In this document: positions 1-39,401 of the stretch, one piece after another
Position numbering within the stretch: position 1 is the first letter of the stretch
How the letters are laid out: every line of letters begins with the position of its first letter
Source of the DNA: an uncultured Clostridia bacterium
Lineage (GTDB): Bacteria > Bacillota > Clostridia > UBA1381
Reading direction: 5' to 3'
Assembly (NCBI GenBank): GCA_904395315.1
Contig: CAJFNT010000092.1
Coordinates: forward strand, 1 to 39,401
Length of the DNA: 39,401 nucleotides
Translations under genes and position numbers: made by a program
Notes under the pieces: model-generated
Told to the model about the DNA's origin: nothing
What the model saw: the letters and a program-made list of their open reading frames with translations, nothing else
Database searches by the model: none

Positions 1-1176
1 GAGCGGGAGTCCGAACAGGTTTATGAAGCCTGCGCTGTCCTTGTGGCTGTAAAGCTCATGGCTGTCGCCGAAGGATGCGATCTCCTCATTGTAGAGCGAG
101 TACGGTGACTTAGCGCCTGCCGGTGTGCAGTTGCCCTTATAGAGCTTGAGGCGAACTTCGCCGGTAACGTATTTCTCCATCTCGTCAAACATTGCCGACA
201 TCGACTCGCGGAGCGGTGTGAACCACTTTCCGTCGTAAACGAGCTCGGCAAATTTTATAGCGCTCTGGCGTTTGAACGACTGTGTGTCACGGTCGAGGCA
301 GAGATATTCGAGCTCCTGTATAGCGGTGTAAAGGATCGTGCCGCCAGGTGTCTCGTATACTCCTCTCGATTTCATTCCTACAAGTCTGTCCTCAACGATG
401 TCCGCGATACCTACGCCGTGCTTGCCGCCGAGCTCATTGAGTTTTTCAACGAGCGGTCTCGGATCCATCTTTTCGCCGTTTACCGATACCGGTACGCCTG
501 CTTCAAAGCCGATCGTAACATATTCGGCTTCGTTCGGAGCCTTTTCGGGCGATACGCCGAGCTTTAGGAGCGAGTCATACTGCGGCTCGTTCCACGGATC
601 TTCAAGATCCATACCCTCATGGCTGATATGCCAGATGTTTCTGTCGCGCGAATAGAGATCCTTCTTAGTTACGGGGCACTCTATATGGTTCTTCTCAGCG
701 TAATCCACAGCGTCCTCACGTGATTTGATATCCCACTCTCTCCACGGAGCGATGATCTTGAGCGACGGATCGAGAGCCTTTATTGAAAGCTCAAAACGTA
801 CCTGATCGTTGCCCTTGCCTGTCGCGCCGTGGCAGATAGCTACCGCGCCCTCCTTGTGAGCGATGTCAACGAGCGCCTTTGCGATTATCGGTCGAGCGTG
901 CGATGTGCCGAGAAGATATTTGCCCTCATAAACCGCGCCCGCCTTGAGTGTCGGGAATATGTAATCTTTAACATAATCATCGCGGAGATCGGCGATATAG
1001 CATTTAAGTGCGCCTGTGCGTTTTGCTCTCTCCTCGAGACCGTCTGTCTCCTTGCCCTGACCTACGTCTCCGCATACGCATACAACGTCATAGTCATATG
1101 TCTCCTTGAGCCAGTGGATTATGATAGAAGTATCAAGTCCGCCGGAATATGCCAATACAACTTTATCCTTAGCCAA
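1..1176 (-). CDS. argG: Argininosuccinate synthase, C-terminus cut by window edge
   Basis: Joins citrulline and aspartate with ATP to give argininosuccinate in cytoplasmic arginine synthesis. The product begins with the family P-loop-like motif AYSGGLDTS within its first 16 residues. It continues with conserved blocks such as [13 protein letters not shown] and [13 protein letters not shown], and at the edge reads GFINLFGLP, a C-terminal family motif. Exactly 392 codons are visible against a usual length of about 400, so only a few residues are missing. I place the start at TTG 1174-1176: an in-frame TGA lies nine bases upstream at 1183-1185, and a GAAAGGA ribosome site sits about ten bases before the TTG. 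No ATG fits. It is transcribed leftward from the promoter at 1239-1267, next to ARG-box-like repeats. The partner argH would be expected to the left but is not in view. Confidence 0.97.
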
Positions 1177-1238
1177 AATAATTCATTCCTTTCAAAATAT
1201 AGGCACAGTGTGTCTGCCTGTTGTTTTTTTATAAACCT

Positions 1239-1267
1239 ATTATACAATATTTTCTCGGAATATTCAA
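1239..1267 (-). promoter_or_regulatory. Promoter of argG
   Basis: Reading the minus strand, TTGAAT (1262-1267) and TATAAT (1239-1244) are separated by 17 bases, a good vegetative sigma promoter. It points into argG, whose start is about 60 bases downstream. Confidence 0.75.
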
Positions 1268-1301
1268 TAGTCAATTTTATATAAATATACGTATATATTT
1301 G

Positions 1302-1335
1302 TGAATTATTATGCAAAATAATGAATGATTATACA
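1302..1335. promoter_or_regulatory. Two tandem ARG-box-like operators
   Basis: TGAATTATTATGCA (1302-1315) and TGAATGATTATACA (1322-1335) each match the ArgR/AhrC half-palindrome TGAAT-N4-ATTCA at all but one conserved base. They start 20 bases apart. They lie upstream of the argG -35 box and between the divergent argG and ruvC promoters. Arginine-dependent repression or modulation of argG is the likely role. No argR gene is in the window. Confidence 0.55.
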
Positions 1336-1352
1336 TTGGCGTGACAACGCTC

Positions 1353-1381
1353 TTGATTTTGAGAGGCTGTTATGATATAAT
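1353..1381 (+). promoter_or_regulatory. Promoter of ruvC
   Basis: TTGATT (1353-1358) and TATAAT (1376-1381) with a 17-base spacer, about 60 bases before the ruvC start. It is divergent from the argG promoter. Confidence 0.7.
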
Positions 1382-1443
1382 TATCACGGATGGGGACAGT
1401 TGTCAAGTGCCGTACTGTCCGAATTTGTGTCGGAAGGATGAAA

Positions 1444-1950
1444 ATGTTGAGGATCATAGGGATAGACCCCGGCTATGCGATAGTCGGCATCGGCGTGGTC
1501 GATTATATAGGAAATAAGTTCAGGACGCTTGAATACGGGGCGATAACCACACCGGCGGGCATGCCCACGGTAGACAGACTGAAGAAGATATATGATGAGC
1601 TGACTATGTATATTGATAAATACAGACCGGACGCTGTTGCGGTGGAGGAATTGTTTTTCAATTCGAATCAGAAAACGGCTATAAATGTGGCGCAGGCGAG
1701 AGGAGTAATACTTGTCGCGCTCAGGAACAATGATGTGCCGGTGTATGAATACACACCGCTTCAGGTGAAACAGAGCGTTACAGGCTACGGCAGAGCGCAG
1801 AAAGCGCAGATACAGCAGATGGTAAAAACGCTTCTGGGTCTGAATGTCGTGCCAAAGCCGGATGACGCCGCCGACGCTCTCGCCCTCGCGATCTGTCACG
1901 CGCATTCGAATAAGATGAATAATTTGCTCGGTCTGAATGGCGTGCGGTGA
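1444..1950 (+). CDS. ruvC: Holliday junction endonuclease RuvC
   Basis: Cuts Holliday junctions during recombinational repair, normally together with RuvAB. The 168-residue product starts MLRIIGIDPG. It carries the four acidic catalytic residues of the RNase-H-like fold: Asp8 in GIDPG, Glu68 in AVEELFF, and Asp141 and Asp144 in PDDAADALALAICH. The frame is open further upstream, to a possible start at 1390. I chose ATG 1444 because GGAAGG at 1432-1437 lies six bases before it and because family members begin two or three residues before the first beta strand. ATG 1438 abuts the ribosome site and is less likely. ruvA and ruvB do not follow; instead a toxin-antitoxin pair lies downstream, so this ruvC is separated from the usual ruvCAB arrangement. 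Confidence 0.96.
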   Translation: MLRIIGIDPGYAIVGIGVVDYIGNKFRTLEYGAITTPAGMPTVDRLKKIYDELTMYIDKYRPDAVAVEELFFNSNQKTAINVAQARGVILVALRNNDVPVYEYTPLQVKQSVTGYGRAQKAQIQQMVKTLLGLNVVPKPDDAADALALAICHAHSNKMNNLLGLNGVR

Positions 1951-2030
1951 GGTGTTGATTTTATATTTATATTATGGTGTGCTTAGTTAAAGGTTGATAC
2001 AGCGGGAAGCGCGAATGGAGGTGTCATGTC

Positions 2031-2330
2031 ATGACGAAAAAAGTATATACTCAATCACAAATAAGAGCAATATTGAGTCCGGTATTTGACGAGTACAATG
2101 TAAAAAAAGCTGTGCTTTTCGGATCGTATGCAAAGGGGGAGGCTCGTGAAAACAGTGATATTGATATTCTTGTGGACAGCGGATTAAAGGGTCTTGCTTT
2201 TTTTGGACTGCTGGAGGATGTTGCGGTGTCGCTTGATAAGCCGGTTGACCTTATAGACACATCACAGCTGTTAAAGGATTCTGAAGTGGATAATGAAATA
2301 AAGGAGAATGGCGTGGTTATTTATGGATAG
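2031..2330 (+). CDS. mntA: MntA-like nucleotidyltransferase antitoxin
   Basis: Minimal nucleotidyltransferase of 99 residues. It has the exact GSX10DXD motif: Gly31-Ser32 in VLFGSYAKGEA, then Asp43 and Asp45 in SDIDILVD. In characterised MNT-HEPN pairs such a protein adds AMP units to a tyrosine of the HEPN toxin and so silences it. The start is well placed, with GGAGGTG at 2017-2023 seven bases before ATG 2031; the nearer ATG 2026 runs straight into a stop. The last eight bases overlap the start of the HEPN gene, so the two are probably translationally coupled. Confidence 0.92.
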   Translation: MTKKVYTQSQIRAILSPVFDEYNVKKAVLFGSYAKGEARENSDIDILVDSGLKGLAFFGLLEDVAVSLDKPVDLIDTSQLLKDSEVDNEIKENGVVIYG

Positions 2331-2661
2331 TAAAGATTTAAGGATTCTGAGGAAAATATACAGCCATGTTACAGCGGTGGTTAATTATTGTGAAGGCTGC
2401 AGCGATTTAGCGGATTTCCAAAATAGCTCGATGCGTGTAGAGGCGTGTGTATTTAATTTGATGCAAATAGGAGAATTGGCAAAAACATCGCTTACAGATG
2501 AGGCAAAGGATGAGATATCAACAATACCGTGGAAATTGTTGTGTGGTATGAGAAACAGGATAGTGCATGGTTACTCCGGTGTGGATATGCAGATTGTATG
2601 GGATACGATAAAAGAGGACTTGCCTAAACTAAGGCAAGAGCTGTGTAAACATATTCTGTAA
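2323..2661 (+). CDS. hepT: HEPN-family RNase toxin (HepT/DUF86)
   Basis: All-helical protein of about 112 residues carrying the toxin motif RX4HXY as RNRIVHGY (Arg77, His82, Tyr84). In characterised systems Arg and His serve RNA cleavage and Tyr is the residue AMPylated by MntA; both elements are intact here. Start choice is uncertain. ATG 2323 overlaps the mntA stop and gives the usual N-terminus MDSKDLRILRKI. An upstream in-frame ATG at 2308 sits only one base after AAGGAG and would add five residues. A strong bidirectional terminator follows directly. Toxin activity is inferred from the motif and the pairing. Confidence 0.9.
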   Translation: MDSKDLRILRKIYSHVTAVVNYCEGCSDLADFQNSSMRVEACVFNLMQIGELAKTSLTDEAKDEISTIPWKLLCGMRNRIVHGYSGVDMQIVWDTIKEDLPKLRQELCKHIL

Positions 2662-2663
2662 AT

Positions 2664-2706
2664 AATATAATAACGGCGCGAAAATTTTCCGCGCCGTTAT
2701 TATATT
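2664..2706. terminator. Bidirectional terminator between hepT and the P-type ATPase
   Basis: A perfect 17-bp inverted repeat (2664-2680 with 2690-2706) has a GC core, GGCGCG/CGCGCC, flanked by A/T runs on both sides and a nine-base loop. It sits between convergent genes. Confidence 0.85.
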
Positions 2707-2713
2707 CGTATCA

Positions 2714-4984
2714 TTATCTTTTTTTAATCGCCTTTACCATCCTCGGTATATCAAGGATGAGTGTTACAACAAGACCCAATATTATTATGCCTGCCATTAC
2801 CGGCACATTTTGCGGCTCCGGCGCGGGGAGCTCCAGGAACGATGCGAACAGCAGTATCGCCGCTGTGAAGCCTATGATCGATATCGCCGCAAGCGCGAAT
2901 CTGAACAGATTGAACGGCAGGCTTGCCTTTACAACCCCCAAAAGGCTTACCGCGCCCACCGTAAGGTAGATTATGAGCGATACCTGCGAGTCGGATATAC
3001 CCATCCGGAAGCTTAGCGCATACAGAACGATGTAGCCTACGAGTATCGCGAGCGCGTTAGGCATAGCGGACCGCAGGGCGTTGTTCAGGAATGTGCCGTG
3101 CACCTGTTTGTCATTTTGCTCAAATGACATGAAGAATGCCGGGAATCCCTCTATGACCGCGTCGATAAGCGTTATCTGCAGCGGTATGAACGGGAAATCC
3201 GTGTTCAGGAATATACATAGGATGCTTATAAGCACAGAGTATATCGTCTTTATAAAGAACACACCCGCCGACTTTGTGAGATTGTTTATAACTCTTCGTC
3301 CTTCAGCTATGACGTTTCGCAAGACAGAGAAATCGGAGTCAAGGAGCACCAGCTGCGCGGTCTGTCTTGCAGCGTCGCTGCCCTGTCCGACTGCTATCGA
3401 GCAGTTTGCCTGTTTCATTGCGAGAAGGTCGTTGACTCCGTCGCCTGTCATTGCGACGTTGTGGCCGGCCTTTTGCATCTCCGAGACGAGCAGTTTTTTC
3501 TGATTCGGTGTGACTCTGCCGAATACGGTATATTTCGATGCCGCCTCGGGTATGTCCTCGTCTCTTACCTTTGTCATGTCTACAGCCATATGAGCATTGG
3601 CTATCCCGGCTCTTTTTGCGACTGCCGCTACGGTCGTCGGATCATCACCGGAGATCACTTTTACAGCCACTCCCTGATCATAGAAATACTGTATCGTCTC
3701 CTGAGCGTTTTTGCGTATCGGATCGGTGAGTATCACAGCCGCGAGCAGCGTTACTTTTTCAGGATCCACGCTGTTCTGTGAGATCTCTTCCGCAAGACCT
3801 ACCACAAGCACGCGTTTTCCGCTCTCGGCCTCGCTGCGCAGGAGCTTGGGCATCTGGCCCCTGCCGAGCTTTTCATACGCGCCCATCACCATCGTTCTGC
3901 CGTCGGAAAGCGTGACAGCGCTCCATTTCCTGTCGGAGGAGAACGGTACAGTGGAGCTTACCGGGAAGGTCTCTCCGTTTTCAAAATAGTCCTTCAAAGC
4001 GTAGAAGGTGGAGTTATTGTCGGTCGTGTGGCGCACGTATGTGCTCATAAGCTTGGTCACGAGCGATGTGTCACCGCTGTCGAGCGGTATGATCTTTTCG
4101 ACCGTCATCTTTCCCTCGGTTATGGTTCCCGTCTTGTCGAGACATATCATGTCGCAGTGGGCGAGATTTTCAAGAGAGAAAAGATCCTGCACGAGTATAT
4201 TTTTCTTCGAAAGCTTTATAACACCCGCGGCAAGACCTATGGTTATAAGAAGCACAAGTCCCTTTGGAAGCATTCCAAGCAGCGCTGCCGAGGTGGATAC
4301 AACAGAATCGTAGAGGATGTTGTCTCTTATCAGAAGCGCCTGTATGAACATGATCACTCCGACCGGTATGATTATGAATCCGGTGAACTTAGTGACCTTG
4401 CGCATTGAGCGCATAAGCTCTGATTTTGAGGATTTAGCCTTCTTGACTTCGTCAACAAGCTTATTCGCATAGCTGTCCTCGTTCGAGCAGACGATCTCGG
4501 CAGTGCATTTTCCGGCGATGACAGTGCTTCCGGAGAGAAGTTTGTCACCCGGTCTTTTGATCACGGGCTCGGATTCACCGGTGAGTATCGCCTCATTGAC
4601 TTCCGCATAGCCGTCAAGCATAACGCTGTCGGCGCAGATGACCTCACCGCTGTGCAGGAGCAGTATGTCGCCCTTCTCGGCGTCATCGGGCATGATCTCG
4701 GTCTCTTTGCCGTCTTTGATTATCGTTACCGCCGATGTGGAGAGCAGTGTCAGCTTTTCGATGAGCCGTTTCGCCTTGAATTCCTGAATGATGCCTATAA
4801 CTGTGTTGAGCGCGATTATCAGGAAGAACAGCAGGTTTGACCATGCTCCCACAAGCGCCAGCGCCACTGCTATTATAAAGTTGAGCAGGTTGAAAAGGGT
4901 GCATATATTATCCTTTAATATCTGCGATGTGGTTTTTGCCGCGGAATTTTTTGGCTTCCGCGGCTTTTGTGTATTGGTTTGCAT
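2714..4984 (-). CDS. CtpE-like P-type cation-transporting ATPase
   Basis: Membrane ATPase of 756 residues with a full P-type layout: an N-terminal membrane pair, the actuator domain with TGES (135-138), an M3-M4 pair, phosphorylation motif DKTGTIT with Asp283, hinge motif TGDGVNDLLAMKQA, and further membrane segments at the C-terminus. There is no heavy-metal-binding domain and no CPC motif. The block around LVQDLFSLENLAHCDMICLD resembles CtpE-type transporters, reported as calcium pumps in mycobacteria. The M4 motif reads PKGL (240-243) rather than the PEGL of calcium pumps, so the substrate is uncertain. The start at 4984 follows AAGGAG; a frame extension to 5119 is rejected because it lacks a ribosome site. 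The gene is convergent with hepT. Confidence 0.9.
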   Translation of the reverse strand: MQTNTQKPRKPKNSAAKTTSQILKDNICTLFNLLNFIIAVALALVGAWSNLLFFLIIALNTVIGIIQEFKAKRLIEKLTLLSTSAVTIIKDGKETEIMPDDAEKGDILLLHSGEVICADSVMLDGYAEVNEAILTGESEPVIKRPGDKLLSGSTVIAGKCTAEIVCSNEDSYANKLVDEVKKAKSSKSELMRSMRKVTKFTGFIIIPVGVIMFIQALLIRDNILYDSVVSTSAALLGMLPKGLVLLITIGLAAGVIKLSKKNILVQDLFSLENLAHCDMICLDKTGTITEGKMTVEKIIPLDSGDTSLVTKLMSTYVRHTTDNNSTFYALKDYFENGETFPVSSTVPFSSDRKWSAVTLSDGRTMVMGAYEKLGRGQMPKLLRSEAESGKRVLVVGLAEEISQNSVDPEKVTLLAAVILTDPIRKNAQETIQYFYDQGVAVKVISGDDPTTVAAVAKRAGIANAHMAVDMTKVRDEDIPEAASKYTVFGRVTPNQKKLLVSEMQKAGHNVAMTGDGVNDLLAMKQANCSIAVGQGSDAARQTAQLVLLDSDFSVLRNVIAEGRRVINNLTKSAGVFFIKTIYSVLISILCIFLNTDFPFIPLQITLIDAVIEGFPAFFMSFEQNDKQVHGTFLNNALRSAMPNALAILVGYIVLYALSFRMGISDSQVSLIIYLTVGAVSLLGVVKASLPFNLFRFALAAISIIGFTAAILLFASFLELPAPEPQNVPVMAGIIILGLVVTLILDIPRMVKAIKKR

Positions 4985-5170
4985 CTTTTGAAAGCTCCTT
5001 TTATAATGATTTAAACACATAATATTATACGCATTAAAGATGGATAGGTTGGAAAATAGATTGATATTGCTAACGAAACTTGCACATCGATGCTCCGCCG
5101 CGCCTTTGAGCAAGTGCACTGCAAGCGATAGCCCTTTATATGTTCCGTATCCAAGCGTCGCTGGAAGCTG

Positions 5171-6853
5171 TCAGTTCACCTTTGATCCGCATGGACCTGT
5201 TCCGTCTTCCGATGGCTCCGCGCCGTTTACGACCGCGGCGTAATATCCGTAGCCTCCGGCCACGTTACGGCAGTCATAGCCGTTCTGCGAGAGTATCCTG
5301 CATGCTATATAGCTGCGCAGACCGCTCTGGCAGTGGACGTATATGGTCTTGTCTTTCGGAAGCTCCGACATCCTTTCTCGTATGCTGTCGAGAGGGATAT
5401 GCATCGCTCCGTCTATGTGTCCGCGCTCATATTCAAAGTCGGTGCGGGTGTCGAGTATTACACCGTCCGCTCCAAGCGCGTCTTTCCAATGCGCCTGCTT
5501 TACTTTGCCGGTGATGATATTCTCTATAACATATCCCGCCATATTTACCGGATCTTTTGCTGATGAATATGGAGGAGCGTATGCGAGATCAAGCTCGGTG
5601 AGATCGGCGGCTGTCATGCCTGCGCGTATAGCCGTTGCGAGAACATCGATCCGTTTATCCGCGCCGTCAAAGCCGATTATCTGCGCTCCAAGTATCCTGC
5701 CTGTGCCCTTTTCAAAAAGCACTTTCACGTTTATACTCTTAGAACCGGGGTAGTATGTGGCATGGGATGCAGATGTCAGAAGGACATAGTCGTAGTCAAA
5801 GCCGTAAAGTGACGCTGTCTTTTCGTTATAGCCGGTGGATGCGATAGTCATATCAAAGAGCTTGAGGACCGACGAGCCCTGAGCGCCTTTATATTCGCTC
5901 CCGATGCCGCATATGTTGTCCGCGGCTATGCGTCCCTGCTTATTGGCGGGTCCCGCGAGCGGCACAACGGTCTTTTTGCCTGAAATGAAGTCCGTTATTT
6001 CCGCGGCGTCACCTACGGCGTATATATCTTTATCGGATGTGCGCATATGCGTGTCAACAGTTATGGCGCCTTTGACGCCGAGCTCAAGCCCCGATTCCCT
6101 TGCGAGCGTGCTTTCCGGAGCCACACCGATCGATACGATAGCCATATCCGCGGTGGATCCGCCGTCATCGGTCAGCGCTGTTATACCGTTTTCGGTCTCC
6201 TTAAAACCTGTAACATTGGATCTCAGGCGGAGATCTATACCGTTTTTCCGCATATATGTGTGTACGGGCGCGGCCATGTCCTCGTCCAGCGGAGGCATAA
6301 CATGTCTGCCGCGCTGAAGCAGTGTTACAGACAATCCTCTGTTTTTGAGATTTTCCGCTGTTTCCAGACCTATAAATCCGCCGCCTATGATAACTGCCGA
6401 TCTCGGTGAATGCTCCGCGATATAGTCATATATCTTGAAGGTGTCCTCCACAGTGCGCAGCGTCATTATCTTTTTGCTGTCTATGCCGGGAAGATCCGGA
6501 ACTATCGGATGCGCTCCCGGAGAGAGGATGAGTTTATCATAGCTTTCGGTGTATTCCGTGCCGTCGGTAAGTCTGCGGATCCTGACAGTCTTCGAAGCGC
6601 GGTCTATCGAGACTGCCTTTTGCTTAACGCGCGCGTCTACCCTGAAACGTTTTTTGAAGCTTTCGGGTGACTGGAGAGTCAGCGCGCCGCGATCCGTTAT
6701 CTCTCCGCCGATATAGTACGGAAGACCGCAGTTGGCATATGATATATAGCCGCTTCGTTCAATTATTATTATCTCAGCGTTTTCGTCAAGACGTCTCAGC
6801 CTTGCCGCGGCGGTAGCTCCCCCGGCGACTCCGCCTATTACCAAAACTTTCAT
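5171..6853 (-). CDS. CoA-disulfide reductase with C-terminal rhodanese domain
   Basis: FAD/NAD(P)H oxidoreductase of 560 residues of the CoADR-Rhd family, which reduces CoA disulfide or per/polysulfides. The N-terminus has the FAD Rossmann motif VIGGVAGGATAAARLRRLD and the single redox cysteine Cys42 in SYANCGLPY. A second Rossmann motif, VIIGGGFIGLETAENL, binds the pyridine nucleotide, and IYAVGDAAE is the second FAD contact. The last roughly 90 residues form a rhodanese domain with active cysteine in VHCQSGLRSY. AAGGAGG precedes ATG 6853. It lies 75 bp after the NapH-like gene on the same strand and is probably the last gene of the azlC-azlD-ferredoxin group. No clear terminator is visible after it. 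Confidence 0.93.
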   Translation of the reverse strand: MKVLVIGGVAGGATAAARLRRLDENAEIIIIERSGYISYANCGLPYYIGGEITDRGALTLQSPESFKKRFRVDARVKQKAVSIDRASKTVRIRRLTDGTEYTESYDKLILSPGAHPIVPDLPGIDSKKIMTLRTVEDTFKIYDYIAEHSPRSAVIIGGGFIGLETAENLKNRGLSVTLLQRGRHVMPPLDEDMAAPVHTYMRKNGIDLRLRSNVTGFKETENGITALTDDGGSTADMAIVSIGVAPESTLARESGLELGVKGAITVDTHMRTSDKDIYAVGDAAEITDFISGKKTVVPLAGPANKQGRIAADNICGIGSEYKGAQGSSVLKLFDMTIASTGYNEKTASLYGFDYDYVLLTSASHATYYPGSKSINVKVLFEKGTGRILGAQIIGFDGADKRIDVLATAIRAGMTAADLTELDLAYAPPYSSAKDPVNMAGYVIENIITGKVKQAHWKDALGADGVILDTRTDFEYERGHIDGAMHIPLDSIRERMSELPKDKTIYVHCQSGLRSYIACRILSQNGYDCRNVAGGYGYYAAVVNGAEPSEDGTGPCGSKVN

Positions 6854-6928
6854 ATTGTATAAAAACCTCCTTGTTTGTGATTTCTGTGTGCAGATGGCTG
6901 CGCAATATAAAGGTCATCTGTATATGAT

Positions 6929-7540
6929 CTATATGGAACGTTTGTCTTCCCGCTTTATTGAGCGTCCGTTCCTTGCTTTGCATATCGCCTGTGTCATTGT
7001 GCCCATGGGACAGAAAGCGCACCATGATCTCGGTTTGTACAGCGCCATAACGGCTGTGCCTATTATAGCCGAGGTGAGCATGAGCCCGTAGAATCCGAAT
7101 GCGAACTGGGCTGCCCAGTCAGGGAATATACCGGGCGAGTACGTCCAGCCCCACGGTACCCGTATCGTCCAGAGCAGTTTTATAGACTCGCGCAGGTCGT
7201 TGCTGCCTGATGCCACGAGGTATGTCTGGAATATGATATTTATGAACATAAGCATAAAGAATGCTAAAAATATGTATCTGAACGTTCTCGAGGCGAGCCA
7301 TTTTGGTGTGGATTTTCCGCGGCTCAGCTTGAGTTTGCCGCCGAGCAGCGCGAACAGCTGACCTCTGCCGCAGAGATGGTTGCAGAACCATTTGTTGCCG
7401 CCGAATACAGCGATCACAAGCGGTATCATGAAGTCGAGCATCCCGAGCCATGCGAACATTATATTGAAGAAGCCGAGAGCGAAAAACAGTATCGACCATA
7501 TCCACAGATGATTATACCAGTGTCCTTTTTTATTATTCAT
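6929..7540 (-). CDS. NapH-like membrane 4Fe-4S protein
   Basis: A 203-residue integral membrane protein with about four hydrophobic segments and two cysteine clusters, WFCNHLCGRG after the second segment and WCAFCPMGTMTQAIC near the C-terminus. This is the pattern of the Fer4_5 (NapH/CcoG/RdxA) family, which passes electrons across or along the membrane. The first cluster has CGRG where CPxG is usual. Its ATG overlaps the stop of the ferredoxin gene by four bases (ATGA at 7537-7540), which indicates coupled translation and a shared electron path. It probably accepts electrons from, or gives them to, the adjacent ferredoxin; the final acceptor is unknown. Confidence 0.82.
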   Translation of the reverse strand: MNNKKGHWYNHLWIWSILFFALGFFNIMFAWLGMLDFMIPLVIAVFGGNKWFCNHLCGRGQLFALLGGKLKLSRGKSTPKWLASRTFRYIFLAFFMLMFINIIFQTYLVASGSNDLRESIKLLWTIRVPWGWTYSPGIFPDWAAQFAFGFYGLMLTSAIIGTAVMALYKPRSWCAFCPMGTMTQAICKARNGRSIKREDKRSI

Positions 7541-7866
7541 CGCTTTTTCCTCCCTGAAAGCTTAGGCATTGGGATCTCCGGAGTGTATGGTATCGATGTC
7601 ACAAGGTCACGGCACATCGGACACACGCCGCGCGCTTTGTCTTCGAGACTGCACTCGATACCGAGTTTTTCATCGTTCCTGTCACGGATGCTCACAGCGT
7701 TTGCAGGGCAGACTTTTTCGCATAGTCCGCATCCGACGCATAATGAATCATCAACGGCAGCATAGCATCCTCGGAATACTCTTATAGCGCCGCGCGGGCA
7801 TACATTCTCGCAAGCTCCGCAGGCAACGCATTGTTTTTCTTTTACGAACGCATATCGTTTTGACAT
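7537..7866 (-). CDS. 2[4Fe-4S] ferredoxin-domain protein
   Basis: Small cytoplasmic electron carrier of 109 residues. Two clusters of the form CxxCxxCxxxCP are visible near the N-terminus, CVACGACENVCP and CVGCGLCEKVCP. An extra cysteine group follows (CSLEDKARGVCPMC), which could bind another metal or cluster. The C-terminus is basic. The start at 7866 follows AGGAGG by six bases; the longer open frame to 7917 has no ribosome site. It starts two bases after the azlD stop and overlaps the NapH-like gene, so it belongs to the same transcript. Confidence 0.88.
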   Translation of the reverse strand: MSKRYAFVKEKQCVACGACENVCPRGAIRVFRGCYAAVDDSLCVGCGLCEKVCPANAVSIRDRNDEKLGIECSLEDKARGVCPMCRDLVTSIPYTPEIPMPKLSGRKKR

Positions 7867-7868
7867 GT

Positions 7869-8180
7869 TCAGCCTCCTGCTATGATCATTACTATATATA
7901 CGGCCGCGCTCGCGCATGCCGCGACTGTGCAGAGACCGCGGCCGAAAAATGCCGCGATCAGCGCCGCGGCGGCGCCGGCTACGGCCGCCGAGGTGTTGCC
8001 GACAGCGTAGAACACAGCCGGAAAAGTCATAGCGCCGAGCACTGTGTACGGTATATACGCCAGAAACGAGCGGATATATCTGTTCTTTATTTTCCCGCGT
8101 ATTATAGTGAGCGGCAGGACTCGTATAAGATACGTCACCGCGAACATTACCGCGAGATAGATGATAAAGCTGCGGTTCAT
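7869..8180 (-). CDS. azlD: AzlD-family branched-chain amino acid export subunit
   Basis: Small hydrophobic protein of 103 residues with three or four membrane segments. It shows the family motif TYLIRVLPLTIIRG near the start and the Gly/Ala-rich helix AAVAGAAAALIAAFFGRG. AzlD partners AzlC to export branched-chain amino acids or their analogues. The start at 8180 follows GAGGAGGG; the ATG overlaps the azlC stop as ATGA. Its stop is two bases before the ferredoxin gene, an unusual neighbour for this transporter. Confidence 0.9.
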   Translation of the reverse strand: MNRSFIIYLAVMFAVTYLIRVLPLTIIRGKIKNRYIRSFLAYIPYTVLGAMTFPAVFYAVGNTSAAVAGAAAALIAAFFGRGLCTVAACASAAVYIVMIIAGG

Positions 8181-8890
8181 TTTGCGCCCTCCTCGTCCGC
8201 TGATGCCGGGAATAAGAGGGCGCCTGCGGCCGAGGCCGCCACGGCGCAGATTATTATTGAAAAACCGCTGCTTATGAAATCGAGTGCCGGAGTATAATAG
8301 ATAACGCAGCTCAAAGCTATCGCTATGAGAGTGACGATCAGCACCGGACGTTCCTTTTTGGCCGCCGGCACGATTATTGCTATAAACATACCGTACAGCG
8401 AGACCGAAAGAGCTGAGCAAAGCGTTTCAGGCATCAAAGCGCCGAGAAACGCGCCTGCCGCTGTGCCGCCCGACCAGCCTATATACGGCAGCGCCGCGAG
8501 ACCGAGGAAATATATCGGGCGAGTTTTGCCTGAACGGCTCATTGCCACAGCGAATATCTCGTCCGTTACCGCGTGGCCGAGTATAAGTGAATGCAGTCTT
8601 GAAAATGATCTGTCAAGCTTCTGTGACAGCGAAAGGCTCATAAGAGCGTACCGCAGATTTATTACGAGCTGTGACAGCGCCATTTCTATATATGATCCGC
8701 CTCCGGCGATTATGCCTATCGCCGCAAACTGACCCGCCGAGGTCAGATTTGTCATTGATATCAGCAGAGCCTCAAACGGAGAGATGCCTGCCGCCACAGC
8801 GGCTATGCCGAATGAGAATGAAACGGCAAAGTATCCGGCGGCTATCGGTATGCCGTCTATGAGTCCCGTAAGGAACAGTGTCTTTTTCAT
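8177..8890 (-). CDS. azlC: AzlC-family branched-chain amino acid permease
   Basis: Integral membrane protein of 237 residues, the large subunit of the AzlCD exporter. Family features are the N-terminal GLIDGIPIAAGYFAVSFSFG, the NLTSAGQFA block and the LILGHAVTDEIFAV segment. The start at 8890 follows AAAGG; an open frame to 9043 runs back through the preceding terminator and is rejected. The gene begins after a rho-independent terminator that closes the AIM24 gene, so it needs read-through or an unrecognised promoter in the 40 bases between them. It heads the group azlC-azlD-ferredoxin-NapH-like-CoADR. Confidence 0.92.
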   Translation of the reverse strand: MKKTLFLTGLIDGIPIAAGYFAVSFSFGIAAVAAGISPFEALLISMTNLTSAGQFAAIGIIAGGGSYIEMALSQLVINLRYALMSLSLSQKLDRSFSRLHSLILGHAVTDEIFAVAMSRSGKTRPIYFLGLAALPYIGWSGGTAAGAFLGALMPETLCSALSVSLYGMFIAIIVPAAKKERPVLIVTLIAIALSCVIYYTPALDFISSGFSIIICAVAASAAGALLFPASADEEGAK

Positions 8891-8930
8891 TATCAAAAAC
8901 CTTTCATTTGTTTTTTGTCCTTGCGGACGT

Positions 8931-8961
8931 AAAAAACCGATACCGCGCGCGGCGGCATCGG
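8931..8961 (-). terminator. Terminator after the AIM24-family gene
   Basis: On the minus strand CCGATGCCG (8953-8961) pairs with CGGTATCGG (8937-8945) with one G-T pair and a GC-rich seven-base loop, and is followed by six T residues (8931-8936). Confidence 0.8.
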
Positions 8962-8970
8962 CATGATAAA

Positions 8971-9648
8971 TTACTGTGTCTTTGCCGGAATAAATCTGCT
9001 TATAGCCCGTGCAACGTTTGATATGGGCATGGTCTGCAGCCATACTTTTCCTGGGCCTGTAAGCACAGTGTTGAAAAAACCTTCTCCGCCGAGAAGCTTG
9101 TTCTTGAGCCCTGCTACCTGCTTTATTTCCATTGATACTCCAATCTCGAATCCGGCAACATTTCCTGTGTCCACGAGCAATGTTTCGCCGGGCGCAAGCT
9201 GATATTCTATAAGCTCCCCGTCTATTTCCGCGAAAGCCATGCCGCTGCCGGAAAGCCTCTGCATTATAAAGCCCTCGCCTCCGAAAAATCCCGCTCCGAG
9301 CTTCTTATTGAAATGTATGCTGAGTTCAACGCTCGTCTGCGCGGCGAGGAAAGAACCCTTTTGCAGTATCATTTCCTTGCCCGGACCTATCTCTAAAGGC
9401 AATATCTTGCCCGGAAAACTCGAACCGAACGTGACCATGCCGGCTCCGTTCGCGGTGAAAGTGTTCTGGAATATCGATTCGCCCGAGAGCGCCTTGGAAA
9501 ACATCTTGCCTATACCGCCTCCGTGCGTTTCCATTTTCACGTTGGGCGTCTGCCATACCATAGAGCCGCTTTCTGTTATCATCGACTCGCCGTTTTCAAG
9601 ATAGCATGTCACGACCGGAAAGCTGCCGCCTTTTATTTCATACCGCAT
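8971..9648 (-). CDS. AIM24 / TIGR00266 family protein
   Basis: A 225-residue soluble protein of the AIM24-like beta-rich family. It shows glycine-rich blocks typical of the family: GESMITESGSMVW near the start, GAGFFGGEGFIMQRLSGSG in the middle and LGGEGFFNTVLTGPGKVWLQT near the C-terminus. Bacterial members have no firmly established function; the mitochondrial namesake affects inner-membrane organisation. CAAAGGAGGA precedes ATG 9648. It has its own promoter (9710-9738) and terminator (8931-8961), so it appears to be a single-gene unit. Confidence 0.9.
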   Translation of the reverse strand: MRYEIKGGSFPVVTCYLENGESMITESGSMVWQTPNVKMETHGGGIGKMFSKALSGESIFQNTFTANGAGMVTFGSSFPGKILPLEIGPGKEMILQKGSFLAAQTSVELSIHFNKKLGAGFFGGEGFIMQRLSGSGMAFAEIDGELIEYQLAPGETLLVDTGNVAGFEIGVSMEIKQVAGLKNKLLGGEGFFNTVLTGPGKVWLQTMPISNVARAISRFIPAKTQ

Positions 9649-9709
9649 ATAAATTCCTCCTTTGTCCGAAGTGACGCGCGATCCCCGCGCTGTTTTTTCT
9701 TATAATAAT

Positions 9710-9738
9710 ATACTAACATTTTTAATGGAAAATGTCAA
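9710..9738 (-). promoter_or_regulatory. Promoter of the AIM24-family gene
   Basis: Minus strand TTGACA (9733-9738), 17-base spacer, TAGTAT (9710-9715), about 60 bases before the start codon. Confidence 0.7.
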
Positions 9739-9780
9739 TGGAGAAATAGAGGTTTTGGGGAATGAGATGTGTGAATATGC

Positions 9781-9825
9781 AAAAAAGATCCCGCAGACTG
9801 TGAAGATATCTGCAGGATCTTTTTT
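9781..9825. terminator. Terminator after the permuted NlpC/P60-like gene
   Basis: Arms 9781-9797 and 9809-9825 pair over 17 positions with one mismatch and end in A6/T6 on either side, so it can work in both directions. It directly follows the stop at 9827. Confidence 0.85.
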
Positions 9826-9826
9826 G

Positions 9827-11569
9827 TCACTTTATGTGCTTAAGGATACTTATACTGTCAGACAATACTATGTCATCGGGTAGTATCAGCATGGACAGCA
9901 CATCGCCCTTGACCGCGCTTTTAAGTCTGTGCCGCTGCTCTTTGCCGTCTATCAGTTCAACACCGCTGCTTTGCATGGCGTTTTTTATTATCTCAGCGCA
10001 CGTTACCTCTTTAGCTCCGTAAAAGCCGCCATAGCCGAACGCATAACCGTTATACTTTTCATACGCCGTCCTCACCATGTCGGCTGCTGCCGTTTCTGAA
10101 ATATCATTTACTCTGCACAGCACTATGGAATCGTAGTGTTTCCAATATCCGTCATTTTTGGAGCTCTCGGCGGTAATGAAGTCTTCCGGCATATCTGCCC
10201 CGACCCCAAGCTCAGAGTTGCGGGCTTGAAGCACATGTATCGTTTGGCCAGACACATCCATGACCATTGCAGAGTGGTTGAAATATCCGTATTTTGAATC
10301 GGACGCGGAGTTCCTGAAGAGAAGGATATCTCCGGGTCTGACCTCGGCGCACAGCTCCGCCCATCTGTTCTCGATCACAGACTGAGCTTCTCCGCCGGCC
10401 GAGGTTATTTCGGTATATGTTCCGTTTCCCAATGCCTCGTTCTTAAGCTGCAGGAAATCATTATCGATCTCTCCCTTTATCGCCTTTTTGTATGTATCGA
10501 GCTCCGTATCATCGCTGCCGCCTATAGACAGATCTATATACCGTTCGATCGCGAAAATGAGATCATTTTTTATCATAGTTTCGGGAGTTTCCGAATATAC
10601 CGAATCAGGTGATTTCAGCAAGTACAAATTGCTGCTGTCTGAACCGCTGCCCGCGGCGTATACCTCATTTTTATCAAATGTATACGCCGCCGCTTGCTTC
10701 TCGTTTGTGAGCGTGTAATCATCAAGCAGCTGACGCTTGTATATTTCACCGTTTTCATTGCTGATATAAAGCCTTCCCGAACGGGACAGATCGTATATGT
10801 CATAATCAGAGAATCTTTCTTCAATCTCATCAAGCTCGCTGTTAGATCGGGCGCTTTCATATGATCTGCCTATCAGAGAGAGCAGCGCCGCATAAGACTC
10901 TTTGTCCGGCGCCTTTTTTCCCCTCAGAACAGCTATTCCGTTTTGGTAGTCCCGAAAAGACGAGCAATTCATTATGTCTGCCAGAACATCCACAGGAAGA
11001 TATATCTGATCATCTTTCAATACAGGCTTTGACCGTATCAGCTCAGGATCGGTATTGTTATAAACTATGACATTAAACCCGGTCATGAACTGAGCCTTGC
11101 AGCCGTTTGAAAGGACGGTAACGATATTTGTGTTGTCATCGACCGATATTTCGGCTCCGAGAAATTCCGCTGTTTTGTTTAACGAGTAGACCATTTCTCC
11201 GTCGCTGATAAAAGGCTTTGAATCGGTCTTTTTCTCCTCTCCGTTTACAATAGCCGTATCGCTGTCGGCAAAGATGACCAGAGCTTCGTCTATAAGCGGC
11301 ATCACTTCCGACATATCCTTCGGCTCAACATGCTGATCACTGTCCTTTGTCTCGGTGTCTGCATGTCTATCGGCTGAAAGCCCTTCACCTCCGGTTATAG
11401 CACCGCGCGATCCCGCCGCGGTTTCTGCAGCCGCTTCCGACTGAGACGGCTGATCGTCTGTTGTGCCTGTATCCCTGCTCATGATCACCGCAGTTACGAC
11501 AGCGATCACCCCTACAGCTAAAGCGGCTATTATATACGGAATGCGATCTTTTCTCCATTTTATGCGCAT
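9827..11569 (-). CDS. Membrane-anchored stalk-domain protein with permuted NlpC/P60 (YiiX-like) fold
   Basis: A 580-residue protein with one N-terminal membrane helix (about 11-29) after a basic start and no cleavage motif. A Ser/Ala/Gly/Asp-rich linker follows, then a copper-amine-oxidase-N-like stalk domain at about 100-215, a middle region of unknown fold, and a C-terminal domain at about 400-560. That domain has RPGDILLFRN, then His432 in NHSAMVMD and later Cys524 in VTCAEIIKNA. The His-before-Cys order is that of permuted papain-like enzymes of the YiiX/LRAT-like group, which act on amide or ester bonds; the substrate here is unknown. It lies 60 bp after the SLH-VWA gene with AGGAGG before its ATG, so the two are probably cotranscribed. 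Function at the cell surface is inferred. Confidence 0.75.
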   Translation of the reverse strand: MRIKWRKDRIPYIIAALAVGVIAVVTAVIMSRDTGTTDDQPSQSEAAAETAAGSRGAITGGEGLSADRHADTETKDSDQHVEPKDMSEVMPLIDEALVIFADSDTAIVNGEEKKTDSKPFISDGEMVYSLNKTAEFLGAEISVDDNTNIVTVLSNGCKAQFMTGFNVIVYNNTDPELIRSKPVLKDDQIYLPVDVLADIMNCSSFRDYQNGIAVLRGKKAPDKESYAALLSLIGRSYESARSNSELDEIEERFSDYDIYDLSRSGRLYISNENGEIYKRQLLDDYTLTNEKQAAAYTFDKNEVYAAGSGSDSSNLYLLKSPDSVYSETPETMIKNDLIFAIERYIDLSIGGSDDTELDTYKKAIKGEIDNDFLQLKNEALGNGTYTEITSAGGEAQSVIENRWAELCAEVRPGDILLFRNSASDSKYGYFNHSAMVMDVSGQTIHVLQARNSELGVGADMPEDFITAESSKNDGYWKHYDSIVLCRVNDISETAAADMVRTAYEKYNGYAFGYGGFYGAKEVTCAEIIKNAMQSSGVELIDGKEQRHRLKSAVKGDVLSMLILPDDIVLSDSISILKHIK

Positions 11570-11629
11570 AGTGGCCTCCTGATCATTTGTATCAGTTATA
11601 TGTTGATATGTTCTCGTGCTGAGCTGTTA

Positions 11630-14600
11630 TCACAGACCGAATCTGTCAGCGATCGATTCTACCATGTCGATATTATCTCTTGCGTTTTCACATCTTGACA
11701 CTTCATTATCATAGACCTCGATATAGTTGTTTTCACCGCGTATCCGAGCATCCAACAGCAATGACACATATTTGATCAACTTGCTCTCCGTATGTGTCAT
11801 GATCGGATCGGAAACGTCATCGTAGAGATAATACTTATTTACAAAGTCGCACAGCACGTCAGAGATATCGCTCATGCACAGCATTCTGCCGCGCCCTTCG
11901 ACATCATCGCTCCATCCGAAAACTGCGTTGCATATCCCGAAGACCGCCATTCCCACATTGACCGCTATCCCGACAGGTCCGCTCGCCATCATCAAGATCA
12001 CATCAACTCCTATACCCATAGCGGATATCGTCACATTGTTTATTATCTGTGAAGCGACCTCTCCGAACTCATTCATCATAGAATTCAGCATAAATTCCGC
12101 CGCGTCGCGGGTGAACTGTCTGTTGCCGTTTACGGAGAGCTCATAGAATATCTCCGCGTTATCGCTTATCAGCGATGTGTTGGCGTTCAGTTCAGCAAGT
12201 CCGGCGGCAAGCTCATATATCCCTACAGCGGAAGCGCCTGCGTCATATACATCGGCCGTTAGGAACACGGCATCTACCGCGGTGCTGACTTTGTCTGCTA
12301 TCTTCAAAGCTTTTGTAAGTTTGGTCGGCATACCTTTCTTAACAAGCTTAGCCGTGCCTCCGTTTTGAACGCTCTTGATATCATTCTCGTAACGAGTGAT
12401 CCAGCCTTTATATGCGGCGATACTTCTTGTGCTCTTTCCGGCTTCCTTTGCGTCCTGATATGATTTTTTTGCTTTAAGGAGCTTGTCTCCCAACTCTTTG
12501 AGTATTGCTGCCTTTCTTGCATCGATCACGTCTCCTGCTGCTTCTACACCTGACCCTGCGAGTGAAGCGATATCACTGCTGTATTTGTCTATATACGCCG
12601 CTTTTTCATCTCCGAGCAGAGTCGCTGTGATCTCCTCCATCTCTTTTACGCGAACAAGATCCACTTTGGTTTGCTGTGTGCCGTTCACAAAGAAGTCAGC
12701 CATCTCGTTCGTATACTGTTTTTGCAGGTCCGTAAAAGTCACGGTGGCGATCGCGGAATCGAGGAACATAGAGCCGAGATCATCGCTGAACTCATCCGCG
12801 GCGCGCATATACTCATAGCTACTGTTGTCGGTCAGCAGTCTGAAATCTGTGGACGAATCGGACAGGTAATCGGGATTGAGCGGGTGCGGGTCATCGCCGT
12901 CCTCATATGAGTCAAAATCAGTATCGGATATTGTAGGATCCGACATATATCTTGCCATAACTCTGTTGTCCTGTTCAACGATCACTATTTCCTCGCCGTT
13001 GAGCAGCCCGTCGCCGTCCATGTCCGCGTCTCCGGAAAGATCCGTGCCCATAAGCTCTCTGGAACCGTTGCTCAGTCTCAGTTCACCCTCGAATATCAAT
13101 CTTGTGTAATAGTCCGAGATACCGTCATTATTACTGTCGGTATAGTAATCGATGGTTTCGTCTTTGACGAGCTCGAAACCGTCATATATCTGTTCCGCAG
13201 TCTCGGCATGATAGTATTTTCCGCCTGTGCTGTCTGCCAGATCCACAAGCAGAGCAGTCGCTATATCCTCGCCCAAGCCGACGGTATAAATAGTTATGCC
13301 CTCATCCTGGGCGTTTTCTATCACATTGTCATATGATCCGTCCGGCGCGGCAGGATCGTCTTCGCCGTCGGTGAGAGCGACTATGATCTTGTCGGCTCCG
13401 GGTCTGCCCGAGTCCGCAAGTTCTGTTATTGCCGAATTCAGACCGGCGTAAAGCGCGGTGCCGCCTCTGTTTCCTACAATGTTGTCTATCTGAGTCTCGG
13501 CTTCATCCTTGTCATATGTAAGCCCTGTGAGCAGCCTCTCGCTTCCCTCGGAAGCGAAGCCTATAACAGCCACACGGTCATTATCTCCCGCTGAGCCTGC
13601 GAACTGTTTCGCGGCGTCCACGCGTATTCTGTCCGGGTCATTGTTCGTGCCGTTCTTATTCGACTCCATGCTGCTGGACTCATCTATGACAAGGACCATA
13701 TCGAGGGCGCCCTGACCTGAGTTTTCCGACCCTGTGTTCTGAGACATCGGTCTTTTTATATCGGTGGCCCATGCCAGGTCGAATTCGACGCTGTTGAGCA
13801 GTATGTACTTAGCCTTGCGGGAGACCTTAGCTGTCACTTTGCCATTGCTCACGTTTTGGTTATCCACTTGCTCAAGTGTTCCGGTATCCTCATCGAAGCA
13901 GTATATCCTTGGCTGAAAATCGCTTTCCGCCTGTTCGATGGAAGTGTCATATTCAAAAGTTATCTCCGCGGATCCCAGTTCCCCGTCGACTGATATATCA
14001 TATCCGTTTGCTATGTAGCCGGGTATTGTCGGAGAAAGAAGCGGCTCATCGTTTAATGTAACAGGCTCGACTTCAAGACTTTCGACCTGATCCCCTTCAA
14101 GCTCCGCTGTCACATTCACCGCGATCGGTGTGGAATCGGTCACTTCTCCGACGGTCTCCGTCCTTGTTATAGACCCGTCATACGCGGTGGGATCTGTTCC
14201 GCAGTATATCTCCCAACCGTCATCTGCGCCGTCTCCATCTGTGTCGGCGTTATGCGGGTCTGTGCCGTATACGTTTTCCTCATCCTCGTCGGAAAGACTG
14301 TCATTGTCCGAGTCCTTTATCAACAGCGCTTCGGCGGCCGTGTTTTCTATGCCGCTGTCTATTTCCGTTCCGTTGTGATATACTCTGTAAACCATTATCG
14401 CGGCCTGTTCGCGTGTTGTGTAATCCAAAGGTGCGATCCTGTCGCCGTATCCGTTTATAACATTCTGTGTTATGGCGTACGAAACGCTCGGGAATGCCCA
14501 TGCCGATATCCCGTCTGCGTCAGTGTAGCTTGTTCTCAGCTCATACACGCTTGGATAATCATATATATTCGCGCCTTCAAACGCCTTATCGATGCATCTT

Positions 14601-14992
14601 ACAAGCATAGTGGCGAGTTCCTGTCTTGTTATCCTGACATCCGGCGCAAACTCGTCCTCCGATATGCCGTAGACGATGTTTAACCCGTAGGCCTTGGCTA
14701 CCGATTCGTTGTCGGTATCCTCAAAAGGCATATAGACCGCCTCGGACTCATTGCCGGTAACAGCGGTATAGAGGTTTACCACCAGCTCACAGAATTCTTC
14801 TCTTGTGATCTCCTGCTGATAATCGGACTTGATATCGTCCGTTAACAGATCTGCCTCATCGGCAAGTTCAAGCTCCTCCGCTGCCCAATCAGACGGAGAA
14901 CTCTGTGCCATCGCTGCCGGCGCTGAAATAATGAACAGCATAGTCAGGATCAGCACATAAGAGATCGCAGATCTCATCTTAGACCTTTCCAT
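11630..14992 (-). CDS. Surface protein with SLH repeats, calcium-binding repeats and a von Willebrand A domain
   Basis: Secreted protein of 1120 residues. A signal peptide (1-29) is followed by three SLH repeats (about 33-210) for attachment to cell-wall polymer. Next come thrombospondin-type calcium motifs (226-270, for example DSDNDSLSDEDEE and DTDGDGADDG), a beta-rich region, and a VWA domain (about 430-610) with an intact MIDAS: Asp437-Ser439-Ser441 in DESSSM, Thr512 in GGTALY and Asp542 in LTDGEDD. A second calcium-repeat block spans 615-705. The last 400 residues are mostly helical and of no family I recognise, with a Gly/Ala/Val-rich hydrophobic stretch near residue 1000. Binding of a protein or matrix ligand is inferred. 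A promoter lies at 15063-15091 and AAAGGGG precedes the ATG. It precedes the YiiX-like gene on the same strand. Confidence 0.85.
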   Translation of the reverse strand: MERSKMRSAISYVLILTMLFIISAPAAMAQSSPSDWAAEELELADEADLLTDDIKSDYQQEITREEFCELVVNLYTAVTGNESEAVYMPFEDTDNESVAKAYGLNIVYGISEDEFAPDVRITRQELATMLVRCIDKAFEGANIYDYPSVYELRTSYTDADGISAWAFPSVSYAITQNVINGYGDRIAPLDYTTREQAAIMVYRVYHNGTEIDSGIENTAAEALLIKDSDNDSLSDEDEENVYGTDPHNADTDGDGADDGWEIYCGTDPTAYDGSITRTETVGEVTDSTPIAVNVTAELEGDQVESLEVEPVTLNDEPLLSPTIPGYIANGYDISVDGELGSAEITFEYDTSIEQAESDFQPRIYCFDEDTGTLEQVDNQNVSNGKVTAKVSRKAKYILLNSVEFDLAWATDIKRPMSQNTGSENSGQGALDMVLVIDESSSMESNKNGTNNDPDRIRVDAAKQFAGSAGDNDRVAVIGFASEGSERLLTGLTYDKDEAETQIDNIVGNRGGTALYAGLNSAITELADSGRPGADKIIVALTDGEDDPAAPDGSYDNVIENAQDEGITIYTVGLGEDIATALLVDLADSTGGKYYHAETAEQIYDGFELVKDETIDYYTDSNNDGISDYYTRLIFEGELRLSNGSRELMGTDLSGDADMDGDGLLNGEEIVIVEQDNRVMARYMSDPTISDTDFDSYEDGDDPHPLNPDYLSDSSTDFRLLTDNSSYEYMRAADEFSDDLGSMFLDSAIATVTFTDLQKQYTNEMADFFVNGTQQTKVDLVRVKEMEEITATLLGDEKAAYIDKYSSDIASLAGSGVEAAGDVIDARKAAILKELGDKLLKAKKSYQDAKEAGKSTRSIAAYKGWITRYENDIKSVQNGGTAKLVKKGMPTKLTKALKIADKVSTAVDAVFLTADVYDAGASAVGIYELAAGLAELNANTSLISDNAEIFYELSVNGNRQFTRDAAEFMLNSMMNEFGEVASQIINNVTISAMGIGVDVILMMASGPVGIAVNVGMAVFGICNAVFGWSDDVEGRGRMLCMSDISDVLCDFVNKYYLYDDVSDPIMTHTESKLIKYVSLLLDARIRGENNYIEVYDNEVSRCENARDNIDMVESIADRFGL

Positions 14993-15062
14993 AATGTATC
15001 CCCTTTCTTATCTGTGTTTATTTACATGACTGCCGCGGATCCTGATGCAGCCCTGTAAATAA

Positions 15063-15091
15063 AGTATATCATATCCAGTTTATAAATTCAA
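15063..15091 (-). promoter_or_regulatory. Promoter of the SLH-VWA gene
   Basis: Minus strand TTGAAT (15086-15091), 17-base spacer, TATACT (15063-15068), about 70 bases before the start codon. The remaining 15092-15240 stretch of this 340-bp intergenic region shows no convincing gene. Confidence 0.65.
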
Positions 15092-15240
15092 GGACATTTT
15101 TGTGGGATTTGCCTATAATATGCAGAAAGAACGGGACCTTCACGGTGGATCACGGCTGCTCTCTTTTAAAGCGGATATTGTTTTCTGTGTCATCGTCTCC
15201 TTGATATTGCCTTTAAATCCTTTTTATGATATAATTATTT

Positions 15241-15272
15241 ACGGATTTTGCACGAAAAAAGCGGATTCTGCA
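15241..15272 (+). promoter_or_regulatory. Tandem LytTR-type operator upstream of the regulator/kinase operon
   Basis: Two direct repeats, ACGGATTTTGCA at 15241 and GCGGATTCTGCA at 15261, are 20 bases apart from start to start. The second starts 19 bases before the -35 box. An equivalent pair with identical spacing lies at 17431-17462. Direct repeats one to two helical turns apart just upstream of -35 are how LytTR regulators such as AgrA, ComE and VirR bind. Assignment to the adjacent LytTR regulator is inference. Confidence 0.7.
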
Positions 15273-15279
15273 AAAAGAA

Positions 15280-15308
15280 TTGTATTACAGTGAAAAATTT
15301 AGTATAAT
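15280..15308 (+). promoter_or_regulatory. Promoter of the LytTR regulator/kinase operon
   Basis: TTGTAT (15280-15285), 17-base spacer, TATAAT (15303-15308). The weak -35 fits a promoter that needs an activator. Confidence 0.7.
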
Positions 15309-15332
15309 CATTTTGTAAAAGGGGACATTTGT

Positions 15333-16037
15333 ATGAGATACATTATAGTAGATGATGATAAGTTTTTTAGCGAGACCATGAGCAGTTTGCTCGTCGGCGC
15401 TCCCGAAACGGAAGACGCGGAGATACGGAGGCACGGTTTTGATGACGTTGAGCTGTCAGGGATAGAGGACGATGACGTGTTCTTCCTTGATATAGCAGAC
15501 GGGAGCGATGAAAACGCGGGGATAAGGCTGGCCCGCAGGATACGCGATGAAAACGATCGGGCGCATATAGTTTTTATAACATCGTATGAGAGTAAAGCGC
15601 GGGACACTATTACAGGACTGATACGGCCGTCGGGTTTTTTGGTAAAGCCGATATGCGGTGTCGAAGAAGAAAAACTCCGCGTTTTTCTGAAACTCCTGCA
15701 TGAGAAAGATAATAGGGCCATAAGCCTTAAGAGCGGGACAAAATATTTCGATGTCGCGGTCAGAGATATAATTTACATACGAAAGACGGACAGAAAAACA
15801 TCCGTGTATACCGAGAATTCATTTTATCAGGTGAGGCAAACATTTGTAAAGATATTAAAGGAGCTTGACGATGATTTTATCGTTGTGGACAAAGGCGCTG
15901 CTGTTAACATCAAAAAGGCGCGCGCGTATGAGCCCGCAACGCGTTTGATACATATGGAGGGCGGTGTTACCGTATACTGCTCCAGAGACCGGGCAAAGAT
16001 GCATCGTGATATATTGAACAGATTAGAGGTGATATGA
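15333..16037 (+). CDS. LytTR-family response regulator (AgrA/ComE type)
   Basis: Cytoplasmic DNA-binding regulator of 234 residues. The receiver domain (about 1-120) has the acidic pocket IIVDDD at the N-terminus, the probable phospho-acceptor Asp53 in VFFLDI, and the conserved Lys of FLVKP near 113. The C-terminal half is a LytTR domain, recognisable from the ISLKSGTKYFDVAVRDIIYIRK start, the YQVRQTFVKIL segment and the VVDKGAAVNIKKA block. LytTR domains bind tandem direct repeats; matching repeats lie upstream of this gene and of the cassette after the kinase. The ATG follows AAAGGGG. Its stop overlaps the kinase start (ATGATG at 16034-16039). No AgrB or AgrD gene is nearby, so the signal is unknown. 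Confidence 0.93.
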   Translation: MRYIIVDDDKFFSETMSSLLVGAPETEDAEIRRHGFDDVELSGIEDDDVFFLDIADGSDENAGIRLARRIRDENDRAHIVFITSYESKARDTITGLIRPSGFLVKPICGVEEEKLRVFLKLLHEKDNRAISLKSGTKYFDVAVRDIIYIRKTDRKTSVYTENSFYQVRQTFVKILKELDDDFIVVDKGAAVNIKKARAYEPATRLIHMEGGVTVYCSRDRAKMHRDILNRLEVI

Positions 16038-17329
16038 TGGACTTTGTATATACGGTATCGTCGGCGCTGGTGGGCGTGTCGTGGTCGGTGAGTCTGGTGT
16101 TGCTTTTGACGCGTGTGTTTGATATCAGGATGTCCGCAGCGAAGATAACGTTTTATATTGCCAGTATCACCTGTCTGTTTACGGCGATGTTCATGGTCTT
16201 TGACGACAGCATGGTGGAATACAGGACTACCGTTACAATTGTTTACGTATTCGCGCTTATATACTCGAACATAAAAAAACTGCAGAAAAGCGTGATGATC
16301 TTCAGCGTATATGTGGTGATATTGTCTGCCGCCGAAACGGTTGATATAATCCTTGTGTACAATGTGTTCGATTATACGCCTATAACATGCTTTGTGATAA
16401 ACACGATAAGCATGCAGCTGTTTACAGCAGCGGCATACGGTGTGAAAAAGCTTCTTATAAGTCTTGTGAATGCGGAAAAGACAGACAGGGAGACAAAGCT
16501 GCTCACTGTCCTTGCCGCGATATCGATATTCCTGGCTACCTACGTTCAGCTGGAATTTGAATACAGTCTGTTAAAGGGAGAGGATATGAATCCGAAGACA
16601 TATGGATTGTTTCTGGCGATAACGGCGGTCACATATCTTGCTGCGGCGATCGCGGCGATGGGATTTATAAAGAGCGCGAGCGAGGAGCGCAAGAACAGGA
16701 TAATAACGGAGCAGCAGCGGATACTTGAGGAAATGCACGACGGAACACGCGTGTTCCGCCACAATTATAAGAACACGATAATAGCGATAAAGGGCTATTG
16801 TGACACAGGCGATTATGATAGTCTTGCGGAGCGGATAGACGAGCTCTATAATGATATGGACGATGTTTACAGCGGTGGTCAGCTAAGAGATGTCTTGAAG
16901 ATAAGCGACGCGGGGCTGAGAAATCTTATAATGTTAAAAACGCTCGAGGCGCAGCGCAGAGATATCTCGGCAGATCTGAAGATCAGCGGAGAACATTTTG
17001 ACGCGTTTGAAAATATAAATGTGCTCAATGCCGTAGGAGCGCTTTTGGACAATGCTGTTGAATCGGCAGAGAGCTCGGCGGAAAAATATATGGCTCTGGA
17101 GCTCGGTAATGACAGCGGAAGACAGACGATGATAATATCGAACAGTATAGATAAAAAACCGGATATGAGCCGGATAATGAGCAAGAACTATTCAACTAAG
17201 GATCAGAGCGGACTGGGATTATATTATGTCAGCCGCGTGATAGCCAAACGAAAGAATATGGACATAGCGTTCAACTGCACCGACAAATTGTTTTGCGTGT
17301 GTCTGGAGACTGTGGAAACCGGAGAATAA
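16034..17329 (+). CDS. AgrC-like GHKL sensor histidine kinase
   Basis: A 431-residue membrane kinase. About six hydrophobic segments fill the first 215 residues, followed by a coiled-coil-like stretch and the dimerisation/phosphorylation helix with His243 in VFRHNYKNTI. The GHKL ATPase domain has the N box with Asn340 in GALLDNAVESA and the G box GLGLYYV (393-399). This is the quorum-sensing-type HPK10 architecture, whose members sense peptides or cell-envelope cues. Two adjacent ATGs (16034 and 16037) are possible; both overlap the regulator stop, which indicates coupled synthesis. A terminator follows at 17390. The kinase presumably phosphorylates the LytTR regulator; its ligand cannot be deduced. 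Confidence 0.93.
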   Translation: MMDFVYTVSSALVGVSWSVSLVLLLTRVFDIRMSAAKITFYIASITCLFTAMFMVFDDSMVEYRTTVTIVYVFALIYSNIKKLQKSVMIFSVYVVILSAAETVDIILVYNVFDYTPITCFVINTISMQLFTAAAYGVKKLLISLVNAEKTDRETKLLTVLAAISIFLATYVQLEFEYSLLKGEDMNPKTYGLFLAITAVTYLAAAIAAMGFIKSASEERKNRIITEQQRILEEMHDGTRVFRHNYKNTIIAIKGYCDTGDYDSLAERIDELYNDMDDVYSGGQLRDVLKISDAGLRNLIMLKTLEAQRRDISADLKISGEHFDAFENINVLNAVGALLDNAVESAESSAEKYMALELGNDSGRQTMIISNSIDKKPDMSRIMSKNYSTKDQSGLGLYYVSRVIAKRKNMDIAFNCTDKLFCVCLETVETGE

Positions 17330-17389
17330 GGTCGTATTCGCAATAAACAAGTAATTTTCAAAATTTTGTATATAACGATTCCTGTAGTG

Positions 17390-17420
17390 AGCAGCGGAAT
17401 TTTCCGCTGCTTTCTGCTTT
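17390..17420 (+). terminator. Terminator after the kinase gene
   Basis: AGCAGCGGAA (17390-17399) and TTCCGCTGCT (17402-17411) form a tight hairpin followed by an interrupted T run. It separates the regulator operon from the next promoter 50 bases later. Confidence 0.7.
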
Positions 17421-17430
17421 TATATGATTT

Positions 17431-17462
17431 ACGGATTTTGCACAAAAATAACGGATTATGCC
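17431..17462 (+). promoter_or_regulatory. Second tandem LytTR-type operator, upstream of the AT-rich cassette
   Basis: ACGGATTTTGCAC at 17431 and ACGGATTATGCC at 17451 repeat with a 20-base period. The first repeat and its flank (ATTTACGGATTTTGCAC) are identical to the site before the regulator gene. The distances from the first repeat to the -10 box (62 bases) and from the second to the -35 box (19 bases) are also identical at both loci. Confidence 0.72.
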
Positions 17463-17469
17463 ATTTGGC

Positions 17470-17498
17470 TTGTGCCGGCAGGATGGATGTGGTATAAT
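17470..17498 (+). promoter_or_regulatory. Promoter of the lipoprotein/zinc-ribbon cassette
   Basis: TTGTGC (17470-17475), 17-base spacer, TATAAT (17493-17498). As at the regulator operon, the -35 is weak and the -10 perfect, which suits activated transcription. Confidence 0.68.
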
Positions 17499-17576
17499 TG
17501 TGATATGGATAAATTGTGAATATTATATTAATAAAAATGAGAGGCGGATGATCATGCGTAAATTTATTTTAGAGAG

Positions 17577-17942
17577 GTGCGTTTTTATGAAAAAATAGTT
17601 ATTTTTATTGCTGCTGTAACAACGATGTCAGTGATATGTTCTTGCGGTTCGAATCCTGACAAAGAGCTTCTTGGCAGCTGGGATGGGACCGAAGCTGTAG
17701 ACAACGCAAACAGTACCTATTCCTATGTTTTCTATGAAGGCGGACAATATGATCAGTATAGAAATAAGGCTGGAGAAGGAAAAGAAGATTATTATACATC
17801 GGGGCACGGTACATGGTCCATAGTGGATGATTCACATTTGAGGATCGTTGATTATGCGGTAGGAGCAACTACATTTGAGTTTGATTTTGAAGACGGAAAT
17901 CTTATTTTGGATGGCGAAACGTTTACCAAGGGCGAGATATAA
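17577..17942 (+). CDS. Small lipoprotein with lipocalin-like domain, start probably frameshifted
   Basis: The frame encodes a hydrophobic signal ending in a lipobox (ICSC) and a mature domain starting CGSNPDKELLGSWDG. That domain is beta-rich and Trp/Tyr/Gly-rich, like small secreted lipocalin-like domains. The start is odd. The only in-frame standard start, GTG 17577, overlaps the AGAGAGG ribosome site itself. A well-spaced ATG lies at 17587, but it reads ATG AAA AAA TAG. One more A in the six-base A tract (17590-17595) would give Met-Lys-Lys-Ile-Val-Ile-Phe and join the open frame, a textbook lipoprotein start. So this is a frameshift, a phase-variable tract or a sequencing error. It is the first gene behind the second LytTR-type site. 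Function unknown. Confidence 0.6.
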   Translation: MRFYEKIVIFIAAVTTMSVICSCGSNPDKELLGSWDGTEAVDNANSTYSYVFYEGGQYDQYRNKAGEGKEDYYTSGHGTWSIVDDSHLRIVDYAVGATTFEFDFEDGNLILDGETFTKGEI

Positions 17943-18113
17943 AGTGTAAAAAGATTGTTATTTGATCAGTTAAAAAATAGGAAGGGAGCTTTATAAGTAT
18001 ATTATACCATAAAAGAGGAGTGATCTCGCTATATTTAACGAAAAACGTATAAAACCTAAGAATTTAGAGTTTTGTAATTGGATAGGAACCTTGAACTTAT
18101 GGAGGAATTCATT

Positions 18114-18623
18114 ATGGCAAATATTTTTGATAAGATGGTAGTAGGTATAAACAAGGGAGTAAATACAGTAAGCGAAGGATCAAAGATGCTTGTTGAGAAG
18201 GCAAAGCTTAATACACAGATACAAGATTATGAGAAGGAAAGGGCAAGGTTGTATCAGGATATAGGAACATTTATATATAATTTACAAACGAGCGGAGAGA
18301 TAAATATTCCTCAATGTAACGATATGTGCGATGAGGTAACCGTATTGGGAAAGAAGATAGAGGATCTTCAGCTGAAAATACAAGAACTTGATAGCAGCAG
18401 AATTCAAAGCAGTTACAGCGTGCCTCCGGAAGATGGTATAGCGTGTTCTTCATGTGGATGTGTAAATACAAGAGATTCAAAATTCTGTGCCGGATGCGGA
18501 AAACCTTTGTCAATACCTGATGCGGGTGCTGAAAGTATTGTGTGTACCTGTGGTAGAATGAACAAGTCCGGAATGAAGTTCTGTGTAAACTGCGGTAAAC
18601 CGCTGGTTGATGTAAGATATTAA
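18114..18623 (+). CDS. Coiled-coil protein with two C-terminal zinc ribbons
   Basis: A 169-residue cytoplasmic protein. Residues 1 to about 100 are helical and charged (MANIFDKMVVGINKGVNTVS and onward, with a QIQDYEKERARLYQDIGTF coiled-coil stretch). Two zinc-ribbon motifs follow, CSSCGCVN...CAGCGKPL and CTCGRMN...CVNCGKPL. Such ribbons often mediate protein or nucleic-acid contacts; no enzyme signature is present. ATG 18114 is chosen because GGAGGA lies seven bases before it; an upstream ATG-less extension to 18078 has no ribosome site. The 170 bases between this gene and the lipoprotein frame are AT-rich and hold no clear gene. It shares zinc-ribbon character with the gene at 19296, which suggests a common role. 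Confidence 0.72.
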   Translation: MANIFDKMVVGINKGVNTVSEGSKMLVEKAKLNTQIQDYEKERARLYQDIGTFIYNLQTSGEINIPQCNDMCDEVTVLGKKIEDLQLKIQELDSSRIQSSYSVPPEDGIACSSCGCVNTRDSKFCAGCGKPLSIPDAGAESIVCTCGRMNKSGMKFCVNCGKPLVDVRY

Positions 18624-18678
18624 GATCTGCTATGATGAATAACAGATCATTTATATTGAGGAGGCAAGGTGAAATAAA

Positions 18679-19278
18679 ATGACTTTAGATATATCAAATA
18701 TAAGTCTGATAATTGCTGCTGTTGCAGTAGGGATAATTATTTTGTTTTTGGTGGGCTTTTTAACGGGTGCTATAAAAAAATTAAGTACTATGTTGATATC
18801 ATCCTGTGTTGTGCTTGTTCTTACATTCGCGTCAATATACGGATATGAAGAAGGATATTTTGATTTTTTTACAAATGATAAAATAACAAACATGAGTGAC
18901 ACAGAAATGATAGAAAATCGCATACAGCTGTTTTTGGATGCGTACAATTCCGGAGACATGGACGGTGTGTTGGATTGCATGGATAAAAAAACAAAAAATC
19001 TCATCGAGTCTTCGATGGGGATAACAGATGGCATTCTTAATGGTTTGTCTGGCATGGACATTAACATGTCAGAAATATTTGGTCTAAGTGTTGGTATGGT
19101 ATCCAATGGAGATTTGTTGAATATAGATGATGTAAACATAAATATAGGTTCGGATAATGCTGCGACCGTAAGTGCTATTTTAACGTATGAGGATAAATAT
19201 AGCGGAGCATCATCAGAGACGGTTACATTTGATATGGTAAAAGAAAATGATGATTGGTACATAAGTGACATGAATTGA
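18679..19278 (+). CDS. Membrane protein with extracytoplasmic NTF2-like domain
   Basis: A 199-residue protein. Two adjacent hydrophobic helices (about 9-31 and 37-56) are followed by an acidic extracytoplasmic part of about 140 residues. That part starts with a helix (MSDTEMIENRIQLFLDAYNSGDMDGVLDCMD) of the type seen at the start of NTF2/SnoaL-like and DUF4878-like domains and ends in the beta strands VTFDMVKENDDWYISDMN, also typical of that fold. No catalytic residues can be named. GAGGAGG lies about 20 bases before the ATG with GTGAA between, so spacing is loose, but the frame has no better start. It is 17 bases from the next gene and clearly in the same unit. Confidence 0.68.
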   Translation: MTLDISNISLIIAAVAVGIIILFLVGFLTGAIKKLSTMLISSCVVLVLTFASIYGYEEGYFDFFTNDKITNMSDTEMIENRIQLFLDAYNSGDMDGVLDCMDKKTKNLIESSMGITDGILNGLSGMDINMSEIFGLSVGMVSNGDLLNIDDVNINIGSDNAATVSAILTYEDKYSGASSETVTFDMVKENDDWYISDMN

Positions 19279-19295
19279 AATAGGAGGGATTTATT

Positions 19296-19868
19296 ATGTA
19301 TTGTAATCAATGTGGAAGCAAGATGGATGATAATCAAAGATTTTGCACAAAGTGCGGAGCGAGGTTGAACAATACTGGAACTCCAACAGCGGCACAATCA
19401 AATTTTAGATCGGTATATGGCAGGAGTTCGAACGCACACGTGATCGTTGCCATAGGATTTGTTAGCTTTGTTTTAGCAGGAATAATGATGCTAACATCTC
19501 TCTTTAAGGCGGGAATGTGGGGATTATCGACACCGGTAGATATTTTTGAGGTCTTGGAGATAGAATATTTAAGATGGATTATTATGATCTGCTATGTAAT
19601 ATCAGCAGTGATGCTTATATTGTTTGTTGTAAATCGCAATAAGCAATCAGCTATGTTTATATTACCTGCAATGATTGTTTCAGGAGCTGTGTTTGTGGCT
19701 ATTTTAGTAGTTTTATTTGCGGCACAAGATGAATTAGGGGGATATGGAGCAGAACTATCTTTATCTGGTTCAGGCGTTTTTTGCTTGATAATGTCAATAA
19801 TGACAGCGTTTTTACTAATTGTTGCATTGTTCAATCTAAAATCATCAAAAATTAAAAGGATGATTTAA
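19296..19868 (+). CDS. Zinc-ribbon multi-pass membrane protein
   Basis: A 190-residue protein beginning with a zinc ribbon, MYCNQCGSKM...FCTKCGARL, then a polar linker and about four membrane helices (roughly 48-70, 92-114, 122-144 and 158-180). This layout (cytoplasmic ribbon tethered to a membrane domain) is common in Clostridia and has no general assigned function. TAGGAGGG lies about nine bases before ATG 19296. It ends the AT-rich group; a separate promoter follows at 19914. Together with the soluble double-ribbon protein and the NTF2-like membrane protein it looks like one membrane-associated complex, but that is inference. Confidence 0.75.
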   Translation: MYCNQCGSKMDDNQRFCTKCGARLNNTGTPTAAQSNFRSVYGRSSNAHVIVAIGFVSFVLAGIMMLTSLFKAGMWGLSTPVDIFEVLEIEYLRWIIMICYVISAVMLILFVVNRNKQSAMFILPAMIVSGAVFVAILVVLFAAQDELGGYGAELSLSGSGVFCLIMSIMTAFLLIVALFNLKSSKIKRMI

Positions 19869-19913
19869 TATGAGATTTTGCATACTGAAAGCGCATCGTT
19901 TCCGAGGTGATTA

Positions 19914-19942
19914 TTGACATTTCGATTTTTCTGTGATAGAAT
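19914..19942 (+). promoter_or_regulatory. Strong promoter upstream of a structured leader
   Basis: TTGACA (19914-19919), 17-base spacer, TAGAAT (19937-19942). The predicted transcript begins near 19949 and meets a terminator hairpin about 100 bases later, before any gene. Confidence 0.72.
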
Positions 19943-19948
19943 GGTGAC

Positions 19949-20060
19949 AAAAGAAATAATCGAGCGGTTATTTCTGCAAAGGATTTTTCAATTAAGAGCT
20001 TTATGTTCAAAACCGTCTATCTGCTGCAGAGATAGGCGGTTACTTTTTTATGTAAGCTCT
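19949..20060 (+). ncRNA. Candidate structured leader RNA or small RNA
   Basis: Three pairings are visible. AGAAATAA (19952-19959) pairs with TTATTTCT (19968-19975). The terminator stem is 20011-20022 with 20030-20041. AGAGCTT (19995-20001) pairs with AAGCTCT (20054-20060), enclosing the terminator and its T run. A transcript from the promoter at 19914 would either end as an RNA of about 100 bases or read through into the gene at 20085. It matches no riboswitch class I can recognise by eye. Confidence 0.4.
20011..20050 (+). terminator. Terminator or attenuator before the beta-propeller-like gene
   Basis: A 12-bp stem, AACCGTCTATCT with AGATAGGCGGTT (one G-T pair), has a seven-base loop and is followed by ACTTTTTT. 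Confidence 0.75.
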
Positions 20061-20084
20061 GGATCAAGGAATGGGAGGAGAATC

Positions 20085-20930
20085 ATGAATAAGAAACCGG
20101 TATCAGCTATTATTGCTGCAATTGCTCTTTTGAACGGTGTAAGTGCTTTTGCCGCAACCGAAGAGGCGTGTTATTTCAGTAATCTATCGAATAATTGGGA
20201 CACGGTTTACGGCACACCTCATTATGCTTCAAATGGCGGTATATATTTTACAGACGGGAATATACATATAAGTTCATTGCCATATGGAATGATAAATGAA
20301 GGGGATATATATGATATATGCTGTTATAATGGGCGGATCTATTATACTACAGGTCCTGAAGGATCGGATATATCGATGCCGATAAAAATATACTCATGCG
20401 ATATTTACGGAGGAAACAATATATTGCTTGCAGACAATGCGGAGGCATACGGAGCTGCGTTTATAATTGATAATGTATTGTATTATCAGGAATATAGATC
20501 GACACCGGGATATGGACCAGAAGGATACAACGGTGGGGTGTCAAGGATAGATCTGAGTAATCTTTCATGGAAACGGATAGTATCCGGAGGTGTTTGGTTG
20601 ACGTATTGTGACGGAGATTATGCTTATTATACAGACCATAGCAATATATATGCTGCAGTTGATGTCAATGGAAATTATGTTATAGATATTGATCCGGGCA
20701 GTGATGAATATGCGTATGATGTTTTTATCAAGGGAGACCGCACATATTATATATTAGATGGTGGATTGTATGAAAGAACGAGAAACGGCGGCAATGTAAG
20801 GCTGATATGCACGGTGCCGGAGAATTCTCATATTAATAATATATCTTCAAATTACGTGTATTACTCGCAGCTTGTTCGCAGACCGGGACGTGTAAATATG
20901 GTAGCTGTGACCAACAGAGTTGACCGATGA
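20085..20930 (+). CDS. Secreted DUF5050-type beta-propeller-like protein
   Basis: A 281-residue exported protein. The signal peptide MNKKPVSAIIAAIALLNGVSAFAA is followed by repeated short strands rich in Tyr, Gly and Asp, with recurring patterns such as GRIYYTTG, NVLYYQEY, GDYAYYTDH and DRTYYILDGG. This matches the DUF5050/low-density-receptor-like propeller domain found in many clostridial surface proteins, which probably binds a ligand rather than acting as an enzyme. The start at 20085 follows GGGAGGAG; an open frame back to 19914 overlaps the promoter and terminator and is rejected. It lies downstream of the leader RNA candidate and is followed by a terminator. Confidence 0.72.
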   Translation: MNKKPVSAIIAAIALLNGVSAFAATEEACYFSNLSNNWDTVYGTPHYASNGGIYFTDGNIHISSLPYGMINEGDIYDICCYNGRIYYTTGPEGSDISMPIKIYSCDIYGGNNILLADNAEAYGAAFIIDNVLYYQEYRSTPGYGPEGYNGGVSRIDLSNLSWKRIVSGGVWLTYCDGDYAYYTDHSNIYAAVDVNGNYVIDIDPGSDEYAYDVFIKGDRTYYILDGGLYERTRNGGNVRLICTVPENSHINNISSNYVYYSQLVRRPGRVNMVAVTNRVDR

Positions 20931-20985
20931 AGCAATGCAATTGTTATAAAATTGAAATACCAAATAAATAAGGTATATATGACTA

Positions 20986-21018
20986 AGGGGCAGGCATTAT
21001 TTTGTTTGCCTCTTTTTA
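20986..21018 (+). terminator. Terminator after the DUF5050-type gene
   Basis: AGGGGC (20986-20991) can pair with GCCTCT (21008-21013), or alternatively AGGCA with TGCCT, followed by a T5 run. The stem is modest. It is the first recognisable element of the 307-bp gap before the CAP-domain gene. Confidence 0.5.
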
Positions 21019-21058
21019 TGGTTTACGGATATCTGAATTTTTACCAAAATTTAATCCC

Positions 21059-21126
21059 TTGTAAAATACTATGGATTATGCTATAATGAACACACTCAGT
21101 GAAATAAAGCCGCCCGGCGGCTTTAT
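21059..21126 (+). promoter_or_regulatory. Promoter and 5' hairpin of the CAP-domain gene
   Basis: TTGTAA (21059-21064), 17-base spacer, TATAAT (21082-21087). About ten bases after the predicted transcription start a GC-rich hairpin forms from ATAAAGCCGCC (21104-21114) and GGCGGCTTTAT (21116-21126), nested in AACACA/TGTGTT. There is no T run, so a 5' stabilising hairpin or regulatory element is likelier than a terminator. A single TTTACGGAT half-site (21022-21030) resembles the LytTR-type repeats but has no partner at the right spacing. Confidence 0.55.
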
Positions 21127-21237
21127 GAAAATGTGTTTATTGTAACGGTGTGAGGCAATGCTGAACGCATTGCGCTTATGTTATAATAAAGTACCCGAAA
21201 GAGGGGCAGAATTTTACGAGGAGGAAATGTACATAGC

Positions 21238-24200
21238 ATGAGAAAAATAACGAACAGGCTGCCGGTGCTGGCTCTGGCGGCTGTGATGGCGGCTTCAACG
21301 CTTGGCGCCGCTTTGGAGCCGGTCACAGCTTTGGCTGCGGCGCCGGCGCTCTCGGAGAGCGCGGACTATGGTATCCCGGCGGAGGTAGTAGGCGAATGGG
21401 AATATGTCGGCTCAAATCAGCTGGAGAGCGCTAACCGCGTATGGGTGCGCGGCAACGGCTATGGTGTGTCTGCGGAGGACAGCGGGAAGGGATATTTCAA
21501 TGATTTCGCCCCGGGGCTCATCAACACCACATCATCGGGATATAAGCAGGCTTATGACACGCTTGTGAGCGACAACGCCCTTTATGATTATGTGCGCGAT
21601 GTTAGGGTGTGCATATTGTATCTGCCGGAGTGCCCGTATTCGAAGAGCTATCTGCCGAAATTCCGTCAGATAGCGGAGGCGGCGGGCGCACCGGTGCTGC
21701 TGATAGATGTTTCGAAGTATTCGGCGAGTCTGATCGCATATTATAATTCCGTGATGCATGGTGTGACGTCACCGGCGGTGCTCTATCTTGACGCGGACGA
21801 GACCGCTGCGGCTACGGGACGCTCTCTGCCGAAGGGAAGAACAAAGGTGCACAGCACGGCCGAATTTGTGGAGATACTTAAAGAGGCAGGCTATGACAAC
21901 GCTAAGGATCTGCCCGGGAGCGAGAGCAGCGGTTACAGCACAGAGCAGGAGTATGAGCGCAGAGTGCTGATGGAGACGAACCGCCGCCGCATAGAGAACG
22001 GACGGGTGCCGCTGGCGACCTTGCCGCAGATGGAAGAGGCTGCGGATATACGCGCGGAAGAGCTGTTGGGCAGCATGACGCACCGCCGTCCGGACGGGTC
22101 ATATTATGTGTCGGTGTTCGATGAGGTGGGGATAAACGCGTCGCTGTATTATACCGGTGAAAATATATGCGGCGGCGGAGCAGTTTCACTGCCGGAGTCG
22201 GCGGTGCGCGCATGGATGAACAGTCCGGGGCACAGGGCGAATATATTGAGCGAGAATTTTACACATCTGTCTGTCGGATATGAGCATCAGGACGAGGACC
22301 AGAGCAAGTATGCCGACAACTGGGTGCAGCTCTTTCTGGGCAGCTGTGAGCCGGAGCAGATCGAGCTGAGCCGTCCGGTGGTAAACACTTCGATACAGGG
22401 TGTCCCGATAAGCGATATGGATATAGATCTTGTTCTGACATGCGAGCACGGCACGAGCACGATCCCGCTCATCGACGAGATGTGCGAGGGTTACGACAGC
22501 GGCAGCGCGGGGCTTCAGACCGTTAAGGTACGGTATGGAGACACTGTGATCCCGCTTGAGATAAATGTCGGGAATACCGAGCCGCATGAGCTTATTGCCG
22601 ATATGGTGACGTTTGCGGAGGATGTTTCCGATATAGTGTATAATTCACGCGCCCAGACGCCGCGGGTAAGAGTGTCGAATGCGGCGGGGGATCATGCGCT
22701 TATTGAGAACTATTCATATACGATATCATACGATAATAACATAAATGCCGGTACCGCGGAGGTAACGGTCACAGGTAAGGGCAATTACACGGGGATGGTG
22801 AAAAAGACGTTCGAGATACAGCCGAGAGATATTTCGGATATGACTGTGAGCGGTATAGAGGAGGCATATGAATATACCGGAAAGCCCATAACTCCGGGGG
22901 TCACTCTATCGGACGGCTCGCGCATACTTCATGAGGGTATCGATTATACTGTGTCGTATACCGATAATGTGGGCGAGGAGATAAAGGGGACATATGGCCC
23001 CGATGGAGTTGCAGGGACCGCAACGGTGACACTTGAGGGGACAGGCAATTATACGGGCACAAAGACAGAGCATTTCGGATTCACGCTTCCGGAACTGTAT
23101 AAGCATTCGGCTACTGTCGCATATGTGCTCCTGAATAATCCGAGCTATACATCCACGTATGACTTCTTGAAGGCGGTCTATGAAAAGAGCCCGGATGTCA
23201 CATATCCCATGGTCATAAAGCAGATAGAGCGGAATCTTGAAAAGGCTGACGAGGCTGTAGGGCTTGAAAATATCATGGCATATGATATATATCCGGCGGC
23301 TAACAAGCGGCTTAACGAGTATTACCGTTTCCGCGCCGAAGTGGATAAAGGTATATTCACAGACGAGATAAAGCAGGCTCCGGAGGTCAGCTCGGAGGTC
23401 ATCGATCAGCAGTCGGTGAATATAGAAGGACTCGGAAATGTCGCGGCAGTGACTGCCGATACGGAATCCGTGCAGCTTGCGGTGACAGATACTGATGCCG
23501 CAGAACTCAGCGTAGACAAGACGATATACGATGCTTCCGGTGCTGTCGCTTTGGATATAGCCCTTAAAATAGACAGAGAGGAGGTATCGGAGCTGGGCGC
23601 GCCCGTTACCGTGACAGTGAACATTCCCGATAGCTTCAGCTCCGGTGACGACCTTGCGGTCCTGCACTATAAAGACGGAGAAGGATCCGAGCCGGAGGCT
23701 CTGCCCGTATTTACGGATTCGGATGCCGGCACGATAAGCTTTGTTACAGACAGCTTCAGCCCGTATGTGATCACAAGAAAGCTTGCGGTATACAGCTCGG
23801 GACAGACATCGGCGCCTGCGGCAAACGATGAAAGCGTGACCGGTGTCACGTTCGGAGAAGAGAATGACAAGGGACCGGGCGAGCCGAGAGATGTTTCGGC
23901 TTACAGCTCCGGCGCGGGAGAGATAACGGTGGAGTGGCTCCCTGCAGAGGACAGCGAGGGCTGGACGGTGACGGGATATATAATTTCGTATTCGGAGAGC
24001 GAGGACATGAGCAATGCAAAAACCGTGTCTGTAAAGTCGGATGAGTCGGAGACTGTTCTTACCGGGCTTGCGGCGGGAAGATATTATATAACTGTTTCTA
24101 CCGCTGCCGATTCCGATGCGACAAAGGGAGTCATCAGGCAGTCGGTGACGGCGAGCGCCGAGGTGTACAACACGGCGGATGCGCCTGGGCAGCCATCGGA

Positions 24201-24513
24201 GGAGCCGTCAGAGAGCCCATCGGAGGAACCATCCGATAAGCCGCCCGAAGGACCGTCGGATGAGGCCAAGTTCCCGGCAGAGCTTTCAAGAGACGGAAGC
24301 ACGGTAAAGATCAAGTTTGACACTGCTCCGGAGGAGGGTAAGGTGATGAGACTTTATGCGGCTGTTTATGCGGACGGCAGGATCACAGGTCTTGAGCTGC
24401 ATGAGATAAAGACCGAGGCAGGAAAGGACGAATATGAAGTCAAGCTTGGGATCGGCGTAGGCAGGATATTTTTATGGGATGATAAAATGAAGCCTCTGGC
24501 CGAAACAGTATAA
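21238..24513 (+). CDS. Large secreted protein: thioredoxin-like, CAP, Ig-like and FN3 domains
   Basis: A 1091-residue exported protein. A signal peptide (about 1-35) is followed by a thioredoxin-like region (about 115-220) with CPYS (132-135) in place of CxxC. Next is a CAP/SCP domain (about 236-370) with the usual cavity residues His282 in MTHRR, Glu308 in GENICG and His332 in NSPGHRANIL. Two Ig-like repeats with the GNYTG motif come next, then a region with no recognised fold, an FN3 domain (about 880-980), a Pro/Ser/Glu-rich linker and a short C-terminal beta domain. No SLH or LPXTG anchor is visible, so it may be released or held by the C-terminal domain. AGGAGG (21219-21224) is 13 bases before the ATG. 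Bacterial CAP proteins are usually of unknown function; the thioredoxin-CAP fusion is unusual. Confidence 0.82.
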   Translation: MRKITNRLPVLALAAVMAASTLGAALEPVTALAAAPALSESADYGIPAEVVGEWEYVGSNQLESANRVWVRGNGYGVSAEDSGKGYFNDFAPGLINTTSSGYKQAYDTLVSDNALYDYVRDVRVCILYLPECPYSKSYLPKFRQIAEAAGAPVLLIDVSKYSASLIAYYNSVMHGVTSPAVLYLDADETAAATGRSLPKGRTKVHSTAEFVEILKEAGYDNAKDLPGSESSGYSTEQEYERRVLMETNRRRIENGRVPLATLPQMEEAADIRAEELLGSMTHRRPDGSYYVSVFDEVGINASLYYTGENICGGGAVSLPESAVRAWMNSPGHRANILSENFTHLSVGYEHQDEDQSKYADNWVQLFLGSCEPEQIELSRPVVNTSIQGVPISDMDIDLVLTCEHGTSTIPLIDEMCEGYDSGSAGLQTVKVRYGDTVIPLEINVGNTEPHELIADMVTFAEDVSDIVYNSRAQTPRVRVSNAAGDHALIENYSYTISYDNNINAGTAEVTVTGKGNYTGMVKKTFEIQPRDISDMTVSGIEEAYEYTGKPITPGVTLSDGSRILHEGIDYTVSYTDNVGEEIKGTYGPDGVAGTATVTLEGTGNYTGTKTEHFGFTLPELYKHSATVAYVLLNNPSYTSTYDFLKAVYEKSPDVTYPMVIKQIERNLEKADEAVGLENIMAYDIYPAANKRLNEYYRFRAEVDKGIFTDEIKQAPEVSSEVIDQQSVNIEGLGNVAAVTADTESVQLAVTDTDAAELSVDKTIYDASGAVALDIALKIDREEVSELGAPVTVTVNIPDSFSSGDDLAVLHYKDGEGSEPEALPVFTDSDAGTISFVTDSFSPYVITRKLAVYSSGQTSAPAANDESVTGVTFGEENDKGPGEPRDVSAYSSGAGEITVEWLPAEDSEGWTVTGYIISYSESEDMSNAKTVSVKSDESETVLTGLAAGRYYITVSTAADSDATKGVIRQSVTASAEVYNTADAPGQPSEEPSESPSEEPSDKPPEGPSDEAKFPAELSRDGSTVKIKFDTAPEEGKVMRLYAAVYADGRITGLELHEIKTEAGKDEYEVKLGIGVGRIFLWDDKMKPLAETV

Positions 24514-24514
24514 C

Positions 24515-24541
24515 AAAAGCCCCGCGGCGCGCGGGGCTTTT
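24515..24541. terminator. Terminator after the CAP-domain gene
   Basis: A perfect 12-bp stem, AAAAGCCCCGCG with CGCGGGGCTTTT, has a three-base loop. A and T runs on both sides allow use from both strands between convergent genes. Confidence 0.9.
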
Positions 24542-24585
24542 ATACTGCGGACTGCTTTGCGGGAGAGCCGGCAGACAGCGGCATA

Positions 24586-26049
24586 TTAAAGCGATACGGT
24601 TTCAGCTCCGATGGCGCGGCGGAACGCGGCGTCGTGTTCGACCAGAAGCATCGTGGGAGAATATTCTCTTATGAGCTCCTCTATCTGCATCCTTGATATG
24701 ATATCCACATAGTTCATCGGCTCATCCCAGATGTAGATATGCGCGCTTTCGCACAAGCTTGCGGCTATCAAGACCTTCTTTTTCTGTCCCTCGCTGAGCG
24801 CGCTCATATCCTTTTCGAACTGAGCGCGCTCGAATCCAAGCTTGCGCAGTATCGTTTTCAGTCTGCTCTCATCGATACCGCGGTCTTTTGCGTATTCCGA
24901 CATGTCCCCGGAAAGACCGGACGCGTCCTGCGGAACGTATGAGATCATAATCCCGCTTTTTCTGTATATCGTGCCGCTGTGTCTCATATCATCGCCCAAT
25001 ATGAGTTTGAGCAAGCTCGATTTCCCGGATCCGTTGCTTCCGGACAAGATGAGCCGCTCTCCGCTTCGCAGAGAAAATGATACCGGACCGCATATCATTT
25101 TATCGCCGATAAATATTTGCATATCCTTCATCTCGAGCAGTGTTCCGCCGGCTGATAATGGATCGAGCTTCAATGCTTCCGCGTGCTCTGTGTTTTTCAG
25201 CAGCGCTCTTTTTTCTTCGATCGCAGCGCCGCGCCTGCGCTCGATCGCCTTGGAGCGCTGCATCATTTTGGCTGATCTGTGCCCTATAAATCCTCTGTCA
25301 ACAGGTCCCGCGCCGAATTTTGTCTTTTCGATACGGTCAGACCATGCGCCGGTACGCTTTGACGCTCTGTTCAGGCGCTCGATGTCCTTTTGCAGGCGGT
25401 CATTTTCAGCGAACTCGAAAGCCTGTCTGCGTTCAAAATTTTCCGACCATGTCGAAAAATTTCCGCGCTGTAATTCTATATTTGCCCTGTTTATAGACAG
25501 TATATGATCCGCGCATCCGTCTATGAGATCCCTGTCATGCGACACGAGGATGAATCCCTTTTTTGAGTTAAGATATCCCGCGAGCGACTTTCTTCCGGCG
25601 GCGTCAAGGTGGTTTGTCGGCTCGTCTATCAAGAGGAAACTGTTCTCTTTTGTGAAAAGGACCGCTATCATCACTTTTACTTGCTCGCCGTGGCTGAGTG
25701 TTTTGAACGGTCTGTATAAGACATCTTCCGGCACACCGAGACGCCCGAGCTCTTTGGCGATCTGCCAGTATTCAAGCCCGGGATTCTTTTCACAGGCTAT
25801 GTCGATCGTGAGATCCGAGCCGTTTTTTATCTCATACGGAAAGTATTCAAATTCGACGCTTGATTCTATTTTTCCGGAATATTCATATTTGCCGAGCAGA
25901 AGATTTAGAAATGTGGTCTTGCCTCTGCCGTTCCTGCCGATAAAACCAAGCTTGTAGTCGGTATCGATACAAAAGCTCACATTTTCAAAAATATTATCAA
26001 AACTTCCGTCATATGAAAAAGTAAGGTTTTTAACATTTATCAAAGACAT
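24586..26049 (-). CDS. ABC-F ribosomal protection protein, Lsa-like
   Basis: A soluble twin-ATPase of 487 residues without membrane segments. The first cassette has Walker A GRNGRGKT, signature LSHGEQ and Walker B LLIDEPTNHLD; the second has GSNGSGKSS, LSEGQKKK and YIWDEPMNYVD. The wording of these motifs, the VSHDRDLID switch and the long charged interdomain linker fit the Lsa group. That group dislodges lincosamides, streptogramin A and pleuromutilins from the ribosome; actual resistance here is inferred. The start at 26049 follows GGGAGGCG. An open frame upstream to 26190 has no ribosome site and overlaps leader structures. The 240-base leader with a short upstream peptide and a strong promoter point to drug-induced attenuation. 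Confidence 0.88.
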   Translation of the reverse strand: MSLINVKNLTFSYDGSFDNIFENVSFCIDTDYKLGFIGRNGRGKTTFLNLLLGKYEYSGKIESSVEFEYFPYEIKNGSDLTIDIACEKNPGLEYWQIAKELGRLGVPEDVLYRPFKTLSHGEQVKVMIAVLFTKENSFLLIDEPTNHLDAAGRKSLAGYLNSKKGFILVSHDRDLIDGCADHILSINRANIELQRGNFSTWSENFERRQAFEFAENDRLQKDIERLNRASKRTGAWSDRIEKTKFGAGPVDRGFIGHRSAKMMQRSKAIERRRGAAIEEKRALLKNTEHAEALKLDPLSAGGTLLEMKDMQIFIGDKMICGPVSFSLRSGERLILSGSNGSGKSSLLKLILGDDMRHSGTIYRKSGIMISYVPQDASGLSGDMSEYAKDRGIDESRLKTILRKLGFERAQFEKDMSALSEGQKKKVLIAASLCESAHIYIWDEPMNYVDIISRMQIEELIREYSPTMLLVEHDAAFRRAIGAETVSL

Positions 26050-26288
26050 ATATATCGCCTCCCGAATTGATATGATCCGGCAGGAAAGCACAAAAATAAA
26101 GGCTATATATAACTTTCCCGCCGTTGACGGCATAACAACAGAGCGATACGTGACCGCGCTCAAATATTTTGTTACGCCTATTTTCAGCAAGAAAAATTAT
26201 ACATGTTCCGCCTCCGTTCTTTTATATTGACCGGCCGCTTTTGCGGCTTTGTTTTGGATATCAAAATGACACAGTAACGTGCCGTCAA
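26050..26288 (-). promoter_or_regulatory. Attenuator-like leader of the ABC-F gene
   Basis: The transcript leader contains, in order, the following. TTGACGGCA lies at its predicted 5' end (26280-26288). A GCCGC-AAAA-GCGGC hairpin follows, then the MYNFSC leader frame. TGCCGTCAA (26124-26132) is a perfect 9-base complement of the 5' end. CGGCGGGAAAG then pairs with CTTTCCTGCCG shortly before the ribosome site of the main gene. TGCCGTCAA can also form a local hairpin (GCCGT-ACGGC), so alternative folds exist. This 379-base gap holds no other gene apart from the promoter and, at its far end, sequence leading to the DUF2493 remnant. Confidence 0.5.
26184..26204 (-). CDS. Leader peptide of the ABC-F gene (MYNFSC)
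   Basis: A six-codon frame, ATG TAT AAT TTT TCT TGC TGA, is preceded by GGAGGCGG at ideal distance. It lies about 80 bases into the predicted leader and 135 bases before the ABC-F start. Short peptides of this kind stall ribosomes in antibiotic-induced attenuation of erm, msr and some ABC-F genes; the stalling here is inferred. Confidence 0.5.
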   Translation of the reverse strand: MYNFSC

Positions 26289-26292
26289 TGGT

Positions 26293-26321
26293 ATAATAAC
26301 ATATTGCGGCAGTGTTGTCAA
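26293..26321 (-). promoter_or_regulatory. Promoter of the ABC-F gene
   Basis: Minus strand TTGACA (26316-26321), 17-base spacer, TATTAT (26293-26298), giving a predicted leader of about 240 bases. Confidence 0.78.
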
Positions 26322-26428
26322 GCTTTTGTGATGTAAATTACATACCTGACGGACTTTTATGATCCATTTGATTTTTTGAATTCTGATATCACTTTGCGTA
26401 CGGCATTGATCTGTGTATCTGTAAGTGA

Positions 26429-26731
26429 AGATACATCAACTGTTTTGCCGCTTTCTGCTACGAGCAGATAATCAGTGGCGGAGCTTGTAGTATAGACACA
26501 CTTGCAGAGTTATTGTCGGATAAGTATAAGATCTCAAAATCGATAATGCGTCCACGCTATGATCGTTACAGGAGCGCAGCTCCGCTGAAACGAAATGAAC
26601 AAATGGTTGATATATGTGACAAAGTCCTTGTTTTTTGGGATGGCATATCACGAGGGACAAAGCATACTATAGAATATGCAAGAAAAATCGGTAAACCGAT
26701 AGAAGTGGTGATCACAAATGAAGAAAAATAA
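26429..26731 (+). pseudogene. N-terminally degraded DUF2493 (SLOG-like) gene
   Basis: The open stretch after a TGA at 26426-26428 carries the core of a DUF2493/SLOG-type nucleotide-binding protein: IISGGACSIDTLAEL, then MRPRYDRYRSAAPLKRNEQM, VLVFWDGISRGTKHTIEYA and a short C-terminus. Intact family members begin about 30 residues earlier with a MKxAIxGSR strand and loop; that part is missing or unreadable, and no start codon with a ribosome site lies upstream of the conserved core. A TTG at 26513 could start a shorter product, but it would lack the glycine loop. I therefore call it a remnant. No related gene lies beside it. Confidence 0.65.
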
Positions 26732-26809
26732 ATTTATGTAAACTGAGGCACTAAAGCTCAAAAACATGCTCAAATATGAATGTTCTTCTATGGATGCATT
26801 TAATTTCTA

Positions 26810-26839
26810 TTGACATAAAACCATGATATATGTTATCCT
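26810..26839 (+). promoter_or_regulatory. Promoter of the SLH repeat protein
   Basis: TTGACA (26810-26815), 18-base spacer, TATCCT (26834-26839), about 55 bases before the ATG. Confidence 0.55.
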
Positions 26840-26895
26840 ATTGGTGCAGTAGGAAATAATGCAATAATCCCAAATATCAAAAGGAGAACGATACG

Positions 26896-29781
26896 ATGAA
26901 CAATAAGATACGCAGACTTATAATGCTCCAGTCTATATGTCTGGCGCTCGCGGCGGCGTCGGCTTCCGGCGCGTTCGCGGCTGACTTTAACGACACCAAA
27001 GATCACTGGGCTTCGCAGGCCATAGATATATGGTCCGACAACGCGGTGATAAACGGTCATGACGGAGCGTTCCGTCCTGATGACAAGGTCACGCGCGGAG
27101 AGCTGGCTGTAATGCTCGACCGCATAATGGGCTACCGTGATAAGGCTGAGAACACATTTTCCGATCTCGGCGATTCGTGGTATACCGACGCTGTGCTGAA
27201 GCTTGCGGCAAGCGGGATCTTGCTGGGTGACAACGGGGAGATCAGACCGGAGGACAGCGTTACGCGCGAGGAAGCGGCAGTGATGTTTGCGAGAGCGTTT
27301 GAGCTGGCGGCGTCAGAAGAAGCGGCTTTGGATTTTGAGGACGCGGACAGTGTGAGCGATTGGGCTGAAGAGGCGGTCAAGGCGCTTTCCGAGCGCGGTT
27401 TTATCAACGGCTTTGAGGACAACACATTCCGTCCAAAGTCGGGCATGAGCAGAGCCGAGTTCGTGACGATCGTAAACAACGCGGTAAAAGGCTTTTATAC
27501 CGAGGCCGGAACGTATACTTCCGATGAGAAGATAGACGGTATAGTGATAGTCAACACGGGCGATGTCGTTCTGGAAAACATGGAGATAGACGGAGATCTT
27601 ATCCTGGCTCCGGGTGTAGGCGACGGCGTGGTCACGTTGAAAGACACTACCGTCTCGGGTGAGATAATCACTCAGGGCGGAAGCGTGATCGAAGAAGGTG
27701 ATACCGTTATCGGAGGCGGCGATGAGGAGGAGACTCCGGAAAGCACTCCGGCGCCCACGAATGCTCCGGGAGGCTCGGGCGGAAGCTCAGGCGGCGGCGG
27801 TGGCGGATCTATTACCACGACTGCTTCTGAGACGGATATTATCGTAAACAGCAGCTATGAGGGCAGAACGGGGACCGTGACTGTAAGCAGAAAGCGTTAC
27901 ACGATAGGCAAAAACGCGTTTTCGAGCCTGAAAGAGGCTGTAGAAAAAGCAAACAGTCTTGAAAAAGAAGCGCAGATCACTCTGAAAAGCGATCTGTCGG
28001 CCGATGAGACCATATCAATTACCGGTAATGGTATAACCCTTGACGGCGGCAACCGCGCTATAGAGTTCGCGGCTGGCGTAAAAGACGGTATACAGGCCGT
28101 GAACGCGCAGGCTCTGACGGTAAAGCGTCTTGATATAAGGATGAATGACGAAGAGGGCAAGTGGAATGGCTCGTATGGCTTGCAGGTGTACGGAGCGGAC
28201 GCGGAGCTTTCCGATATATCGGTAAGCGGCGCTGACGCGGCTGTTCTTGTGAACGGCGCGGAAGTGGCTCTCGGCGGCACGATAGATGTGAGCGGCAATG
28301 AGTTCGGCGGTATCGAGATATCGAAGGGTACAGGCGTTGAGACGATGCCTAAGCTCACAGGAGAGGCGGACAGCTTTAAAAACGACAGCGAGTCAGCTTC
28401 AAATCCGACAGTGTGGATCGACAAGGTCAGCGAGCTTACGGACGCTGTCGTTGAGGTGGAAGGTCTTGAGAGCATAGATATCGCGGAGAAGGATCAGAAA
28501 TATTATTTTGTGAACGGCCTTCCCGAGACTATGACGGCGGAAGCGGAAACGGCTGAAGAGCTTGCAGACGCGGTTTCCGATCCCGAGGTAAAGGTCATCA
28601 CTGTCACAGGTGAGATCGCCGCTTCGGAGGTGCTGTCGATAGACAGAAGCGTGACGATAAAAGGAAACAGCGAGGCAAGATCGGGAAAAGCAGGGATAAC
28701 GTTTGACAACATCGACGGGATGGAGATAGTAAACGCCGGGAATGTCATTCTCGAGGATCTTGAAGTGAAGGTAATAAACAATGAGCTCGGCTGGCAGGGT
28801 ATCTACGGTGTGCAGGCGTATGGCTCTTCCAAGGTGACACTAAATAATGTTTCAGTTATCGGAGCCGACGGAGGCATACTTGTAAACGGAGCTGAAACGG
28901 CGCTTGCGGGTGTCGTGGACGTGAGCGGCAATGAGTTCGGCGGTATCGAGGTATCGAAGGGAGCCGATGTTGAGACGATGCCTAAGCTCACAGGCTCGGC
29001 GGAAAACCTTAAAAACGACAATGAGTCGGCGGAGAATCCGACAGTGTGGATCGATAAGGTGAGCGAGCTTACCGAGTCGGTAGTCGAGCTCAGCGGAATG
29101 AGCAAAGCGGAAAAGACTGAAAAGGACCAGCTTCACTTCTTCCTTAACGCGGAGAACGACGGGACATCCGTAACGGTATCTGACGCGGAGGGACTCGAGG
29201 CGGCTCTCGCAAATGGTGACATAAAGACCATAACAGTTAGCGGAGCGATAGAAGCCGACGGCAAGATCAAGGTGTCCAGAGCCGTGTCCGTTATCGGAGA
29301 TGAAAACGCATCTATAGTATTTGACAACACCGACGGATTGGAGATAGAAAACGCCGGAGAGGTAATGCTTGAGAACATTTCAGTTGCGATCGAAAATAAT
29401 GAGAGCGGCTGGCAGGGGCTTTACGGTGTGCAGGCGTACGGCTCATCAAAGGTGACACTCAATAACGTGAGAGTTGCCGGAGCCGACGGAGGCATACTTG
29501 TAAACGGAGCTGAAATGACGCTTGCGGGTGTCGTGGATGTGAGCGGCAATGAGTTCGGCGGTATCGAGGTATCGAAGGGAGCCGGAGTTGAGACGATGCC
29601 TAAGCTCACAGGCTCGGCGGAAAACCTTAAAAACGACAACGAGTCGGCGGAGAATCCGACAGTGTGGATCGATAAGGTGAGCGAGCTTACGGACGCTGTC
29701 GTTGAGGTAACAGGTCTCAACAGCGCCGAAAAGAATGAAAAAGATCAGATGTATTTCTTTATCGGCGAGGTATCTTTCTGA
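26896..29781 (+). CDS. SLH-anchored surface protein with three beta-helix-like repeat units
   Basis: A 961-residue exported protein. A signal peptide (about 1-29, ending GAFAA) is followed by three SLH repeats (about 31-205) with motifs such as FNDTKDHWASQAI, DGAFRPDDKVTRGELAVML and FEDNTFRPKSGMSRAEFV. A short beta region and a Pro/Gly/Ser linker with six Gly in a row come next. The remainder holds three long repeats, each with LTVKRLDI- or VILEDLEV-like strands and the block DVSGNEFGGIE(I/V)SKG, then a TVWIDKVSELT ending. Such right-handed beta-helix patterns occur in polysaccharide-binding or structural surface proteins; no catalytic residues are evident. AAGGAG lies about nine bases before the ATG. 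Units two and three are nearly identical in DNA, implying recent duplication or conversion. Confidence 0.85.
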   Translation: MNNKIRRLIMLQSICLALAAASASGAFAADFNDTKDHWASQAIDIWSDNAVINGHDGAFRPDDKVTRGELAVMLDRIMGYRDKAENTFSDLGDSWYTDAVLKLAASGILLGDNGEIRPEDSVTREEAAVMFARAFELAASEEAALDFEDADSVSDWAEEAVKALSERGFINGFEDNTFRPKSGMSRAEFVTIVNNAVKGFYTEAGTYTSDEKIDGIVIVNTGDVVLENMEIDGDLILAPGVGDGVVTLKDTTVSGEIITQGGSVIEEGDTVIGGGDEEETPESTPAPTNAPGGSGGSSGGGGGGSITTTASETDIIVNSSYEGRTGTVTVSRKRYTIGKNAFSSLKEAVEKANSLEKEAQITLKSDLSADETISITGNGITLDGGNRAIEFAAGVKDGIQAVNAQALTVKRLDIRMNDEEGKWNGSYGLQVYGADAELSDISVSGADAAVLVNGAEVALGGTIDVSGNEFGGIEISKGTGVETMPKLTGEADSFKNDSESASNPTVWIDKVSELTDAVVEVEGLESIDIAEKDQKYYFVNGLPETMTAEAETAEELADAVSDPEVKVITVTGEIAASEVLSIDRSVTIKGNSEARSGKAGITFDNIDGMEIVNAGNVILEDLEVKVINNELGWQGIYGVQAYGSSKVTLNNVSVIGADGGILVNGAETALAGVVDVSGNEFGGIEVSKGADVETMPKLTGSAENLKNDNESAENPTVWIDKVSELTESVVELSGMSKAEKTEKDQLHFFLNAENDGTSVTVSDAEGLEAALANGDIKTITVSGAIEADGKIKVSRAVSVIGDENASIVFDNTDGLEIENAGEVMLENISVAIENNESGWQGLYGVQAYGSSKVTLNNVRVAGADGGILVNGAEMTLAGVVDVSGNEFGGIEVSKGAGVETMPKLTGSAENLKNDNESAENPTVWIDKVSELTDAVVEVTGLNSAEKNEKDQMYFFIGEVSF
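28174..28467 (+). repeat. Repeat unit 1 in the SLH protein gene
   Basis: Most diverged of three in-frame copies (boundaries approximate). It shares long identical runs with units 2 and 3, including the DNA encoding VSGNEFGGIE. Its end (GAGCTTACGGACGCTGTCG and onward) matches unit 3 rather than unit 2. Confidence 0.8.
28804..29100 (+). repeat. Repeat unit 2 in the SLH protein gene
   Basis: In-frame copy 618 bases before unit 3 (boundaries approximate). Its core from the AGGCATACTTGTAAACGG segment to the AGCGAGCTTAC segment is nearly identical to unit 3. Confidence 0.82.
29422..29716 (+). repeat. Repeat unit 3 in the SLH protein gene
   Basis: In-frame copy nearly identical to unit 2 through most of its length, but ending like unit 1, a mosaic pattern (boundaries approximate). 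Confidence 0.82.
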
Positions 29782-29804
29782 TATAGGGACACAAAAACAC
29801 ATTG

Positions 29805-29831
29805 GAGACGGGCTGGATCCCGTCTCTTTTT
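29805..29831 (+). terminator. Terminator after the SLH repeat protein
   Basis: GAGACGGG (29805-29812) pairs with CCCGTCTC (29819-29826) over a six-base loop and is followed by six T residues. Confidence 0.88.
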
Positions 29832-30238
29832 TAGCTGTCCGTCAGTTCGTTAAAATCTTTTTCCGCCTCATCGGACCGCATATAATCGTAAAATGCTTTT
29901 GCGGCATCCTTTTCCGCCTGACCGGCGTCCGGATTCATCACAAGGACGGCGGTCGGTATCTGACCGTCCGAGGACGGGGCGGTTATGTATACGTCACAGC
30001 AGGTCTCGACGCTTATTTGCGTCTTGAGAGACTGCGGGCTGCCGCTGTTCAGTATTACTGTGGTGTATGGGTTTTCGATACTGTAGTTTTCTATTATCTT
30101 GTTTACTGTATCTGATACGCTGTCGCATACAAACACATTTATAGACGCGGCCTCCGGCTCCGTTTCAGGCTCCTCGCTGCAGCCTGAGATCATTATGGAT
30201 ACGAGCATGAGCGCTGCTGTGACCAATATCCTTATCAT
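29831..30238 (-). CDS. Miniature ModA-like substrate-binding lipoprotein
   Basis: A 135-residue lipoprotein. The signal ends in lipobox ISGC with Cys20. The next part, INVFVCDSVSDTVNKIIENY then NPYTTVILNSGSPQSLKTQI and CCDVYITAPS, matches the N-terminal lobe of molybdate-type (ModA) binding proteins. The text then jumps to TAVLVMNPDA and AKAFYDYMRSDEAEKDF, which correspond to a ModA C-terminus. Intact ModA is about 250 residues, so roughly half, the middle including much of the second lobe, is absent without breaking the frame. AGGGGG precedes ATG 30238 and a strong promoter with a dyad lies upstream. No ModB or ModC is nearby. It may be a domesticated small protein or an in-frame deletion; binding ability is doubtful. 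Confidence 0.65.
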   Translation of the reverse strand: MIRILVTAALMLVSIMISGCSEEPETEPEAASINVFVCDSVSDTVNKIIENYSIENPYTTVILNSGSPQSLKTQISVETCCDVYITAPSSDGQIPTAVLVMNPDAGQAEKDAAKAFYDYMRSDEAEKDFNELTDS

Positions 30239-30327
30239 CGTTATTCCCCCTTGGCGCTTTCCATCCGCGGAAGGCGTGCTTTATCTTTTGATCTATGCGT
30301 CTGAAAGACGATCCCCTTTTGCTATAT

Positions 30328-30360
30328 GGATATTATATCATAATATCCAAGCCTTGTCAA
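30328..30360 (-). promoter_or_regulatory. Consensus promoter with overlapping dyad operator
   Basis: Minus strand TTGACA (30355-30360), 17-base spacer, TATAAT (30332-30337). A perfect inverted repeat with nine-base arms GGATATTAT/ATAATATCC (30328-30336 and 30340-30348) covers the -10 box and half of the spacer, a good position for a repressor. It drives the mini-ModA lipoprotein. Confidence 0.65.
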
Positions 30361-30439
30361 GGGGTTTGCAGTACCGTTTATATCACAATAAATCATAAAG
30401 ATCACAGACTCGACTCTATGATGTTATATCCCGCATACA

Positions 30440-30493
30440 AACATACATGACAGGAGGCTGCTTTGATACAGCAGCCCCGTTCTTATGTATGTT
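30440..30493. repeat. Nested inverted repeat, possible RNA hairpin
   Basis: Outer arms AACATACAT (30440-30448) and ATGTATGTT (30485-30493) enclose inner arms GGCTGCT (30456-30462) and AGCAGCC (30470-30476). There is no clear T run. It lies in the 593-bp gap between the mini-ModA promoter and the HtrA gene, where I see no credible coding region. Confidence 0.55.
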
Positions 30494-30504
30494 GTTTATA
30501 TAAC

Positions 30505-30549
30505 TGTTCTTCTTACTCTTGTTCTTCTTGTTACTGTTATTCTTAGTGA
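30505..30549. repeat. Three 15-bp pyrimidine-rich tandem repeats
   Basis: TGTTCTTCTTACTCT, TGTTCTTCTTGTTAC and TGTTATTCTTAGTGA follow each other without gap at 30505, 30520 and 30535. The strand is strongly pyrimidine-biased. Confidence 0.6.
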
Positions 30550-30557
30550 CTATTTCA

Positions 30558-30597
30558 CCGGAGCCCGTCCAACGGGCCACGGTAGAACGGGCTCCGG
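30558..30597. repeat. GC-rich inverted repeat with two alternative pairings
   Basis: CCGGAGCCCGT (30558-30568) pairs perfectly with ACGGGCTCCGG (30587-30597). The same GCCCGT (30563-30568) can instead pair with ACGGGC at 30572-30577 over a three-base loop, so two mutually exclusive hairpins exist. Confidence 0.6.
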
Positions 30598-30678
30598 CTC
30601 GGCGGGCGCTGGAAATGCGTGCAGATAATGACAGCTGGTCTGTTTATAGTTCAATAAGCATTTTTACCAAAAAAGTGC

Positions 30679-30707
30679 TTGATTTAATTTGGTTTTTATG
30701 GTATACT
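30679..30707 (+). promoter_or_regulatory. Promoter of the HtrA-like gene
   Basis: TTGATT (30679-30684), 17-base spacer, TATACT (30702-30707), about 125 bases before the GTG start. Confidence 0.65.
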
Positions 30708-30831
30708 GTTATAAAGGACGGATGACCGGGGATCGTTATATTGGGATTCGGGATGATAAAATTTCCTGCGAGATAGGATCAACCGTTCATGCGTCTTAAA
30801 TAAAAAGAGATCAAAGAAAAGGGGAGATAAG

Positions 30832-31941
30832 GTGAAAAAAATAGTCTTGGCGGTAACTGCCGGAGCGCTTCTGACATCCCTTGCGGTCTATGCGGCGGAC
30901 GGTGTCGGTATATATGTCAACGGCAGCAAGATATCTCAGACGGGATATCTTGATAACGGCACTACATATGTTCCTCTGCGCGCGGTAAGCGAGGCTTTGG
31001 GAGCCGATGTGGAGTGGGACGGACAGAACGCTGTCATCACGATGAATGAGGACACGCTTGTGGCTGATATCGCCGCGGAGGTCAGTGAGAGCGTAGTCGC
31101 GGTAGTCGGGAACTACAAGGGGAGCGACACGAGCATAGCTTCGGAGTACAATGAAGCCACCGCTCACGGCACCGGAGTGGTGATAAAGTCAAATGGAGTG
31201 ATACTGACAAACGCGCATGTTGTGGAGGATATCGAGAATATAACGGTCATATTCAACGACGGCACCAGCTACGGCGCATATGTGCAGAGCATCGACAAGG
31301 ATGCTGATCTTGCGACGATCAAGATAGATAAGCTTGGGTTGAAGCCTGTGACTTTTGCTTCGCCGGAGAGCGTTCAGACAGGGAACACGGTCATAGCTAT
31401 AGGGACTCCGCTTTCGCTGAACATGCGCAATTCCACGACAAAGGGGATAATAAGCGGAACGAACGTGAGCGTGGACGGGGCGATGTATCCGCTCATACAG
31501 ACAGACGCCGCGATAAACGCCGGAAACAGCGGCGGTCCGCTCGTAGATATGCGCGGAGAGGTTGTGGGCATAAATTCATCGAAGTATTCCGGGCTCGGTG
31601 TTGAGGGTATGGCATTTTCCATACCTGCCGAAACGATAAATTATGTTCTAAGTCAGTTTGAGAAAAACGGAAAAGTTTTGCGTCCGGATATAGGAGTGAG
31701 CTTTGACGAGTTGTGGGAGGCTCGTATAGGTCTTCCGACATCGAAGGGGATAACAGTGAAAAATTCGAAGTCGGATGTGCTGCAGAACGGGGACGTTGTG
31801 ACAGCTGTAAACGGTGTTGCTGTCCACAGCATCATTGATTACAATAAGGCTGTGAGGGATACGTTCACCGATACAATGTCTGTGACCTTTACAAGGGGCG
31901 GACAGGAAACGACAGTAAATGTGGGATATGAATTAAAATAA
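30832..31941 (+). CDS. HtrA/DegP-like exported serine protease with stalk domain
   Basis: A 369-residue exported protease of the S1C group, which degrades misfolded envelope proteins. A short signal peptide (1-22) is followed by a copper-amine-oxidase-N-like stalk domain (about 23-75, VPLRAVSEALGADVEWDG). The trypsin-like domain (about 80-270) has an intact triad: His129 in LTNAHVV, Asp159 in DADLA and Ser233 in NAGNSGGP. A reduced PDZ domain ends the protein. Most HtrA proteins lack the stalk domain. The start is GTG 30832, with GGGGAG five bases before it and a lysine-rich signal following; no ATG fits. The next gene, 19 bases on, also has stalk domains and is probably cotranscribed. Confidence 0.9.
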   Translation: MKKIVLAVTAGALLTSLAVYAADGVGIYVNGSKISQTGYLDNGTTYVPLRAVSEALGADVEWDGQNAVITMNEDTLVADIAAEVSESVVAVVGNYKGSDTSIASEYNEATAHGTGVVIKSNGVILTNAHVVEDIENITVIFNDGTSYGAYVQSIDKDADLATIKIDKLGLKPVTFASPESVQTGNTVIAIGTPLSLNMRNSTTKGIISGTNVSVDGAMYPLIQTDAAINAGNSGGPLVDMRGEVVGINSSKYSGLGVEGMAFSIPAETINYVLSQFEKNGKVLRPDIGVSFDELWEARIGLPTSKGITVKNSKSDVLQNGDVVTAVNGVAVHSIIDYNKAVRDTFTDTMSVTFTRGGQETTVNVGYELK

Positions 31942-31960
31942 ATTGAGAGGATGATATATA

Positions 31961-33823
31961 ATGAAAAACAGAATAATAGCGGTTGCGGCCGCATTGGCAG
32001 TTTTATGTCCCTCGGCGGTGTTCGCCGCAGAGGCGGAGCAGGATAGGGTGGAGATCGATTTTGCCGTGGGTGACAGCGTGCTTATGGTGAACGGTGAGAG
32101 CCTTGAGGTCACCGCGCCGTATGTGGTCGGGGACGGTACCACTCTTGTTCCGGTAAGAGTTATAACAGAGGCGTTCGGCGCGGAAGTAGGCTGGGACGGA
32201 GCAACGCAGACGGTAACGCTCGACTATCCCGATGTCAGCATAACGCTCACGATAGGATCCGATACGGCGATGGTAAACGATCACACAGAGAAGCTTGCCG
32301 CGGCTCCGGAGCTTTATAACGATACGACAATGGTGCCGTTAAGATTTATAAGCGAGACGTTTGATGCGGTAGTCACATATGATGACGCAACGCGCAGGAT
32401 AACGGTCGTTAAGGAGTCAAAGGAGGAGCAGTCTCAGATCGAAGCGGGGACAGATAAACCGTATATCGGGGACAGCTTTTACGGCTGGTCGATGAAGAAC
32501 CCGACCATTATGGAGATGGCTGACCGTTCATTTGACGGTATGTCGACCGCTTTTGCGAACGACACAGCCGCTTTGGGGATAGAGATCATGGATATCGACG
32601 AGGAAACTACGGTCGATGATATATATAACGAGCTTGCCGAATACCTTGGAGGCATGACTATGTCCATAGCCGACAAGAACACGACTGCGGCGGGCGTTAC
32701 AACGATACATTTCAGAGGAAAAGACAGTGATAAGACGATCGATGTCATAGCGATAGTTAAAGATGATATGGCGTATACTGTAACATCTATCATAGAAAAC
32801 GATTCCGCGGATATGAATGACGTTCTTGATATAGCTTCAAGCTTCAGCCTGACTGAAAATGAGGATATGTATGACATGTCAAATGTTAAGGATGGAACGA
32901 GGTCTTTTGAGGATGATGAGCTTAAGATCTCAATGGCGCTGCCGGCTGATTTTTACGAGGCGGAGATGTCTGAAACTAATGCGCACGCGTTCCTTACGAG
33001 CGGTGATCAGGCGGGATCTGTTATGATCGGAGTATACTCAAAAAGTGATACTGTAACGGTCGATGGTTCTGTTGCAAAAGATCGTGAAAGACTTGCTTCA
33101 ATAACTGATCCTACACTTGCCATTGTATCGGAAGTGGAGGATACAACGATCGCTGGAGTGCCTGCAAAGCAGTATAAGGTCACCTATAGCGGCGCGGGAA
33201 CAGCGGGTAAATATGTGACAAGAGACATTTATTTTGAAATAGGTGATTATGTATATAATCTTACCTGCGATATGCCTACAGAAGATGAAGTAAATAAGGT
33301 CGTTGACAGCTTCAAGGCGGAAGAGCTTGATCCGAGTGTTACAGGCACTATCTTGAAAGATGTGGCTCTCAACGCGGAGAAGACTGTAAACATAGGCTCG
33401 AAGACGATGACGCTCGCCGAAGATTGGCTGAAGCTCGCTACGGGGGATATAACTATCGTTTTCAACGGGTATTCAGATGCTACGCTTACTGTTACAGAAC
33501 TGCCGGGCGAGGCTAGCGCTTCGATGGTCCGTGATTATCTTGAGCAGATCTCATCGACTCAATATCTTGAAGATATGAAAGAGCAGAATGATGAATTGAA
33601 GAGTCTTTCTCGTGTGGGCGATGTAAAGACGTCTCAGATAGGGGGCAGAACGTTTTATAGTGTAGAACTGAAATATGAATATAAAACAAGGACAGTTTAT
33701 GATACGGTGTACATGACAGTCATGGATGATACGGCATATATGATGATGTTCAATCGTCAGGATGTTTATCGTGACAGTGGTCTTCAGGATCAGGTAGAGG
33801 AAATGATAGCAAGTATTAAATAA
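31961..33823 (+). CDS. Exported stalk-domain protein with repeated alpha/beta domains
   Basis: A 620-residue exported protein. A signal peptide (1-22, ending SAVFA) is followed by a copper-amine-oxidase-N-like stalk pair (about 30-150) with the motifs LVPVRVITEAFGAEVGWDG and MVPLRFISETFDAVVTYDD. The rest appears to be three related alpha/beta domains of about 150 residues, with recurring strands such as DMAYTVTSIIEN, DYVYNLTCDMP and DTAYMMMFNRQD, each followed by a helix; they look like PsbP/DUF1795-like folds. No enzyme motif is seen. GAGAGGATG precedes the ATG. It follows the HtrA-like gene at 19 bases, which suggests work in the same envelope compartment, perhaps as a partner or substrate. 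A strong hairpin terminator follows. Confidence 0.75.
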   Translation: MKNRIIAVAAALAVLCPSAVFAAEAEQDRVEIDFAVGDSVLMVNGESLEVTAPYVVGDGTTLVPVRVITEAFGAEVGWDGATQTVTLDYPDVSITLTIGSDTAMVNDHTEKLAAAPELYNDTTMVPLRFISETFDAVVTYDDATRRITVVKESKEEQSQIEAGTDKPYIGDSFYGWSMKNPTIMEMADRSFDGMSTAFANDTAALGIEIMDIDEETTVDDIYNELAEYLGGMTMSIADKNTTAAGVTTIHFRGKDSDKTIDVIAIVKDDMAYTVTSIIENDSADMNDVLDIASSFSLTENEDMYDMSNVKDGTRSFEDDELKISMALPADFYEAEMSETNAHAFLTSGDQAGSVMIGVYSKSDTVTVDGSVAKDRERLASITDPTLAIVSEVEDTTIAGVPAKQYKVTYSGAGTAGKYVTRDIYFEIGDYVYNLTCDMPTEDEVNKVVDSFKAEELDPSVTGTILKDVALNAEKTVNIGSKTMTLAEDWLKLATGDITIVFNGYSDATLTVTELPGEASASMVRDYLEQISSTQYLEDMKEQNDELKSLSRVGDVKTSQIGGRTFYSVELKYEYKTRTVYDTVYMTVMDDTAYMMMFNRQDVYRDSGLQDQVEEMIASIK

Positions 33824-33834
33824 AAGATAAACAC

Positions 33835-33875
33835 AAACGCGTACCGGAGAAAGTCAAATTTGTCGGTACGCGTTT
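33835..33875 (+). terminator. Terminator after the HtrA/stalk-domain operon
   Basis: A perfect 12-bp stem, AAACGCGTACCG with CGGTACGCGTTT, has a 17-base loop and only a short T run. The remaining 33876-33962 stretch shows nothing recognisable. Confidence 0.7.
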
Positions 33876-33962
33876 CTATATAGAGGGACATATAATTTTT
33901 ATGGGGATCAAACACTTGATGGAATATTTTCCTAAATTAAAATTAGCAAAAGAGTGTTAAAA

Positions 33963-34006
33963 TTTTGTATAAAAATGTTGACATTTATACAAAAAAGAAG
34001 TATAAT
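33963..34006 (+). promoter_or_regulatory. Consensus promoter of the XRE-like gene with dyad operator
   Basis: TTGACA (33978-33983), 17-base spacer, TATAAT (34001-34006): a perfect vegetative promoter. Inverted arms TTTTGTATAAA (33963-33973) and TTTATACAAAA (33984-33994) flank the -35 box. A repressor bound to the dyad would cover the -35, and the XRE-like product is the obvious candidate. Confidence 0.72.
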
Positions 34007-34126
34007 TATAGTATTAAGTAGAAATTTTGTCAGAGAAGATTTGGCAGACGATGTTGATACGCAAACTTGCAGCGCTCTGATGATGATTTGGAGACAAAAA
34101 ATACCAGTAATGGAGGGGATTTAAGA

Positions 34127-34504
34127 ATGGACAGAATAACAAATCTTATTAAGGATGAGATAAAGAGGCAGTATAAGAATCTTCGCAGATTTTCTGAAGA
34201 GAGTGGTATACCTTACAGTACCCTTTCAAACGCTTTGGCGAGAGGTATCGGCAATACTGCATATGATACGGTGGTAAAGATATTTAGTTTGCTTGGATTG
34301 AGGCAGCTTTATGATGAGGATCAGATAATTTTCAATGATAAGTTCCGCGATATATGCGCAATGCTTGCGGCTATAGATGATAAGGGTGTGCACACGGTGG
34401 AAACGGTCCTCAAGATGGAGTATAACAGGTGTGCGGAGGAAAATGAGTCGTCAGAGTATAACGGTATCTCTTTTGAGCGGGAAAAGATTGATCTGCTGAA
34501 ATAA
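34127..34504 (+). CDS. XRE-like helix-turn-helix regulator
   Basis: A 125-residue DNA-binding protein. The N-terminal 65 residues hold a Cro/CI-type helix-turn-helix, with LRRFSEESGIPYSTLSNALA as the scaffold and recognition helices and NTAYDTVVKIFSLLGL as the closing helix. The C-terminal half is charged and mostly helical, with no recognised sensor domain. ATG 34127 follows GGAGGGG; a longer open frame from 34067 has no ribosome site. It stands alone between two terminators, under a consensus promoter embedded in an inverted repeat, so autoregulation is likely. Other targets are unknown. Confidence 0.8.
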   Translation: MDRITNLIKDEIKRQYKNLRRFSEESGIPYSTLSNALARGIGNTAYDTVVKIFSLLGLRQLYDEDQIIFNDKFRDICAMLAAIDDKGVHTVETVLKMEYNRCAEENESSEYNGISFEREKIDLLK

Positions 34505-34540
34505 TCTTTCTATAACGACTTTCTATGATAGTTAAAAATA

Positions 34541-34582
34541 GGACAGCCATGCGGCGAAATTCGCCAGGCTGTCCGTTTTTTT
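34541..34582 (+). terminator. Terminator between the XRE-like gene and the M16 gene
   Basis: GGACAGCC (34541-34548) pairs with GGCTGTCC (34567-34574), with an inner GGCG/CGCC stem, followed by a T7 run. It overlaps the 3' end of the convergent M16 gene. Confidence 0.85.
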
Positions 34583-37500
34583 AGTTTGATCTTATCATGC
34601 GTTCGAGTATTGTTTTGGCCTCGGTGAGAGTTATTGGGGATCTGGGTCTTATTGTGCCGTCTTCATAACCGTTTATAAATCCGTGTGATGCCATAGTGTT
34701 TATCTGGTCGTAGAACCAATCGTCTTTTGACACGTCCGGATATTCTCTGACGGGAGTGTCAGAGGTGTCAAAGATATATTTTGCCGCGGCGGCGCAGAAT
34801 TCGGCTCTTGTTATCAGCCTGTCGGGCATGAATTCTGTTTCTGAGCAGCCGTTTAAAATGCCTTTTTCCGTGAGCTCTGCCACAGCCTCGTAATACGCCG
34901 ATCCGGGTTCGATATCCGTGAAGCTCACGGCAAGCTCCGCGGGGCGCTTGTCGGCTGTCGCCTCGGAGAGCAGCACGGCCGCGTCGGAGCGTGTCAGATA
35001 TTCATCGGTATCTTCCGGAAAGCTTACCGACCCTCTTGTGAGACACGGTGTAACGGTCAGTGTTTCGGCGCTTCCGTAATATGCGAAGTCTATCCCGGAG
35101 CTGTCCGCGTCCGCCTTGCCTGTGACGGCAAAGACTCCGTTTTGAGCGATGAGCTCATCGATCAGACCGGCATATCCGCGCAGATCGTCCACGGTTGTCG
35201 AGAGCATCTCGTTTCTTATGCGGCTGAGGTATTCGGCGTTCTGTCCTGTAAATGAGCTTTGCGCTCCATATTCGGAATTCGAATAATAATATTCGTCAAA
35301 CTCCTTTACCGCGGGAACTATATACGCGTCAAGCTCCTTCTGGGTCATGTTAAGATTTCTCAGATATTCGCCCATTCCGCTGTAAGCCTCCAGCGCGAGA
35401 TCGGGATCGGATATACCCGACGCGCTGCATATCATCCCTGTTTCGTAGAACGACACTCCCGCGCCGTATGCGCCGTATTTTCCGCGAAGCGTCGGATAAG
35501 CGTATTTTGATGAGAGCACCCTGCCGAGCACGATGAGCTTGCCGGAATATTCGTTTTTATCGTATTTGCCCGAGATCATGAAGTGGTTCGCGTCTTCCAT
35601 GTCGGTTATCGTTGCCGCGGATGGGCAGCCGGGAGGCAGTGTGAAGCTTCCGCTTTCTTTTTTCTGCGCGTCCGCGAAATGATCGGTCATGGATCGCTTG
35701 AACCCGTCATAGCCGTCCTTGCCCGAGAATTCCGCGGTTGGCTTGCTTGTAAGGATGATCTCGTTCTTCAGCTCATTCAGTCTGCCGAGTATCTCCGGGA
35801 TCTCGGAGGTATCTATGTTTTTCAGAAAATTATAATAGGCGGGCGAGCCCTGCTGTACACATCCCGAGGTCACAGAATAGAATCTCTGCGCATCCGAAAG
35901 GGATGACTGTAAAAGCTGGTATGAGAGCTGATACGGATCGTGGTAGCTCGCCGATATCTCCGACGGCGCGCTTTTTATGTATTCCGCAAGCTCGGTCTCA
36001 TTCCATAACGAGCCGCTGCTTATGAACGAAAATACTTTCTCGGCGGACGCGGCAATATCTTCACCGTGCAGACCTATAAGGAACATTGGTTTAAATTCGA
36101 TATCATCGCTTGCGGTCTCGGGGGCGTACAGACCGAAATATGCGTCCGTGATCCCGCTGTCGTAAAGCTTCGCGTTCATATACGCGCTCAGGAGCTGTGT
36201 ATAAATAAGATCATCTGTATCGACGCACAGCGGGAAATACATCGACGCGGAGCTTTCCCCGTCTTTTTCCGTGAAGTAAATATCGGTGCCGTCAGCTTCT
36301 TCGTGCACAGGCACAGAGAGCTCCGGGGCGTCTTTGACCTCATCGAGCGTCAGCGTCGGTATCGATCTGATCACCGCCGGATCATCCGGCTCATCTGCCC
36401 ACGCGTCAAACGCTTCTGTCTCGGCTTTTATGCGTTCAAGCTCGTCAGCATCGGGGTGAGGTACGGTATCATTTTCGGTAGCTCCGTTGCCGGAAACGAT
36501 TATCTTACTGTATTCGTTCTCGGTAAAATATTTTTTCAGCATCTCTGTAAAAAATGAGGTGCCCGATCTCAAGGCGTCTGCGGTCTCTGTGAGCCCCGAA
36601 TAGTAAAACGGGTCGTTGTTATACAGAATGCCCTCAAAAACGCTTTCCTCTGCCGAATAAGAGCTCATATCGCGAAGCTGTGATATGTATTGATCGACCG
36701 CGTCCGACAGCTCTTTATCTCCGAATCCGTTTTCGGCGAGATCGGACAATACAGCGCTGTAGGATGAAATAATGACGTCTTTTTCGTCTATAGGTATCTC
36801 CGAGAATATCAGAGCCGAGTTTGCGATCCCCCCGCTGTTTCCTCCCGAAGTGTAGATGTTCGGCGACAGATCGGAGAGCCTTGCGGATATTATATTCAGG
36901 ATAATATCCCTTGCGTACTGCTCCGATACATCTTCGGTCTTTAATACGCCGGAGGACATAAAGCCTATATCAACGGTCTCTGTGTCCCCGCTGATGTTGT
37001 ATTCGCTGATGACTCCGGAAGGGACACTCTTTGTATCGGCGAATGCTATGGGGACACTCTTCTTTTCGTGCTCGTCAAAAAAGCCGTCCAATTCTTTAAG
37101 TGTTTTTTGTATGTCCTGTTCTCCCGCGGTGTATACCATACAGTTTGAGGGTGTGTAGTATGTCTCGTAGACACGGAGAACGTCTTCGTATGTAAGCTCT
37201 TTCAGTCCGTCTATAGTTCCGCCGCTGTTGAAGGACGGAGCTGTTTTACCGTAGATCGAGGTGTAAAGCTTGTCGGATACAAAGCTCAGAGAGTTTTCGG
37301 TGCTGTCAAGGCTGTTTATGCGCAGCTCGTTGTATACGACTCCGTTGTGGCCTGCATTTCCGTCTCTGTATTCGAGCCGTATGCCCTGCTGACGAAATAT
37401 GTTTTCATCGCTCAGGAGCAGCGGATGGAATATACCGTTTAAATATATGTCCATGAGATTATAATATTCGGTCTCGTTTGAGGTTTTCAACGAATAATAT

Positions 37501-37871
37501 GTGATGTCGTCCGAGGTCATCGCGTTTATCGTGTCGGCGAGCGCCGTATCGCGGACGTATGACATTATATTTTTTGCCGGATATTTTTCACTGCCGCATA
37601 GGAGGCTGTGCTCAAGAACATGGTTGGCTCCCTTGTTGTCGGATACGGGCGTTTTGAAGCATATCGAAAATTCCCGGCGTTCGCTGCCGTTGTCGATATA
37701 GACCACCTCCGCGCCGGTCTTGTCATGTGTGTAGATATGAGCGTCACAGCCGAGCTCCGAGATGTGATGAGTACCGGTTTCGGTAAATCCCGAGCCGGCG
37801 GACGCGTATGCGGGCAGCGCCGATACAAAAAGCGCCGCCGATGCTAAAACGCAAAGTATTTTTGATTTCAT
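34581..37871 (-). CDS. Surface-anchored M16 metallopeptidase with C-terminal SLH repeats
   Basis: A 1096-residue exported zinc peptidase. A signal peptide (1 to about 24) is followed by a complete M16C (PreP/insulinase-like) protein. The inverted zinc motif HVLEH gives His84, Glu87 (catalytic) and His88, and the distal zinc ligand is Glu182 in GVVYNE; the later halves supply the closed-chamber fold. The last 130 residues are SLH repeats (FTDIEPGSAYYEAVAELTEK, EYPDVSKDDWFYDQINTMA and FINGYEDGTIRPRS are clear). Most M16C enzymes are cytoplasmic or in organelles and degrade peptides; SLH anchoring implies peptide degradation at the wall. GGAAGGAGA precedes ATG 37871. It lies 17 bases after the anti-sigma candidate and belongs to its operon. 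Confidence 0.88.
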   Translation of the reverse strand: MKSKILCVLASAALFVSALPAYASAGSGFTETGTHHISELGCDAHIYTHDKTGAEVVYIDNGSERREFSICFKTPVSDNKGANHVLEHSLLCGSEKYPAKNIMSYVRDTALADTINAMTSDDITYYSLKTSNETEYYNLMDIYLNGIFHPLLLSDENIFRQQGIRLEYRDGNAGHNGVVYNELRINSLDSTENSLSFVSDKLYTSIYGKTAPSFNSGGTIDGLKELTYEDVLRVYETYYTPSNCMVYTAGEQDIQKTLKELDGFFDEHEKKSVPIAFADTKSVPSGVISEYNISGDTETVDIGFMSSGVLKTEDVSEQYARDIILNIISARLSDLSPNIYTSGGNSGGIANSALIFSEIPIDEKDVIISSYSAVLSDLAENGFGDKELSDAVDQYISQLRDMSSYSAEESVFEGILYNNDPFYYSGLTETADALRSGTSFFTEMLKKYFTENEYSKIIVSGNGATENDTVPHPDADELERIKAETEAFDAWADEPDDPAVIRSIPTLTLDEVKDAPELSVPVHEEADGTDIYFTEKDGESSASMYFPLCVDTDDLIYTQLLSAYMNAKLYDSGITDAYFGLYAPETASDDIEFKPMFLIGLHGEDIAASAEKVFSFISSGSLWNETELAEYIKSAPSEISASYHDPYQLSYQLLQSSLSDAQRFYSVTSGCVQQGSPAYYNFLKNIDTSEIPEILGRLNELKNEIILTSKPTAEFSGKDGYDGFKRSMTDHFADAQKKESGSFTLPPGCPSAATITDMEDANHFMISGKYDKNEYSGKLIVLGRVLSSKYAYPTLRGKYGAYGAGVSFYETGMICSASGISDPDLALEAYSGMGEYLRNLNMTQKELDAYIVPAVKEFDEYYYSNSEYGAQSSFTGQNAEYLSRIRNEMLSTTVDDLRGYAGLIDELIAQNGVFAVTGKADADSSGIDFAYYGSAETLTVTPCLTRGSVSFPEDTDEYLTRSDAAVLLSEATADKRPAELAVSFTDIEPGSAYYEAVAELTEKGILNGCSETEFMPDRLITRAEFCAAAAKYIFDTSDTPVREYPDVSKDDWFYDQINTMASHGFINGYEDGTIRPRSPITLTEAKTILERMIRSN

Positions 37872-37888
37872 ATAGATTCTCCTTCCTG

Positions 37889-38629
37889 TCAATCTTGCAG
37901 ACTTATAAGCTCGCGCGCCATCTCTGTGAGACTGTCCTTTGTGAGGTCGGTGCCGATGGCGAGCAGCTCGAAATTGAGACCGTCCTGTTCCCATGCCAGT
38001 CCCTGTACGGTCCTGATCTCGATCTCGGGATTGCCGTAGCTGAACACGTATTTTCCGCTCGCCTCGTCAAGCTTATCCTGATCGCTCATTTTATAGTCGG
38101 GAGGAACAAGCTTGTTTTGGTACGAATAATACATGAGATCTATGCCGTCGAACGTTCCGGCGGATTCGGGATCTTTTAACTGTATACCGGCCGCGGACGG
38201 GTCTATCGCAAGATATACCGTGTATTCTCCGTCGGTGTAGTCGAAGCTCAGTCCTTTGTATTCCTCAACGATGTTACCGTCAAGATCGCTGTCGGTATTG
38301 TCCGAGATGTAGCCCGCTTTAAACGTGAATCCGTTTGAGAAGGACGGTATTATCTCTACATCCATTCCCGTGTCGTTTTCAAGCACAGACGATGCGGGCA
38401 CGGCGGTATAAGTCGGGATATTATAGGAGTGTCCCTCTCGCCCGCCCAGAATGACCACGGCAGCCGCCGCCGTGATGCCAAGTATCATTGCCGCGGCCGC
38501 GGAAACTGCAATGATCCTTGATATTTTTATATGCTTTCGGAAAACGGCGGTATTTTCTGCTTCGGCGATCAGATTGTCCGGAATACGGCTCAACGCGTCC
38601 GCCAAAGTGTCGATATTTACTTTTTTCAT
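37889..38629 (-). CDS. Membrane anti-sigma factor candidate
   Basis: A 246-residue protein with a cytoplasmic N-terminus of about 37 residues (MKKVNIDTLADALSRIPDNL and onward), one membrane helix at about 38-62, and an extracytoplasmic domain rich in Asp, Tyr and Gly. Its ATG overlaps the stop of the sigma factor gene as ATGA. That position and topology are typical of anti-sigma partners of ECF factors. No zinc-binding HxxxCxxC motif is present, so it is not a ZAS-type anti-sigma. The outer domain has no fold I recognise; it may sense envelope state. Function is inferred from context. Confidence 0.65.
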   Translation of the reverse strand: MKKVNIDTLADALSRIPDNLIAEAENTAVFRKHIKISRIIAVSAAAAMILGITAAAAVVILGGREGHSYNIPTYTAVPASSVLENDTGMDVEIIPSFSNGFTFKAGYISDNTDSDLDGNIVEEYKGLSFDYTDGEYTVYLAIDPSAAGIQLKDPESAGTFDGIDLMYYSYQNKLVPPDYKMSDQDKLDEASGKYVFSYGNPEIEIRTVQGLAWEQDGLNFELLAIGTDLTKDSLTEMARELISLQD

Positions 38630-39183
38630 AGAACATATCCCTGCCTTTCAAGATATTTTTTCAGCTCGTTTCGCGCGCGCATCAGCATTGATCTGATCTT
38701 GCTTTGAGAAAAGCCCGAAAGCTCCGCGATCTCCGCAATGCTGCGGCAGTACCAGTATCGGTGTATGAAAACGGCGCGCTTTGTCTGAGACAGATCTTTC
38801 AGAAACGATACAATCGCGGACGCTAGCTCATCCGCTTCAACGATGCTGTCAGGCGTTTCGCCTGCCGAGAGCATTCCCTCAAGCTCCGAGAGCGCCGCGT
38901 CGTATTCGCTGCCGCGTTTCTGCGCGCGGTCATGCTTATACCGGTCGACCGCCGCGTTTCGCGCTATCCTGCAGAGGAACGCGCCGAGCCGCTGCGGCTT
39001 TGACGGAGGTATCGCGTTCCATGCGGCGTGATACGTGTCATTTTCGCATTCCTCCGTGTCGGGAACGTTTTTCAGCACGGCATAAGCGATAGAACGTATG
39101 TTGCGTCCGTATTTTTTGCTCGTTTCCGTGACAGCGTTTTCATTGCGGTCGAAATAAAGCTTGATTATATCGTTGTCTTCCAT
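38626..39183 (-). CDS. ECF-family RNA polymerase sigma factor
   Basis: A 185-residue sigma factor with region 2 (DIIKLYFDRNENAVTE..., GAFLCRIARNAAVDRYKH) and region 4 (VFIHRYWYCRSIAEIAELSG, FSQSKIRSMLMRARNELKKYL). There is no region 1 or 3, as expected for the extracytoplasmic-function group. The start at 39183 follows AAAGGAGC; an open frame upstream to 39261 has no ribosome site. It heads a three-gene unit with the membrane anti-sigma candidate and the SLH-M16 peptidase. I could not identify a convincing ECF-type promoter just upstream, so autoregulation is unproven. Confidence 0.9.
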   Translation of the reverse strand: MEDNDIIKLYFDRNENAVTETSKKYGRNIRSIAYAVLKNVPDTEECENDTYHAAWNAIPPSKPQRLGAFLCRIARNAAVDRYKHDRAQKRGSEYDAALSELEGMLSAGETPDSIVEADELASAIVSFLKDLSQTKRAVFIHRYWYCRSIAEIAELSGFSQSKIRSMLMRARNELKKYLERQGYVL

Positions 39184-39230
39184 AGCTTTAAAGCTCCTTT
39201 CGATTATTAGGCCTACATATGTTAAGACGA

Positions 39231-39253
39231 AAAAAACGGAGCGCGTGTCGCGC
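39231..39253 (-). terminator. Terminator-like hairpin upstream of the sigma gene
   Basis: On the minus strand GCGCG-ACA-CGCGC (39241-39253) is followed by TCCG and a T run. It could end a transcript entering from the tRNA side or attenuate the sigma operon. Confidence 0.4.
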
Positions 39254-39280
39254 AAAATCAAAATTTTTTCAAAAAAATAC

Positions 39281-39309
39281 TTGACAAATCATAAAAAATT
39301 ATGTATAAT
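39281..39309 (+). promoter_or_regulatory. Promoter of tRNA-Trp
   Basis: TTGACA (39281-39286), 17-base spacer, TATAAT (39304-39309): full consensus, 17 bases before the mature tRNA. Confidence 0.88.
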
Positions 39310-39326
39310 AGCAAAGTAGTTTGTTT

Positions 39327-39399
39327 AGGGGTGTAGCTCAGTTGGTAGAGCATCGGTCTCCAAAACCGAGTGCCCAAGGTTCGAGTCCTTGTACCCCTG
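39327..39399 (+). tRNA. tRNA-Trp (anticodon CCA)
   Basis: A complete 73-base cloverleaf. The acceptor stem AGGGGTG/TACCCCT closes with one G-T pair. The D arm is GCTC/GAGC, the anticodon stem TCGGT/ACCGA with loop CTCCAAA, and the T arm CAAGG/CCTTG with loop TTCGAGT. The discriminator is G, and the window ends in CC, so the CCA end is probably encoded. In many Bacillota this tRNA precedes secE-nusG and ribosomal protein genes, which may lie beyond the edge. Confidence 0.97.
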
Positions 39400-39401
39400 C
39401 C

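What the first reader, a model, noticed from the sequence alone, without database searches (positions are those of the whole stretch)
15241..17498. Twin LytTR-type control regions link a two-component system to the neighbouring cassette
Directly seen: (A/G)CGGATTnTGC repeats with a 20-base period precede both the LytTR regulator gene (15241/15261) and the AT-rich cassette (17431/17451). In both places the first repeat starts 62 bases before TATAAT and the second starts 19 bases before a weak -35. The run ATTTACGGATTTTGCAC is identical at both loci. Known: LytTR regulators bind direct repeats spaced by about two helical turns upstream of weak promoters. Inference: the regulator activates its own operon and the downstream lipoprotein/zinc-ribbon/membrane genes, defining a small dedicated regulon without AgrB/AgrD.
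Basis: partly seen in the sequence, partly recalled or inferred. Interest (0 to 1): 0.75.

Follow-up and report, generated by a model that had tools for sequence, protein, structure and literature searches.

The report
Self-switching sensor pair with twin boxes
An uncultured bacterium's two-gene sensor system and the small gene cluster beside it carry the same paired DNA boxes in front of them, so the system probably switches on both itself and the cluster; this is a new example of a known kind of bacterial switch, with a hint that a cell-to-cell signalling locus elsewhere in the genome uses nearly the same boxes.

Summary
Two CGGATTnTGC repeats, 20 bases apart, lie 19 bases before a weak -35 and 62 before TATAAT, ahead of a LytTR regulator gene (P1) and an AT-rich cassette (P2). 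In the 95 genomes of the order that were held, the exact pair occurs six times: before the five copies of this regulator that I found, in four genomes, and at P2. A matrix trained only on other genomes' P1 boxes scores window P1 38.1 and P2 37.8; the next separate site scores 13.6. Best reading: an AgrC/AgrA-like kinase-regulator pair that activates itself and, in this genome, a recruited cassette of envelope-type proteins.

Autoregulation is well supported; cassette control rests on one genome, since P2 and the cassette were not found in relatives. 'Without AgrB/AgrD' holds for the locus only: the genome has three AgrB genes, and one agr-like locus (contig C60) has near-identical boxes before agrB and a small AgrD-like gene. 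Cross-wiring is possible. Caution: the LytTR signature FxRxHRS reads FIVVDKG, and there are no binding or expression data. New member of a known kind.

The parts
15241..15273 (+). P1 twin box: ACGGATTTTGCAC / GCGGATTCTGCAA, period 20
   Evidence: present before the five regulator genes of this family that were found
15280..15308 (+). P1 core promoter TTGTAT - 17 nt - TATAAT
15333..16037 (+). Response regulator P0001: receiver plus LytTR domain; predicted to bind the boxes
   Evidence: Pfam LytTR E 7.5e-14; Response_reg E 1.8e-5, 25.3 bits, below the 30.2 cut-off; D7-D9, D53, T83, K105 invariant in 5 sequences
16037..17329 (+). Sensor kinase P0002, GHKL type, five hydrophobic stretches in the N-terminal half
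   Evidence: Pfam HATPase_c_5 E 3.9e-9; H242, N339 and G392-L395 invariant in the 4 sequences aligned (the L048 copy left out); hydropathy
17389..17412 (+). Terminator-like hairpin after the regulator-kinase pair; this stretch is also conserved in G001
17431..17463 (+). P2 twin box: ACGGATTTTGCAC / ACGGATTATGCCA, period 20
   Evidence: not found after the kinase in relatives
17470..17498 (+). P2 core promoter TTGTGC - 17 nt - TATAAT
17577..17942 (+). First cassette gene, lipoprotein-like P0003 (by eye: hydrophobic start with a Cys); start codon uncertain
   Evidence: no Pfam or NCBIfam match at E 0.01
18114..18623 (+). P0004, helical-looking N-terminal part plus double zinc ribbon (listed ORF from TTG 18078; likely ATG at 18114)
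   Evidence: Pfam DZR E 1.3e-7; start position
18679..19278 (+). P0005, N-terminal membrane anchor plus unknown domain
   Evidence: no Pfam match; weak NCBIfam Rv0361_Cterm E 0.0024, below cut-off; hydropathy
19296..19868 (+). P0006, N-terminal zinc ribbon plus four hydrophobic stretches
   Evidence: Pfam Zn_Ribbon_1 E 1.5e-8; hydropathy

Best explanation
This is an autoregulated AgrC/AgrA-like two-component system. A membrane GHKL kinase (P0002) phosphorylates a LytTR response regulator (P0001). A dimer binds two direct repeats CGGATTnTGCAc, two helical turns apart, just upstream of a weak -35, and helps RNA polymerase to start. At P1 this gives positive feedback on the regulator-kinase operon, which ends in a terminator-like hairpin. 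At P2, immediately after the hairpin, the same box drives a lineage-specific, AT-rich cassette of a lipoprotein-like protein, two zinc-ribbon proteins and an anchored protein. Shown: positions, spacing, conservation of P1 and rarity of the box. Inferred: binding, activation rather than repression, phosphorylation, and that P2 acts like P1. The signal is unknown.
For: Exact pair before 5 of 5 regulator copies found and at P2, and nowhere else in the 95 genomes of the order held. The spacing 20 / 19 / 17 can be read in all six promoters (in G051 a 20/16 reading scores equally), although the rest of the promoters differ. The out-of-sample matrix ranks P1 and P2 far above the rest. Receiver residues are intact and kinase motifs conserved. 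G051 keeps the box with no AgrB found (84% complete). Known LytTR regulators act from direct repeats upstream of -35, with positive feedback (PMC6193735, passages; PMC4227749, passages). The VirR motif CCAnTT-n15-CCAGTT-n3-Cac (PMC4963840, passage) shares C---TT---CAC with CGGATTnTGCAC.
Against: The LytTR signature FxRxHRS reads FIVVDKG here and F(L/I)(V/I)(V/I)DKG in the five sequences; R198, N201 and S202 of AgrA contact DNA (PMC4227749, passage), so binding may differ or be weaker. The receiver match is below Pfam's cut-off. P2 and the cassette have no conservation support. No binding or expression data exist here.
Confidence: 0.72

Rival explanations
1. Shared box: the response regulator of the C60 agr-like locus (P0009) also binds P1 and P2, and P0001 also binds the C60 promoters, so a peptide quorum signal and the window kinase feed one four-promoter regulon. 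This adds to the main reading rather than excluding it.
For: The C60 agrB and agrD-like promoters carry the box with one mismatch each and the same 20/19 spacing; matrix scores 29.5 and 29.8. Repeats near the other AgrB genes of this genome differ: C134 (about TTnTTCACGTAA, period 21) and C48. Two LytTR regulators sharing repeats is known: PlnC/PlnD (PMC2714321, passages); HdrR/BrsR have overlapping regulons (PMC6193735, passages). RgaR, a regulator not encoded with agr, directly activates agrB1D1 (PMC10602386, passage).
Against: P0001 and P0009 LytTR domains are only 16% identical in my alignment. In G001, which has both systems, the agr box is CYGATTTTGC with period 21, one mismatch per repeat away. 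G013, which has no close copy of this kinase, has CTGATTTTGC/CAGATTTTGC, and G015 has CGGATTTCAC twice, so likeness may be a family trait.
Confidence: 0.35
2. The boxes at P1 and P2 belong to another regulator altogether (for example the agr regulator), and P0001 does not bind them.
For: P0001's non-canonical LytTR signature; similar boxes at an agr-like locus of the same genome.
Against: The box precedes P0001-type genes in 5 of 5 cases, including G051, where no AgrB was found (84% complete), and G053, where no other pair within 3 mismatches lies at its one AgrB locus. LytTR genes of these two genomes were not all listed.
Confidence: 0.12
3. P2 is a passive copy of the P1 control region (duplication), not selected for cassette control.
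For: A 17-base identical run; P2's spacer ACAAAAATAA is closer to ACAAAAATTA, the spacer in 3 of the 4 other P1 sites, than the window's own P1 spacer is; found in a single genome.
Against: Apart from box, TTGT and -10 the two promoters are not alike; P2 has its own -35 and -10 at the exact distances and lies between a terminator-like hairpin and the cassette.
Confidence: 0.15

Closest known systems
VirSR of Clostridium perfringens / RgaS and RgaR of Clostridioides difficile
   Same: AgrC-like kinase and LytTR regulator outside an agr locus, in a cell that has agrBD; two direct repeats upstream of target promoters; skeleton C---TT---CAC (PMC4963840 passage; PMC10602386 passages; PMC2688746 passages).
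   Different: Box letters CGGATT instead of CCAGTT; period 20 instead of 21; here the regulator's own operon has a box; FxRxHRS altered; RgaS and RgaR are described as orphans, here the two genes are adjacent; no boxed small RNA or toxin gene seen.
S. aureus AgrA/AgrC
   Same: LytTR regulator acting from paired repeats ahead of two promoters (P2 and P3 there; PMC4227749 passage); P0002 aligns over positions 5-407 with the kinase beside AgrB on C134 (22%).
   Different: No AgrB or AgrD at the locus; different box; AgrA promoters have 18- and 20-base spacers, here 17.
LytTR regulatory systems (HdrRM, BrsRM of S. mutans)
   Same: Positive feedback through direct repeats ahead of the operon's own -35 (PMC6193735 passages).
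   Different: Those have a membrane inhibitor partner (that they lack a kinase is recalled); here a GHKL kinase and a receiver domain.
Agr-like locus on contig C60 of the same genome
   Same: Box (one mismatch per pair), 20/19 spacing, two boxed promoters.
   Different: Has AgrB and a small AgrD-like peptide; regulator only distantly related; consensus TTGACA -35.

Membership tests
LytTR two-component systems (AgrCA/VirSR type) | LytTR DNA-binding domain in the regulator | tested here: met
   Pfam LytTR E 7.5e-14, above cut-off; profile hit to AgrA LytTR 3bs1, E 0.00096
LytTR two-component systems (AgrCA/VirSR type) | Receiver domain with phospho-acceptor residues | tested here: met
   Response_reg E 1.8e-5, but below Pfam's curated cut-off; D7-D9, D53, T83, K105 invariant in 5 sequences
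LytTR two-component systems (AgrCA/VirSR type) | Membrane GHKL histidine kinase in the same operon | tested here: met
   the two genes overlap by one base
LytTR two-component systems (AgrCA/VirSR type) | Two direct repeats about two helical turns apart just upstream of a -35 | tested here: met
LytTR two-component systems (AgrCA/VirSR type) | FxRxHRS signature in the LytTR domain | tested here: not met
   FIVVDKG in the window, F(L/I)(V/I)(V/I)DKG in the five sequences. I treat it as a common signature, not an absolute requirement: other LytTR proteins aligned here vary too (C60: FVRIYQS), as does AgrA itself (FFRCHNS)
LytTR two-component systems (AgrCA/VirSR type) | Regulator binds the repeats and activates | not testable with these tools
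   needs gel-shift and reporter
agr quorum-sensing locus | AgrB and AgrD genes in the locus | tested here: not met
   no AgrB among the neighbours scanned; the AgrB genes of this genome lie on C48, C60 and C134
VirSR/VirR boxes | CCAGTT repeats, period 21 | tested here: not met
   CGGATT, period 20 against the motif in PMC4963840
LytTR regulatory systems (LRS) | Membrane inhibitor as partner, no kinase | tested here: not met
   partner is a GHKL kinase

The most novel reading that the evidence does not exclude
Two distant LytTR regulators of one bacterium (16% identical, one with a rewritten FxRxHRS signature) have come to read the same twin box, so that an orphan kinase pair and a peptide quorum-sensing agr locus form one four-promoter circuit, with the orphan kinase possibly a second receptor of the agr peptide. 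In this species three of four C60 agr repeats carry the G at position 2 that all twelve window-type repeats have, while the agr repeats read in G001 (0 of 2) and G013 (0 of 2) do not; against this, those of G015 (2 of 2) also have it, and G015 has no close copy of the kinase.
Probability: 0.25. Interest if true: 0.6.

Novelty: new member of a known kind. Interest (0 to 1): 0.36.

Why it matters
It gives a very clean DNA signature for a LytTR regulon in uncultured Clostridia around Candidatus Ornithomonoglobus: in the 95 genomes of the order held, the exact pair marks this system and nothing else. It shows a target cassette apparently recruited under a ready box. If the sharing with the agr locus is real, it would be a natural test of how two distant LytTR domains read one sequence and how quorum sensing is wired into orphan kinase pairs.

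Tried and rejected
Box as chance: rejected by the genome, family and order scans and by the out-of-sample matrix. Large hidden regulon: I examined 19 hits with 1-3 mismatches that are not at LytTR or agr loci; 18 lie inside mechanical reading frames of 90 aa or more on either strand, and the other, L058, is near a contig end. One of the 18 (G001, L052) has a promoter-like sequence after it, but 54 and 77 bases away instead of 39 and 62. The scans asked for more than was held: 400 asked and 95 searched in the order, 300 or 100 asked and 70 searched in the family, 100 asked and 16 in the genus.

Recognition residues: I first took R154 of P0001 as the equivalent of AgrA H169 and R218 as that of R233 (checkpoint note). 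The alignment with 3bs1 puts T156 opposite the His I take for H169 and is off by one at R233, so I make no residue claim beyond FxRxHRS. H169 as a contact residue is recalled; R233A as a DNA-binding-defective mutant is in PMC4227749.

Origin of the cassette: no relative of P0005 in viral contigs by the patterns used; none of P0006 in plasmids. In the family only distant P0005 matches, the best 28% in G005, beside an H+ pyrophosphatase gene and not this cassette. Only P0005 was searched for as a protein in the family; the other cassette genes were compared with G001, G051 and G053 as DNA only. Rfam: nothing in 15000-21500 at E 0.5. The unrelated sequence after the kinase's hairpin in G001 was not identified; the one Rfam match there is below its gathering score.

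A window-type system elsewhere: the kinase search in GTDB genomes gave 4 loci; it finds close relatives only, so there may be more distant copies. The C60 AgrD-like peptide has no Pfam or NCBIfam match at E 0.1; I call it and its likes AgrD-like from size, place and mutual likeness.

Literature: 6 searches. I read passages only, never a whole paper. Three papers hold the name Ornithomonoglobus (listing); I opened none of them. I did not search for the box letters in print, so I do not claim that the box is unpublished.
Full report
What was checked. The repeats are at the stated places with the stated spacing: starts 15241/15261 and 17431/17451, -35-like TTGTAT (15280) and TTGTGC (17470), TATAAT at 15303 and 17493, and a 17-base identical run from 15237 and 17427. 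Apart from the box, TTGT and the -10 the two promoters are not alike.

Chance. Single boxes with up to one mismatch are at background in the window. The pair is not. In the window's own assembly (G000, 195 contigs, 2.56 Mb, 89% complete) the exact pair occurs twice, both here. Up to 3 mismatches gives ten places: these two, two on contig C60 with one mismatch, and six with three mismatches. In 16 genomes of the genus with up to 2 mismatches there are ten places: the four of G000, P1 of G001, one at an agr-like locus of G013 and four inside reading frames. In 70 genomes of the family with up to 1 mismatch there are nine: five P1 sites, P2, the two of C60, and one (G071) inside an ABC-transporter gene, taken as chance. 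In 95 genomes of the order the exact pair occurs six times: P2 and the P1 of the five regulator copies found, that is the window's, one in G001, one in G051 and two in G053. The backward-pattern control gave one match and none in the other five scans.

Who carries the system. The kinase search in GTDB genomes gave four loci: L045 (Candidatus Ornithomonoglobus merdipullorum, 81%), L047 (Candidatus O. intestinigallinarum, 68%), L046 and L048 (two copies in one uncultured Clostridia bin, 75 and 74%). By contig number and position these are G001, G051 and G053. All have the exact pair before the regulator with period 20, then 19 to the -35, a 17-base spacer and TATAAT; in G051 a 20/16 reading scores equally. 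A 13-base weight matrix from these eight repeats only, with no window sequence in it, gives the window's P1 38.1 and P2 37.8, then 13.6 for the next separate site; ten randomised windows peak at 14.9.

The proteins. P0001 has a LytTR domain and a receiver (the receiver scores below Pfam's cut-off, but D7-D9, D53, T83 and K105 are invariant among five sequences). P0002 is a GHKL kinase with conserved H242, N339 and GLGL in the four sequences aligned and several hydrophobic stretches. It aligns over positions 5-407 with the kinase beside AgrB on contig C134 (22%, E 7.6e-11), but by BLASTP only over 230-404 with that of C60. The LytTR signature FxRxHRS reads FIVVDKG in the window and F(L/I)(V/I)(V/I)DKG across the five. 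That is evidence against a textbook reading and is told as such.

The second promoter. P2 stands directly after a terminator-like hairpin (17389-17412) in a stretch that G001 also has, so the cassette probably needs its own promoter. The cassette reading frames are 34-40% G+C, against 46% for the regulator-kinase pair and 49-54% for the other stretches measured. In the four relative loci no pair with up to 3 mismatches (at most 2 per repeat) follows the kinase; for L045 only 213 bases are available before the contig ends. P0005 was not found in G001, G051 or G053, nor was any of the four cassette genes as DNA. In G001 the gene to the right of the cassette, a CAP-domain protein, has other genes upstream. 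The cassette with P2 thus looks like a lineage-specific addition; which came first is unknown.

The agr connection. Contig C60 holds AgrB (Pfam E 1.4e-28), a LytTR regulator, a GHKL kinase and a 56-residue AgrD-like peptide (no family match). Boxes with one mismatch per pair and 20/19 spacing stand before agrB (spacer 18) and before the peptide gene (spacer 17), with a consensus TTGACA. Related loci have related boxes: G013 CTGATTTTGC/CAGATTTTGC, G015 CGGATTTCAC twice, G072 CTGATTTCAC twice, G001 CCGATTTTGC/CTGATTTTGC with period 21, beside an AgrB 74% identical to C60's. The repeats near C134's and C48's AgrB are different, and none was found at C27, which has a related kinase. AgrB counts: G000 three, G001 two, G053 one, G051 none. 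So 'without AgrB/AgrD' is true of the locus, not of the cell. G000, where both boxes nearly coincide, is where cross-talk is expected.

How it most likely works. A phosphorylated P0001 dimer sits on two repeats facing the same side of the helix upstream of a poor -35 and recruits polymerase, with positive feedback at P1 and, here, output at P2. This follows known LytTR systems: AgrA (PMC4227749), VirR (PMC2688746, PMC4963840), RgaR (PMC10602386), PlnC/D (PMC2714321), HdrR (PMC6193735); passages only were read. The VirR motif CCAGTTnnnCac and CGGATTnTGCAC share C---TT---CAC. With a start assumed 7 bases after the -10 (about 17505), the G's of the two P2 repeats fall at -52/-51 and -72/-71, close to the G-51 and G-72 that matter for RgaR at spoZ (PMC10602386, passage); this rests on an assumed start.

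A by-product. At the end of the cassette (19914-20049) lies a strong promoter and a roughly 100-nt stretch that folds better than all 200 shuffles (z -3.9). It recurs, without a twin box, at three places in G053 (72-76%) and one in G001. Beside three of these four copies a short hydrophobic peptide gene runs towards it on the other strand; none does beside the window's copy. From recall this is the layout of a type I toxin-antitoxin pair. I did not pursue it further.

Verdict. Real, conserved and specific; a new member of a known kind. The regulator-to-itself link is strong for sequence evidence, the regulator-to-cassette link rests on one genome, and the most interesting open point is the near-identical box at an agr-like locus.

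Noticed in passing
L019 (contig C60 of the same genome) 6354-9532, minus strand: Agr-like locus: AgrB, LytTR regulator, GHKL kinase and a 56-aa AgrD-like peptide (SANSPCTGPFYEPDEP core), with boxes of nearly the window type before agrB and before the peptide gene.
   Followed up: yes
window 19914-20049; L141 929-1069; L142 953-1069; L143 964-1100; L144 924-968: Recurrent small-RNA-like element: TTGACA-17-TAGAAT promoter, about 100 nt with two hairpins (z -3.9), terminator; found in G053 (three places) and G001 (one). Convergent 20-35 aa hydrophobic peptide ORFs lie beside L141, L142 and L144, not beside L143 or the window copy. Looks like a type I toxin-antitoxin family (recalled), with only the RNA half at the window; no Rfam match above gathering score.
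   Followed up: partly
window 21039-21187; L121 1984-2113; L145 575-722: A second repeated non-coding stretch with a hairpin, ahead of the CAP-domain gene, recurs elsewhere in G001 (85%) and in G053 (72%).
   Followed up: no
L101 4218-5091 (contig C134); L124 (contig C48): Two further AgrB genes in the genome; C134 has an AgrD-like peptide and a different repeat (about TTnTTCACGTAA, period 21), C48 lies near a repeat CTGCAGGATTGGTCATTT, period 20.
   Followed up: partly
L104, L103, L122, L131, L135, L137: Agr-like loci in the family carry a variety of twin repeats of period 20-21, several just before a -35: a ready set for comparing LytTR domains with their boxes.
   Followed up: partly
window 17554-17598: Start of the lipoprotein-like gene is odd: the ATG at 17587, well spaced from GAGAGG, runs into TAG after three codons, in frame with a 14-codon leader ORF from 17554; the open frame starts at GTG 17577.
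   Followed up: no
window 8971-15000 versus L045 6309-7300: In G001 the AIM24 gene lies directly beside P1; in the window two long reading frames (580 aa with a copper amine oxidase N-terminal domain, 1120 aa with SLH and VWA domains) lie between, so both flanks of the kinase pair vary.
   Followed up: partly
L120 (G001, contig end after the kinase): Right after the conserved terminator hairpin G001 continues with unrelated sequence up to the contig end; it looks like the edge of an inserted element but was not identified.
   Followed up: partly
L048 about 3848-3943: The kinase reading frame of this copy ends at 3848 although the similarity continues to 3943.
   Followed up: no
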